A stretch of 51,016 nt of DNA, from the NCBI GenBank assembly GCA_903847405.1, contig CAINDP010000216.1:1-51016 (forward strand), in the 5' to 3' direction. Below the pieces are notes generated by a model. The model was not told the origin of the DNA. It was given only the letters and a program-made list of their open reading frames with translations, and ran no database searches. Both the position numbers and the translations under genes were made by a program. Source of the stretch: an uncultured Myxococcales bacterium. Its GTDB lineage: Bacteria; Myxococcota_A; UBA9042; DTJE01. Numbering within the stretch: position 1 is the first letter of the stretch; every line of letters starts with the position of its first letter. Below, one piece after another: positions 1-51,016 of this stretch.

Positions 1-252
1 CAGCCGTTCCCCGCCCGGCAGGCGCGGCAGGAAATGGGTCCGGTTCCCGGCCACGACCGCGTCGAGGTCATCCAGGGTCACCCCGCCCAGGGCCAGCACC
101 GTTTCGACGCTGCGCGCCGGGAAGCCGCCCTGGAACTTTTCCCGGGTCAGGCGCTCCTCGGCGACCGCGGCGATGATGTCGCCGCCCCGGACCAGCGCGG
201 CGTTCGCGTTCGTGTCCTCGTGGATGCCCAGCACCAGGGGCTCAGTCGACAT
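1..252 (-). CDS. Carbamoyltransferase (NodU/TobZ family), N-terminal fragment
   Basis: Partial gene; only the first 84 codons are in the window and the C-terminus lies beyond base 1. The protein starts MSTEPLVLGIH, and reads on with DTNANAALV and AAVAEERLTREKF, which is the opening of the carbamoyltransferase fold (Gly-Ile-His, then a Glu-Glu-Arg-Leu-Thr block). This family transfers carbamoyl from carbamoyl phosphate, via carbamoyl-AMP, to a hydroxyl on a sugar or natural product. The ATG at 252 has a GGAGGAA Shine-Dalgarno about 8 bp upstream. It overlaps the end of the upstream small membrane protein by 11 bp, so the two are translationally coupled. It is the second carbamoyltransferase of the locus; the complete one is at 3816-5513. 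The acceptor is unknown. Confidence 0.85.
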   Translation of the reverse strand, partial: MSTEPLVLGIHEDTNANAALVRGGDIIAAVAEERLTREKFQGGFPARSVETVLALGGVTLDDLDAVVAGNRTHFLPRLPGGERL

Positions 253-529
253 GCAGGGATTTCCTCCGGAACCAGAGGATTGGGAAGGTCACGGCGTTCA
301 TCACGGTAGCCACCCCGATCACCACGGCGGGCGTGACGCTGGTTTCCAGGATCCACGCCGCGCAGAAGGCCGCCAGCGGCACCGTCAGCGTCCCCAGCAC
401 CAGTCCGACCAGCAGGCGATACGACCACGTCCAGGACGGGCCGGCCAGCCACGCCAGCAGGATCCCCGGCAGCCACAGCCCGTAGGCCAGGCCCGCCAGT
501 TCCAGCACCAGGGTTGCCGCGTCCTCCAT
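242..529 (-). CDS. Small integral membrane protein, 95 aa
   Basis: Unrecognised family. The 95-residue product has about three hydrophobic segments (roughly residues 6-29, 36-60 and 66-86) and a basic tail (FRRKSLHVD). Its ATG shares one base with the stop of the upstream radical SAM gene (TGATG), and its own end overlaps the start of the carbamoyltransferase. It therefore sits inside a tightly coupled three-gene operon. It could be a membrane anchor or small transporter subunit for the pathway, but nothing in the sequence says which. The open frame runs on much further upstream; the ATG at 529 is chosen because of the coupling. Confidence 0.7.
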   Translation of the reverse strand: MEDAATLVLELAGLAYGLWLPGILLAWLAGPSWTWSYRLLVGLVLGTLTVPLAAFCAAWILETSVTPAVVIGVATVMNAVTFPILWFRRKSLHVD

Positions 530-1971
530 CACCCGCCTCGCCCGCGACGATCCACCAGCGCCCCGGCGAAGGCCCGGGCCGCCGTCCGCAGCAGGGGCCA
601 GGGCTGGGCGGTCCCGTTCAGCACCAGCCGCCCCAGCTTGAACGCCGTGTGCGGGCGCAGGTAGAAGCGCCGGATGAACGACTGGTACAAGGCGCGCGCC
701 TCGCCCGGAGCCAGGCTTCCGTGCTGCAGCACCACGTCGTTGAGGAAGCTGTACCGGGACCAGTCGTGCTCGGCGATCCATCCTTCCCGCTCGGCCTGGT
801 CCCGCAACGGCGTGCCGGGATAGGGCGTCAGGAAGGACACCTGCAGAAAGTCCGGATCGGCGCGACGCAGCAGGTCGAACGTCCGCTCCACGTCCGTGGC
901 GGTCTCCCCCGGGATGTTCAGGATGGCGAACCCCATCGTGGACAGGCCGGCTTCCCGCGCCGCCCGGAAGGCGCCGATCACCTGGTCGTCGGTCAGCCCC
1001 TTGCGCAGGAACGCGCGTCCCGCCAGCGACCCGCTTTCGACCCCCAGTTCCACCCGCACGCAGCCGGCGGCGCGCATCCGCATCAGCAGGGGCCGGTCCA
1101 CCAGGTCGGCCCGGGTCAGGCAGATCCAGCGGACGCGGCGCTGCAACCCCCGGCGCAGCATGGCCTCGGCGAAGGCGTCGACCCATTCGGGGCGCGTCGA
1201 AAAGGTGTCGTCCAGGAACGAAAAGAAGCGGGTTCCCCAGCGCTCGTGGACGGCGGCGATTTCCGCGGCGACCGCGTCGGGCGCGCGGAAGCGCACGCGC
1301 CGGCCGAACATGCCCGGCACCGCGCAGTACACGCAGGGATAGGGGCATCCGCGCATGGCCAGGAGGGTCGAAAAGGAATCCGAGTCGGGGCAGCGGTAGC
1401 GGTGCATCGGCAGCAGGTCCCGGGCCGGCAGGGGCAGCCCGTCCAGATCCTCGATCGGCGCCGCGATCCCGGTGTCCATGACCGTGCCGTCGGGCAACCG
1501 GAAGGCCACTCCCGCCAGGTCGGCCAGGGCCGAGGGGTCGAACCGCCCGTCCAGGCGGGCGAGGAGGTCCGGCAGGGTCCTCTCGGCCTCGCCGCGCGCG
1601 ACCACGTCGAAGGACGGCATCGCAGCCAGGGTGGCCGCGGGCAGCGCAGTCGCGTGCGGTCCGCCGACCACGACGGGGACGCCGGGCATCGCCCGCTTCG
1701 CCCCCGCGGCGACCTCGGCGGCCATGCCGATGGTCGGGGTCGTCGCGGTGATGCCGATGACCGTGGGTGCGAAGGACGCGGCGCGCCGGACGATTTCGTC
1801 CAGGGCCAGGGATTCCGCGTTGGCATCCAGGATGGCGACGGCATGTCCGGCCTGCCGGGCCGACGCCGCCAGGTACGCCAGGCCCAGGGGCGGGCCGACG
1901 GACGTCTGGGCGATGCGCTCCACGCGGTGCTGGAAGGCCGGGTTTACGAGCAGGAGGCGGTGTACCATCAT
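529..1971 (-). CDS. B12-binding-domain radical SAM protein
   Basis: The 480-aa protein has two domains. The N-terminal Rossmann-like cobalamin-type domain (about residues 1-140) carries VGGPHAT near residue 102 and a GEAERTL loop. The radical SAM barrel has the 4Fe-4S motif CPYPCVYC (Cys 209, 213, 216) and later LGVESG and PGTPL blocks. The classical base-off DxHxxG motif is not visible, so whether it binds cobalamin is open. The tail contains FYLRPH, as in BchE/HpnP-like enzymes that work on membrane or isoprenoid substrates. Two adjacent ATGs (1971, 1968) follow a GGGAG site; an earlier ATG at 1998 lacks one. It is the first gene of the left operon, divergent from the glycan operon starting at 2158. 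Confidence 0.85.
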   Translation of the reverse strand: MMVHRLLLVNPAFQHRVERIAQTSVGPPLGLAYLAASARQAGHAVAILDANAESLALDEIVRRAASFAPTVIGITATTPTIGMAAEVAAGAKRAMPGVPVVVGGPHATALPAATLAAMPSFDVVARGEAERTLPDLLARLDGRFDPSALADLAGVAFRLPDGTVMDTGIAAPIEDLDGLPLPARDLLPMHRYRCPDSDSFSTLLAMRGCPYPCVYCAVPGMFGRRVRFRAPDAVAAEIAAVHERWGTRFFSFLDDTFSTRPEWVDAFAEAMLRRGLQRRVRWICLTRADLVDRPLLMRMRAAGCVRVELGVESGSLAGRAFLRKGLTDDQVIGAFRAAREAGLSTMGFAILNIPGETATDVERTFDLLRRADPDFLQVSFLTPYPGTPLRDQAEREGWIAEHDWSRYSFLNDVVLQHGSLAPGEARALYQSFIRRFYLRPHTAFKLGRLVLNGTAQPWPLLRTAARAFAGALVDRRGRGG

Positions 1972-2118
1972 GCGCTCCCGCGGCGGTGACGCCCACATCG
2001 CGAAACCGTCGCGGGGACGCTAGCACAAGTCCGCGGCAGCGTAAATCAAGCCACCCCTCCGGCCGCCCCGGTCCAGCCCGGGTGGACGCACCAATTTTCG
2101 GTTCCGGGGGCCGGTTGG

Positions 2119-2124
2119 TATACT
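2119..2124 (+). promoter_or_regulatory. Putative -10 box (TATACT) of the right-hand operon
   Basis: TATACT stands 34 bp before the GTG start at 2158, in the 186-bp divergent gap 1972-2157. No convincing -35 lies 17-18 bp upstream (TTTTCG/TTTCGG). The same hexamer serves as a -10 candidate at 33022-33027 and 39852-39857. The rest of the gap shows no other recognised element. Confidence 0.35.
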
Positions 2125-2157
2125 GCGCCGCCATTGGGGCGCTGGGGGAACTGCGAC

Positions 2158-3129
2158 GTGCCAAGGAATCCTGCCGCCACCTCAAGCGTGGCGCCTGATC
2201 GTGAACGACTTTTTGCCTGGCTGACATCGACGGACGTCGTGGACGCGTCGGGTGCCGTGGCGTCCTGGGTGAACCCGCGACATCCCGGGTTCCCCTATCC
2301 CGAGGCCGCCGGCATCTGGCTGGCCTGGGCCGCCTGGCGGGCGAAGCGGGGCGACGCCGCCCCGGCACGGGCGCAGGTCGCCCGGATCGCGGACCACCTG
2401 GCCCTGGACCTGGCCGAGGGTGGCGGCGTCGGCAAGTCCGACCGGACCTACCTGTTCGACACCTGCGTCGCGCTGCACGGCCTGGCGCAGTCCATGGCGA
2501 CGGGGACGCCCGTTCCGGCGGCGTCGCGAGCCACTCGGGGGGCCCTGCACGCCATCGAGATCTTCCTGGAACGGGACGCGCCGGTCGCGCCGCCCCCGGG
2601 CGATCCGGATCGCTGGTCGGGCGCCTGGGGCCCCTTCCAGCACCGGGCCGTCGGGCTGCTGGCCGCGGCGGGCCTCCTCCTGGATTCCCCGCGGGCGACG
2701 ACACTGGCCGCACGGCTGCGGATGCGTGTCGAGCCCGCCGGGCCCGCCACCGTCCGACGCTACGTGCACGAGTGGTGCTACGCCCTCGAAGGCGCGGCCC
2801 TGGCCGGGGACGTGGCGACGGTGGCCGACGCCGCCACGGGCCTGATCGCCCTGCAGCGGGAGGACGGCGGCATGCCTTCGTGGACCCGGGGGGAATGCCC
2901 GGCACGGGCGGACGCCACGGCGCAGGCCATCCGGCTGTGGTGCGCGTCGCCCCGATCGGACCGGGACGCCATCGCGCGCGGCCTGGGCTGGCTGGCGGGC
3001 CGACAGGCGGGCAGCGGCGGCCTGCGCTACGAGGAAGGGTCGGACGACCTGACGACCTGGGCGGCGTGCTTTGCGGACCAGGCGACCGCCTGGGCGCAAT
3101 CGGAGTCCCCCCCCGACGGCTGGATCTGA
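2158..3129 (+). CDS. Alpha/alpha-toroid (prenyltransferase/terpenoid-cyclase-like) protein
   Basis: The 323-aa soluble protein has repeated helical units with Gly-rich turns, such as LQREDGGMPSW and LGWLAGRQAGSGGLRYEEG, each followed by a helix (TAQAIRLW; TTWAACFADQA). This is the pattern of the alpha/alpha-toroid fold shared by squalene cyclases, prenyltransferases and some sugar epimerases. The squalene cyclase DxDD motif is not seen, so cyclase activity should not be assumed. The start is uncertain. GTG 2158 is preferred for a GGGGGA site upstream; TTG 2134 and GTG 2188 are alternatives. It is the first gene of the plus-strand operon, 12 bp before the glycosyltransferase. It could process a carbohydrate or isoprenoid intermediate. 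Confidence 0.7.
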   Translation: MPRNPAATSSVAPDRERLFAWLTSTDVVDASGAVASWVNPRHPGFPYPEAAGIWLAWAAWRAKRGDAAPARAQVARIADHLALDLAEGGGVGKSDRTYLFDTCVALHGLAQSMATGTPVPAASRATRGALHAIEIFLERDAPVAPPPGDPDRWSGAWGPFQHRAVGLLAAAGLLLDSPRATTLAARLRMRVEPAGPATVRRYVHEWCYALEGAALAGDVATVADAATGLIALQREDGGMPSWTRGECPARADATAQAIRLWCASPRSDRDAIARGLGWLAGRQAGSGGLRYEEGSDDLTTWAACFADQATAWAQSESPPDGWI

Positions 3130-3141
3130 CGGAGCGCCGCG

Positions 3142-3819
3142 ATGACCCTGGACGTCATCATCCCCTGTCACGACGAAGCAGGAACGATCGGCGCCGTGGT
3201 GCACGGGTGCCGCAGCGCCCTGGCGGACGTCGCGCACCGGGTGCTGGTGGTGGACGACGGCTCCTCCGACGGGACGGCGGCGGCGGCGGAATCGGCGGGC
3301 GCAGCCGTGCTGCGGCTGTCCCCGAACCGGGGCAAGGGCGTCGCGCTGATGGAAGGCGTGCGGGCGACGACGGCCCCGCTGGTCCTGTTCCTGGACGGCG
3401 ACGGCCAGGACGACCCGCGCGACCTGCCGCGGCTGCTGGAGGCCCTGGGCCCGGACGTCGACCTGGTGATCGGGTCCCGATTCCTGGGCACCCTGCACCG
3501 GGGCGCCATCCACCCGCTGAACCGCGTGGCGAACCGGGCCTTCAGCGGACTGATTTCGCTGCTGTTCGGCCGGCGCATCACCGACAGCCAGGCCGGCGTG
3601 CGTCTGGTGCGCCGGGCCGCGCTGGAGCGCATCGCGGTCGCGGCGCGCGAATACGACGTGGAAACGGACATCCTGCTGAAGGGGCTCAAGGCCGGCTGGC
3701 GCGTCGTCGAGGTGCCGGTGTCGCGCCACCCGCGCCAGGGGTCCGCGACCGATTTCAACCGGATGCGCCACGGAACCCTCATCCTGTTCACCATCCTGCG
3801 GGAACGACTGTGCCCATGA
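3142..3819 (+). CDS. Family 2 glycosyltransferase (polyprenyl-phosphate sugar synthase-like)
   Basis: This 225-aa GT-A fold enzyme has DVIIPCHDEAGTIG at the N-terminus, VVDDGSSDGT near residue 36, the DGDGQDDP metal/nucleotide site near residue 85, and GSRF. The FSGLISLLFGRRITDSQAGVR region matches DPM1/Ppm1-type polyprenyl-phosphate mannose or glucose synthases. There is no C-terminal membrane domain, unlike the DpmS/Ppm forms that have one. It probably loads a sugar onto a lipid carrier, consistent with the GT-C-type membrane proteins downstream. Its TGA overlaps the ATG of the carbamoyltransferase (ATGA), so the two are coupled. Confidence 0.85.
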   Translation: MTLDVIIPCHDEAGTIGAVVHGCRSALADVAHRVLVVDDGSSDGTAAAAESAGAAVLRLSPNRGKGVALMEGVRATTAPLVLFLDGDGQDDPRDLPRLLEALGPDVDLVIGSRFLGTLHRGAIHPLNRVANRAFSGLISLLFGRRITDSQAGVRLVRRAALERIAVAAREYDVETDILLKGLKAGWRVVEVPVSRHPRQGSATDFNRMRHGTLILFTILRERLCP

Positions 3820-5513
3820 CGCGACCAGCCACGCAATCGAAGGGGGCCGTTCTGGGCCTCTGGGACGGGCACGATGCCAGCGTGGCGCTGATCGCCGACG
3901 GGCGCCTCGTCTTCGCGCTGTCCGAGGAACGTCCCTCGCGTCGCAAGCGCCACTCGGGCTTCCCCACCCTGGCCCTGGCCCGTGCGCTGGAATGGGCGGC
4001 CGAACACCGGGTCCGGGTGACGGACGTGGCGGTGGCGGGGGAATGCGGCCGTGCGCCGTTGCGCCTGCTGGAGCCGTGGTACGCGGGCGCCGACCCGCAC
4101 CGCGACCCGCTGGATGCCGCCGGAACCGCCGTCCGGGCCTGGGAAAACGGGATCGCCCGGCTGCCCCTGGCGCGGGTCGTGGAACGGGAGGCGGGCCTCC
4201 TGGCCCTGCGCGCCCGGCTGCGCCGCGTCCTGCCGGAGGGGTTCCGCCTGCACACGGTCCCCCACCACGACGCCCATGCCTTTTCGGCGCTGCTGGCCGC
4301 GTCCGATGCCACGGCCCGGATCCTGACCTGGGATGCCTACGGCGAGGGGTGCGCCGCCACGCTGCGGGCCGCCGACGCCCCCGACCGGCCGATCGACGTC
4401 CTGCCGGTCGGCGCCGCCCTGGCCTTCCTTTACGGCGTCGTGACCCTGGCCCTGGGCTTCGGCGAAGGCGACGAGGGGAAGGTGATGGGGCTTGCGGCCC
4501 GCGGGACGCCCGCCCGCCTGCGGGACCGCTTCGACGCGCTGTTCGTCCCCGATCCCGCCCGCCCACTGCTGCTGCGGCCCCTGACGCGCGACGGGGTGCG
4601 CCGGCTGGTCGCGGACGCTGCCCGGGAGGACGTGGCCGCGGCGCTCCAGGAGGCCGTGGAACGGAGGGTCCTGGGGTGGCTGGCGCCCCGGTTCGCCCGG
4701 GAGGGTGCCCCGCGCCGGCTGCTGCTGGCCGGCGGGCTCTTCGCGAACATCCGGGTGAACCAGGCCCTGGCGGTTGCGCCCGGGATCGCCGGAGTGTCGG
4801 TCTTCCCGAACATGGGGGACGGCGGGCTGTCCGCCGGGGCGGCACACGCCGTCTGGAACCGGGTCCACCACGCGCCGGCCGCGCCGCCCGGGGACGCCTT
4901 CCTGGGGGTCGCCTTCGGCCCCGACGAAATCCTGCGCGCCGTTCGGGACTCCGGGCTTCCCTTCCGCCGGGTGCCGGACCCGGCGCGCGCCGCCGCAGAA
5001 CGCCTGCGCCGCGGCGAGGTGGTGTGCCGGTTCGCCGGGCGCGACGAGTTCGGCCCCCGAGCCCTGGGCAACCGCTCGATCCTGTTCGACGCGGCCACGC
5101 CCGGCCTGCCCCACCGGGTGAACGCGGCCCTCCGGCGCGACGGCTTCATGCCCTTCGGGCCGTCGGTGGTGGGGGAGGCCTCGGAAGGCGCCTGGACGCC
5201 GCTGCCGGGCACGGACCTGGGTACGATGACGGTCGCCGTGGACGCGACGCCGGCCTTCGCCACCGTCTGCCCCGCCGCGGTGCACGTGGACGGCACCTCG
5301 CGACCGCAGGTCGTGGAACCCCGCACGGCGCCCGGGCTGCACGCGATCCTCGCCCACGTCCACCGGGACGGCGGCCCCCCGGCCGTCATCAACACCAGTT
5401 TCAACCTCCACGGCGAACCCATCGTCCACACGCCGACGAACGCCCTCGCGACGTTCCGTCAGGCCGGCTTCGAGGCGCTGTACCTCGGGGACCTGGAGGT
5501 GACGCCGCGATGA
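3816..5513 (+). CDS. Carbamoyltransferase (NodU/TobZ family)
   Basis: Complete 565-aa enzyme with both halves of the family. The N-terminal YrdC/Kae1-like part has LGLWDGHDASVAL, HHDAH (150-154, metal/active-site histidines) and GDEGKVMGLA (218-227). The C-terminal part has GRDEFGPRALGNRSILFD (about 408-425), the MPFGPSV block and VINTSFNLHGEPIV. It should carbamoylate a hydroxyl using carbamoyl phosphate and ATP. The overlapping ATGA with the glycosyltransferase and with the following radical SAM gene argues for one pathway, with a sugar or sugar-lipid as the likely acceptor. Nothing shows which hydroxyl is modified. Confidence 0.92.
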   Translation: MTRPATQSKGAVLGLWDGHDASVALIADGRLVFALSEERPSRRKRHSGFPTLALARALEWAAEHRVRVTDVAVAGECGRAPLRLLEPWYAGADPHRDPLDAAGTAVRAWENGIARLPLARVVEREAGLLALRARLRRVLPEGFRLHTVPHHDAHAFSALLAASDATARILTWDAYGEGCAATLRAADAPDRPIDVLPVGAALAFLYGVVTLALGFGEGDEGKVMGLAARGTPARLRDRFDALFVPDPARPLLLRPLTRDGVRRLVADAAREDVAAALQEAVERRVLGWLAPRFAREGAPRRLLLAGGLFANIRVNQALAVAPGIAGVSVFPNMGDGGLSAGAAHAVWNRVHHAPAAPPGDAFLGVAFGPDEILRAVRDSGLPFRRVPDPARAAAERLRRGEVVCRFAGRDEFGPRALGNRSILFDAATPGLPHRVNAALRRDGFMPFGPSVVGEASEGAWTPLPGTDLGTMTVAVDATPAFATVCPAAVHVDGTSRPQVVEPRTAPGLHAILAHVHRDGGPPAVINTSFNLHGEPIVHTPTNALATFRQAGFEALYLGDLEVTPR

Positions 5514-6580
5514 AATGGACGGACGGCCTGTCCCTGGCGCCCGCGGTCGCGCGCAGCCGCTTCCTGGGAGGACCTCCCTTCAAGCTGCTGCTGTCCCTGA
5601 CCGACCGCTGCACCCATCGCTGCTCCCACTGCCGGACCTGGACTCGCGCCCCCGGGGACGAACTGCGGCCCGACGAGGTCGCCCGGATGCTGGACCACCT
5701 GCCCGGCCTGCGCTGGCTGGACCTCACGGGCGGCGAGATCGTGGCCCGGCCGGACGCGGACGCCCTGGCGGATGCCATCGCGTCACGATCCTCCCGGCTG
5801 GTGTTCCTGCACTTCGCGACGAACGGCTGGGCGCCGCAGCGGGTCCTGGCCTTCGCCGACCGTCTGCGTGCCGCTCCCGGGCCCCGGACTCGTCCGCTCA
5901 TCGTCACCGTCAGCATCGACGGGGATCGGGCCCTGAACGACCGCCTGCGGGGCCGGAAGGGGGCCTTCGACCGGGCCGTCGCGACTGCGGAGGCCCTGGC
6001 CCGACTGCCGGGCGTGGACGTGTACGTCGGGACCACCGTGACGCCGGACAACATCGATGCCCTGGAACGCACCCACGCCGCGATCGTCCAGGCGCTGCCC
6101 GGCCTGGGCCGGGACCGCTGGCACGTGAACCTCATGAACCGCTCGGGGCACTTCTTCGGGAACCTGGACGTGCCGACCCCGGCCCCGGCCGACCTCCGCC
6201 GGGCGGTCGATTCCATCGGCCGCCTCCGCGGCACCCCCCGGGACGCCTTCGCTGTGGTGGAGCGCCTGTTCCTGGCCACCCTGCGCGGGTACCTCGCCGA
6301 CGGCGACGCCCCGGTCCCCTGCCAGGCACTGCGCGCGTCGGTGTTCGTCGGCCCGACGGGGGACGTCCACCCCTGCCACGTCCACCAGGCGTGCCTGGGG
6401 AACCTCCGCGATGCGGACTGCGACGTGAACCGCATCCTCGACGGCGCACCGGCCCGCCGGGAGCGCACCCGAATCCGGCAGTCCCGCTGCGCCGAATGCT
6501 GGACCCCCTGCGAGGCCTACCCCGCGATGATCGCCTCGCCCCTCCGGACCCTCCTGGCCGCCCTGGCGCCGAAGTCCTGA
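5510..6580 (+). CDS. Radical SAM/SPASM enzyme
   Basis: The 356-aa protein carries the radical SAM motif CTHRCSHC (Cys 34, 38, 41), then LDLTGGEIV and VSIDGDRALND. A Cys-rich C-terminus (PCQAL, PCHVHQACLGNL, CAECWTPC) is typical of a SPASM or twitch auxiliary Fe-S cluster domain. SPASM enzymes modify peptides, or oxidise or epimerise sugars and alcohols (AlbA, anSME and BtrN types). No obvious precursor peptide lies beside this gene, so a role on the glycan or small-molecule intermediate is preferred by context. It starts at the ATG overlapping the carbamoyltransferase stop. Confidence 0.88.
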   Translation: MKWTDGLSLAPAVARSRFLGGPPFKLLLSLTDRCTHRCSHCRTWTRAPGDELRPDEVARMLDHLPGLRWLDLTGGEIVARPDADALADAIASRSSRLVFLHFATNGWAPQRVLAFADRLRAAPGPRTRPLIVTVSIDGDRALNDRLRGRKGAFDRAVATAEALARLPGVDVYVGTTVTPDNIDALERTHAAIVQALPGLGRDRWHVNLMNRSGHFFGNLDVPTPAPADLRRAVDSIGRLRGTPRDAFAVVERLFLATLRGYLADGDAPVPCQALRASVFVGPTGDVHPCHVHQACLGNLRDADCDVNRILDGAPARRERTRIRQSRCAECWTPCEAYPAMIASPLRTLLAALAPKS

Positions 6581-6618
6581 ACGCATCCGGCCCGCCCCCG
6601 CCCCTCCTCCCCTCTCCC

Positions 6619-6648
6619 TTGACGGGGCGCCACCGGCCGGGGTACACG
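6619..6648 (+). promoter_or_regulatory. Possible internal promoter before the epimerase gene
   Basis: TTGACG (6619-6624) is followed at 18 bp by TACACG (6643-6648), or at 17 bp by GTACAC, in the only sizeable gap of the operon (6581-6658). A start site 7 bp downstream would leave almost no leader before the ATG at 6659, and no Shine-Dalgarno is evident there. Weak -10; tentative. Confidence 0.3.
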
Positions 6649-6658
6649 TTTCCTCGGG

Positions 6659-7765
6659 ATGAATCTAGACGTCGTATTCGGAACCCGGCCCGAGTGGCTG
6701 AAACTGGTTCCCGTCGTCCTTGCCTTGCAACCGCGCAGCGGTACGGTGCGCGTTCGCACCGTGTTCACGGGGCAGCAACCGGACCTGGTCCGCCCGCTGC
6801 TGGCGCGCTGGGGCTTCCGTCCGGACGTCGATCTGGCCGACGTCCCGCGCGACCTGTCCCTGTCGACGAAGCTGGCCCACATGCTGCGCGGCCTGGACGC
6901 GGCGTTCGCCGAATCCCCGCCGGACTGCGTGCTGGTGCAGGGCGACACCCTGTCCACCTTCGCGGGGGCCCTGGCGTCCTACTACCGCGGCATCCCGTTC
7001 GACCACGTGGAGGCCGGGCTGCGGACCTTCGATCTGGACAACCCGTTCCCCGAGGAGTTCCACCGGACCGTGGTCGGCACCGCGGCGCGGATGCACTACT
7101 GTCCCACGCCCCTGGCGCGCGAAAACCTGCTGCAGGAGGGCGTGCCGTCCGCGCGGACGCTGGTCACGGGAAACACCTCGATGGACGCCCTGCGCCTGGC
7201 GAAATCCCTGCCCCCGTCGAACGCCGCGGTCCTGGACGCCGTCGAGGGCGCGAACCGCAACGCCTTCCTGGTCACCCTGCACCGCCGCGAAAACCTGCCC
7301 CTGCTGGAAACCGAAATCCTCCCCGCGATGCGCGACGTGCTGACGGCCTTCCCCGACATGCGCCTGATCTGGGTCCTGCGTCCGGGCCCCGCCCACGAAA
7401 TCCTCCGCACCTCCCTGCGAGACGATCCCCGGGTGTCCCTGGTGGAACCGCTGGACTTCGTGGACATCCTGCACGTCCTGACGCGCGTCGGCGGCGTGTT
7501 CACCGACTCGGGCGGGCTCAGCGAGGAGTGCGCCGCGCTGGGGGTGCCCACGCTGGTCCTGCGCCAGGCGACCGAGCGCGTGGAATCCCTGCAGTCGGGC
7601 AACGCGGCCCTGGTCGGCAACCGGCGGCCGTCCATCGTCCGCGAATCGATCGCGGTCCTCGGGAATCCCGCCTGGCTGTCCCGGATGCAGCAACCGGTGA
7701 CGCTGTACGGGGACGGCCACGCGGCCGATCGCATCGTGGACCACCTGCTGGGCGGCGCGCCATGA
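6659..7765 (+). CDS. wecB: UDP-N-acetylglucosamine 2-epimerase (non-hydrolysing, WecB-like)
   Basis: The 368-aa protein has the family hallmarks in order: FGTRPEWLKLVPVV at the N-terminus, LVQGDTLSTFAGAL, HVEAGLRTF followed by PEEFHRTVVG, VTGNTSMDAL, VTLHRRENL, and FTDSGGLSEECAALGVPTLVLR for UDP binding. The enzyme interconverts UDP-GlcNAc and UDP-ManNAc (or a related UDP-sugar) in the cytoplasm. The usual PEA after GTR is PEW here, a small departure near the substrate pocket. It overlaps the next gene by ATGA. It is the strongest evidence that the operon makes a nucleotide-sugar-derived glycan. Confidence 0.9.
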   Translation: MNLDVVFGTRPEWLKLVPVVLALQPRSGTVRVRTVFTGQQPDLVRPLLARWGFRPDVDLADVPRDLSLSTKLAHMLRGLDAAFAESPPDCVLVQGDTLSTFAGALASYYRGIPFDHVEAGLRTFDLDNPFPEEFHRTVVGTAARMHYCPTPLARENLLQEGVPSARTLVTGNTSMDALRLAKSLPPSNAAVLDAVEGANRNAFLVTLHRRENLPLLETEILPAMRDVLTAFPDMRLIWVLRPGPAHEILRTSLRDDPRVSLVEPLDFVDILHVLTRVGGVFTDSGGLSEECAALGVPTLVLRQATERVESLQSGNAALVGNRRPSIVRESIAVLGNPAWLSRMQQPVTLYGDGHAADRIVDHLLGGAP

Positions 7766-9300
7766 CGGGCGCAACCGCCGCCGGGGCGTCCTTCGGCCGC
7801 AACCAGCGGTTCCTCCTCCTCGGGCTGGCCGTCCTGGTGACGCTGTTCTCGGCGTGGCGCTTCAACGGCCCGTCCCGCGGCTACTGGGACACGTACATCA
7901 CGGTACCGGCCATGTTCATGACGGGCCAGGCGGTGGACCTGCACCGGATGGACGGCTCGCCGCGCTACGACATCCGGCTGCAGGGGCGCGTCCCCGACGA
8001 CACCTACGACCCGCGCCCGGACGGCTTCGGCATCGCGTCCGAGGACCAGCGCATCGGGACCGCGATCCTGTTCGCGGCGCCGTTCGCGCTGGTCAACATG
8101 GCCGCCTTCCGCTGGGGCTACGCGGCGACCTGGGGCCTCCTGTTCGTGTTCACGTTCCTCGGCCTGCGACGCCTGTCCGGCGGGTTCTGGATCCCCCTGG
8201 GGGGCGCGCTGCTGCTGGTGCTGAACCCGTTCTCGCTGACCCTCGACACCCTGAACGGGAACCTGTTCGGGCTGGCCATCCTGGTGTTCCTGTTCGTGCT
8301 GATGACGGAGGACGATCCGGCCTGGTGGCTGATCGGCCTGGTCTACGGGATCCTGGGCGGGATCCGGAACGAGGCGATCGTCCTGGCCCCCCTGATGGTC
8401 GCGTTCCTGTGGCACGACACGCAGTCGCCGCGCCGCTTCGTGCCGGCCTTCGCCGCCTTCACCGCCGCGGCGTTCGTCGCGATCCTGCCCGTGCTGTTGT
8501 GGAACCAGTTCGCCTACGGCCAGATGATCATCCACCCGTCCCAGGTCACCCACCTGGAGGGCTTCCGCCCGACGTTCCCCCACAGCCTCCTGGGCATGGA
8601 CTTCCAGTTCAACGGCCTGCTGAACGTCCCCTTCCACGATCACCTGGTCCGCACGCCGCACTTCGCGTTCCCGACCTTCCTGCTGTGGCCGCTGGTCACG
8701 ATCCTCGTGCTGGGCGTTCCGCTGGCCGCCCTGGCCGTGATCGGCGCCTTCGCGCTGGCCCGCCGGCGGCCCTTCGAGGCGCGCGCGCTGCTGTTCTGGT
8801 ACCTGGTCGTCTACGCGCTGTTCATGTTCCAGGAGAACTGGGAGGAACTGAAGCAGACCTTCATGGCGCTGCACCTGTTCCCGCTGGCGGCCTTCGTCGC
8901 CGCCGGGGCCCGGTCGCTGGCGGACGACTGGCGGCAGTGGCGGCGGTGGGCGGTCCTGGGCGCGACCTGCGCCGCGCTGGCCCTGGGCGTGCACCTCGCG
9001 GGACGGCTGGACGTGCCCGTCGACGAACGCTGGCCCGTGCGGTTCCCCCATGCCGCCCGCAACGACTCGGGCCTGGCGGAACTGCCCGACGAGCGCCGCC
9101 TGGACTGGCAGTTCTTCTACACCCGCGAAACGCCCGCGGAGGTCGAACGCCAGCGCGTCCGGCTGACGACCCCGTCCCTGTTCCCGGCGCCCTACCTGCC
9201 CTTCGCCGCCCCCCGGTCCGGCACCCTGGAACGCATCGCGAACGAGCCGTTCACCCGGGATCTGCGCACGCTGGCGATCTGGAGCTACATCTATGAGTGA
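7762..9300 (+). CDS. Multi-pass membrane protein, GT-C glycosyltransferase-like
   Basis: The 512-aa protein has a first membrane segment near residues 15-32, an extracytoplasmic loop with GYWDTYITVPAMFMTGQAVDL, and then about nine more hydrophobic segments. A hydrophilic tail of about 90 residues follows. An acidic residue in the first loop after TM1 is the arrangement of GT39/ArnT-type GT-C transferases, which take sugars from polyprenyl phosphate. That would suit the upstream GT2. The family is not certain from motifs alone. The start overlaps the wecB-like gene (ATGA), and the stop overlaps the next gene by 8 bp. Confidence 0.7.
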   Translation: MTGATAAGASFGRNQRFLLLGLAVLVTLFSAWRFNGPSRGYWDTYITVPAMFMTGQAVDLHRMDGSPRYDIRLQGRVPDDTYDPRPDGFGIASEDQRIGTAILFAAPFALVNMAAFRWGYAATWGLLFVFTFLGLRRLSGGFWIPLGGALLLVLNPFSLTLDTLNGNLFGLAILVFLFVLMTEDDPAWWLIGLVYGILGGIRNEAIVLAPLMVAFLWHDTQSPRRFVPAFAAFTAAAFVAILPVLLWNQFAYGQMIIHPSQVTHLEGFRPTFPHSLLGMDFQFNGLLNVPFHDHLVRTPHFAFPTFLLWPLVTILVLGVPLAALAVIGAFALARRRPFEARALLFWYLVVYALFMFQENWEELKQTFMALHLFPLAAFVAAGARSLADDWRQWRRWAVLGATCAALALGVHLAGRLDVPVDERWPVRFPHAARNDSGLAELPDERRLDWQFFYTRETPAEVERQRVRLTTPSLFPAPYLPFAAPRSGTLERIANEPFTRDLRTLAIWSYIYE

Positions 9301-10144
9301 GGCGCCCCCGCGCAACCCGCCGGCCCTCACCGTCACGATGATCCGGTGCTCCACCCTGCTGCTGGAGTGGGACGGGCTGCGGCTGCTGACCGACCCCTGG
9401 TTCGCGATGCACCTGCGCGGGCTGCCCTGCTTCCGGCGGCCGGGCCTTGCGCCCCGGGCCCTGGGCGCCCTGGACGCGGTGCTGGTGTCGCACCTCCACC
9501 CGGACCACCTGGATCCGGCGGCGATGTCCCGCATCCATCCGGCCCCCGCACGGGTCCTGCTCCCGCCGGGGTCGCTGGGGCTTCCCGTCGTTCGGCGCAT
9601 CCCGGCACCCGTCCAGGAACTGGCCCCCTGGCAGTCGACGAAGGTCCGCGACGCGACGGTCTGGGCGGTCCCCGGCCCCCATACCCTGCCCGGCCCCGAG
9701 GAAGTGAACTACGTGGTGGACGTGCCGGGCTGGGGCCGCCTGTTCTTCGGCGGCGATGCGCGCTTCGACGGCCCCGCGCTGGTGGAAATCGCACGCCGCT
9801 TCGCCCCGTTCCGCGTGGCGTTGCTGCCCGTCGGCGGCACGCGCATCCTGGGCCGGCGCACCGTGATGAACCCCGCGGACGCCTGGCGCGCGGCCCGCCT
9901 GCTGGATGCGGGCCTGGTGGTCCCGATCCACGAAGGCGGCATCTGGCTGAGCGTCCCGCCCCTGTCCCTGCATCCGGGCCGCGCCGCGCACCTGGCCGCC
10001 CTGGCCGCCCGGGACCACGAACCCGACCGCGTGGTCGTCCTGCGCGAGGGGCAGCGCCTGCGGGTCGACGCCGCTACCCCTTCCAGGCCTCCAGGCACAC
10101 GCCCGGCTCCGGACCGTCGTCCCCCAGGGGCACGTCCCAGGTGA
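9293..10144 (+). CDS. MBL-fold metallo-hydrolase (UlaG-like)
   Basis: The 283-aa protein shows the metallo-beta-lactamase fold: a TDPWF turn, the zinc motif HLHPDHLD (67-74), the GGDARFDGP aspartate block, and a late His in PIHEGG. It resembles UlaG/N-acyl-phosphatidylethanolamine phospholipase D-like hydrolases, which cleave phosphoester or lactone bonds. Here it may trim a phospho-sugar or lipid-linked intermediate. It is the last gene of the plus operon. Its final 71 bp overlap the 3' end of the convergent gene at 10074; the overlapping tail is Pro/Arg-rich low complexity. Confidence 0.8.
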   Translation: MSEAPPRNPPALTVTMIRCSTLLLEWDGLRLLTDPWFAMHLRGLPCFRRPGLAPRALGALDAVLVSHLHPDHLDPAAMSRIHPAPARVLLPPGSLGLPVVRRIPAPVQELAPWQSTKVRDATVWAVPGPHTLPGPEEVNYVVDVPGWGRLFFGGDARFDGPALVEIARRFAPFRVALLPVGGTRILGRRTVMNPADAWRAARLLDAGLVVPIHEGGIWLSVPPLSLHPGRAAHLAALAARDHEPDRVVVLREGQRLRVDAATPSRPPGTRPAPDRRPPGARPR

Positions 10145-12251
10145 ACAGGACCGTCGGCACCGTGTAGACCGCCATCCACAGCATCATGTTCGCATCGCGA
10201 TTCACGGCCAGGTCCAGGATCCCCTCCGGCAGCGGGACCGGCGGGTCCGGATAGAAACCGGGCACCCGCAGGGTCACCACCGCCAGGAGGAATTCCTGGG
10301 GCATCTGCAGGCGCAGGATCACCAGGTCCACGGCGTTGTCGGAAAACGGCACCTTGCGGTTCGTCAGGATCACCGGTCCCGGCTGGGTGGCCAGGTCCAG
10401 GGCCGCCGGCGAGGGTTCCGACAGGACGCGCACCGGGGCGCACTGCCGCGTCGGCATTTCGGTCAGGTCCAGCCGGACCCGCACGGGTTCGCGGGCCGGG
10501 GGCGGGAACGGGTCCTCCGGACGCCAGGCGACGTCCGACCGGAACTCGCGCCGGTACAGTTCCGGGGCAAAGACCGGGCCCATCTTCTCGGGGATCGGCT
10601 CCGTCTGGTCCTCGTATCGCGGGTGGGACACCTCGTACACGGCCTGCCGCCAATTCCCCCCCGAAAACAGGACGGACCCGATCAGATCCCGCGGGAACGG
10701 CGACCCGGCGACGAACTCCTTCCGGGTGATCGCGTACTCCGCATCGCCTTCCCGCGGCATCGCGGGACGCACCTCGTAGGCCCGGGGATCGACGGGGAAC
10801 CGCAGCCCGTCCGCAGCCCGGACCGCCAGCGACAGCCCCAGCGAGGCCCCCAGCGTGGCGGCCAGGAAGACCACCCTGCGGCCCCGGCGGAACAGGAAGA
10901 CCAGGGCGGCCCAGGCGCACAGGACGACCGGGGCGTACAGGTTGATCACGAACCGCAACTTGTCGTGCTCGCTCCAGTTTCCCTGGATCATCAGGACCAG
11001 GTAGACGGGCGCCATGAACCCCAGCAGCAGCAGCGCGTCCCGGCGCCGGTTGCGCATCATCCAGGCGGCGCCGAACAGGGCCAGCACCGCCAGCACGGTC
11101 CCGAAGTCGCGCACCAGCGTCATCGGCAGCAGCAGGGCCTGGGGAAACGCGGTGAAGGGGCTCCGCAACTGGTCCGGGATCAGGGGCCAGTTGAACATGT
11201 AGGGCAGGGTGAAGTCGAACCCCAGCACGCTGTGGGCCACCGGGTTGGGAATGTGCATGAAACTTTCATGGTGCAGGATCGACCCGAAGGCCGCCCAGTG
11301 ATGGTAGGCCCACGCCAGCGAGGGAATCGAAAACCCCAGCAGGAAGAGGGCCGTGGTCCGGACGCGCCGGCCGGACGTGAGGGTGAAGGCCACCGGCCCC
11401 ACGATCCCGGGCAGCAGGATGTGCCGGCAGCCGAAGGCCAGGCCGAAGAACACCCCCGCCAGCAGCGGGCTGGGCACGGTGCGCATCAGCAGGTACAGCG
11501 CGACGGTCGACGCCGCCAGCGTGTGCACGTTCTGATCCATTTCGGCCAGGGACAGCAGGGTGGGCTGCAGCGCGAACATCGCGGCCAGCAGCATCCCCGC
11601 CCGCCAGTCCCGCGCCAGCATCTCGCCCAGCAGGAAGGCCACCAGGACCAGCAGCAGGTGCTCCATCGTGTAGAACACGCGGAATCCCAGGAACCCGAAC
11701 AGCGCGGGGCTCGCCGACACCAGCGCCGGGTTGCCCTCCCGCTCCTCCATCGGCAGCGCCATCACGTCGTTCCGGGCGTTGTCCGACGTGGTGCCGTCCC
11801 CCATCGTGATGCCGGTCGCATAGGCGACGGGGTAGTTCGCGCAATGCAGGAAGAACGAGTTCTTGTCGAACCGGACGAAGTACACGGCCAGGGTGGCCAC
11901 CGCCAGCACCATGACCCATCGCACCCGACGGCCCGGCAGGCGGAATGGCGGGACACCGGCCGCGCGCCGCGCCAGCCAGGCCCGAACGTCCCGCACGATG
12001 ACCGGGAGGTGCACGACGTTGATCAGGTTCGCCGCGACCAGGACGAACGTCTTCGTCAGCCAGACGTGGACCAGGGCCGCGGCGACGAAGTACAGCGCCG
12101 ACCCGCAGAACAGCCCGATCCCCAGGCTCAGCACCGCCGTTTCAACGGGGTCCTCGGTCCGGACGAACCGCCGGACGATCCCGTACCCCGGCAGCCAGAA
12201 GACATCGAAGACGATCAGGATGACGACCAGCGCGTCCAGAAAGGTCCCCAT
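10074..12251 (-). CDS. Large multi-pass membrane protein, GT-C-like architecture
   Basis: The 725-aa protein has about twelve hydrophobic segments over the first 460 residues, then an extracytoplasmic-looking domain of about 260 residues. The loop after the third or fourth segment contains HCANYPVAYATGITMGDGT. The organisation recalls dolichyl-phosphate-mannose-protein mannosyltransferase-like or 'glycosyltransferase family 39-like' membrane proteins, but no diagnostic motif was recognised. It lies 21 bp downstream of the membrane-propeller gene and is probably co-transcribed with it. Its 3' end overlaps the convergent MBL gene. Confidence 0.65.
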   Translation of the reverse strand: MGTFLDALVVILIVFDVFWLPGYGIVRRFVRTEDPVETAVLSLGIGLFCGSALYFVAAALVHVWLTKTFVLVAANLINVVHLPVIVRDVRAWLARRAAGVPPFRLPGRRVRWVMVLAVATLAVYFVRFDKNSFFLHCANYPVAYATGITMGDGTTSDNARNDVMALPMEEREGNPALVSASPALFGFLGFRVFYTMEHLLLVLVAFLLGEMLARDWRAGMLLAAMFALQPTLLSLAEMDQNVHTLAASTVALYLLMRTVPSPLLAGVFFGLAFGCRHILLPGIVGPVAFTLTSGRRVRTTALFLLGFSIPSLAWAYHHWAAFGSILHHESFMHIPNPVAHSVLGFDFTLPYMFNWPLIPDQLRSPFTAFPQALLLPMTLVRDFGTVLAVLALFGAAWMMRNRRRDALLLLGFMAPVYLVLMIQGNWSEHDKLRFVINLYAPVVLCAWAALVFLFRRGRRVVFLAATLGASLGLSLAVRAADGLRFPVDPRAYEVRPAMPREGDAEYAITRKEFVAGSPFPRDLIGSVLFSGGNWRQAVYEVSHPRYEDQTEPIPEKMGPVFAPELYRREFRSDVAWRPEDPFPPPAREPVRVRLDLTEMPTRQCAPVRVLSEPSPAALDLATQPGPVILTNRKVPFSDNAVDLVILRLQMPQEFLLAVVTLRVPGFYPDPPVPLPEGILDLAVNRDANMMLWMAVYTVPTVLFTWDVPLGDDGPEPGVCLEAWKG

Positions 12252-12272
12252 CCCTGATCCTCGCGAGTTGGC

Positions 12273-13838
12273 TCACTCCGGCGCGGCGTCCTTCCGGTTC
12301 AGCAACCCCGGCACGTCCAGCCGGTACAGCCCCTGCTCGGTGCCGATGTAGAACTCGCCGCCCGGGCCCGGAACGACGCAGCGCGACCCGCCGGGGATCT
12401 CGTGCGTCATCAGGGGCGCCCCGGTGTCGAGGTCGAAGATTTCGATCAATCCCCGGGCATACCCGACGGCGGCCACGACGTTCCGGCGGAAGTCCGCGCC
12501 GACCGCCCGGCTGACCATCGACAGGGGGATGCGGCGCAGCAGTTCCAGGTCGCCGTCGTAGACCTGGATTTCCGGGGTGTCCACCCAGTGGTTGATGCTG
12601 ACCACGCGGTTGCCGTTGCGCTCGGCCACCACCTCGAAGTGCCCCGACAGCGAGTCCCGCAGCGTCTTCACGGTTTCCATGGTACGGACGTCCACCGCGT
12701 CCAGCCCGAAGCTGCCCGACAGCCCGCCCTTCAGGATGTTCCCGCCGTACGCCCGGAAGATCCGGGTGTCGCTCTGCGCCGCCGACGACAGCCACCAGGA
12801 ACCGGGCGTTCCGTGGGCCGGCTGGATGTCCAGGTTGGCCAACCCCTTGTCGGTCCGGATGAAGTCGAAGGTCGTGTTGATCAGCGCGTAGTCGTCGAAG
12901 ATGCTGACGTAGTCGAAGTAGTCGTCGTGGGCCCCGGGGATCTGCCGGCGCGCGCGCACCTCCCCCTGGGCATCCAGGATGATCGCTTCCCGGCCGGGAA
13001 GGACCGACGGATCGGGATTGTCCCGCGGGCGGCGGACGACGCTCAGGTACACGTCGCCATTGCCGCGATCGATCCCCATGCCGATGACTTCCGCGCCCTG
13101 CAGGCGGATCGTCCTGACCTGGTCGGTCGCCAGGTCGACGCGCTCCAGGGCGGCCGGTTCGTAGGCGGCCGGGCGGCCCTGCTGGGAAAAGCGGAAGCGA
13201 TAGTTCATCCACAGGACGTTGCGCTGCTCGTCGATTCTGATCCCGCGCGGCATTTCCACGATGCCCTTCGGCTTTTCGATCCGCAGCAGGGCGTGCAGGG
13301 ACGGGTCCTCGTTGAATCGCGCCACCGCCGCATCGCTGTCGTGCTGGGCGATCATCACGTTCGCCGTCACGGCCGTGCTGGCGATCGAAACCAGCAGGAA
13401 GATCCGGGCCGCCCCCAGGAAGGCCAATCGCCGGCGCAGCAACCAGGCGATTGCCGCCGGGACCACGAACATCGTCACCAGGGACAGCAGGAGGTGGATG
13501 CGGAAGGCCAGGATGCCGAACTGCAGGATCGAGGCGTCCACCGCGCTGATCAACAACCCGGCGTACAGGACGTTCGTGACGTACCGGAATCGTCCCAGCA
13601 GGCGGAAATGATGGATGATGCTGGTGATCAGGATCAGGCCCAGGAAGATCGGGATCGCGTTGAAGTCGATGTGGCCGGCCGTGATGATCGCGCAATCCAT
13701 CAGGACCCGCAGGACCTTCTGCCGCCGGCTGAACGTGCCGACCGGCTTCCCTTCGTTGTCCCGAACCTCGCCCATCGCCGGCGCCCGTCCCCAAATGACC
13801 GCCAATCCTACCAGAACGTCCCTGCGGAATCCGTCCAT
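12273..13838 (-). CDS. Membrane-anchored beta-propeller protein
   Basis: The 521-aa protein has five or so N-terminal hydrophobic segments (about residues 45-160). A C-terminal repeat domain of short beta-blades follows, such as GMGIDRGNGDVYLSVV, NVVAAVGYARGLIEIFDLDTG and GEFYIGTEQGLYRLDVPG. Blades of this NHL/YVTN kind form a propeller, probably outside the cytoplasmic membrane. It resembles in plan the tandem proteins at 13898 and 15423 and the one at 33109, though their GV(E/R)VLF linker is not seen here. Start: ATG 13838 is chosen; ATG 13856 is also possible and would still leave room for the divergent gene at 13898. Function unknown. Confidence 0.65.
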   Translation of the reverse strand: MDGFRRDVLVGLAVIWGRAPAMGEVRDNEGKPVGTFSRRQKVLRVLMDCAIITAGHIDFNAIPIFLGLILITSIIHHFRLLGRFRYVTNVLYAGLLISAVDASILQFGILAFRIHLLLSLVTMFVVPAAIAWLLRRRLAFLGAARIFLLVSIASTAVTANVMIAQHDSDAAVARFNEDPSLHALLRIEKPKGIVEMPRGIRIDEQRNVLWMNYRFRFSQQGRPAAYEPAALERVDLATDQVRTIRLQGAEVIGMGIDRGNGDVYLSVVRRPRDNPDPSVLPGREAIILDAQGEVRARRQIPGAHDDYFDYVSIFDDYALINTTFDFIRTDKGLANLDIQPAHGTPGSWWLSSAAQSDTRIFRAYGGNILKGGLSGSFGLDAVDVRTMETVKTLRDSLSGHFEVVAERNGNRVVSINHWVDTPEIQVYDGDLELLRRIPLSMVSRAVGADFRRNVVAAVGYARGLIEIFDLDTGAPLMTHEIPGGSRCVVPGPGGEFYIGTEQGLYRLDVPGLLNRKDAAPE

Positions 13839-13897
13839 TGACACGCCCCGACCCATGGGCAACCATCCGTCCACCCTGTCCCTCCGGCGAGGACGCG

Positions 13898-15421
13898 ATG
13901 CGGAAACTGGCGGGCCTGCTGGGCCGGGACGCGCATTTCCTCCCGGTGTCGGCGGCGCTGTACTCCCTGTGCGACGCCTGGGTCGAGTTCGCCACACCGG
14001 ACTTCCGGTACGAACGGCTGCTGTTCCTCCCGGTGATCCTGGGGATCGCCTGGCGGGCCGGGAAGGTTCCCTCGGGACCACGGCCGGGCAACCGCCTGCT
14101 GGACGTCGCCGCCGTCGGGTCGCTGGGCCTCCTGGCGGCCCTGCTGGCGCTGAGTCTGGGGGGAGGCCTGCAGCCCCTGGCCGTCTTCTGGTCCAGTGCG
14201 CCCGTGCTGTTCGCCGTCCATGCCGGGCTGGTCGGACTGCTGATCCTGGCGCTGTGCCTGCTCCGGGCGCCCTGGGCAGCGGTCACGACCGTCCTGCTGC
14301 TGGCGGCGGCCGTCCAGTTCGTGCAGATCGACCGGCCCGAATTCGAGCCCTGGCGTTCGGTCGTGCCCTGGTCCCTGGTGGTCGCCTGGGCCTGGGTCCG
14401 GACGCGGGGACCCGCGCCCTTCCGCAACAGCGCGCTGGTCCTGGCGGTACTGGCGGTTTCCCTGAGTTCCCTGCCCCTGAAGAACGGCCGGTACGTGCCG
14501 CCGACCCGGGACGCGCTGCAGGCCATGCAGACCGCGCCCGGGGTCGAACTGCTGTTCGACAACCGGTCCGACCGGGGCATCCCGCGGTATCGCAAGGAGG
14601 TGTTCTGCAATCCGATCACCGGCACCCTGTTCGTGACGCCCCACAGCGGCAGCACGGCGGTGGCCGAAATCGACGCGGGCGGCGGCGTCCGGACGTTCAA
14701 CCTCCCGGACCAGGCCTGCGACAACAGCCTGGTGGACGGCCCCCTCCTGGTCACGGGCCTGAACGGGACCCTGGCGACGGTGGACCTATCGACCGGGCGG
14801 ATCGTGTCCCGCCTGCCGGTCTGCGAAGGCCGGATCTACTACATCAATGCCGATCCCGAGGCCCGACGCATCGTGGTGTCCTGCGGCGACCCCCGACAGT
14901 GCGTCGTGCTGGACGAAGTCGGCGGCCGGTGGGTCCCGAACCCCGCGCCCTTCACCGGGGACCAGTGCCTGCCGGTGGGCGACGACCGGATCCTGATCGG
15001 GCCCGACCTGCGGCTGATCGACCTGCGCACCGGGACGAGGATCGACACGGGCCCACAGCATCGCTCCACCGAATTGGGCGCCGTGTTCAACCAACTGTTC
15101 GTCGATCCCCCCGAAAACCGGGTCTACGTTCCGGGGATGCAGTCGGGACGGATCCGGGTCCACGAACTGGAAACCCTGAAATTCATCGGGGAAATCCAGG
15201 CCGAACCCGGGGTCCGAGGCGTTCTGGTGGACGACCGGGACCCGGGCCGCCTGTTCAGTTGGAACTACACTACGGGGAGGATCCTCCAGCACGCGCTGCC
15301 CGCCGGCACGATCGTGAATTCCTGGGACGTGGGCCCGATCCTCCGGCGGGTCACCTGGGACTGCGACGGGACGTCCCTGCTGGCGGTTTCCAGCCAGGGG
15401 GGCTTCCGGATTCGACCGTAG
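13898..15421 (+). CDS. Membrane-anchored beta-propeller protein (tandem copy A)
   Basis: The 507-aa protein has five or six N-terminal hydrophobic segments up to about residue 195, the linker LPLKNGRYVPPT, then GVELLF and a propeller of YVTN-like blades. Paired cysteines recur in the blades (EVFCNP, DQACDNS, VSCGDPRQC, GDQCLP) and are conserved in the next gene, so disulphides on the periplasmic side are likely. It ends SSQGGFRIRP, identical to its neighbour. A GAGG site precedes the ATG at 13898. A TTGACA lies at 13838-13843 in the divergent gap but has no clear -10. No function is known to me for this architecture. Confidence 0.7.
   Translation: MRKLAGLLGRDAHFLPVSAALYSLCDAWVEFATPDFRYERLLFLPVILGIAWRAGKVPSGPRPGNRLLDVAAVGSLGLLAALLALSLGGGLQPLAVFWSSAPVLFAVHAGLVGLLILALCLLRAPWAAVTTVLLLAAAVQFVQIDRPEFEPWRSVVPWSLVVAWAWVRTRGPAPFRNSALVLAVLAVSLSSLPLKNGRYVPPTRDALQAMQTAPGVELLFDNRSDRGIPRYRKEVFCNPITGTLFVTPHSGSTAVAEIDAGGGVRTFNLPDQACDNSLVDGPLLVTGLNGTLATVDLSTGRIVSRLPVCEGRIYYINADPEARRIVVSCGDPRQCVVLDEVGGRWVPNPAPFTGDQCLPVGDDRILIGPDLRLIDLRTGTRIDTGPQHRSTELGAVFNQLFVDPPENRVYVPGMQSGRIRVHELETLKFIGEIQAEPGVRGVLVDDRDPGRLFSWNYTTGRILQHALPAGTIVNSWDVGPILRRVTWDCDGTSLLAVSSQGGFRIRP
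15297..15421 (+). repeat. Long imperfect direct repeat with 16840-16964
   Basis: The last roughly 125 bp of the two tandem propeller genes are near-identical at DNA level, for example gggacgtgggcccgatcctc in both. They mark a gene duplication in which the 3' ends have stayed most alike. Confidence 0.75.
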
Positions 15422-15422
15422 G

Positions 15423-16964
15423 ATGGAGGTTCCGACGCCAGCGAAGCCAGAATCCGCAGGGACGACCGTGGCGAGGATGGGTCTGCTGCGCGGCGGCGCC
15501 AATTTCCTGGCGGTCGGCGCCGCCCTGTACGCGGCCTGGGATTCCCACGTGGAATTCCATCCCACCGGCATCCGGTACGCCCGGCTGCTGGCCCTCCCGG
15601 TGATCCTCGGGCTGCTCTGGGTCCTGGGGCGCCTGGCGTCGGGGCCCCGCCTGGCCAGCCGGGCGATCGACGCGCTGGTCTTCCTGGGGCTGTGCGCGCT
15701 GGTCCCGGCATTCGGCATCTACGAAACGCCGATCTTCTGGATCAGCGATCCCGCCGGGTTCGCGCTGCATTCCGCGCTGATGGGCCTGATGATCCTGGTG
15801 GTTGCCCTGGTCCGAAGCCGGTGGGCGTCGGTGCTGGCGATCGCCGTCATCGCGGTCGCGGTCCTCCTTCCGCAGGCGTTCCGGCCGCAGGTCGAACTGT
15901 GGCGATCGGCCGTTCCCTGGGCGCTGGTCATCGCGTGGGCGTGGGCCCGGACCCGGGGTCCCGGACGCCCGGCCGCCGGCGTGCTGGTCGCGGTCGTCCT
16001 GGCGCTGGGGCTGGGCATGCTGCCCCTGAAGGCCGGGCGGTACGTCCCCCCCACCGCGGCCAGGGCTGAAGCGATCCGGTCCCAGGCCGGCGTCGAGGTC
16101 CTGTTCCTGGACGACGCCGACCCCCGCATTCCGGCATTCCGCAAGGAAATGCTGTGCGACCCGTTCACGGGCGCGCTGGTCGTGACGCCCCACGACGGCA
16201 GCACGTCCCTGGCGCAGATCCAGCCCGACGGCGAGGTCCAGGCCTTCGACCTGCCCGACGAGGCGTGCGACGCCAGCCTGCTGGACGGCCCCCTGCTGCT
16301 GACGGGGCTCGGGGGAAACCTGGCCGTCGTGGACCTGCAGACCCGGCGCATCGCAACCGAAGTCCCGCTGTGCCGGGGGCGGGTCTACTACATCAGCCCG
16401 GACCCGGCGCGACGCCGCCTGGTCGTGTCCTGCGGCGATCCCAACCAGTGCTTCGTGCTGGAGGACGGCCCCGACGGCTGGGTGTCGCCCTACGACCCGC
16501 TCCCGGGCGAGCAGTGCCTGTTCGTCGATGACACGCGCGTCCTGGTCAGCCCCGAACTGGTCTTCGCGACCCTCGCCGACCACTGGCAGATCGAGCCGGG
16601 CAACCGGGGCAAGGCCCTGCCCGCGCCCTTCCACCAGGTCTTCGCCGACCTCGACACGGGCCGCGTGTTCTATCCCATGATGCTGACCGGTGAAATCCAG
16701 GTGCGCGACCTGGAAACCCTGGACGTCCTGGCGACCTTCCAGGCCGAGCGCGGCGTCCGGGGCGTGCTGCTGGATCCACTGACCCACCAGCGGGTCTTCA
16801 GTTGGAACTACGCCACGGGGTTGATCCACCTGCACTCCCTGCCCGAGGGCACGATCACGCGGTCGTGGGACGTGGGCCCGATCCTCCGGAACCTCCGCTG
16901 GGACTGCGACGGGACCTCCCTGCTGGCGGTGTCCAGCCAGGGCGGGTTCCGGATCCGGCCGTGA
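15423..16964 (+). CDS. Membrane-anchored beta-propeller protein (tandem copy B)
   Basis: The 513-aa paralogue of the preceding gene begins one base after its stop. The order is the same: N-terminal membrane segments, the LPLKAGRYVPPT linker, GVEVLF, then blades with the same cysteines (EMLCDP, DEACDAS, VSCGDPNQC, GEQCLF) and the same C-terminus. ATG 15423 has no Shine-Dalgarno; an internal ATG at 15477, preceded directly by GCGAGG, aligns better with copy A and may be the real start. Likely translationally coupled to copy A. Function unknown; the pair may form a dimer or recognise two related ligands. Confidence 0.7.
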   Translation: MEVPTPAKPESAGTTVARMGLLRGGANFLAVGAALYAAWDSHVEFHPTGIRYARLLALPVILGLLWVLGRLASGPRLASRAIDALVFLGLCALVPAFGIYETPIFWISDPAGFALHSALMGLMILVVALVRSRWASVLAIAVIAVAVLLPQAFRPQVELWRSAVPWALVIAWAWARTRGPGRPAAGVLVAVVLALGLGMLPLKAGRYVPPTAARAEAIRSQAGVEVLFLDDADPRIPAFRKEMLCDPFTGALVVTPHDGSTSLAQIQPDGEVQAFDLPDEACDASLLDGPLLLTGLGGNLAVVDLQTRRIATEVPLCRGRVYYISPDPARRRLVVSCGDPNQCFVLEDGPDGWVSPYDPLPGEQCLFVDDTRVLVSPELVFATLADHWQIEPGNRGKALPAPFHQVFADLDTGRVFYPMMLTGEIQVRDLETLDVLATFQAERGVRGVLLDPLTHQRVFSWNYATGLIHLHSLPEGTITRSWDVGPILRNLRWDCDGTSLLAVSSQGGFRIRP

Positions 16965-16974
16965 CGCCGTGCGG

Positions 16975-17004
16975 TTGACTTGCCCGCCCGACCTTGATTA
17001 CCTT
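16975..17004 (+). promoter_or_regulatory. Putative promoter of the lipoprotein gene
   Basis: TTGACT (16975-16980), an 18-bp spacer, TACCTT (16999-17004). It lies in the short gap after the tandem propeller genes, with about 40 bp of leader before the ATG at 17053. Confidence 0.45.
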
Positions 17005-17052
17005 TCGTTTCTATTGGAACGTCCCGAGGCGGGAAGAACGGAGGATCGAACC

Positions 17053-17616
17053 ATGCGCACACCGGTCATCGTCGTCACCCTCGGGTTGTTCGGGGTCTGC
17101 GGGTGCTCGTGGAGCCTGGGCCGCGACATGGCGCGGGAAATCCTGCAGAAGCGCGAAATCAAGGACGGCGTGATCGAGTGCTCCTGGACCGCCCCACGGC
17201 AGGCCGCGAAGGACGCCTGGGCGTTCAACTCCTTCGACGAGTCGGAAACGGCCTGCGCGGGCCAGTTGAAGGACGCGGGCCTCGTGACGCTGGGCGGCTG
17301 CCTGAAGGAAGGCTGTCCCGGGGGATGCTGCAGCCGCGAAATCCTGGCGGCGGGAAAGGCGCGGTTCGAGGCGCCCGACGGGGGCCTGAAGTTCCGGTGC
17401 GGATCGATCGCCCTGGCGGAAATCAACAAGATCACGACGGGCGGGGACCAGGCCGCCGTCACCTACGCCAGCCAGACCGAACTGGACGAGCCCTTCCTGT
17501 CGCGCCTGCCCGCCTGCCGGCTGGGCAAGCCGGTCGCGGGCCGCCAGACCCTGGAACGCGCGATGAAGCGGGACTCCGTCACCGGGACCTGGGACTGCCT
17601 CAACTGCACCCACTGA
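17053..17616 (+). CDS. Small Cys-rich lipoprotein, 187 aa
   Basis: The product begins MRTPVIVVTLGLFGVCGCSW, a short hydrophobic leader ending in a cysteine that looks like a lipobox (VCGC; the Cys before Gly is atypical). The mature part has several cysteines (ECSW, GGCLKEGCPGGCCS, FRCGS, WDCLNCTH) and no recognised domain. The frame is open upstream to 16969, but ATG 17053 has a GGAGG site 8 bp away and is the only start giving a signal sequence. It has its own promoter-like sequence and ends 31 bp from the convergent spermidine-synthase-like gene. Confidence 0.7.
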   Translation: MRTPVIVVTLGLFGVCGCSWSLGRDMAREILQKREIKDGVIECSWTAPRQAAKDAWAFNSFDESETACAGQLKDAGLVTLGGCLKEGCPGGCCSREILAAGKARFEAPDGGLKFRCGSIALAEINKITTGGDQAAVTYASQTELDEPFLSRLPACRLGKPVAGRQTLERAMKRDSVTGTWDCLNCTH

Positions 17617-17647
17617 TCGGACCGCCGCCGCCCCCCGCCGACCGCCG

Positions 17648-19783
17648 TCACGGCGATGCGACGCCCCGCGTCCGGACCACGATCCAGGCCAGCAGCGACA
17701 CGATCAGCAACCCGGTCATCACCGCGACGTGCGTGAAGCCGTGGCTGAGCAACTGCCCGTTGAAGAGGAAGCCGCCGGCGACGCAACCCAGGGCGTCGAT
17801 GGCATAGGCGCTGCGCCGGTCGGCCTTCGGATACAGGTGGATCAGCAGCGGCCAGAAGTACCCGCAGCAGATCCCCAGCACCAGCGTCAGCAAGGCGGCC
17901 TGCGGCGCGCTGACCCCGCCCCGCGCGACCAGGGCCAGGGTGGCCAGGCCCACGCCCGACAACAGGGCGGCCACCAGCAGCGCCAGGCGGGTCGACTGCC
18001 GGCGCATCCACAGGAACACGAGGTTCGACACGACGCCCCCGGCGGTGAAGACCGCCGTCATCAGCACCATCCCGTACGCCGGCCCCTCGAACAGGCGCGC
18101 GTTCTTCATCACGACCACGAACTCGGCGCAGACGAACACCACGCCCAGCAGGGCAAAGGCGAATTCCGAATACCCCGGGGCGGGCGTGTTCCGGCGCCTT
18201 CTGCGCCGCCGGACCAGCAGTGCCGCGGCGCCGCAGGCCAGCAGCACCAGGATCGTCAGGAAGTCGCCCATCGGGCCGAATTCCATCTGGATCAACGGCA
18301 GGTCGTCGGTACCGGCCCGGGTCGGATCCCGGGGCGGCGTGTCCACCGGAACCATCGACGGCAGGGAACGAATGTGGTCCGCGGCCTGCTTCAGCGCCGC
18401 GGGATCCTTCGACGCCACGATGAAGAACAGCGCCAGGCCCATCATCGGACGGTCGGGCACGACGTACCAGAACAGCGAGTAGTGGGCCTCGTCGGGCATG
18501 GCGTTCAGGAACGGCGTGACGTAGTCCACCGCGGGGAATCCCCCGAGGTCGATCGTCAGGACCCCAGTGGGGGACAGCCGGTCGAACACCGACTGCATCC
18601 CCTCGCGGGTGAACACGTAGTTTTCGATCGACACCAGGCTCATCGGCGTGAAGAACAGCCCGTTGTCCAGGCCGTCCAGGAAGATCAGGTCGAACTGGCG
18701 ACGGTCCCGGTCCAGGAACAGCCGGCCCTCCGACGTGACGACCTCGACCTCGGGCCGGTTCAGGGCGAACCCGCTGAAGTGGGCGTACTCGTCCACGGAA
18801 CGCCCGGCCACGACCGGATCGACCTCGACGGACACCGCGTGTTCCAGGCGGTCCTGGTAGAACGTGATGTAGCTCAAGGCCGTCCCCAGGCTGCCCCCGA
18901 TCACCAGCACCTGGCGCTTGCCCGTGGCGATGGACTTGAAGATCTGCCGGACCTGCAGGTGGGCCTTCGCGGGCGTGTCGCACGTGTAGTACAGGAACAC
19001 GTTGTTGTGCACGCCGGCGATGCAGTGCCCGTCGTCGAACGACAGGAAGTCCAGCTTGTAGTAGGGCGACCACGTGGAATCCAGGACCTCGTAGTCGTTC
19101 TGGGACCAGGTAAAGAACAGCTTCGGCGCAAAGAACGAAAACGTCAGGATCCCGACGCCGCACGCCAGCAGGATCGCCGCCCGGATCGGCCGCCGGCGCA
19201 CCAGGAACATCAGCAGGACGACCAGGCCCACGAACACGCCCGTGGCCGGCCCGCCCAGGCGCGTCACCGTCAGCAGCCCCAGGGGCCCCCCGATCAGGAA
19301 CCCGACCATGTGGATCGCGTAGGTCCAGTGGGGGTTCGACGCCCGGTGGTAGCAGTCGGCAAAGTAGTACCCCGGCAGGGCGAACAGCATCGGGAACAGG
19401 ACGAAGAACAGGACCTCGCCCGCCAGGTGCAGCCCCAGGTTTCGCGGAGTGTTCAGCGAAAACCCGTTGCTGGGCACCAGGTAGCTGGAACTGAGGTTCA
19501 GGTTGAAGGCCATGCACAGGAAGAACACCAGCAGGGCCAGGAACGCCGCCGACTCCCAGGCGCGGACCCGGCTGCGCGCGTACCGCCCGTGGAACATCGC
19601 CCCGGCCGCCACGCCGCCCATGGCCAGCGTCATCATCACCGGCGACAGCATGTTCCAGGCCTGCTTCGCGCCGATGACCCGCAGCAGGACGTACAGGAAG
19701 TAGCTGATGACGAAGCCCGTCGCCAGGGCGCCCAGGCCGATCCGCAGCCGCGCCCAGGGGGCCTGTGTCACGGGTGTGTCCAC
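17648..19783 (-). CDS. Membrane-embedded spermidine-synthase-like protein
   Basis: The 711-aa protein has about six N-terminal membrane segments, then a Rossmann aminopropyl/methyl-transferase-like domain (about residues 220-460), then about seven more membrane segments. The Rossmann part shows RQVLVIGGSLGTALSY and AVSVEVDP, then LIFLDGLDNG and GVLTIDLGG. In true spermidine synthases the first loop is GGGDG and the catalytic loop is D(S/T)xDP. Here they are GGSLG and DGLDNG, so polyamine synthesis is doubtful. Such fused proteins are common but uncharacterised. It lies 27 bp downstream of the five-haem cytochrome gene and is probably co-transcribed. Confidence 0.75.
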   Translation of the reverse strand: MDTPVTQAPWARLRIGLGALATGFVISYFLYVLLRVIGAKQAWNMLSPVMMTLAMGGVAAGAMFHGRYARSRVRAWESAAFLALLVFFLCMAFNLNLSSSYLVPSNGFSLNTPRNLGLHLAGEVLFFVLFPMLFALPGYYFADCYHRASNPHWTYAIHMVGFLIGGPLGLLTVTRLGGPATGVFVGLVVLLMFLVRRRPIRAAILLACGVGILTFSFFAPKLFFTWSQNDYEVLDSTWSPYYKLDFLSFDDGHCIAGVHNNVFLYYTCDTPAKAHLQVRQIFKSIATGKRQVLVIGGSLGTALSYITFYQDRLEHAVSVEVDPVVAGRSVDEYAHFSGFALNRPEVEVVTSEGRLFLDRDRRQFDLIFLDGLDNGLFFTPMSLVSIENYVFTREGMQSVFDRLSPTGVLTIDLGGFPAVDYVTPFLNAMPDEAHYSLFWYVVPDRPMMGLALFFIVASKDPAALKQAADHIRSLPSMVPVDTPPRDPTRAGTDDLPLIQMEFGPMGDFLTILVLLACGAAALLVRRRRRRRNTPAPGYSEFAFALLGVVFVCAEFVVVMKNARLFEGPAYGMVLMTAVFTAGGVVSNLVFLWMRRQSTRLALLVAALLSGVGLATLALVARGGVSAPQAALLTLVLGICCGYFWPLLIHLYPKADRRSAYAIDALGCVAGGFLFNGQLLSHGFTHVAVMTGLLIVSLLAWIVVRTRGVASP

Positions 19784-19810
19784 GCTGTCCTTCCGCGGCC
19801 GGCGGCCGCG

Positions 19811-21919
19811 TCAATAGCCCACGTCCGGCGGGTACACCGTGCCCGTCGTGTCGATCGGGATGGTTGCCGCCGCCTCCCCGGGCACGATGTCCGGCGACAC
19901 GCGGACGCCCTTCCCGTAGGCATAGTCCAGGAAATCCTGGTCCAGTTTCCGATACATCCAGCGCGCGACCACCCGGATCTCCTTCGTCGAATCGGGGGGG
20001 ATCGCGCAGACGACCGGATCGGTGATTTCGACCTTGTTCGCGATCTGGCGCTCGTACACCTTGTTCTGGACCTGCCAGACCCGGTTGCGGGTGATCACCT
20101 GCCCGTCCAGCCCGATCATGTGCCCCCCCAGGTTCGGGGTGTCCTGGGGGACGGGCCCGCCCGGCGTGGCCTGACCCTGGGAACAGATGACCCGATCCTG
20201 CTCGTCCCGCACGGTCACGTCCAGCCAGGCCCGGGCCAGGTCCAGCGATCCGGCCGGGAACGCGTGGCCCAGGCCGGTGTTCGTCGTCACCACGTGCAGG
20301 GTGAAGGGCCGTCCGGGCTGCGGCGGGACGTTGTAGTAGAAGGTCACCATGATCCACGGCACCCTCTCGATCGGCGTGTCCAGGGTGGGGCGGACCTTCC
20401 ACAGCGTTTCCCACCCGTCCAGGGAGGGAACGATCCGGCCCTCCGCCCAGCGACGCACGACGTCGGCGGTCTTCTCGTCCCCGGTCAGCGTGAAGGGGCC
20501 GACGTTCGATCCGGCGAACAGGTGGCTTTTCTTGTCGGTCGGGCCTCCGTACACGCGTTGCGGCTGCATGTGGCACCGGATGCAGGTCGGGTTCCGCAGG
20601 CCCGGCGGCGTGACCACCGGCATCTGGAGGTGGTGGCACGCGGTGCAGAAGGCGTCCTCGCTGTGGAAGGGCTTCTTGAAGGCGCGCCGGTGCCCCGCGG
20701 CGTTCAGCCGGATCAACAGGCGATCCGTTTCGTCGACCTTCCCGTCGTCGCCCGGGAAGAGGCCCAGGTGCCCCCAGGGCGGCGACACTTCCAGCCACGA
20801 GCGCCTGCGATCCTCCGGATCCAGCCCGGCGTCCTGGATGCTGTGGCAGAAGACGCACGAAAACGTGTTGCGGGTCTTGTAGTAGTCCACGTCCTTGCGC
20901 GCGTCCAGGGTGGCCACCGGGTAGTGGCACCCGGCGCAGATGATCTGGTTGCGCGCGCCGACCTCGGTCGCCATGTCCTCCAGGTTCTTCTGGAAATACT
21001 GGGGGCGCAGCGTGACGTTGTGGATGGACCGCAGGTGCTCTTCCAGGATTTCCTTGTGGCACCCGTCCGTGTTGCCGCAGCCGGCGGTCACGTCCAGGCG
21101 GTCCAGGTCGGGCGTCGCCACCGGCGAGGTCGGGGGCCAGGCCTGCTCCGACGCGGGCCGCCGCTCCATCGGCACCGTGTTCAGCGGAAGGGTCCACGTC
21201 GCCGACGGTCCCAGCCAGGCCAGGACGGCCACGATTCCCAGGCCGGCGCAGGTCAGCGTCAGTCCCAGGCGGGCGGGGCGCCGGCCCAGCACCGAGCCGC
21301 CGGGTTCCCGGACGCGGCCCCGGCGCAGCACCAGCAGGTGCAGCAGGTAGATCGCGACCAGGGCGTACGCCGACCAGCGGTGCACCGCCATCACGGTGAC
21401 GATGTTCCGGTCCTGGAAGAACAGCAGCGGGATCCACCCGGTCGCAGCGACCGGCAGCCAGATCCCCCAGATCAGGATGCCCGTCAGGGAAGCGCGCCGG
21501 TCCCCGGCCGATCCGTCCCCCGTCTCGAGGGCCTGTCGAAGGCGCAGCAGGACGGACGCGACCAGCACCAGGCCGCCGAACACCAGCCAGGCGGTCGAGT
21601 CCATCCACGTCGGCAGCAATCCCACCGACAGCGTGAAGGCGGCCGCGATCGCGCCGGGAATGACGCCCAGGTTCCACCAGGAACGCAGCCCGCGTTCGGC
21701 ACGAAGGTTCCTGATGGTGAACCACAGGACCCAGGCGGTCGCCACGACGGCCACCACCGGGTGCACCGCCAGGACCACCTTCAGCAGCGGGCTCCAACTG
21801 TCGTCCAGGAGCACCCAGAAGCCGGTGCCGACGGAAAGGAAGACGAGGAGGCTGCCCCAGGCGCTCATGACCGGCGTCCGGGGCTGGGCACCAGGTGCCT
21901 CGTCACGTCCCGGAGTCAT
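19811..21919 (-). CDS. Membrane-anchored five-haem cytochrome c
   Basis: The 702-aa protein has seven or so N-terminal hydrophobic segments with histidines in membrane positions (for example TVMAVHRWSAY and IYLLHLLVL). A periplasmic c-type haem domain follows, with CX5CH at 281-288 and four CXXCH sites at about 328, 355, 425 and 446. The C-terminal beta domain has NTGLGHAFPAG, known from other multiheme cytochromes. It probably takes electrons from the membrane to periplasmic acceptors. ATG 21919 has GGAGGAGC 8 bp upstream, preferred over the in-frame GTG at 21967. It is paralogous to the cytochrome at 30128. Confidence 0.85.
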   Translation of the reverse strand: MTPGRDEAPGAQPRTPVMSAWGSLLVFLSVGTGFWVLLDDSWSPLLKVVLAVHPVVAVVATAWVLWFTIRNLRAERGLRSWWNLGVIPGAIAAAFTLSVGLLPTWMDSTAWLVFGGLVLVASVLLRLRQALETGDGSAGDRRASLTGILIWGIWLPVAATGWIPLLFFQDRNIVTVMAVHRWSAYALVAIYLLHLLVLRRGRVREPGGSVLGRRPARLGLTLTCAGLGIVAVLAWLGPSATWTLPLNTVPMERRPASEQAWPPTSPVATPDLDRLDVTAGCGNTDGCHKEILEEHLRSIHNVTLRPQYFQKNLEDMATEVGARNQIICAGCHYPVATLDARKDVDYYKTRNTFSCVFCHSIQDAGLDPEDRRRSWLEVSPPWGHLGLFPGDDGKVDETDRLLIRLNAAGHRRAFKKPFHSEDAFCTACHHLQMPVVTPPGLRNPTCIRCHMQPQRVYGGPTDKKSHLFAGSNVGPFTLTGDEKTADVVRRWAEGRIVPSLDGWETLWKVRPTLDTPIERVPWIMVTFYYNVPPQPGRPFTLHVVTTNTGLGHAFPAGSLDLARAWLDVTVRDEQDRVICSQGQATPGGPVPQDTPNLGGHMIGLDGQVITRNRVWQVQNKVYERQIANKVEITDPVVCAIPPDSTKEIRVVARWMYRKLDQDFLDYAYGKGVRVSPDIVPGEAAATIPIDTTGTVYPPDVGY

Positions 21920-21945
21920 TCCGCGGTGCTCCTCCAACGCGGGGT

Positions 21946-21974
21946 AGTATCCGGTCTGCGCGGGCACCGGTCAA
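21946..21974 (-). promoter_or_regulatory. Putative promoter of the cytochrome operon
   Basis: On the minus strand: TTGACC (21974-21969), 17 bp, GATACT (21951-21946). The predicted leader is only about 20 nt and holds the GGAGGAGC site of the gene starting at 21919. Confidence 0.5.
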
Positions 21975-22068
21975 GGCAGGGCGGGCACCGGCAGCCGGGT
22001 GTCCCGGAGCCCCCGGGGTGCTCTTGCGTCCGGGCACAGACGGGGCGCGCCCGGGCACCCCCGCACAC

Positions 22069-22098
22069 TTGACACCTCGCGCCGGCACTCGTTACAGT
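22069..22098 (+). promoter_or_regulatory. Putative promoter of the radical SAM gene at 22122
   Basis: TTGACA (22069-22074), an 18-bp spacer, TACAGT (22093-22098), leaving a leader of under 20 nt before the ATG at 22122. Confidence 0.5.
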
Positions 22099-22121
22099 CC
22101 GCCGACGGCACGGTGGAAACC

Positions 22122-23588
22122 ATGGGCATCAAGGGCTTCGTGCGACGGGGCGAACAGTCGATCCAGCGGATCGCCCTCGTGTACCTTCCCGCGTCGGAAG
22201 ACTATCCGTTCTCGTTCATGCCGGAGCACTTCCAGAAGCGGCCCGGGCTGGGGTTGCGGTACCTCGTCGCGGCGCTGAAGGCGAACGGCTACCAGGTGGA
22301 CCTCTTCGACTGCCTGTTCGACTCGACCCGCGCCCGCGGCCTGGCCGGGGAACTGAACGCCGGCCGGTACGACCTGATCGGGTTCAGCGCGACGCACGCC
22401 TCGATCGGGCGCGTCGGCAGCGTGGTTTCGGGACTGGATCGCGCGTTCTACGCGGGCCGCCTGATCGTGGGGGGGCCGGCGTCCTCGCAACTGGACCAGG
22501 TGTTCGCCGCCGGTGCGGACGTTGCGGTGATCGGCGAGGCCGACGAAACGATCGTGTCGCTGGTCCGGGCCTACGAGGGTCACACCGGGTTCGACGAGGT
22601 CCGGGGCATCGCCTTCCACGACGAATCCGGCGCCCAGGTGGCGACGCCGCCGGCCACGATCGTCCCGCCCGACCAGATTCCCATGCCCGACTGGTCGGAC
22701 TTCGACCCGAAGTCCGGGGACCTGCTGGAAATCGCGATGCGGCGCCCCTACTACGTCGTGATGGCGTCCCGGGGCTGCCCCTTCCATTGCGCCTACTGCG
22801 TGACGTGGAAGTACTGGAACGGCAAGTACCGCGGACGTCCCGTCGAACAGGTCCTGGACGAGGTCGAGTTCCTGGTCCGCACCCAGGGCGCCCGGTACAT
22901 CCGCTTCCTGGACGACGTCTTCGCCCTGCGCATGGACTGGCTGGAAGCCTTCTGCGAGGGCCTCCACCAGCGGGATCTGCAGATCAAGTTCGGCATCACG
23001 CTGCACCCGTTGACCTTCGGCAAGGATCGCCAGCGGGCGTTCGAACTGCTGAAGGAAGCGGGCTGCGAAGTGGTGAACTACGGCGCGCAGTCGTCGGACC
23101 CGACCGTCCTGAAGACGATCGGGCGCTCCCCGGACGAGCCCGACGCCCTGCGGGAAGCCATCCCCCTGGCGAACTCCATGGGGTTCGCGACGGTCCTGAC
23201 GTACATCTTCGGCCTTCCCGGCGACACCCGGGAAACCATCCAGGCGAACGTCGACTTCGTGGCCTCGGTCCGCCCGACCCTCGTGGACTTCCATCCCCTG
23301 GACTACCTCCCCGGCAGCGTGCTGGTCGATTCGATGCCGGTCGAGGGCCGCAGCACCCTGACCCCGGCCGAACTGTCGGACCTGTGTCGCGGGGCGTTCG
23401 TGCAGTACTACGGGCGGCGCGGCGGCGCCTTCAGGGCGGCCTGGTTCATCCTGCGGAACAACCCCGTGTGGCTGGCCTACGCGTCCCGGACGGCCGTGGA
23501 CCTCATGGGCCTGGCGACGCGGCGCGCGGCATCGAAACTGGTCGCAAGGCCTCGGGGTTCCGGGAAGGAACCGGACGCCCGCGCCTGA
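22122..23588 (+). CDS. B12-binding-domain radical SAM protein
   Basis: The 488-aa protein has an N-terminal cobalamin-type Rossmann domain (YLVAALKANGYQVDLFDC, LIVGGPASSQL, VIGEADET) and then the radical SAM motif CPFHCAYC (Cys 219, 223, 226). FLDDVFA, NYGAQSS and IFGLPGDTRETI blocks follow, and the C-terminal part is helical and basic. There is no visible DxHxxG cobalamin motif. ATG 22122 is chosen because it sits just downstream of a promoter-like sequence; the site GGTGG is weak. It is a single-gene unit. Its 3' end overlaps the convergent radical SAM gene by 86 bp. The substrate is unknown. Confidence 0.85.
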   Translation: MGIKGFVRRGEQSIQRIALVYLPASEDYPFSFMPEHFQKRPGLGLRYLVAALKANGYQVDLFDCLFDSTRARGLAGELNAGRYDLIGFSATHASIGRVGSVVSGLDRAFYAGRLIVGGPASSQLDQVFAAGADVAVIGEADETIVSLVRAYEGHTGFDEVRGIAFHDESGAQVATPPATIVPPDQIPMPDWSDFDPKSGDLLEIAMRRPYYVVMASRGCPFHCAYCVTWKYWNGKYRGRPVEQVLDEVEFLVRTQGARYIRFLDDVFALRMDWLEAFCEGLHQRDLQIKFGITLHPLTFGKDRQRAFELLKEAGCEVVNYGAQSSDPTVLKTIGRSPDEPDALREAIPLANSMGFATVLTYIFGLPGDTRETIQANVDFVASVRPTLVDFHPLDYLPGSVLVDSMPVEGRSTLTPAELSDLCRGAFVQYYGRRGGAFRAAWFILRNNPVWLAYASRTAVDLMGLATRRAASKLVARPRGSGKEPDARA

Positions 23589-25029
23589 GCCGGCCCGCCC
23601 CGACCATCGATCGCAGCCCGCCCAGCAGCATCTGCCATGCCGTCACCAGCAGCACCAGCGGCCGGACCATCCGCAGGGCCGACAGCCAGCGGCTGGGCCT
23701 GCGATAGAAGCGCCAGTAGGCGATCCGCTGGAAGCGATCCAGTTCCGCCCGCGGCACGCGGATCAACTCCAGCGCCGCCCCGGTGTGCTTGTCGAAGTCG
23801 TCGGGATCCTCGCTGAGCAGGCGCAGGCCCCCCAGCCCCCGTCGGGCCATCCGCAGGACCTCCGTCCCCGGGAAGGGGGCCAGGCGCGCGAATCCGGCCA
23901 TGTCCGCGTTCACCTTCAGCGAATGTTCGATCGTCCGGGCCAGGGATTCCGGCGTTTCCCCGGGCAGCCCCAGGATGAAGTTGGTGTCCGTCAGCAGGCC
24001 GGCCTCGCGCGCCACGCGGACCGCCTGGATCCCCTGTTCCAGGGTCGTCTGCTTGTGCATCCGGTCCAGCATCCCGGCGTCGCCGGACTCGATGCCCAGC
24101 GACACGACACGGCAGCCGGCGCGGCGCAGGGCGACCGCGACTTCGGGGGTCACCTGGTCCACCCGGCTCTGGCACGACCACCGCACGCGACGGTCCAGCC
24201 CCTCCCGGAGGAGGGCGTCGCAGAACTCCAGGACATGGTTGCGGTCCGCCAGGAACGATTCGTTCAGGATCACGAACTCGCGGATCCCCAGGACGTTCAC
24301 GTCGTGGCGCAGTTCCTCCAGGACGTTGGGGATCGATCGCAGGCGCTGCGTCGTTCCCGTCCCGCGGAAGCAGAACGAGCACCGGAAGGCGCAGCCCCGG
24401 CCGGTCGCCAGGGGCACGGCACGGCGGGCGCGATCCGTGACGTGGTAGACACCCGAGTAGCGGTCCAGATCCACCAGGTCCCACGCCGGGAACCCGATGG
24501 CGTCCAGCTCCTCGATTTCGGGGCGCGGCGGCGCCAGGACCACCCTCCCCTCCCGGCGCCCGCAGACGCCGGGGATCGCGGTCACGTCCGCGTCCGGCCC
24601 CCCCCGATGGTAGGCCTCCAGCAGGTCCGCGAACGTCCGTTCCCCCTCGGCGACCACGGCCGCGTCCAGGGACGGGTATGCGTCCAGGGTCTCGACGGGC
24701 ACCGCGGTCGCGTGGGTTCCCCCGACGATCACCCGGATCTCCGGCCGATCGGCCTTCAACCGGGTCGCGACGCGGGACACCATCTTGACGCTTTGCGTGT
24801 ACGCGGTGAACGCCACCACGTCCGGACGGAACGCCCGCAACCGCTCCAGCAGGTCCGCCTCGGTCATGCGCTCCGCCGCGCAGTCGACGGCCAGGAGGTC
24901 GGTCGCCGAACGCTGCACGTTTCCGGCCACATACGCCAGGCCCAGGTGCGGGATCGATCCACGCCCGGCCCCCCGGGGACCGTCCCGGAGGATCGAAGGT
25001 GCAACGAGGGCAAGCCTCGATCGCCGCAT
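23503..25029 (-). CDS. B12-binding-domain radical SAM protein
   Basis: The 508-aa protein starts MRRSRLALVAPSILRDG. The N-terminal domain has VGGTHATAVP and GERTFADLL, and the Fe-S motif is CAFRCSFC (Cys 213, 217, 220). Later blocks are SLGIESGDAGML, FILGLPGETPESL and APFPGTEV. The tail has WRFYRRPSRW followed by a hydrophobic stretch (PLVLLVTAWQMLLGGL) that may touch the membrane, as in BchE-like enzymes. ATG 25029 is chosen from several in-frame starts because the promoter at 25054-25083 lies just upstream of it. It is divergent from the gene at 25186. Confidence 0.85.
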   Translation of the reverse strand: MRRSRLALVAPSILRDGPRGAGRGSIPHLGLAYVAGNVQRSATDLLAVDCAAERMTEADLLERLRAFRPDVVAFTAYTQSVKMVSRVATRLKADRPEIRVIVGGTHATAVPVETLDAYPSLDAAVVAEGERTFADLLEAYHRGGPDADVTAIPGVCGRREGRVVLAPPRPEIEELDAIGFPAWDLVDLDRYSGVYHVTDRARRAVPLATGRGCAFRCSFCFRGTGTTQRLRSIPNVLEELRHDVNVLGIREFVILNESFLADRNHVLEFCDALLREGLDRRVRWSCQSRVDQVTPEVAVALRRAGCRVVSLGIESGDAGMLDRMHKQTTLEQGIQAVRVAREAGLLTDTNFILGLPGETPESLARTIEHSLKVNADMAGFARLAPFPGTEVLRMARRGLGGLRLLSEDPDDFDKHTGAALELIRVPRAELDRFQRIAYWRFYRRPSRWLSALRMVRPLVLLVTAWQMLLGGLRSMVGAGRLRRGRPVPSRNPEALRPVSMPRAASPGP

Positions 25030-25053
25030 GCTGGTTCCGCCTGTTAGGCGGCG

Positions 25054-25083
25054 ATGATAGGACTTCGCGACAGCCTCGGTCAA
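25054..25083 (-). promoter_or_regulatory. Promoter of the radical SAM gene at 25029
   Basis: On the minus strand: TTGACC (25083-25078), 18 bp, TATCAT (25059-25054). This is one of the best sigma70-like matches in the window, with about 18 nt of leader. Confidence 0.6.
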
Positions 25084-25105
25084 CTGCGCGTTTCCGCGCC
25101 ATTGC

Positions 25106-25134
25106 TTGACCCGATCGGGCCGATCCTGGATCAT
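25106..25134 (+). promoter_or_regulatory. Putative promoter of the radical SAM gene at 25186
   Basis: TTGACC (25106-25111), 17 bp, GATCAT (25129-25134). It sits 22 bp from the divergent -35 at 25078-25083, so the two promoters are back to back and could share control. Confidence 0.45.
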
Positions 25135-25185
25135 GCCCTGCGGTTTTTGCCGTCCCTGCCCGCGAGGGCTTCAGGAGGTCCGGGC

Positions 25186-26646
25186 ATGCGCATCGCCTTC
25201 GTCCAGGACTCGGGGATGAACGAATCCGCCGCGCTCCTGGTCCTGTCGGGCCTGCTGAAGCTGGGGGGGCACACGACCCGGCTGTTCATCGAACACGACG
25301 AACGCGATATGTTCGGCGCCCTGCGCCGGTTCGACCCGGGCCTGGTCCTGATCGCGATCGACATCGGCGGCCACCACTGGGGCCTGGGCATGGCGTCCCG
25401 GCTGGCCCGGGACATCCGCGCGCCCCTGGTGGTCGTGGGCACGTACCCGACGCTGGAACTGGACGAGGTGCTGGCCCGGCCCGAGTTCCGGTTCGTCATC
25501 CCGGGCGAATGCGACGTGGCGGTGCCCGCCCTGGTGGACGCCCTGGCCGCGGGCAGCCGCGACCTGGCCGCAGTCCCCGGCCTGCACTGGCGCGACGTCG
25601 ACGGCCAGTGGCAGCGCAACCCGTCCCCGGGGTACCTGGACGATCTGGACGTCCTGCCCGCACCGGACGTGTCCCTCTTCGAGCCCTACCCCTACCTCCT
25701 GCAATTCGGGGTGCGCCGGTTCGTGTCGGGACGCGGGTGCGCGAACCGTTGCAGCTACTGCTACAACAACGAACTCAGCCGACGCACGCGTTCCCTGGGC
25801 CGGTACGTCCGGCGCAAGAGCGCGACGCCGTTCGTGGCCGAAATCGCGGACTCGCTGGCGAAGTACCCCGCCCACCACGTGCACATGGGCGACGATCTGT
25901 TCACCCACGATCCCGCCTGGCTGCGCGAATTCGCCCCGTTGTATCGCCGCACCGTCGGCGTGCCGTTCACCTGCAACGCCACGCCCATGAGCCTGACGTC
26001 CGAAACCATTTCCCTGCTGGCCCAGGCGGGGTGTCACGGCGTCGCCGTCGGCGTCGAGTCCGGCGATCAGGTCCTCCGGGAACGCATCCTGGAGCGGCCT
26101 GCCCGCGACGAGGATCTGCGCGCCGGCTGCGAACGGGTCCGCAAGTCCGGCATCCTGCTGGCCGCGTTCAACCTGATCGCCATGCCCGGGGAAACCTACG
26201 AACAGGCCCTGTCGACCGTCCAGTTGAACCGACAACTGGGCGTGCAGGTGCCCCGCATCAACTTCACGATCCCGCTGCGGGGCACGCGCATGACCGAGCG
26301 CGCCATCGAGGAGGGATTCTTCACGCGGCAGGCCCAGGCCGATCTGGAGCGGGAGGTCGCCGCCGGTCGCTTCAAGCTGGGCCCCTGCTTCCTCAGCCCG
26401 GACAACGCGCAGTTCGAGCGCCTGTTCCGGGTCTTCCAGTTTGCGATCATGATGGGGCTCGGCGACGCGCAGGTCCGCCAACTGGTCCGCAGCGACCTGG
26501 CCGTCAAGGCGATCCCGTTCCGGATGCTGATGCTCTACATGGAGCGCACGTTCTTCCGGATCCAGTGGGTGCCGGGGCTGCAGATGTACCTGCACGCGGG
26601 CCATCCGCTGGGACGCACCAAGAACTTCAACAACTTCATTCCCTGA
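25186..26646 (+). CDS. B12-binding-domain radical SAM protein
   Basis: The 486-aa protein begins MRIAFVQDSGMNESAAL. It has a cobalamin-type N-terminal domain (LGGHTTRLFIEHDE, VVVGTYPTLELDEVL, VIPGECD) and the radical SAM motif CANRCSYC (Cys 185, 189, 192), followed by YNN. HMGDDLFTHD, VAVGVESGDQVLRERI and NLIAMPGETYEQAL come next. The tail has amphipathic helices. A strong AGGAGG site lies 7 bp before ATG 25186, which fixes the start within a longer open frame. It converges on the gene ending at 26684 across a 37-bp gap. The substrate is unknown; relatives include HpnP/BchE-type and methyltransferase enzymes. Confidence 0.87.
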   Translation: MRIAFVQDSGMNESAALLVLSGLLKLGGHTTRLFIEHDERDMFGALRRFDPGLVLIAIDIGGHHWGLGMASRLARDIRAPLVVVGTYPTLELDEVLARPEFRFVIPGECDVAVPALVDALAAGSRDLAAVPGLHWRDVDGQWQRNPSPGYLDDLDVLPAPDVSLFEPYPYLLQFGVRRFVSGRGCANRCSYCYNNELSRRTRSLGRYVRRKSATPFVAEIADSLAKYPAHHVHMGDDLFTHDPAWLREFAPLYRRTVGVPFTCNATPMSLTSETISLLAQAGCHGVAVGVESGDQVLRERILERPARDEDLRAGCERVRKSGILLAAFNLIAMPGETYEQALSTVQLNRQLGVQVPRINFTIPLRGTRMTERAIEEGFFTRQAQADLEREVAAGRFKLGPCFLSPDNAQFERLFRVFQFAIMMGLGDAQVRQLVRSDLAVKAIPFRMLMLYMERTFFRIQWVPGLQMYLHAGHPLGRTKNFNNFIP

Positions 26647-26683
26647 CTGCGATCGGAAGACCAGAAGACAATTCGGAAGACTG

Positions 26684-28117
26684 TCAGCGACCGCGCAGCG
26701 CGACCGAGGCGATGGACACCAGCGCGTTCGCCATGTCCGACACGGACAGCGTCCGCAACTGGAACAACTGGCGCGCGATCATCTTGGGCCGCAGGTAGAA
26801 CGACAGGTGGGCCTTGGCCTGCAGCGCGATGATTTCCGCCGACGTGAACCCGTCGGGGATGTAGACCGGCGGCAGATCCTTCGTCGGGTACGTCGTGTAG
26901 CGCTTCCAGTCCTCGGGCGCCAGGATCTTCCCCTCGGCCAGCAACTGGTCGTACAGGGGCGTCCCGGGGTACGGCGCGAACACCGTGTACTTGGCGAAGT
27001 CCACGTCCAGCGTCCGGGCGAACTTGATGTTGCGCTCCATCGACGCCCGGGTGGCGCCGGGGACGCCCAGCATGAAGAAGCCGACCGTTTCCACGCCGGC
27101 CTTCTTGCAGATTTCGACGGCCTTGACGGCCTGATCCAGGCTGGCGCCCTTGCGCATCGTTTCCAGCTCGACCTCGTCGCCGGCCTCGAACCCGAACATC
27201 AGGCGGCGCAGGCCCGATTCCCGCAGGGCCTGGACCAGTTCCAGGTCGATCAGGTCGGTCCGCGTTTCCGTGATCCACACCTGCTTCTTGTGCAGGCCCC
27301 TGCGGATCAGTTCCGCCGCGTAGTCCAGGCCTTCCTTCTTCCCGAACGGGAAGATCGCGTCCACGAACGACGGCTGCTTGAAGCCGAACCGTTCGTACCC
27401 CTGCTCGCACTCGTCCGCGATGTTCGCGGCCGAACGCTTCCGGCGCACGTTGCCCATGACGCGCAGGCTGCAGTAGGAGCAGTTGTACGGGCAGCCGCGG
27501 GATCCCAGGACCAGGATCCCGGGGTCCTGGACCCGGGCGAAGCTGAGGATCTTGTACCGGTGCATCGGGAACAGGTGCCACGCGGGGAACGCCAGGTCGT
27601 CCAGGTTGCCCACCCGCGAACGGGGGGGCGTGGTGACGACCGCGCCCTCGCTCAGGAATGCCAGTCCGGCGATCGTGTCCAGGGACGGGGTGCCCTTGTC
27701 CAGGGCCTCGACCAGTTCCGGGAAGCTGAGCTCGCCTTCGCCCATCACGATGATGTCGATCAGGCCCTGGCGCAGCAGCGAGTCCTTGAACACCTCGGCG
27801 TGGATGTTCCCGGCCACGATCTTCGCCTTCGGCAGGTGCTTGCGCACCGACGCGATGACCCGCGGAGCGCCGGCCATGGTGGCCGTCACCAGGGACAGGC
27901 CCACGACGTCCGGCTGGACCCGCTTCAGGCAGGTTTCCAGTTCCGCCTCGTTGCCGGAGGCCAGGGAGTCGTCATAGATCTCGACGGGAATCCCGGCCCT
28001 CTCCAGCGCCGCGGCCAGGTACGCCAGCGTGATCGGAGGCATCGGCGCCAGCACGCGCTGGTAGTCGCCGCCCAGTTCGTCCAGGGATCGGTAGATGTTG
28101 ATGAGGAGGACTTTCAC
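26684..28117 (-). CDS. B12-binding-domain radical SAM protein
   Basis: The 477-aa protein starts at a GTG (MKVLLINIYRSLDELGG), with GGAG 8-9 bp upstream; the open frame continues to 28228 without a better start. The N-terminal domain has PPITLAYLAAALERAG, VAGNIHAEVF and VMGEGELSFPEL. The Fe-S motif is CPYNCSYC (Cys 209, 213, 216). FGFEAGDEVELE, FFMLGVPGATRASME and APYPGTPLYDQL follow, and the tail contains FYLRPKMIARQL. It lies 64 bp downstream of the radical SAM gene at 28182-29708 and shares its transcript. The two may act in succession on one substrate. Confidence 0.87.
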   Translation of the reverse strand: MKVLLINIYRSLDELGGDYQRVLAPMPPITLAYLAAALERAGIPVEIYDDSLASGNEAELETCLKRVQPDVVGLSLVTATMAGAPRVIASVRKHLPKAKIVAGNIHAEVFKDSLLRQGLIDIIVMGEGELSFPELVEALDKGTPSLDTIAGLAFLSEGAVVTTPPRSRVGNLDDLAFPAWHLFPMHRYKILSFARVQDPGILVLGSRGCPYNCSYCSLRVMGNVRRKRSAANIADECEQGYERFGFKQPSFVDAIFPFGKKEGLDYAAELIRRGLHKKQVWITETRTDLIDLELVQALRESGLRRLMFGFEAGDEVELETMRKGASLDQAVKAVEICKKAGVETVGFFMLGVPGATRASMERNIKFARTLDVDFAKYTVFAPYPGTPLYDQLLAEGKILAPEDWKRYTTYPTKDLPPVYIPDGFTSAEIIALQAKAHLSFYLRPKMIARQLFQLRTLSVSDMANALVSIASVALRGR

Positions 28118-28181
28118 GCGTCGTCTCCACGCCGCCGCCGGGGCGTCCGGCCAGGGCCGGCCCGGGAGCGACACCACGGAA

Positions 28182-29708
28182 TCAACTGTCGTACCACTCG
28201 GGGGTGACCAGCCGGGTGTAGTTGTCATGCCGGAACGGGTTGACGAACCGGCGCGCGGTGTCCGCGAAAATGCGGGCCGAGACCAGCACCCACCACAGGT
28301 ACATGTTCCGCCGGTAGGCGCTGCCGGACGTCAGGCCCTTGGCCAGCCACTTGACGCCGACGTACCGCCGGCTGAGCTCGATGATGGCCAGGTCGATTTC
28401 CTCCCGGGTCATCTTGTCGGAACTCATCACGGGCGTGGACATGTCGAAATAGTCGAAATCCTCGACCTCCAGCCACTTCTTTTCGTTCGCCTCCCGCCAG
28501 AAATCGGTTCCGGGGAAGGGTGTGGCAGCATGGAACGCGGGATAGTCGGCGTCAATCAACCGGGCGAAGGCCAGTTGATTTTCGATGGTTTCGGGCGTTT
28601 CGTTCCGTGTCCCCAGGATGAAGGTTGCCTGCCGGAACACGTGGGGGTACTTGGTCTTCAGCAGGCGGAACGTTTCCACCGACTGGTTCTTCGTATAGAA
28701 CTTCTTGCTGAAGTCCTTCAGGTCGGCGTCCTCGGCCCGCTCGACCCCGATGCACAGATGGGCCAGCCCGCTCTTGACCAGTTTCTCGAACACGCCCAGC
28801 CGCTCGTCCCGCAGGACCAGGTCGGCGCGCATGAACGCGAACCACTGGATGGGCCATCCCTTCTTGATCAGGGCCGTGGCGAACTCGTCGTTCCATTCCG
28901 AGTCCAGGTTGAACGTGGGGTCCACGAACACCAGTCCCCGGCGCCCGTACTGCTTGTGCAGCACCTCGATTTCCGCCAGGGTGTGCTCCACCGACTTGGT
29001 GCGCCAGCGGGGGGTCAGGGTTTCCTGGCCCGTGGCGGTCACCTTCCGCTCGCCCATCTGGGTCCACCAGACGCAGAACGAGCAGCGGGCCCCGCAGCCG
29101 CGGCTGTGGTGGACGGTCACGCCGCCGGAATTGAACAGCAGCTTGGCGCGGCCGTAGCGGTCCATCGGCATCAGGTCGAAGGCGGGGATCGGCAGCGTGT
29201 CCAGGTCGGCGATCAACGCCCGCGGCGGCGTCAGGACGACCTTACCGCCGCTGTAGTACGCGATGCCCTCGACGTCCTCGGTCGGCGTTCCGGCATCCAG
29301 GGCCCTCAGCAGTTCCCGGAACGTGATTTCGCCTTCGCCCCGGACGATGAAGTCGATCGGGTGCGACCGCAGGTACCGGTCCGGCAGGTTCGTGAAGTGC
29401 GCGCCGCCCAGGACCGTGACGATCTTCGGATCGATCCGCTTGACCAGTTCCACCAGCTTCAGGACTTCGCCGGCGTACAAGGCGTGGTTTTCCCCCGCCC
29501 CGACCACGTCCGGCGCGAACTCCCGAATCCGGCGTTCCAGCGTCTTCCAGCCGCATTTTTCGGGCAGGCAATCGATGACCGCAACCCGCATCCCGGCCTG
29601 CCGCAGGACTGCGGCCAGGTTGGGCAGGGACTGGGGCATCATGAAGTTATCCTGCTCGTTCATGTAGGGCCACAGGAGCCTGGGGGGAGCAACGAGCAGG
29701 ACGTTCAT
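28182..29708 (-). CDS. B12-binding-domain radical SAM protein
   Basis: The 508-aa protein begins MNVLLVAPPRLLWPYMNEQD. The N-terminal domain has LPNLAAVLRQAGMRVAVIDC, VLGGAHFTNLPDRYL and VRGEGEITFREL. The Fe-S motif is CGARCSFC (Cys 205, 209, 212), unusual in lacking the Pro after the first Cys. FVDPTFNLDSEWN, CIGVERAEDADL and TPFPGTDFW follow. The acidic residue of the usual GVESG block is kept but the Ser-Gly is not (GVERA). An AGGAAAG site precedes the ATG. It is the first large gene of a two-gene operon whose leader encodes the X-Pro microORF at 29838-29903. Confidence 0.87.
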   Translation of the reverse strand: MNVLLVAPPRLLWPYMNEQDNFMMPQSLPNLAAVLRQAGMRVAVIDCLPEKCGWKTLERRIREFAPDVVGAGENHALYAGEVLKLVELVKRIDPKIVTVLGGAHFTNLPDRYLRSHPIDFIVRGEGEITFRELLRALDAGTPTEDVEGIAYYSGGKVVLTPPRALIADLDTLPIPAFDLMPMDRYGRAKLLFNSGGVTVHHSRGCGARCSFCVWWTQMGERKVTATGQETLTPRWRTKSVEHTLAEIEVLHKQYGRRGLVFVDPTFNLDSEWNDEFATALIKKGWPIQWFAFMRADLVLRDERLGVFEKLVKSGLAHLCIGVERAEDADLKDFSKKFYTKNQSVETFRLLKTKYPHVFRQATFILGTRNETPETIENQLAFARLIDADYPAFHAATPFPGTDFWREANEKKWLEVEDFDYFDMSTPVMSSDKMTREEIDLAIIELSRRYVGVKWLAKGLTSGSAYRRNMYLWWVLVSARIFADTARRFVNPFRHDNYTRLVTPEWYDS

Positions 29709-29763
29709 AACCCGATCTTTCCTGGGCTGCGAATCAAGGACGCAAGGTAACGCCTTTCCAGAT

Positions 29764-29775
29764 GATATTAATATC
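29764..29775. promoter_or_regulatory. Perfect 12-bp palindrome, possible operator
   Basis: GATATTAATATC is its own reverse complement and stands out in GC-rich surroundings. It lies in the leader of the radical SAM operon, about 56 bp before the ATG at 29708. It could be a repressor site or simply AT-rich chance. Confidence 0.35.
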
Positions 29776-29837
29776 CCGGAAAAACGCTACCCGCGTCAGA
29801 AGGACCCGAAGAAGGACAGCCCCAAGAACTGTTCGAA

Positions 29838-29903
29838 CTAGGGACGGGGCTTCGGAACGGGCCGGGGAGAGGGCTTCGGAGCCGGACGCCAAGAGTGCAT
29901 CAT
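29838..29903 (-). CDS. X-Pro repeat leader peptide, 21 aa (putative)
   Basis: A 22-codon ORF (MMHSW, then eight X-Pro dipeptides with X = R, A, K, S, R, V, K, R, then TAG) begins about 19 nt after the predicted transcription start. It has a GGAGG site 6-7 nt before its first ATG. Pro occurs at every second position and the other positions are mostly basic, so the peptide is strongly cationic. It may be a regulatory leader, since ribosomes slow on such runs, with the downstream radical SAM gene as target. It could also be a secreted or modified peptide. The strong Shine-Dalgarno and the placement support translation; no homology is claimed. Confidence 0.45.
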   Translation of the reverse strand: MMHSWRPAPKPSPRPVPKPRP

Positions 29904-29928
29904 GATTAGCCTCCAAGAAAGACGTCCG

Positions 29929-29958
29929 ATAGTAACGAAGTTCCGAACGGCCTGTCAA
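29929..29958 (-). promoter_or_regulatory. Promoter of the 29708-26684 radical SAM operon
   Basis: On the minus strand: TTGACA (29958-29953), 18 bp, TACTAT (29934-29929). The predicted start is near 29922, giving a leader of about 214 nt before the ATG at 29708. Confidence 0.6.
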
Positions 29959-30068
29959 GCCGTTTCGCGGCACGTTTTTTCACCAGCCCCAAATTATTCC
30001 CGCAGTTCCCAATCTGGACTGCTATCTTCCGGGTTGAAAACACGGGCGCTGTTCCAGTCCGCTTCGGG

Positions 30069-30074
30069 TAGAAT
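30069..30074 (+). promoter_or_regulatory. Possible -10 box (TAGAAT) of the cytochrome gene
   Basis: TAGAAT matches the -10 consensus at five of six positions and lies 54 bp before the ATG at 30128. No good -35 was found 16-18 bp upstream. Confidence 0.25.
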
Positions 30075-30127
30075 CACCGAAACGTCGCCGAATACAGAAC
30101 CGCGGGCTGGGCCGACCGGGGATCGTG

Positions 30128-32488
30128 ATGGTGCTAACCGCAGGACCACAAAGGACTTCTGTCTTCGCAGCCTGGCTCCACGGCGGGATTCTGGCGCTGG
30201 TCGCCTGGTTGACGTTCAGCCCGATGGCGTCCCATCTGTGCACATCGCTGGTGGATCCCGGGATCGGCCGCGCACTGGGACACTGGGGGCTGGGCAAGTT
30301 CTTCGGCTTCGCGCTGTTCCTCTACTATCCGCTGCACATCTTCGCGTCCGAAGGGTGGTGTCGCACCTCGGCATGGAAGGTCGTGCGCCCTCTCCTTCCG
30401 TTCCTTCTCCTCATCCTGGCGTTCGCCCCCCTCGTCATCGGTCCGCCGGAGGGTCGCTTCGTCGTCGCGCCGCTGGTGGCCGCGGCCACGATCATCCACT
30501 GGATCCGGGTTCCGAAAAGACGGGGACTCCTGGTGATCCGGATCTGGATCCTGGCGATCGTGGCGATCGATCTGGCCTGCACGACCAGGGGGGACCAGTC
30601 GCGCCTCTTCATCTTCGCGCTGGCCCAGCTTTCGCTTGGCGTCCTGGTGATCGACCTCCGGCGTGCCCGGAAATTTCCCGACGAACGCCCCTTCCGGTCG
30701 GGAAGGCTGGCGATCTTCGCCGCCATCATGCTGGCCATCCCCGCCTGGATGCTGGACGCGGGAGCCTCGGGGAACCGGGACTACGCCACCAGCGTCGGCC
30801 CCATCGCCCACACGATCACGGGGTACCTGTTCGTCGCGGTCCTGATGATCCACGTGATCGTCGCGATCCATCGAAAGCAGGCGACTTCGGGCTTCCGGCG
30901 AGCGGCGACCATCACGGCCTTCCTGGCGACCCTCGCCGCCCTGGCGACGGCCGAAGGAATCCGCGTGGCGGGAATCGCACGGAGCATCCGGGAGGCGGCC
31001 GCGGCGGTCGAGGCCGTCGGAAAGGTCCCGCAACCGGTATCGATCCACTCCGCGCTGGAAGCCTACCCCGCGCCCCTCCCGGGCCTGGGCGCCACCTGGT
31101 TCGTCCAGTCGACCCGCAACTGCAACAACTCGACGTGCCACGAGGCGGTCGTCACCCAGCACAACCATTCTGCCCACGGCCGCTCGATGACGAACGACAC
31201 GTTCCGGCTGCAGCTTGCCCAGTTCATCGCCGAAAAGGGGCGCGCGGCCGCCGACCATTGCCTGGCCTGCCATGCGCCCCTGGGAGTCGCCGCGTTCCCC
31301 GGCGACGGCTCGAAGGGACCTCCGATCGACCCGCTGACGACGACCGAGGAAGCCTTCACACTGGGCGTGGGCTGCGTCGTCTGCCATCGCGCGACCGCCA
31401 CCACGGACGAGCGCAGCGTGGGCAACGCGTCGCTGGCGGTGCGCCCGCTGTGGCTGGATCCCGAATGGCCGCGAATGCAGGCCCTGGGCAGGGAAACGGA
31501 GGTTGCAACCGTCCTGCTGGACAACCAGGCCCACCGGGCGCGCTGGCGAATCGAAAAGCGGGAGTGGCGTTCGATCTGCGGGTCCTGCCACTTCGTGACG
31601 CTCCCCGCATCGCTGGCGGTCGACGGCGCCGAGCATGTCGTGGCGGATCACTACCGCTCGTTCCTGGACTCCGAATTCGCCCAGGTCGGCGTCGAGTGCG
31701 CCAGTTGCCACCAGCAGCCGTTCATCAGCGCGATCCACGGCTACCCCTCGAAGGGCCACAACTACCTGGGATCGGGCTCGACCCTCCCCTACGACGACCT
31801 CCAGGAAGATGCGAAGTTCCGGGAAGTGTCCCTGGGATACCTGTCCGGCCTGGGCGACGTTTCGCTGCGCATCGTCCCCGAGGATCTTCCCCCGTGCATC
31901 CAGGATCTGGGAACCTACTCGGATGCGACGGTCCTGCAGATGGAACGCGGTCCGACGGAGCCGTTCGACGGAACGAACGGCGGCGTCAGCCGACGGGACA
32001 TGCTGACCACGACCCTGTCCGTCCTTTCCGTCGGGCCCGGGAAGGCGAGCCTCCTGGTGACGACCACCAACGGATGCATCGGTCATGGCTTCCCGTCGGG
32101 CGGGGGCGTCAAGGGGTACCTGGCCGCCGAGGCCCTCGACGACACCGGGGCGGTCATTGGCCGGTTCGGGGGCCTGGACAAGGACGGGTACCCGGTGGCG
32201 GGCCCGACGAACCTCGGTTCGAAGTCCGTCGATCGGGACGGCCTGCCGATCCTCGACCGCAGGTACTGGCGCGCCGCGAAGCAGGTCTACAGGCGCCTCA
32301 TCCAGCCCGGCGAAACGCAGGAGGACATCATCGAGGTCCCCCTGGACGCCGGGACCATCCCCCGGGAGTTCGCGGTCCGCTGGAACTACCTGAGGCCGGA
32401 ATACTTCCGGGCCAAGGAACAGGGGGGCGGCTACGAGGTCGCACCGGTCCCGATCGGCCAGGCCGCCTGCGACGCACCGGGGTTCTGA
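30128..32488 (+). CDS. Membrane-anchored five-haem cytochrome c
   Basis: The 786-aa protein has about eight N-terminal hydrophobic segments with several histidines in or near them. A c-type haem domain follows, with CX4CH at about 332-338 and CXXCH sites near 378, 416, 484 and 524. The C-terminal beta domain has TTNGCIGHGFPSGGG, equivalent to NTGLGHAFPAG in the cytochrome at 19811. The two share order and spacing and are paralogues. The other cytochrome's first site is CX5CH, so the first haem site is non-canonical in both. Start: ATG 30128, though an adjacent GTG at 30125 is equally possible. It converges on the Ala-Pro lipoprotein gene. Confidence 0.83.
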   Translation: MVLTAGPQRTSVFAAWLHGGILALVAWLTFSPMASHLCTSLVDPGIGRALGHWGLGKFFGFALFLYYPLHIFASEGWCRTSAWKVVRPLLPFLLLILAFAPLVIGPPEGRFVVAPLVAAATIIHWIRVPKRRGLLVIRIWILAIVAIDLACTTRGDQSRLFIFALAQLSLGVLVIDLRRARKFPDERPFRSGRLAIFAAIMLAIPAWMLDAGASGNRDYATSVGPIAHTITGYLFVAVLMIHVIVAIHRKQATSGFRRAATITAFLATLAALATAEGIRVAGIARSIREAAAAVEAVGKVPQPVSIHSALEAYPAPLPGLGATWFVQSTRNCNNSTCHEAVVTQHNHSAHGRSMTNDTFRLQLAQFIAEKGRAAADHCLACHAPLGVAAFPGDGSKGPPIDPLTTTEEAFTLGVGCVVCHRATATTDERSVGNASLAVRPLWLDPEWPRMQALGRETEVATVLLDNQAHRARWRIEKREWRSICGSCHFVTLPASLAVDGAEHVVADHYRSFLDSEFAQVGVECASCHQQPFISAIHGYPSKGHNYLGSGSTLPYDDLQEDAKFREVSLGYLSGLGDVSLRIVPEDLPPCIQDLGTYSDATVLQMERGPTEPFDGTNGGVSRRDMLTTTLSVLSVGPGKASLLVTTTNGCIGHGFPSGGGVKGYLAAEALDDTGAVIGRFGGLDKDGYPVAGPTNLGSKSVDRDGLPILDRRYWRAAKQVYRRLIQPGETQEDIIEVPLDAGTIPREFAVRWNYLRPEYFRAKEQGGGYEVAPVPIGQAACDAPGF

Positions 32489-32527
32489 CCACTCGCAATC
32501 ATCACGCGGCAGGGTTCACGGGCGGCG

Positions 32528-32995
32528 TCACCTGGGGGCGGGAGCGGCGGGAACCGGGGCTGTCGCGGGAGCAGGGACCGCGGCCGGGGCCGCCGCAGGT
32601 GCCGGAACGGCCGCAGCAGCCGGGGCCGCCGCAGGTGCCGGGGCCGCCGCAGGTGCCGGGGCCACCGCAGGTACCGGAACGGCCGCCGGAACCGGGGCCG
32701 CCGCAGGTACCGGGGCCACCGCAGGCACGGGCGCAGTTTCGGTTCCCAGCGGGCTGGCCTTGGGCATGGCCGCAGGCTCGGGGGCGAACAGGGAGAACTT
32801 CGCGATGAAGGCTCCCATGTCCTTCATCCCCTCTTTGCACTCGGAGCGGACCGTCATGCGGCGGGCCTCCAGGCAGGCGGGCAGCCCCTCCCCGGCCTGG
32901 CAAACGTTCTTCACCAGTTCCTCGCAGGGCTTCGAACAGGCCACCAGGGCCGTCGACGCAGTCACAACCACCAGCAACGACGTGACCATCCGCAT
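32528..32995 (-). CDS. Small lipoprotein with an Ala-Pro-rich tail, 155 aa
   Basis: A clear lipoprotein signal, MRMVTSLLVVVTASTALVAC, has the lipobox LVAC at Cys 20. A short globular part of about 60 residues with four more cysteines (PCEEL, NVCQ, ACLEA, ECKEG) could form two disulphides. A tail of about 70 residues is made almost only of Ala, Pro and Val (PVPAAAP-type repeats). Such tails act as extended spacers across the periplasm or wall. GGAGG lies 6 bp before ATG 32995. It has its own promoter candidate at 33022-33051. The family was not recognised. Confidence 0.8.
   Translation of the reverse strand: MRMVTSLLVVVTASTALVACSKPCEELVKNVCQAGEGLPACLEARRMTVRSECKEGMKDMGAFIAKFSLFAPEPAAMPKASPLGTETAPVPAVAPVPAAAPVPAAVPVPAVAPAPAAAPAPAAAPAAAAVPAPAAAPAAVPAPATAPVPAAPAPR
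32575..32735 (-). repeat. GC-rich short tandem repeats coding the Ala-Pro tail
   Basis: Degenerate units such as gccgccgcaggtgccggg recur through this stretch. They are in frame and encode the Ala/Pro/Val tail. Slippage here would change tail length. Confidence 0.7.
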
Positions 32996-33021
32996 GGGAA
33001 ACCTCCGAAAATCGCCGGCCG

Positions 33022-33051
33022 AGTATACCAGCCGGGCCGGACGAAGGACAA
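33022..33051 (-). promoter_or_regulatory. Putative promoter of the Ala-Pro lipoprotein gene
   Basis: On the minus strand: TTGTCC (33051-33046), 18 bp, TATACT (33027-33022). It ends about 26 bp before the ATG at 32995. Confidence 0.55.
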
Positions 33052-33108
33052 CGGACCTGCCGTCACGGAAACCGCCCGCCGCATGCCTCCGGGACAGGCC
33101 CCGGCGCA

Positions 33109-34710
33109 TCACCGCGACGACGCCTCCGCGGCATCGATCGCCTGCAGGTCGATTTCCACGAATCCTGCCACCGAGTTCGCCCACAACCGGTCCGCCCGGG
33201 CGTCCAGGGCCAGGCCCCCGGGAAGGCCGCCCACGGCCCGTTCCCAGACCCGGCGTCCCGTCGCCAGATCGATGGCGATCACGCGCCCCGAAAAGAACCC
33301 GCAGACGTACAGACGGTTCCGCCGGACATCCAGTTGCAGATCCCGGGCATTGAACTCGCCGGGCAACTGCCCCGTTTCCTCCAGCGAATCCAGGTCGAAC
33401 GCATGGATCACATCGAGGGCGCCGCTCTGGTAGTACCCCCGCCGGGCCTCCTCGTCGATCGCCATCGACGTCCCCGCGATGTCGAAGTATGCCCGCGTGG
33501 CGGCGATCTCCCGGGTCGCCAGATCGAAGGACAACAGGTTCTGCCCGGGCCCGCCGACGATCAGCAACCGCCGCGTCCTGGAATCCACCGCCAGATCCAG
33601 CAGGGTGCCGCCTTCGTCCACCAGGCCCATTTCCTGGAAATTGACGACCTGCCGGACCGAATCCCGGGCGGGGTCCACCACCACCAGCGCCGGGACTCCG
33701 TCGTTGGTCATGTACAGCAGGTCGTCGATTCCCAGCACCGCGGTGGGCTGCCACTGCAGCAAGCCACTCTGGAAACGATGCCGCCCGGCCGGTTCCAGGC
33801 TGCGCGAATCCAGGCGCAGCACGGTGGCGGGTTCCCACTGCCGCACCCACGGCGCGAACCAGATCTGGCCCGCCTGGTCGTCGATGTCCACCAGGCGGAC
33901 GTTCGTGCTGGCGAACCCGGCGGCCGTCCCCGACGCCAGGTCGAACCGGATGAACGAGGGATCGGGCCGGGCGTAGAAATCGCAGTAGGTGCACCCGAAG
34001 ACGGCCGTCAGGGCCTGGGTCCGGTCGTCGAAGTGGATCCGCCGGGGATGCTGGGGCCGATCCAGGAACAGGACGCCGGTGTCGAAAATCACGCGAACCC
34101 CGGCCTGGGCCTCGATCCGATCGCGTTCCGCGTAGCCGCGCCCCCCGTACCGGTAGATGTCCTGGCACAGGTACAGGACCTGGATCACGGGCAGGACCAG
34201 GCAGACCAGGAACCGCCACCGTCCCCGGCGGACGCACAGCAGGCCGTACAGCATCACGTCGACCGCCAGGAGGAGGACCGAGGTGAGCCCCTCCCCCCGG
34301 AACACCAGGCCCGCCAGCAGCAGCGCGCTGCGCGACATCCATCGCAGATGGGGCTTCAGGTCGCCCGCCATCGGGATCGAGATGACCAGGATGACGAACA
34401 CCGCGGTCCAGGCCAGGCATCGACCGATCAACCCCAGGACCCACCGCCACCCCAGGCGCGGCCGATGCACCGGTGCGTCGGCGACCAGGCTGACGGCGAA
34501 CTCCAGCGCGAACACCGTCCCCAGCAGGACGAGGTCGAACCAGGGTTCCACGAAGAATCGCTGGTGGATTTCCTGCAGCACCAGCAGGTATCCGAAGACC
34601 GCCGCAACGGTCACCAGCGGTGTCAGCCAGGGATGCAGAGTCGCGCTGCGAAGGAACCGGAGCAGCCGTGAGTTGCGCAGGTTGTCCAGGCGGGATGCTG
34701 GTCCGTTCAA
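33109..34710 (-). CDS. Membrane-anchored beta-propeller protein
   Basis: The 533-aa protein has five or six N-terminal hydrophobic segments (to about residue 185), then QAGVRVIF (compare GVEVLF in the tandem proteins at 13898 and 15423). A propeller of blades such as LYMTNDGVPALVVVDP, RLLIVGGPGQNLLSFDLAT and RLYVCGFFSGRVIAIDLATG follows. FGCTYCDF near residue 240 is a CxxC without a haem His. It starts at TTG 34710, since no ATG lies near the first membrane helix, and the Shine-Dalgarno is weak. The gap of 46 bp after the CTDC-repeat gene contains a small perfect hairpin, so the two may be on one transcript. Confidence 0.65.
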   Translation of the reverse strand: MNGPASRLDNLRNSRLLRFLRSATLHPWLTPLVTVAAVFGYLLVLQEIHQRFFVEPWFDLVLLGTVFALEFAVSLVADAPVHRPRLGWRWVLGLIGRCLAWTAVFVILVISIPMAGDLKPHLRWMSRSALLLAGLVFRGEGLTSVLLLAVDVMLYGLLCVRRGRWRFLVCLVLPVIQVLYLCQDIYRYGGRGYAERDRIEAQAGVRVIFDTGVLFLDRPQHPRRIHFDDRTQALTAVFGCTYCDFYARPDPSFIRFDLASGTAAGFASTNVRLVDIDDQAGQIWFAPWVRQWEPATVLRLDSRSLEPAGRHRFQSGLLQWQPTAVLGIDDLLYMTNDGVPALVVVDPARDSVRQVVNFQEMGLVDEGGTLLDLAVDSRTRRLLIVGGPGQNLLSFDLATREIAATRAYFDIAGTSMAIDEEARRGYYQSGALDVIHAFDLDSLEETGQLPGEFNARDLQLDVRRNRLYVCGFFSGRVIAIDLATGRRVWERAVGGLPGGLALDARADRLWANSVAGFVEIDLQAIDAAEASSR

Positions 34711-34720
34711 CGAGTCACCC

Positions 34721-34736
34721 GGTCGGAAGACCGACC
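34721..34736 (-). other. Small perfect hairpin between two genes
   Basis: GGTCGG and CCGACC form a 6-bp stem around a 4-nt loop, 10 bp upstream of the TTG start at 34710 and 20 bp after the stop at 34757. There is no U-run, so it is not an intrinsic terminator. It may affect RNA stability or initiation at the TTG. Confidence 0.4.
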
Positions 34737-34756
34737 CCTGCCGTCCCCGACCGCGC

Positions 34757-37700
34757 CTACGGACCGACCACGACGCAGCCCTCGCCCTCGCGGCACGCCT
34801 GGTTCGGCGGGCACCACAGCGCGATGTTGTTGCACTGCAGGTTCGTCGGCAGGTAGTTGGGGTTGCAGTGGTCGAACGTGCACGTCAGGCCGTCGTCGCA
34901 GTCGGCGTTCGAGGCGCACCCGTTGCAGCCGGGCACCACCGTGTAGACACACCCGATCACCGGATCGCAGGTATCGGTCGTGCAGGGATCGTGGTCGTAG
35001 CACTGACCCAGTTCGTGCTTGCAATCGCCGGTGGTGATGTCCTGGAAGTCCCGGGTGCACAGGTTGCCGTCGTCGCAGGAACCCGCGTGCAGGCAGTTGT
35101 TGTTCGAGCAGGTGTCGCGGGTGGCCGGATTGCCGTCGTTGCAGTCCCCGTCGACGAAGCAGCACCCGGGAACCTCGTAGACGATGCAGGTGCCGGTGGT
35201 CGCGTCCGTGCACTGGCCGCGGTGGCACACGTCCGTGTCGGGGCAGACCTTGTTCGGATACACGCACCCGTGGGTCACCAGGTCGCACTTCCCGACCTGG
35301 CAGGCGGACGGGGGTTCGGTGCAGTTCGAGTCCACCGTACAGGCGCAGGTCCCCGTGGTGACGGGAATCCGCTCGCAGGCGCCCGTCGTGGCATTGCAGA
35401 CCGCGTTGGTGCATCCGACGTTCAGCCCGCAGTCCTTCGCCAGGAACTGGCAACTGGGCGGGTTGGTGGTGCCGTCGCACAGGTCCACGGTGCAGGGATT
35501 CCCGTCGTTGCACCGGTTGACCGGATCGGCCAGACAGCCGCCGATGAGGGGCTCGCATCGATCGGTCGTGCACGGGTCGGTGTCGCTGCACACCATCGGC
35601 GTCATCACGCAGGCCCCGGTGGCCTCGTCGCAGTAGCCGTCCGCGCAGGGCTGGTCGTTGCAGAGCAGCCAGGTGGACCCGCACTTGGGCTTGGTCGGGT
35701 CCGTCGGATCGGGAAGGCACGTGTCCACCGTGCACTTGATGCCGTCGTCGCACGTCAGTGGCGTGTGCACGCAGCCCACGCCGGGCTGGCAACTGTCCAC
35801 GGTACAGGCATCGGGATCGTCGCAGACGACGGACTCGTGGACGCAGCCCAGGGTCGCGGACGCACAGTGGTCCTGGGTGCAGGCATCCCCGTCGTCGCAG
35901 ACCAGGATGTTGACGCAGTTTCCGTCCAGCGGGTTGCAGGAATCGACCGTGCACAGGTTCTCGTCATTACAGGGGTCCCGGTCGGAGTAGCACATGCCGG
36001 ACTGCGGGTCGCACTGGTCCCACGTGCATTCGTCGCCGTCGTCGCAGGTCACCTGGTGATCGCAGACGCCCTGGGGCCGGATGCACATGTCGGTCGTGCA
36101 GCGGATGCCGTCGTCGCAGTTCATCGGCGTGTGCACGCAGTTGCCCGAGGCGTTGCAGGAATCCAGGGTGCACGAGTCGTCGTCATTGCACTCCGTCGGG
36201 GGGTGCAGGCACTCGCCCGTCACCGGATCGCAGTAGTCGCCGGTGCAGGGGTCGCCGTCGTCCCAGCAGGGCTTCTGGACGTTCGAGCAGCCCGTCAGCG
36301 GGTTGCAGGTGTCCACGGTGCAGGCGGTACCGTCGTCGCAGGACAGGGGCGTGTTGCTGCAGCCCGTCAGGGGATTGCAACTGTCCACGGTGCAGGCGTC
36401 CTTGTCGTTGCAGTTGGCCACGTGGACGCACCCGGGAATGGTCGGGTCGCAGGAATCGATCGAGCACGGGTCGGCATCCCTGCAGTCCAGCGGAACGAAC
36501 TCGCACGCCCCGGTCACGGGGTTGCATCGATCCACCGTGCAGGGGTCCTGGTCGTTGCAGGCGTCCTCGTTCACGCACGTGCCTGCCGGCCCCAGGCAGC
36601 GGTCCTGGGTGCACACCACGCCGTCATCGCAGCTTCGGACGACGTGCAGGCACACGCCGGTCGTCGGATTGCAGGAGTCCGTCGTACAGGGGTCGCCGTC
36701 GTTGCAGGACGTCAGGGTGAACACGCAGTTCCCGGTGACGGAATTGCAGCTTCCCGTGCTGCACTTGTCCGCCGAAACGCAGTCCGCCGGACCCGCGCAC
36801 GGATTGCAGTTGCCGCGCGGCACGTGCCGGCAGCCCGCAGTCGGATCGCACGAATCGTCGGTGCAGGCGTCCCCGTCGTCGCAGGGAACCGGCGCGAACA
36901 GGCAACCCGTCGTCGAGTTGCATGAATCCGTCGTGCACGCGTCCAGGTCGTTGCACGTCCGGGTCCGGTGGACGCACCCGGCGGTCGTCGCGGGATCGCA
37001 GTCGTCCACGGTGCAGGCATTCCCGTCGTTGCAGTTGAAGGGCTGGTGCAGGCACAGCCCCGTCACGCCGCTGCACGAATCGACCGTGCACTTGTTGCCG
37101 TCGTCGCAGTTCACGCCCTGGTTCACGCACGCACCCGTCACGGGGTTGCAGGCGTCGACGGTGCAGGCGTTGCCGTCATGGCACGAATGGGGAGCGCCGG
37201 CGGTGCAGAGGCCCGTCTGGGAGTCGCAGGAATCGTCGGTGCAGGGGTTGTGGTCGTCGCAGATCACCTGCGGATGGCGGCACAGCCCGTCCCCCGGGTT
37301 GCAGTAGTCGGCGGTGCAGAGGCTGCCGTCGGTGCAGTCCACCAGGGGGTGCAGACAGTTGCCCGTGGCCACTTCGCACTTGTCGGTCGTGCACAGATCC
37401 CCGTCCGAACAGTCCTTCGCGAACCGCTCCACGGTGCCGCTCACCGGGTCGCACACGATGCGCACGCACAGGTCGCCGCTGGAGGAAACCTTCGGGGTGT
37501 TCGTGCACTTGCCCGTGGCCGCGACGCAAGCGTCCACGGTGCAGGCGTCGCCGTCGTCGCATTCGGTCGTGGCCGCGTGCTGGCACGCGCCGGTCGCAAC
37601 TTCGCACGTGTCCGTGGTGCACCCGTTCTGGTCGTTGCAGGTCCGCGTGACGTGGCTGCACTCGCCGGTCGCGGCGGTGCAACTGTCCGTCGTGCAGGGA

Positions 37701-39790
37701 TTGCTGTCGTCGCATTCCTTCCACAGGTACTGGCAGGTCTTGGTCACGGCATCGCAGGAATCCACCGAGCAGAGGTTCGAATCGCCGCACGTCGCAACGG
37801 TCACGCAGGGCTTCCCGCACCCGGTCCCGTAGGACGGGGTGTGCTGGCAGCTTTCGATCGGGTCGCAGGAATCGGTCGTGCAGGGGTTGCCGTCGTCGCA
37901 GGAAATCGTGACGTGGATGCCGCCGCCCGTGACCGGGTCGCACGAATCGGTCGTGCAGACGCTGGCGTCGTCGTAGGTCCGCATCACGTTGATGCAGGCC
38001 CCGGTCAACGTGTCGCAGGTGTCGTCCGAGCACTTCTTGCCGTCGTTGCAGTCCTTCGCCACGTGCTGGCACACCCCGGTCGTCGGGGCGCAGGTGTCAG
38101 CGGTGCAGGCGTTGTTGTCGTCGCACGCCTGGCGGGCGTGGGCACATCCCAGAACCTTGTCGCACGTGTCGATCGTGCACGGGTCCTCGTCGTCGCAGGT
38201 CTTTTCGGTGGCCAGGCAGGTCCCGGACGCGGGGGCGCACTGGGATTCCCAGCAGGCGTCGGCAGGCGTGCAGACCACCGGCGTGTGGACGCAGAGGCCG
38301 GTGTTCGGATCGCACCGGTCGGCCGTGCAGGCCAGCCCGTCGTCGCAGTTCATGGCGACGTGCAGGCACCGGCCGGTCGCGGGATCGCATGAATCGACGG
38401 TGCACCGCAGCCCGTCCGAGCAGGGCTGCTTGAGGTAGTTGCAGGTGCCCGTCCCCAGGTCGCAGGTTTCCGCCGTGCAGGCGTTCTTGTCGTCGCAGGC
38501 CGCGTTGTTCGAGCACACGCACGAGGCCAGACGGTCATGCCGGCATCCCACCAGCGGGTCGCAGGAGTCGTCCGTACAGGGATCGGTGTCCCCGCACGAA
38601 GCCGGCGCGTGCAGGCAGCCCTGGGCGGCATCGCAGGTGTCCACGGTGCAGGGGTTGCCGTCGTCGCACGACATCTGGGGATGCAGGCAGGTCCCCGTGG
38701 CGGGGTCGCAGGCGTCGAACGTGCAGTCGTTGAGGTCGTCGCAGTTCACCGGGGTCAGCACGCACGCACCCGTGGACGGATTGCAGGAGTCCATCGTGCA
38801 CTTGCTGCCGTCCGTGCAATTCTTCACCGGGTGGGTGCATCCGCCGACCGCCGGGTCGCAGAGGTCACCCGTGCACGGATTCCCGTCATCGCATTCGGTC
38901 ACGACGTGGAAGCACTGGCCGCCCAGGCACGAGTCCTGGGTGCAGGCATTGCTGTCGTCGCAGGACAGCGCGCTCGTGGTGCAGTTGCCGGTCGCCGGAT
39001 TGCAGACTTCGATCGTGCAGGCATCGCCGTCGTTGCAGACGCGCTCGAGCCCCCGGCAAAGGCCGGACAGCGGGTCGCAGGAGTCCTGGGTGCACGGGTT
39101 GTCGTCGTTGCAGTCCGTGGCCACGTGGCTGCAGCCGAAGCCGACCTGGCAGGCGTCGATCGTGCAGAGGTCCCCGTCGCTGCAGTTCTTGACGGACCGC
39201 CGGCACCGCGACGCAGCCTTGTCGCAACTGACGACCTGGCATTCGTTCGCCGTCAGGATGGAGCAATCCGCGTCCGACGCGCAGGCGACGCACTCGGGCC
39301 GGTCGCCGGGATCCAGCACCGCGCGGCACCCGAAGGTCGGGTCGCAGGAATCCGTCGTGCAGGCGTCGCCGTCATCGCAGACCAGGGGCTCGAACCCGCA
39401 GATCCCTTCCACGCAGACGCGCTGCAGGCAGGCATCCGTGGACCCGGGACAGTCCGCCGCGCGGAAGCACAGCGGGACATCCGGAGCGTCCGCGTCCACG
39501 CCCTGGTCCACCGGGACGTCCGCGTCCGGCGTGCCCGGGTCGCCCGGGTCCGATTCGTCGGTGCCCGGGTCCATGTCGCCCGGATCGTTGTCGCGCCCAA
39601 TCTCGCCGGGACCCTGGTCCTCGGGAAGCAACTCCACGTCGACGATGTCCTCGACGTCCGCGTCCTCTTCACCGAAGTCAGGAGTGGTATTGCCTCCGCC
39701 GCCGCAGCCCAGCGACAGGGCGAACAGCATGGCCACAAGGGTCGGCGCGGCAGCATGGACTTCGAGGCGACCCAGAATACGCAGAGACAT
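34757..39790 (-). CDS. Giant lipoprotein of about 55 Dictyostelium CTDC-type Cys repeats
   Basis: The 1677-aa protein has a signal ending in FALSLGC followed by GGGG (lipobox-like) and a very acidic Asp-rich linker (about residues 30-100). About 55 repeats of 23-26 residues of the type CDDGNPCTVDSCDPxTGxCxH then run to the C-terminus. This matches the slime-mould CTDC repeat, each with four Cys and an acidic, possibly Ca-binding loop. It should form a long, disulphide-rich rod on the cell surface. One repeat (coded near 37900-37975) has lost two cysteines (YDD..., GGG). GGAGGGAGGGG lies just before ATG 39790. The signal suggests surface anchoring; an adhesin or matrix role is inferred. Confidence 0.88.
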   Translation of the reverse strand: MSLRILGRLEVHAAAPTLVAMLFALSLGCGGGGNTTPDFGEEDADVEDIVDVELLPEDQGPGEIGRDNDPGDMDPGTDESDPGDPGTPDADVPVDQGVDADAPDVPLCFRAADCPGSTDACLQRVCVEGICGFEPLVCDDGDACTTDSCDPTFGCRAVLDPGDRPECVACASDADCSILTANECQVVSCDKAASRCRRSVKNCSDGDLCTIDACQVGFGCSHVATDCNDDNPCTQDSCDPLSGLCRGLERVCNDGDACTIEVCNPATGNCTTSALSCDDSNACTQDSCLGGQCFHVVTECDDGNPCTGDLCDPAVGGCTHPVKNCTDGSKCTMDSCNPSTGACVLTPVNCDDLNDCTFDACDPATGTCLHPQMSCDDGNPCTVDTCDAAQGCLHAPASCGDTDPCTDDSCDPLVGCRHDRLASCVCSNNAACDDKNACTAETCDLGTGTCNYLKQPCSDGLRCTVDSCDPATGRCLHVAMNCDDGLACTADRCDPNTGLCVHTPVVCTPADACWESQCAPASGTCLATEKTCDDEDPCTIDTCDKVLGCAHARQACDDNNACTADTCAPTTGVCQHVAKDCNDGKKCSDDTCDTLTGACINVMRTYDDASVCTTDSCDPVTGGGIHVTISCDDGNPCTTDSCDPIESCQHTPSYGTGCGKPCVTVATCGDSNLCSVDSCDAVTKTCQYLWKECDDSNPCTTDSCTAATGECSHVTRTCNDQNGCTTDTCEVATGACQHAATTECDDGDACTVDACVAATGKCTNTPKVSSSGDLCVRIVCDPVSGTVERFAKDCSDGDLCTTDKCEVATGNCLHPLVDCTDGSLCTADYCNPGDGLCRHPQVICDDHNPCTDDSCDSQTGLCTAGAPHSCHDGNACTVDACNPVTGACVNQGVNCDDGNKCTVDSCSGVTGLCLHQPFNCNDGNACTVDDCDPATTAGCVHRTRTCNDLDACTTDSCNSTTGCLFAPVPCDDGDACTDDSCDPTAGCRHVPRGNCNPCAGPADCVSADKCSTGSCNSVTGNCVFTLTSCNDGDPCTTDSCNPTTGVCLHVVRSCDDGVVCTQDRCLGPAGTCVNEDACNDQDPCTVDRCNPVTGACEFVPLDCRDADPCSIDSCDPTIPGCVHVANCNDKDACTVDSCNPLTGCSNTPLSCDDGTACTVDTCNPLTGCSNVQKPCWDDGDPCTGDYCDPVTGECLHPPTECNDDDSCTLDSCNASGNCVHTPMNCDDGIRCTTDMCIRPQGVCDHQVTCDDGDECTWDQCDPQSGMCYSDRDPCNDENLCTVDSCNPLDGNCVNILVCDDGDACTQDHCASATLGCVHESVVCDDPDACTVDSCQPGVGCVHTPLTCDDGIKCTVDTCLPDPTDPTKPKCGSTWLLCNDQPCADGYCDEATGACVMTPMVCSDTDPCTTDRCEPLIGGCLADPVNRCNDGNPCTVDLCDGTTNPPSCQFLAKDCGLNVGCTNAVCNATTGACERIPVTTGTCACTVDSNCTEPPSACQVGKCDLVTHGCVYPNKVCPDTDVCHRGQCTDATTGTCIVYEVPGCCFVDGDCNDGNPATRDTCSNNNCLHAGSCDDGNLCTRDFQDITTGDCKHELGQCYDHDPCTTDTCDPVIGCVYTVVPGCNGCASNADCDDGLTCTFDHCNPNYLPTNLQCNNIALWCPPNQACREGEGCVVVGP

Positions 39791-39851
39791 AACCCCTCCC
39801 TCCACCTTCCGGGCTCTTCGGCAGAGAACCCGACTCAATTCGACAGACGAC

Positions 39852-39857
39852 AGTATA
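39852..39857 (-). promoter_or_regulatory. Putative -10 box (TATACT) of the CTDC lipoprotein gene
   Basis: TATACT on the minus strand, preceded by TGG, about 60 bp before the ATG at 39790. The -35 position (CCTGAA at 17 bp) is weak. Confidence 0.3.
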
Positions 39858-39935
39858 CCACCAGTCCCCCCCGATTCAGGCAGGCCCGACGATTCCTATC
39901 CGCTGTTTCTGGTGTGTTCGAATCTACTGGCGACG

Positions 39936-41798
39936 TCACGGGGTTGGGCATGTTTTCCCGTTCGCGCAGGTACCGAGCTTGATGATGTACCGAACCGCGG
40001 CATTCACCGGACGCGATTCCGTGGTTGTTCCCACCGGAACCTGGTCCATGGTGACCGGGTCGGGCATCCCCGGAAGCTGCATGCGCTGGTAAGCCGCCTG
40101 GACCCCGGTCGCCGTGGTCGGAAGCGTGTTCACGGTCTGGTTCGCCCACGAACCCAGCGTCCTGGCCGAACCGAAGTCGGGCAGGTAACCCGGGAGGGTG
40201 TTCCCCAGGTTCAGGGAGTCGGCAGGAACACAGACCGCCGCCGTGGACGCCAGCAGCGGGTTCATCGAAATGTGCGTGTGGTCCTGCGTCGCATCCGTCG
40301 CATAGTCCCCGACGTAGCGGGCCACGTTTCCGGTCCGCTTCGCGCCGCGCAGGAAGCGCCCGTTCAGGTTCGGCAGGCTGAACTGCGTGGCGCTGGGGGC
40401 GCCCCACGCGGTGCCGATGGCGCCGAACAGTTCGGCGTAGGACGACCGTGTCAGCGGCGCGCCGTCGCAGAACGCCCAGCCCGCAGGGGCCGTGCCGGCG
40501 GCGCTGGCCCAGGGCTGGATCGAGCCCGTCGGAAGGGTCGTCCAGACGTTCGCCTGGATGACCAGGGAGTTCCAGGCCGAACCGTTGTAGAACTCGATCG
40601 CGCCCTTCTCCGAGTTGAACCGGGTGGCGCCCGCGGCGGTGATGCCCGCGCCCTGGGCCGTCGTACCCGCGGGAAGCCCGAGGTACCCGGTACCCGGGAA
40701 GGTCATCGGATTCGCGAAGGAAACCGTCGGCTCACCGGCGACGCCGTTCCCGTTCTGGATCGCAAGGCCGGCCCCGACCGCGAACGCACGGGCCTGGTGA
40801 ACGCCGCTGATCATCTTCTGGACGACGCCGGCGCCGCCGTTCGGCAGGGTCGGATAGGCCCAGGACAGCACGCCGCCCGCGGCGGAGGTCAGCACCGTGT
40901 TCGCAGCACCCACCGCGGAGGGCCAGGTGTACGCCACCTGGTGGATTCGCAGGTCGCCGTTCGTCCTGGCCTCGAAGTCGCGATTGGCGCCGACGCGCAG
41001 GTAGACGCCCGCAGCCGGGGCGCCCGTCGCGCCGATCGTCACGGGCCCGTTGAAAGACGCCGCGTGGCCGGTCGACGCCGGATCCAGGAAGGCCGTCGTC
41101 AGGCTGCTGTCCTTGAACATCGAGGCCCGGGCGGAACCGGTGATGCCGATCCAGGCGCCCTGGGCGGTCGGCGTCGGGTTCGACGCGATGTACCCCGTGT
41201 GCGTGTGGACGGCCGGCGAGATGCCCGTCAGCTTGCTGTAACTGATGCCCAGGTATCCGGCGTCCTTCGCGCGGACCTGGGTGTCGGTCAGGGTCCCGTT
41301 CGCGATCTGCGAGGTACCGACGCAGGGAACGCCGCCGGCGCAGGCGACCGAAAGGCCCTCGTCCGCCGTCACAACGTGTTCCGCCTGGGCGGCGAACGCA
41401 ACCGACGCAAACGCCTTCCGACCCTGCCGGACCCCTGCGACCGTCAATTCAAAGTAGTTGTTGGGCTTGCTCGCGACCATCGCCGCGGTCAGCGGGACCT
41501 CGAGCCGGTAGACTCCCTGGGTCACGGTCGCCGAATACGACGTCGCGCCCAGCAGGCAGGTGCCATCGGGCGCCAGTTCCGCCGGATCGGCGGGAACGCA
41601 GGCAGGCCCGGAGTAGATGCGCGCCACCATGGCGACGGCCGCTCCCCCCGAGACCGGTTCCCCGATCACGTTCACCAGCACGCCTTCCACCATCATGGAG
41701 GCGGGTACCTGCTCGAATGCCGCCCGGGCCGGAAGGACCCATCCGACAGCCGACACAGCAACAACAGCCAACGTCGCGAAGCAACGAATCCGGGCCAT
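39936..41798 (-). CDS. Secreted phage-tail-collar-domain protein
   Basis: The 620-aa protein has a Sec signal peptide (MARIRCFATLAVVAVSAVGW, cleavage near PARA-AF). An N-terminal beta domain (VEGVLVNVIGEPVSGG, TCLLG, QGRKAFASVAFAAQAEH) and a long Gly/Thr/Asn-rich middle recall phage tail fibres (GNGVAGEPTVSF, NSEKGAIEFYNGSAW). The collar domain follows at about 430-500 (LPTGSIQPWA, GWAFCDG, FSLPNLNGRFLRG). GAGGAGG lies 6 bp before ATG 41798. It is the third of three related genes in a row and starts 20 bp after the previous one. Probably a trimeric extracellular fibre protein; its partner is unknown. Confidence 0.85.
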   Translation of the reverse strand: MARIRCFATLAVVAVSAVGWVLPARAAFEQVPASMMVEGVLVNVIGEPVSGGAAVAMVARIYSGPACVPADPAELAPDGTCLLGATSYSATVTQGVYRLEVPLTAAMVASKPNNYFELTVAGVRQGRKAFASVAFAAQAEHVVTADEGLSVACAGGVPCVGTSQIANGTLTDTQVRAKDAGYLGISYSKLTGISPAVHTHTGYIASNPTPTAQGAWIGITGSARASMFKDSSLTTAFLDPASTGHAASFNGPVTIGATGAPAAGVYLRVGANRDFEARTNGDLRIHQVAYTWPSAVGAANTVLTSAAGGVLSWAYPTLPNGGAGVVQKMISGVHQARAFAVGAGLAIQNGNGVAGEPTVSFANPMTFPGTGYLGLPAGTTAQGAGITAAGATRFNSEKGAIEFYNGSAWNSLVIQANVWTTLPTGSIQPWASAAGTAPAGWAFCDGAPLTRSSYAELFGAIGTAWGAPSATQFSLPNLNGRFLRGAKRTGNVARYVGDYATDATQDHTHISMNPLLASTAAVCVPADSLNLGNTLPGYLPDFGSARTLGSWANQTVNTLPTTATGVQAAYQRMQLPGMPDPVTMDQVPVGTTTESRPVNAAVRYIIKLGTCANGKTCPTP

Positions 41799-41818
41799 GG
41801 GGGACCTCCTCGCGCGGC

Positions 41819-43513
41819 TCACCACTTGATCAGGAACTTCACATACGCGTTGTTCGGGCGGCCCTCGCCGGTCGGGTTCGCCGCCTGCGCTCCACCCGTG
41901 GTGTGCGTGTGATCATGGTTCATCGAGTACTCGTAGGTCCCGATGTTGTTGCCCGTCGCACCATTCGGGTACTTCGCGACGCGCGACGCAGCAGCCTTGT
42001 CGACCGTGCCGGCCGAATCCCAGCCCCGCAGGAACTGCCCTGTCAGATCCGGCACACGGAACTTCGCCGCGTCCGTATAGCCCCAGGTCGTCGACAGGGC
42101 CGCGAACAGTGCCGGGTAGCCGGTTCGGAGGTATTCCGTGCCATCGCAGGGCAGCCATCCCGAGGCGGGCGTCGGCGCCGTGACACCGGCCCACGCCACG
42201 ACCGTCCCGACCGGGAAATCACGCAGCATCGCCCGGGAACTGACGATCGGAACCCAGGTCGAGCCGGCGGCCACCGGGTTCGCCCGGTAGAACTCCAGCA
42301 CGCCCTTTGTAGTGTTGAACCGGATCGCGCCGTCGGCAACCGGGGCGGAGGCGGCCACACCGGCCTGCTGGGCCGTCGTTCCCGTCGGGATGATCGCGCC
42401 CGCGGTGCCCGGCAGCGTGATCAGGTTGGTGGAATCGATTCCCACCGTCATGTTGCCGGCGACGCCGTTCCCGTTCGCAACCACGATCTGGCCGGTGGTC
42501 CCGGTCAGGGTGCGGCCCAGATACGTGCCGGTGCCGTTGTCCACCAGGATGCCCGTGGTCACGTTCTTGAAGGACAGCGGGCTCCAGGCCAGGGTCCCGG
42601 CGCCGTCGACGGCGGTCAGGGCCTGCACGGTGGCGCCCTTGGTCGTCGGCCAGGTGTAGCCGACGCCGGCGATCGTCGCGGCGTTTCCGTTCGTGTCCAC
42701 CCGGAACGTGCCCGGGGCGCCGGGCCCCACGGACAGCAGGTAGGGCGCCGGGTTCGTCGTGTTGCCCACGCTGACCGAACCCTGGAACGAACCGGACAGG
42801 GTCCCGGACGAAGGATCGACGCTCCACGCGCCGCTGCCCTCGGAATCGACGAACCCGCTGGCGGTCAAGGAACCGGTCACCCAGGCGTACGCATCCTGGG
42901 GGCCGCTGACCGGGCTGGTCGGGTACGACAGGATGAATTCCGGGTGGGTGTGATCGGCGAGTGCGACGCCGTTGATCTTGTCGCCGGAGATGCGGTCGCC
43001 CGCGACGTTCGAAAAGTCCTCGTCCTTCAGCGACAGAGGCTGAAGCTGGGTGGAGCCGACGCAGCCCACGCAGTCCAGGCGAACCGTGACGGCATCGGCC
43101 AGTTCCGCGTGGTTGGCCTGGAACGCGTAGGGCGAACTGAGCAGCGCCACGCGGTCACCGACCGAGACCAGGTTCTGGTTCGCCGACACCCGCACCCACA
43201 ACTGGGAGCGATCCCGGAAGTAGTCGCGGGCGGGGACATCGACGGAGAACACGCCCCCGGCGAACGTCACGGCAGGGAACGTGAAGGTCGTGATGCGGCA
43301 ACCCGCGTCACCGTCGGTACAAACGGCGGACGCGAAGAGCGCCACGTACACCGGCACGGTCCCCGATACCAGGGAGCCGTCCAGGGCATTCTGCAGCACG
43401 CCCTGCACCGGAATGGATTCCGGTACCGGCTGCCCCACGGCCGCGAAGGTACTTGCCGGCTGCCAGCCGAAAACGACGGCCGCCAACGCGAAGGCTACAA
43501 CGGAACGCTTCAT
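41819..43513 (-). CDS. Secreted phage-tail-collar-domain protein
   Basis: The 564-aa protein has a signal peptide (MKRSVVAFALAAVVFGWQPA, cleavage near TFA-AV). The plan is the same as its neighbours: an N-terminal domain beginning ESIPVQGVLQNALDG, the DCVGCVGSTQ block, a tail-fibre-like middle (GVLEFYRANPV), and a collar domain near 425-500 (FPVGTVVAWAGV, GWLPCDG, FRVPDLTGQFLRG). It ends shortly after a His-rich MNHDHTHTTGG, which may bind metal, as in tail-fibre tips. GGGAGG precedes ATG 43513. It probably forms an operon with the genes on either side. Confidence 0.85.
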   Translation of the reverse strand: MKRSVVAFALAAVVFGWQPASTFAAVGQPVPESIPVQGVLQNALDGSLVSGTVPVYVALFASAVCTDGDAGCRITTFTFPAVTFAGGVFSVDVPARDYFRDRSQLWVRVSANQNLVSVGDRVALLSSPYAFQANHAELADAVTVRLDCVGCVGSTQLQPLSLKDEDFSNVAGDRISGDKINGVALADHTHPEFILSYPTSPVSGPQDAYAWVTGSLTASGFVDSEGSGAWSVDPSSGTLSGSFQGSVSVGNTTNPAPYLLSVGPGAPGTFRVDTNGNAATIAGVGYTWPTTKGATVQALTAVDGAGTLAWSPLSFKNVTTGILVDNGTGTYLGRTLTGTTGQIVVANGNGVAGNMTVGIDSTNLITLPGTAGAIIPTGTTAQQAGVAASAPVADGAIRFNTTKGVLEFYRANPVAAGSTWVPIVSSRAMLRDFPVGTVVAWAGVTAPTPASGWLPCDGTEYLRTGYPALFAALSTTWGYTDAAKFRVPDLTGQFLRGWDSAGTVDKAAASRVAKYPNGATGNNIGTYEYSMNHDHTHTTGGAQAANPTGEGRPNNAYVKFLIKW

Positions 43514-43540
43514 GTCACGCCTCCCTGACCGTTGCGAACA

Positions 43541-46500
43541 TCACTTCCGGGTAACCGACAAGGTCCAGGCATTCGCGGGGCAACCATTGACGTTCACCCC
43601 GGACTTGTTCGCCAACCGGACGTAGAAGTAGTACCGGTGCGATTCATCGGAGCCCGCGGTATCCGACCAGGTGTACGTGCCGCTGCGGGCGCCGCCGGAA
43701 ATCCAGCCGATGGACGTGTCGTAGACCTGGACCACGTAGTCGGTTCCGCCGGTCAGCGTCCAGCCCATCCGCAGGCCGTTCCCCTGGCACCAGAAGTTCG
43801 ACGTGTCGACGAAGACGTAGGTGTAGTCGCGTTCGCCCCACCCGCCGACCGAGAAGGCGCTCTGCGTGCCGTCCGCGGTGCATGCCAGGTAGTTCTGGAT
43901 GGACACGTCTGCTTCGCCGGAGCCGTAGTCCGGGGTGCCGAAGCCGTAGATCGCCGTTTCGCAACCGTTGTTGCCGCCGGCGCCCGTCGTGCCGTCGCAA
44001 CTGGCGTAACTGGCGTTGTTGCAGGAGGCGAGCGTGCAGGTGCCGCCGCCGCAGTCGTAGTTGCCGTAGGCCGCAGCCGAGCCGGCGGGCGGGCAGACCA
44101 CGCCGCATCCGTTGCAGTTCGCGGTCGTCCGGGTGCTGGTTTCGCAGCCGTTCCAGGCGGTCTGGACGCAATCGGCGTACCCGGTGTTGCAGGTGTAACT
44201 GCACTTGCTGGCGGCGCAGCCCGCCCAACTGGCGTTGCTGAGGCCGCAGGCGGCGTTGCAACCGCCGCAATGGCTGGTGTTCGTCGTGATGTTGGCTTCG
44301 CAGCCGTTGGCGACCGCGCCGTCGCAGTTCATCCAGTTCGCCAGGCAGGAGGACAGCGTGCACGAGCCGCTCGGGCACGTGACGTTGGCCTGGGGATAGG
44401 TACACGTCGAGCCGCAGGAGCCGCAATTCGAGATCGAGGCTGCGGCGCTGGCATTCTGCAGCGTGGCTTCGCAGCCGTTGGCGTTCAGGTTGTCACAACT
44501 GCCCCAGAGGGCGTTGCAGTTGAGGTTGCAGGTGCCGTTGACGCACTGGGGGACGTTGTTGGCCGTGCCGCACACCGCGCCGCACGTGCCGCAGTTGCTC
44601 AGATCGCCCAGCAGGTTGATCGGGCAACCGACGTTCTGCGCCACAGCGCCGCACGTCGCGTAACCGGCGTTGCAGGCGTTCCAGGTGCAGCCCGCGGGCT
44701 TGGGACAGGTGACCGTCGAGTTGGCCTTCGTGCACGTCGAACCGCACGTCGCGCAGTTGGTGATGCTGGCCGCGGCCGTGCCACTCCAGATCGTCGTTTC
44801 GCAGCCCTCGTGGCTGGACACGCCGTCGCCGATGAGGCCGTTGCAGTTCCCGTGGTCGGCGTCGCACCCAGTATAGGTACACGCGCCCGAGGGACAGGAG
44901 GCCGTCGCGTAGTCGAACCAGCAGCGCCGGCCGCACGAGCCGCAGTAACGGGTCAGCGAACCGGAGTTTTCGGCGATCTGGAGGTTGGCCTCGCAGCCGT
45001 CACCGTACGTGGTGTTGCAGTCGGAGAACCAGGCCGTGCAGTTGGCGATGGCGCAGGACCCGTCGAGGCAGTGCTGCTTGTCGACGTTGGCCTTGGCGAC
45101 GCACGCGCTGTTGCAGGAACCGCAGTTGTCGGCAGTGCGCAGGGAGGTTTCGCAACCGTTTTCCGCGACGCCGTCGCAGTTGTCCCACCCGGCGACGCCG
45201 CAGTTGCTGGGACAGACGCCGTTGACGCAGGAGCGAGCCTTGATGATGTAGAGCACGGTGCCGCTGGCGGGGACTTCCTCGCTGCCGGCCGGGTAGACCT
45301 GGGCAAACGCCAGGCTGCCGGTCGGACCGGGGCGCGGAACCATGCCGAAGTTGGCCGACGGACCCGCCAGGACGGTGGAATCACTGCCGGGGACGCCGAT
45401 CAGGGGCATCGTGCCGGCGGAGCCGCCCGCGAACTGACCGATGCCGGGCATGGAAACGGGAGCGCCGTCCTGCCAGGAGGTGCCGGCCGGGAAGCAGACC
45501 TGCTGACCCGCGGCGTTGGCGCGCGCCTGCAGGGGATTCAACGCTGCCAGGTGGGTGTGCTCCAGGTTCTTCGAATCCTGGTAGGAGCCGACGTTCCTGC
45601 CCGCGTTGCCGCCGGCGACCTTCGCGTACCGCGTCAGGCTGTCGGGATCGACCGCGCCCGTGGCGTCCAGGCCACGAAGGTACTCCGCCTGCATATCAGG
45701 AAGGCTGAATTCCGAGCCCGTCAGCGCACCCCAGGTGGATCCGATGGCGGTGAAGAGTTCGGGATTGGAGGCGCGGTTCAGCGAGGTGCCGTTGCAGACT
45801 TCCCAGCCGGCCGGGGCGTTCACGCCGGCGAAGGCCATGATGGTGCCCACGGGCATGTTGCTGAGCAGGTCCCCGGAGGTCCCGACCTGTTCCCAGGAGG
45901 AACCGTCGCAGTACTCCAGGCGATTCAGCACGTTATTGAACCGCACCATGCCGGTCACGCCGACGGCGCAGGTCGTGGACGGAGTTCCGCCGACCGGGAA
46001 CTGAACGTCCAGGGTGCCGGGCAGATCCGCGTCGGTCGCCAGCGTCATCGTGGGATTGCCGGCCGTTCCGGTTCCGTTCGCCACGTCGACCTGGTAGTTC
46101 GTGCCGGCCAGCGACCGCAACTGGTAGGTGCCTGCCGTTCCGGTGACCACCACGAGGCCCTCCCCGGCGGGAAGGGTCCCCAGCGACGTCGTCGCCCAGG
46201 ACAGGTTGTTGTTTCCATCATTGGTAAGAACCATGCCGGCCGCCGGCGCACCGGTGGGATCCGGCCAGACGTACGCCTGGCCACGAATGGCGACGTCGCC
46301 GGCCGTGGACACCCGGAACTGGCCGCTGGAGCCGACCGAGAGCAGCGTCCCGGCAGGAGGAACGGTCTGGGAGCCGATGCGGACCTGGCCCGCCAGGGCT
46401 GCGGCGTGACCGAGGTCCGCCGGGTCCACGAACGCGGCCGTATTGTTGACGTCCACCAGCTTGGAGGCGGTGATCGCCTGCAGGATGTCGATGTCGGCGC

Positions 46501-47110
46501 CCTGCTCGCTGCCCGCGACGGGGCTGGAATAGATGTACTTCCCGGCATGGGAGTGGAGCGTCGGGGAGATACCATTGATCTTGTCAGGCTGGATGGCGGC
46601 GTTGGCGGCGATGTGGCTGTCGTCGACGGCCCCCGCACCCACGTTGGCCGCGACCACGCACCCGACGCACGTAACGGCGGCGGCCTGGTCGGCCTCCTCG
46701 GCGTGCTCTGCCTGGAGGACGTAGCCCGTCGACGTGAAGGCCTTCCGCCCCTGGTGCACGCCATCCGCGGCCACCTCGACGAAGAGGAGGCTGCGATCGA
46801 TGGCCCAGGCCTTGTTCGCGGTGAGCCTCACCGTGAACCGTCCGTTGACCACGTCCACCGTCTGGCTTTCGAGGCCCAGCAGGCAGGACCCGTCAACCGC
46901 GGACTCGTCGACAGGGCTTGCGGTGCAAGTGCCCGTCGCGAAGATCCGGAACGTGACGAAGTGCGAACCCGTGACGGGCTCGCCTGCCACGTTCCGAAGA
47001 ACGCCGCTCAATTGAACGCTGGGCGGCACGGAATCTGCGGCCCGAACGTCGAGGCCCCACAGCAGGAACGCCCCACACATCGCGATCCCGCCGAGTCGAC
47101 TCCAGTTCAT
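43541..47110 (-). CDS. Secreted collar-domain protein with a C-terminal Cys-rich repeat array
   Basis: The 1189-aa protein has a signal peptide (MNWSRLGGIAMCGAFLLW, cleavage near VRA-AD) and the same N-terminal domain (VQLSGVLRNVAGEPVTG, SCLLG, QGRKAF, TCVGCVV). The tail-fibre-like middle leads to a collar domain (MPVGTIMAFAGVNAPAGWEV, FSLPDMQAEYLRG) at the same position as in its two relatives. From about residue 650 it gains about nine repeats of the pattern GCE(T/A)xL...NCGxCGxxC...C...C, common in myxobacterial surface proteins. A final beta domain of about 110 residues follows. GGAGGTG lies 7 bp before ATG 47110. First of the three-gene set. Confidence 0.85.
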   Translation of the reverse strand: MNWSRLGGIAMCGAFLLWGLDVRAADSVPPSVQLSGVLRNVAGEPVTGSHFVTFRIFATGTCTASPVDESAVDGSCLLGLESQTVDVVNGRFTVRLTANKAWAIDRSLLFVEVAADGVHQGRKAFTSTGYVLQAEHAEEADQAAAVTCVGCVVAANVGAGAVDDSHIAANAAIQPDKINGISPTLHSHAGKYIYSSPVAGSEQGADIDILQAITASKLVDVNNTAAFVDPADLGHAAALAGQVRIGSQTVPPAGTLLSVGSSGQFRVSTAGDVAIRGQAYVWPDPTGAPAAGMVLTNDGNNNLSWATTSLGTLPAGEGLVVVTGTAGTYQLRSLAGTNYQVDVANGTGTAGNPTMTLATDADLPGTLDVQFPVGGTPSTTCAVGVTGMVRFNNVLNRLEYCDGSSWEQVGTSGDLLSNMPVGTIMAFAGVNAPAGWEVCNGTSLNRASNPELFTAIGSTWGALTGSEFSLPDMQAEYLRGLDATGAVDPDSLTRYAKVAGGNAGRNVGSYQDSKNLEHTHLAALNPLQARANAAGQQVCFPAGTSWQDGAPVSMPGIGQFAGGSAGTMPLIGVPGSDSTVLAGPSANFGMVPRPGPTGSLAFAQVYPAGSEEVPASGTVLYIIKARSCVNGVCPSNCGVAGWDNCDGVAENGCETSLRTADNCGSCNSACVAKANVDKQHCLDGSCAIANCTAWFSDCNTTYGDGCEANLQIAENSGSLTRYCGSCGRRCWFDYATASCPSGACTYTGCDADHGNCNGLIGDGVSSHEGCETTIWSGTAAASITNCATCGSTCTKANSTVTCPKPAGCTWNACNAGYATCGAVAQNVGCPINLLGDLSNCGTCGAVCGTANNVPQCVNGTCNLNCNALWGSCDNLNANGCEATLQNASAAASISNCGSCGSTCTYPQANVTCPSGSCTLSSCLANWMNCDGAVANGCEANITTNTSHCGGCNAACGLSNASWAGCAASKCSYTCNTGYADCVQTAWNGCETSTRTTANCNGCGVVCPPAGSAAAYGNYDCGGGTCTLASCNNASYASCDGTTGAGGNNGCETAIYGFGTPDYGSGEADVSIQNYLACTADGTQSAFSVGGWGERDYTYVFVDTSNFWCQGNGLRMGWTLTGGTDYVVQVYDTSIGWISGGARSGTYTWSDTAGSDESHRYYFYVRLANKSGVNVNGCPANAWTLSVTRK

Positions 47111-47417
47111 GCGTGCACCTCCGACGCCGACCACACCCCCAAAGGACACGGATCCCGCCGCCCATCAAACTCGACGGTTTTTGTCATCCTGCGCAACATG
47201 TATCTAGTTCCGTCCTTTCAGGCCGACCGCCGCAAAAACGCGATCCGCCTTGTTTCCGACACTTGGCACGATCGGGCCGGCTGTTCCCTGCCCCCTGGGA
47301 TACCTAGGGAAGCACACGCCATGCCAACTTGAACGCCGCCAAAAAAAAACCGCAATCCAGGAACCGCGTCACCCGGAATCCGATCGTCGCGAACGATCGG
47401 ACGACGGAAACCGGGCA
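47111..47417. other. 307-bp intergenic region
   Basis: It contains the end of the phosphatidyltransferase transcript (hairpin plus T-run at 47341-47400). It must also hold the promoter of the collar operon, but no clear -35/-10 pair could be picked out; TAGATA on the minus strand near 47201-47206 is the nearest match. No ORF with a Shine-Dalgarno was seen. Confidence 0.5.
47341..47400 (-). terminator. Possible intrinsic terminator after the CDP-alcohol phosphatidyltransferase
   Basis: On the minus strand, an 8-bp perfect stem (CCGATCGT, 5-nt loop, ACGATCGG; 47400-47380) is followed about 30 bp later by nine T (47349-47341). The spacing is longer than in a classical terminator, so termination is probable but not certain. 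Confidence 0.4.
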
Positions 47418-48041
47418 TCACTTCTTCCCGGCGATCCGGTTGATCGCCAGGTAGTAGTCCACCAGGGAGATCAGGGCACCGAGGGCCACGAGAATCGAGA
47501 GCACCTGGGCGACGGGAGCCACGAGGACCCGCAGGCCTTCCAGGTAATGGGAGACGACCAGGAACCCGACGATGACGTTGGCCGCGACCGCCTGGCTGAG
47601 GGACTTGATCTTGCCCGAGGGACGGGCCTGGATGACGTACCCTTCCTTGGCGGCAATCACCCGGAGCGTGCCGACCACGGCCTCCCGGTAGTAGACGACG
47701 AGGAGCACCCAGAACGGGATCAGGCCGACCCACATCAGGCAAAGGAAGGCGCCGACGTGCGAGAGTGTGTCGGCCAGGGGGTCCACCAGCTTGCCGAGGT
47801 CCGTGACCGTGCCGTGATACCGGGCGATCGCGCCGTCCACCAGGTCGGAGACCTCCTGCAGGAACATCAGCGCCCAGGCGGCGATGAGGTATTCGGGACG
47901 GAGATCGCTGATGAGCACGTCGACCGGCGCGCCGTAGCCGCTGCCCCGCAGGCCCGCCCAGAACAGCAGGACGAAGATCGGACTGGCCACCAGTCTGGCA
48001 AACGTGATCCACAGGGGCAGGTTGGTGGGCGCGATGACCAC
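47418..48041 (-). CDS. CDP-alcohol phosphatidyltransferase (PgsA-like)
   Basis: The 207-aa membrane protein has the complete family motif DGxxARxxxxxxxxGxxxDxxxD: DG 69-70, AR 73-74, G 83, D 87 and D 91. Four to six hydrophobic segments follow. It transfers a phosphatidyl group from CDP-diacylglycerol to an alcohol. The size and motif context fit phosphatidylglycerophosphate synthase, but the alcohol cannot be read from the sequence. It is the last gene of a minus-strand run (phosphoesterase, thioredoxin-fold protein, this gene), 44 bp after the previous one. Confidence 0.85.
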   Translation of the reverse strand: MVIAPTNLPLWITFARLVASPIFVLLFWAGLRGSGYGAPVDVLISDLRPEYLIAAWALMFLQEVSDLVDGAIARYHGTVTDLGKLVDPLADTLSHVGAFLCLMWVGLIPFWVLLVVYYREAVVGTLRVIAAKEGYVIQARPSGKIKSLSQAVAANVIVGFLVVSHYLEGLRVLVAPVAQVLSILVALGALISLVDYYLAINRIAGKK

Positions 48042-48085
48042 GGCCGTATCCTAGGCGAAAGCCTTTCCGGGCGCGAGAGGAAAAA

Positions 48086-48793
48086 TCACCGAGGGGTTTC
48101 GGGCCCGGTCGAACCTGCCGACGGCGCGGCCCGGGACGGTTCCGGGAGGGGTTCCGGGAGGGGTTCCGGGGAGGGCTCGACCGCCGGCTCCGGCGCGGGT
48201 GGAGCCGGGGATTCCGCGGCGGCCTGAGGCGCGGCGGCCTGAGGCGCGGCATCCTTCGGGCGGTCCTTGTCATCCTGGGGCGTCCAGCGGATCAACGCCA
48301 CCAGTTCGTCGATGCGCTCGGCGGACAACCGGCCGCTGCCGGCCCAACGCACCAGGCCATCCTCGCCGAAGAGGACCACCGACGAGGTCCGATCGGCGAC
48401 GCCCAGGGCCTTCGCAGCCTCGCCGTTCCAGTCCCCGAACAACCTCCGCCCCATCTCCTTCGAACGCTTCCGAAGTTCCTTCTGGGCAAAAGTCCGCGCA
48501 GGCCAGAACTTCCAGCGGCGCATGTCGGCCACGGGCAGAACGACCAGCGTCCGGGGCAGGGACTTGTCGCGGGACAGGCGCTTCTTCAGGGCGGCGTTCC
48601 AGTCGACGGCGACCCGATCCTCGTACATCACCAGGATGGCCCGTCCGGTGAAGGTGGAAAACCGCACGGCGGCGCCCTCCGTGTCCTCGACCGTGAAGTC
48701 GCCCGCCCGGGCACCCTTGCCGACCAGCGCCCAGGCCGGCGAACCGGCCAGCAGAACGCCCATCCAGGCCAGAACCACCCATCGTCCGACCAC
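48086..48793 (-). CDS. Exported thioredoxin-fold protein lacking active-site cysteines
   Basis: The 235-aa protein has an N-terminal signal (MVGRWVVLAWMGVLLAGSPA, cleavage near AWA-LV). An AhpC/TSA-like domain of about 150 residues follows (GARAGDFTVEDTEGAAVRFS, GRAILVMYEDRV, AKALGVADRTSSVVLFGEDG). No CxxC or peroxidatic Cys is present, so redox catalysis is unlikely. The tail is Pro/Glu/Ala-rich with PEPLPEPLPEPS repeats, a spacer or wall-spanning segment. It lies 19 bp downstream of the phosphoesterase. Related Cys-less thioredoxin folds act as binding or scaffold proteins. Confidence 0.75.
   Translation of the reverse strand: MVGRWVVLAWMGVLLAGSPAWALVGKGARAGDFTVEDTEGAAVRFSTFTGRAILVMYEDRVAVDWNAALKKRLSRDKSLPRTLVVLPVADMRRWKFWPARTFAQKELRKRSKEMGRRLFGDWNGEAAKALGVADRTSSVVLFGEDGLVRWAGSGRLSAERIDELVALIRWTPQDDKDRPKDAAPQAAAPQAAAESPAPPAPEPAVEPSPEPLPEPLPEPSRAAPSAGSTGPETPR
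48138..48173 (-). repeat. 12-bp tandem repeat (three units) coding Pro-Glu-Pro-Leu
   Basis: ggttccgggagg occurs twice in a row and a third time with one change, all in frame. It is a likely slippage site in the tail of the thioredoxin-fold protein. Confidence 0.75.
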
Positions 48794-48812
48794 AAACCCT
48801 CCAACGGGCGCG

Positions 48813-49292
48813 TCACACCGCGACGATTTCCGCCCGCACCCGGCCGGCCTGCAGGTACAGGCGGGCGACCGTCACGGGAAGCTGGAACCTCCGGGGCCCG
48901 GCACTGCCGGGGTTCAGGTACAGGACGCCGTTCCGCTCCAGCACTTCCGGGCGGTGGGAGTGGCCCGAGATGACGACCGCCAGGCCGGCCGCCTTCGGAT
49001 CCAGGTCCAGCGTCGCACGATCGTGAAGCATGTACCCATCGACGCCGTCCAGCGCGATCCATTCGCGGGCAGGCAGCGCGCGGGACCAGGGCTCGACGTC
49101 CGTGTTGCCCCGGACCGCAGTGACCGGGGCCACGGACTCCAGGGCGCGCAGCACCTCGGGCCCGCCGATGTCGCCGGCATGCAGGATGCGCCGCGCCCCG
49201 GCAAGGGCCTCCAGGGCGGAAGGGCGCACCAGTCCGTGCGTGTCCGAGATCACGCCGATGAACGAGCCGGAGTCGAACGAGGAAGAGTCCAT
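48813..49292 (-). CDS. YfcE/MJ0936-type metallophosphoesterase
   Basis: The 159-aa calcineurin-like phosphoesterase has all metal-binding motifs: SDTHG (16-20), HAGD (38-41), GNTD (62-65), and GHSHRP with NPGS near the end. Length is normal for the family of small cytosolic phosphodiesterases. ATG 49292 with GGGAAG upstream is chosen over the in-frame TTG at 49313, which lies inside the preceding terminator. The gene begins 20 bp after the T-run of that terminator. It must therefore be expressed by read-through or from a promoter overlapping the hairpin. Confidence 0.85.
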   Translation of the reverse strand: MDSSSFDSGSFIGVISDTHGLVRPSALEALAGARRILHAGDIGGPEVLRALESVAPVTAVRGNTDVEPWSRALPAREWIALDGVDGYMLHDRATLDLDPKAAGLAVVISGHSHRPEVLERNGVLYLNPGSAGPRRFQLPVTVARLYLQAGRVRAEIVAV

Positions 49293-49311
49293 GGCTTCCC
49301 GATCCCAGGGC

Positions 49312-49356
49312 AAAAAAAAACGACGGGCAGACCCGGTCTCCCGGGCCTGCCCGTCG
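49312..49356 (-). terminator. Strong intrinsic terminator after the RRM gene
   Basis: On the minus strand, the arms CGACGGGCAGGCCCGG and CCGGGTCTGCCCGTCG pair over 16 bp (one G-T position) around a GAGA loop, directly followed by nine T. It lies 42 bp after the stop of the RNA-binding protein gene. Confidence 0.92.
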
Positions 49357-49398
49357 CATCATCTCACATTCCGTCCCGACGGGTGACCCGCCGCGGGA

Positions 49399-49770
49399 TC
49401 AGAAGCGTCGCGGACCGCGATCGCCGCCGCCGCCGTAACCGCCGCCGCCACCACCACCGTAGCCGCCGCCGCCGCCGTAGCCCCCACGCCCGCCACCGCC
49501 GCCACCACCGCCGCGATCCTCGCGCTCACGCGGGAAATCGACCTTGACGGCGCGACCGTCGATGATCTGGCCATCCATTTCGGCCTTGCAGCGCTCCGCG
49601 GCCTCGTCGGTCGCGAACGTCACGAACCCGAAGCCCTTCGACCTGCCGGTCTCGCGATCCTGGATGACGCGGACTTCCTCGATTTCGCCGTACTGCTCGC
49701 ATGCCGCGCGCAGCGACGCCTCGGTGGTTGCCCACGCCAGACCGCCCATGAACAGCTTGTTCTTCTGCAT
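49399..49770 (-). CDS. Glycine-rich RRM RNA-binding protein
   Basis: The 123-aa protein has one RNA recognition motif: RNP2 as LFMGGL (6-11) and RNP1 as KGFGFVTF (45-52). A tail of about 38 residues is almost only Gly with Tyr and Arg (GGYGGGG blocks). This is the class of bacterial and plant-like cold-induced Gly-rich RNA-binding proteins that act as RNA chaperones. An AAGGAGTG site precedes the ATG at 49770. The leader is about 213 nt with its own hairpin, resembling cold-shock mRNAs, and a strong terminator follows, so the mRNA is probably mainly monocistronic. Confidence 0.93.
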   Translation of the reverse strand: MQKNKLFMGGLAWATTEASLRAACEQYGEIEEVRVIQDRETGRSKGFGFVTFATDEAAERCKAEMDGQIIDGRAVKVDFPREREDRGGGGGGGGRGGYGGGGGYGGGGGGGYGGGGDRGPRRF

Positions 49771-49788
49771 CGGAACACTCCTTGAACA

Positions 49789-49802
49789 GGGACTTTCGTC
49801 CC
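49789..49802 (-). promoter_or_regulatory. GNRA-loop hairpin just before the RRM ribosome-binding site
   Basis: The RNA reads GGGAC-GAAA-GUCCC, a 5-bp stem closed by a GAAA tetraloop, and ends about 7 nt before the AAGGAGTG site. It probably keeps the initiation region open or binds protein. Confidence 0.55.
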
Positions 49803-49849
49803 TACGTGCCCGGAACCCGGGCTCTCATTGGACCGCGCGTGGAGTTCAT
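49802..49849 (-). CDS. Possible upstream ORF in the RRM leader, 15 aa
   Basis: ATG 49849 opens 15 codons (MNSTRGPMRARVPGT) ending in a TAG that lies at the base of the GAAA hairpin. AGGAGG occurs upstream at a rather long spacing (about 13 nt). It may be a leader peptide, or the AGGAGG may instead be a decoy or pairing element. Confidence 0.25.
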   Translation of the reverse strand: MNSTRGPMRARVPGT

Positions 49850-49989
49850 CCCGCCGTCCACACCTCCTGAGAGCTGGCGTGCATGCACACGAGATCTTTC
49901 TTCCGGGTCACGAAGGTCGAATGGGAGACCAGATGAGCCACGGATCGCGGATCGAGTGTGGTCAGGTTAGCCACCTCCAGTGCCCGGTT

Positions 49990-50018
49990 ATCATAACGAG
50001 GCGAAAAAAGGAAATCAA
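49990..50018 (-). promoter_or_regulatory. Promoter of the RRM RNA-binding protein gene
   Basis: On the minus strand: TTGATT (50018-50013), a 17-bp spacer with a T-run, TATGAT (49995-49990). The start would be near 49983, giving a leader of about 213 nt. The rest of the 49771-50046 gap is this leader. Confidence 0.6.
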
Positions 50019-50046
50019 CACTGATTTATATTTCGCGGGGGCCGGA

Positions 50047-51016
50047 TCACAGGCCCGGTTGGGGGTACGGCCGCGCCTGTTTGATCAGCAGCGCCGGCGG
50101 CTGGGCGGGGGCGTCGTCATCGTCGAACTTGAATTCGACGTCCATCGCATACCAGCCGTTGTTCCCGACGGCGGGTCCGTAGGCGGCCGAAAAGCGCTGG
50201 TGGATCGCGCTCAGCGCAGCCCCCAGATCGTGGATCTGCCGGGCGGTCAGCACCGAGGAGTCCGCGGCGACCAGGTTCGAGTGGGTGAGGTAGACGATCG
50301 GCTGGTTCGGCTCGCTGAAGTAGTAGAGGAATTCGTCGCTGGTGACGCCGGTCGGAGGATGGACGACCTCGGCGTCGCCGCCGAACTGCACGTTGACGTA
50401 GAACGCCGGATCCAGCCCGGAGGAGTCGAAGGGGTTCGACGTCACCGCGACCCCGTTGGCCTCCTCGCTGGGGAAGTTGCGGTGCACCAGCAGCGCCATG
50501 CCAACAGACTCGTGCGCGATCCCATAGTAGTTCCGCTCCTCGAAGGTCCGGAACAGCCACGTGCTGGAGTAGGCCTTGCGGATGGCGCCGACCACGTCGT
50601 CCCAGTGGGCCGGATCGCCCGTGTGCGATTCGTAGCAACCGGCGCAGGGGAACCCGTCCAGATCCTCGCTGTTCGTGCTGGTCCGGAAGCGGATCGTCTG
50701 CCCGGGGAACTCGGCCGCCAGCTTCGCCTTCAGCATCGCCTGGAGGCCGTCGTCCAGGGGCGCCACCAGCATCGCGGCCCGGAAGTCCGCCAGCTTCTGG
50801 TCCCGCACGTGGTAGTCCGTCGTGAAGGACGTGTCCGCCAGCAGCGCGGCGAGCCGATCGTAGAAGCCGTTGTCGCGCATGAACTTGTCGTAGTAGTAGA
50901 CGGGGATCGCGAAGGCGGCGAGGGTCGGAACGCCGTCCGTCCGGGCCAGCACGGAGTACTGCGCCGCCTTCCCGCCGAACGCCAGCACGGCCGTCTTGAT
51001 CGTGTCCCGCAGCGTC
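50047..51016 (-). CDS. PEP synthase/pyruvate phosphate dikinase ATP-binding domain protein (N-terminus missing)
   Basis: The frame is open to the window edge; about 323 C-terminal residues are visible. FGGKAAQYSVL followed by PVYYYDKFM is the Gly-rich ATP-grasp entry of PPDK_N domains. IRFRTSTNSEDLDGFPCAGCYES is the counterpart of RSSATAEDLPxxSFAG, and DDVVGAIRKAYSSTW and AHESVGMALLVHR follow. The visible end is the ATP-binding part alone; the phosphohistidine and PEP-binding domains of true dikinases do not follow it. The Cys pair in CAGC is unusual. A real function cannot be given: such stand-alone domains are common but mostly unstudied. Confidence 0.8.
   Translation of the reverse strand, partial: TLRDTIKTAVLAFGGKAAQYSVLARTDGVPTLAAFAIPVYYYDKFMRDNGFYDRLAALLADTSFTTDYHVRDQKLADFRAAMLVAPLDDGLQAMLKAKLAAEFPGQTIRFRTSTNSEDLDGFPCAGCYESHTGDPAHWDDVVGAIRKAYSSTWLFRTFEERNYYGIAHESVGMALLVHRNFPSEEANGVAVTSNPFDSSGLDPAFYVNVQFGGDAEVVHPPTGVTSDEFLYYFSEPNQPIVYLTHSNLVAADSSVLTARQIHDLGAALSAIHQRFSAAYGPAVGNNGWYAMDVEFKFDDDDAPAQPPALLIKQARPYPQPGL

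Follow-up and report, generated by a model that had tools for sequence, protein, structure and literature searches.

A conserved alternating X-Pro micro-peptide encoded with tandem B12-binding radical SAM enzymes in Myxococcota, a candidate for a very short RiPP-type precursor

We analysed a stretch of 51,016 nucleotides (the window) from an uncultured Myxococcales bacterium, whose genome is called G000 here. On its minus strand, read from 29903 to 29838, a micro-ORF that we call P encodes 21 residues with eight X-Pro dipeptides, in five of which Pro is preceded by R or K (codons ATG ATG CAC TCT TGG CGT CCG GCT CCG AAG CCC TCT CCC CGG CCC GTT CCG AAG CCC CGT CCC TAG). A preliminary description had noted a 21-residue ORF with eight X-Pro dipeptides without giving a strand, and the minus-strand translation bears this out; the plus-strand reading of the same positions gives LGTGLRNGPGRGLRSRTPRVHH, with no X-Pro, and was rejected. 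The promoter and ribosome site reported there (Table 1) likewise hold. The promoter TTGACA-18-TACTAT, which matches the consensus at 10 of 12 positions (0.1 such sites expected in shuffles), is the sole sigma-70-like site in 29600-30150, GGAGG stands 6 nt ahead of the first ATG, and 129 nt (about 130 in that description) separate the stop codon TAG from the ATG of the radical SAM gene A at 29708. It is possible that P starts at its second ATG (29900), in which case all five known P peptides would begin M-x-[NSH]-W, provided that the peptide of genome G002 starts at its second codon, TTG. An Rfam search of the window gave no match.

Table 1. Features of the P locus in the window.
Feature	Position	Strand	Basis
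P, alternating X-Pro peptide MMHSWRPAPKPSPRPVPKPRP*	29838..29903	-	translation; homologues in four other genomes, pN/pS 0.13-0.34
Promoter TTGACA-18-TACTAT	29929..29958	-	consensus scan, 10/12
Ribosome-binding site GGAGG	29910..29914	-	sequence
A, B12-binding radical SAM enzyme, CGARCSFC motif	28182..29708	-	Pfam PF02310 + PF04055; clade 100/99, only with P
B, B12-binding radical SAM enzyme, in tandem with A in 5/5 P genomes	26684..28228	-	Pfam PF02310 + PF04055
C, radical SAM enzyme; orthologue directly after P in G036	25054..26646	+	Pfam PF04055
D, B12-binding radical SAM enzyme, in the G000 and G001 clusters	23503..25134	-	Pfam PF02310 + PF04055
E, B12-binding radical SAM enzyme, confined to the three clusters of the window's genus	21999..23588	+	Pfam PF02310 + PF04055

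After P come A and B, and then C, D and E on alternating strands. Gene calls around the clusters are ORF heuristics; the real start of B is probably about 37 codons inside the called frame, and that of C about codon 45 (MRIAFVQDSG). The Pfam domains of A, its CxxxCxxC motif and the matching fold of its predicted model (mean pLDDT 79.9; closest by Foldseek to the B12-radical SAM enzymes TsrM, AprD4, CysS, OxsB and MgmA) mark it as a predicted B12-dependent radical SAM enzyme. Against the NCBIfam RiPP maturase families compared (TIGR03975, ApyD, others), whose curated cut-offs are 282-750 bits, the best scores of the enzymes were 39-147 bits, all below the cut-off. Next to the P clusters we recognised no conserved recognition domain, protease or exporter. 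G000 is rich in radical SAM enzymes, and 29 places in it match A at E below 0.001; a second copy of C, 85% identical, stands alone on another contig (C153; L130 11727-13199) with no P, A or B nearby. In G000, though not in the other clusters, the radical SAM group is flanked by two membrane proteins that resemble multihaem cytochromes in having several CxxCH motifs (30125-32488, plus strand, and 19811-21967, minus strand). Further along, at 34757-39838 on the minus strand, lies a gene for a 1693-residue cysteine-rich protein with many CDDGNPCTxDSCDP-like repeats.

We asked if P might be no gene at all but an X-Pro run arisen by chance in GC-rich DNA. Such runs are common in G000, where 148 overlapping places have CC at seven successive every-second-codon positions, and the periodicity alone thus proves little in a GC-rich genome. 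P is nevertheless more than chance, because it is conserved with selection on the protein sequence. Homologues occur in four other Myxococcota genomes: G001 (MTNWRPAPKPAPRPIPRPQPKP) and G002 (MLISWRPAPKPTPRPAPGPYPKP), of the same genus as the window (uncultured Myxococcales bins, contigs CAIOFV010000069.1 and CAIZWN010000076.1) and in both ahead of the A orthologue; G006 (MKHWRPAPKPRPRPSPSPKP), of the same family; and G036 (MENWRPNPKPSPRPAPKPGMPKPFA), of another family of the class. The peptides of these five myxobacterial genomes are 20-25 residues long and share the consensus M-x-[N/S/H]-W-R-P-x-P-K-P-x-P-R-P-x-P, in which W, R, K, R and every second Pro are fixed. The P genes of G001, G002 and G006 likewise have TTGACA upstream.

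In all 10 pairs of P genes, compared over 13 aligned codons, pN/pS was 0.13-0.34, with numerous synonymous changes and few replacements; the pair with the most synonymous changes, G002 and G006, has 11 of these against 4 replacements (Fisher p 8e-7, the lowest of the pairs; the pairs share branches, so that their p-values are not independent). When the observed number of substitutions was placed at random, WRPxPKPxPRPxP was kept in only 0-0.5% of trials per pair. The comparison proposed in the preliminary description, of whether the X-Pro pattern survives synonymous change in related genomes, was therefore positive, and the frameshifts or stops in homologous leaders that it had named as refuting evidence were absent from all four homologues. 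Judged from these comparisons, P is a real, conserved gene under purifying selection on its protein sequence, and the data strongly support its translation into a functional peptide; we consider a chance run, which the conservation contradicts, very improbable.

To see how far P extends, 379 genomes of the phylum were searched for WRPxPKPxPRP with both Arg codon families allowed. One match was found in each of the five P genomes and one in G293; the last was read as chance, its frame having no stop within the examined stretch. In the same 379 genomes, homologues of A with at least 62% identity occur in exactly the five P genomes (next best, 53%), and the five proteins form one clade among the A proteins compared. 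P and the A-B pair are thus encoded together in five of five genomes, all draft assemblies (G006 is 82% complete), and the motif search placed P in none of the 374 others. Most of the clusters have further radical SAM enzymes beside the tandem A-B: C is present in four of the five, and enzyme F in G001 (on another contig), G002 and G036. Since A of G036, a member of another family, is nearer in the tree to A of the window's genus than is A of the same-family G006, these sequences suggest that the cluster has moved between lineages. Beyond the phylum a narrower pattern was used (Arg as CGN, Ala after WRP), one that would miss the peptides of G006 and G036. Its matches in Caulobacter, Pseudomonas, Ramlibacter, Chromobacterium and a Proteobacteria bin were read as probable chance, their frames giving no fitting short ORF, and there was none in the viral contigs searched.

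The place of P relative to the enzyme genes bears on the first of three meanings offered in the preliminary description, a cis-acting leader in which ribosome pausing on Pro codons (sensing Pro-tRNA, EF-P or an antibiotic) would control the downstream radical SAM gene. Like attenuation and arrest leaders, P is a short ORF biased towards one amino acid ahead of an enzyme gene, and in the window it has the distance to A, the promoter, the good ribosome site and a strong hairpin between the two genes (z -4.9) that such a leader might have. The order P-A-B, however, is seen only in G000, G001 and G002 (in G002 P heads a single-strand series P-A-B-F-C-E, in which nothing else looks like a gene for a substrate). 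G036 has P about 90 nt ahead of C and not of A, and its F-A-B genes are a few kb away on the other strand; in G006 P, which has its own TTGACA promoter, is directly followed not by a gene on its own strand but by a convergent one that touches its stop, and A-B is found 4.3 kb on. Because it is ahead of A in three genomes, ahead of C in another and stand-alone in the fifth, P goes with the cluster as a whole and with no single gene downstream of it.

The gap between P and A is not conserved either: only short blocks of it align among the three close genomes, with no shared hairpin. On the minus strand of the window no terminator was found there. An unusual fold downstream of P was seen in G006 (z -3.4, the folded stretch overlapping an opposite-strand gene) as well as in G000, but in none of G001, G002 and G036. 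Moreover, Pro-Pro occurs in none of the five peptides, and residues other than Pro are conserved as strictly as Pro itself. The shifting position, the unaligned gap without a common hairpin, the scarcity of folds and the lack of Pro-Pro argue against attenuation or EF-P sensing and in favour of a gene product, and the pausing leader, which fits poorly, seems to us improbable. An attenuator was rejected, as the intergenic region is not conserved and no hairpin is shared. The hairpin of G000, long and imperfect, at 29738-29797 on the minus strand between P and A, has a sequence that occurs once in its genome and has no homologue in G001 or G002. In G036 two perfect inverted repeats (arms of 15 and 12 bp; L076 5863-5893 and 5811-5839), not seen in the other four genomes, lie directly upstream of the ribosome site of P.

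P is most simply a substrate of A-B, because it is small, conserved and found only with this clade of A and with the A-B pair. It is probably a very short RiPP-type precursor, of the size of PqqA, on which the B12-dependent radical SAM enzymes of the cluster act. Of the three meanings, a substrate for the radical SAM enzymes nearby fits best; that these enzymes act on P, by what chemistry and to what final product, we infer. The main rival is that P acts unmodified, as a cationic proline-rich peptide (an antimicrobial, a ligand of the ribosome tunnel or of a chaperone, a signal or a docking peptide that keeps the radical SAM enzymes in one complex), and that the enzymes act on another molecule. 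With 4-6 Arg/Lys and 8-9 Pro, P does resemble proline-rich antimicrobial peptides such as drosocin, apidaecin and Bac7, which are also short, cationic and rich in Arg/Lys-Pro; the separate transcription unit of P in G006, and the relatives of A (about 50% identity) that work without P, are compatible with this as well. Those peptides, however, are animal and secreted, whereas P is tied exclusively to one A clade and A-B, and neither a signal peptide nor an exporter was seen. P also lacks the Arg-hydrophobic C-terminus on which type II proline-rich antimicrobial peptides depend (PMC13233979). An unmodified peptide is, in our view, unlikely, if less so than the pausing leader.

A precursor of this kind would have parallels in known systems. 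PqqA averages 23 residues, and an argument from co-occurrence was earlier applied to mycofactocin (PMC3023750). PqqA/PqqE and MftA/MftC are like P in that a conserved peptide of about 20-30 residues is encoded beside radical SAM enzymes. Their enzymes, however, are SPASM-type and without a B12 domain, the peptides have no sequence resemblance to P, and the partner genes of those pathways were not seen here. Several B12-radical SAM enzymes together with a ribosomal peptide are found in the bottromycin and polytheonamide pathways, and in bottromycin such an enzyme methylates proline (PMC11285071). The precursors of both carry a leader or follower region, and their pathways include more maturation genes, in contrast to the 20-25-residue peptide and radical SAM genes only of the P cluster, where at most 3-4 residues precede the conserved WRP stretch and a separate leader was not seen. 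Very short leaders are known, and biarylitide precursors have 5 residues (PMC13417212); like P, these precursors, also present in myxobacteria, have genes small enough for gene finders to miss (PMC13417212), but they are modified by cytochrome P450, have an aromatic core and are unrelated to P in sequence. In our literature search no paper combined a proline-rich RiPP, radical SAM and cobalamin.

We suggest the following scheme. P would be transcribed from its own promoter, and its fixed Trp, Arg, Lys and Pro residues might be read directly by the enzymes, with no separate long leader. A and B, the enzyme minimum, would act on the side chains of Trp, Arg, Lys or Pro, followed by C, F, D or E in the clusters that have them (often C together with F, D or E); successive enzymes would C-methylate or otherwise modify carbons of these residues, and the product would be released by a route not encoded at the cluster. 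We put forward more tentatively, as a possibility a little short of even, that P represents a new RiPP class, an alternating X-Pro micro-precursor with no separate leader, whose proline-rich chain is decorated along its length by a set of B12-dependent radical SAM enzymes, two to five in number, to give a hypermethylated or otherwise remodelled product or cofactor. If so, the scaffold Trp-Arg-Pro-x-Pro-Lys-Pro-x-Pro-Arg-Pro would be unlike known RiPP precursors. Most of the many B12-radical SAM enzymes have no known substrate, and precursor genes of the size of P escape gene finders; the co-occurrence gives a defined enzyme pair, A and B, a concrete and cheaply synthesised candidate substrate, and the pairing is directly testable.

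Several observations count against the substrate reading: P is known from five genomes only, the enzymes score below the RiPP family cut-offs, the clusters gave no conserved recognition domain, protease or exporter, and relatives of the enzymes are not confined to clusters with P. Homologues of A with about 50% identity are widespread in Myxococcota without P, relatives of B (47-48%) and of C (34-39%) also occur without it, and no P-like peptides were found beside the A homologues of about 50% or the C homologues of 32-39% identity. The ancestral substrate of the A-, B- and C-type enzymes is therefore something other than P, which may be a later addition to them. The A homologues of about 50% identity often adjoin a class-I methyltransferase, as read from their sequences; at L162, L176, L160 and L154, loci of relatives in the phylum, a class-I SAM methyltransferase-like gene often precedes them, which suggests that Myxococcota have a distinct conserved pathway made up of these two genes.
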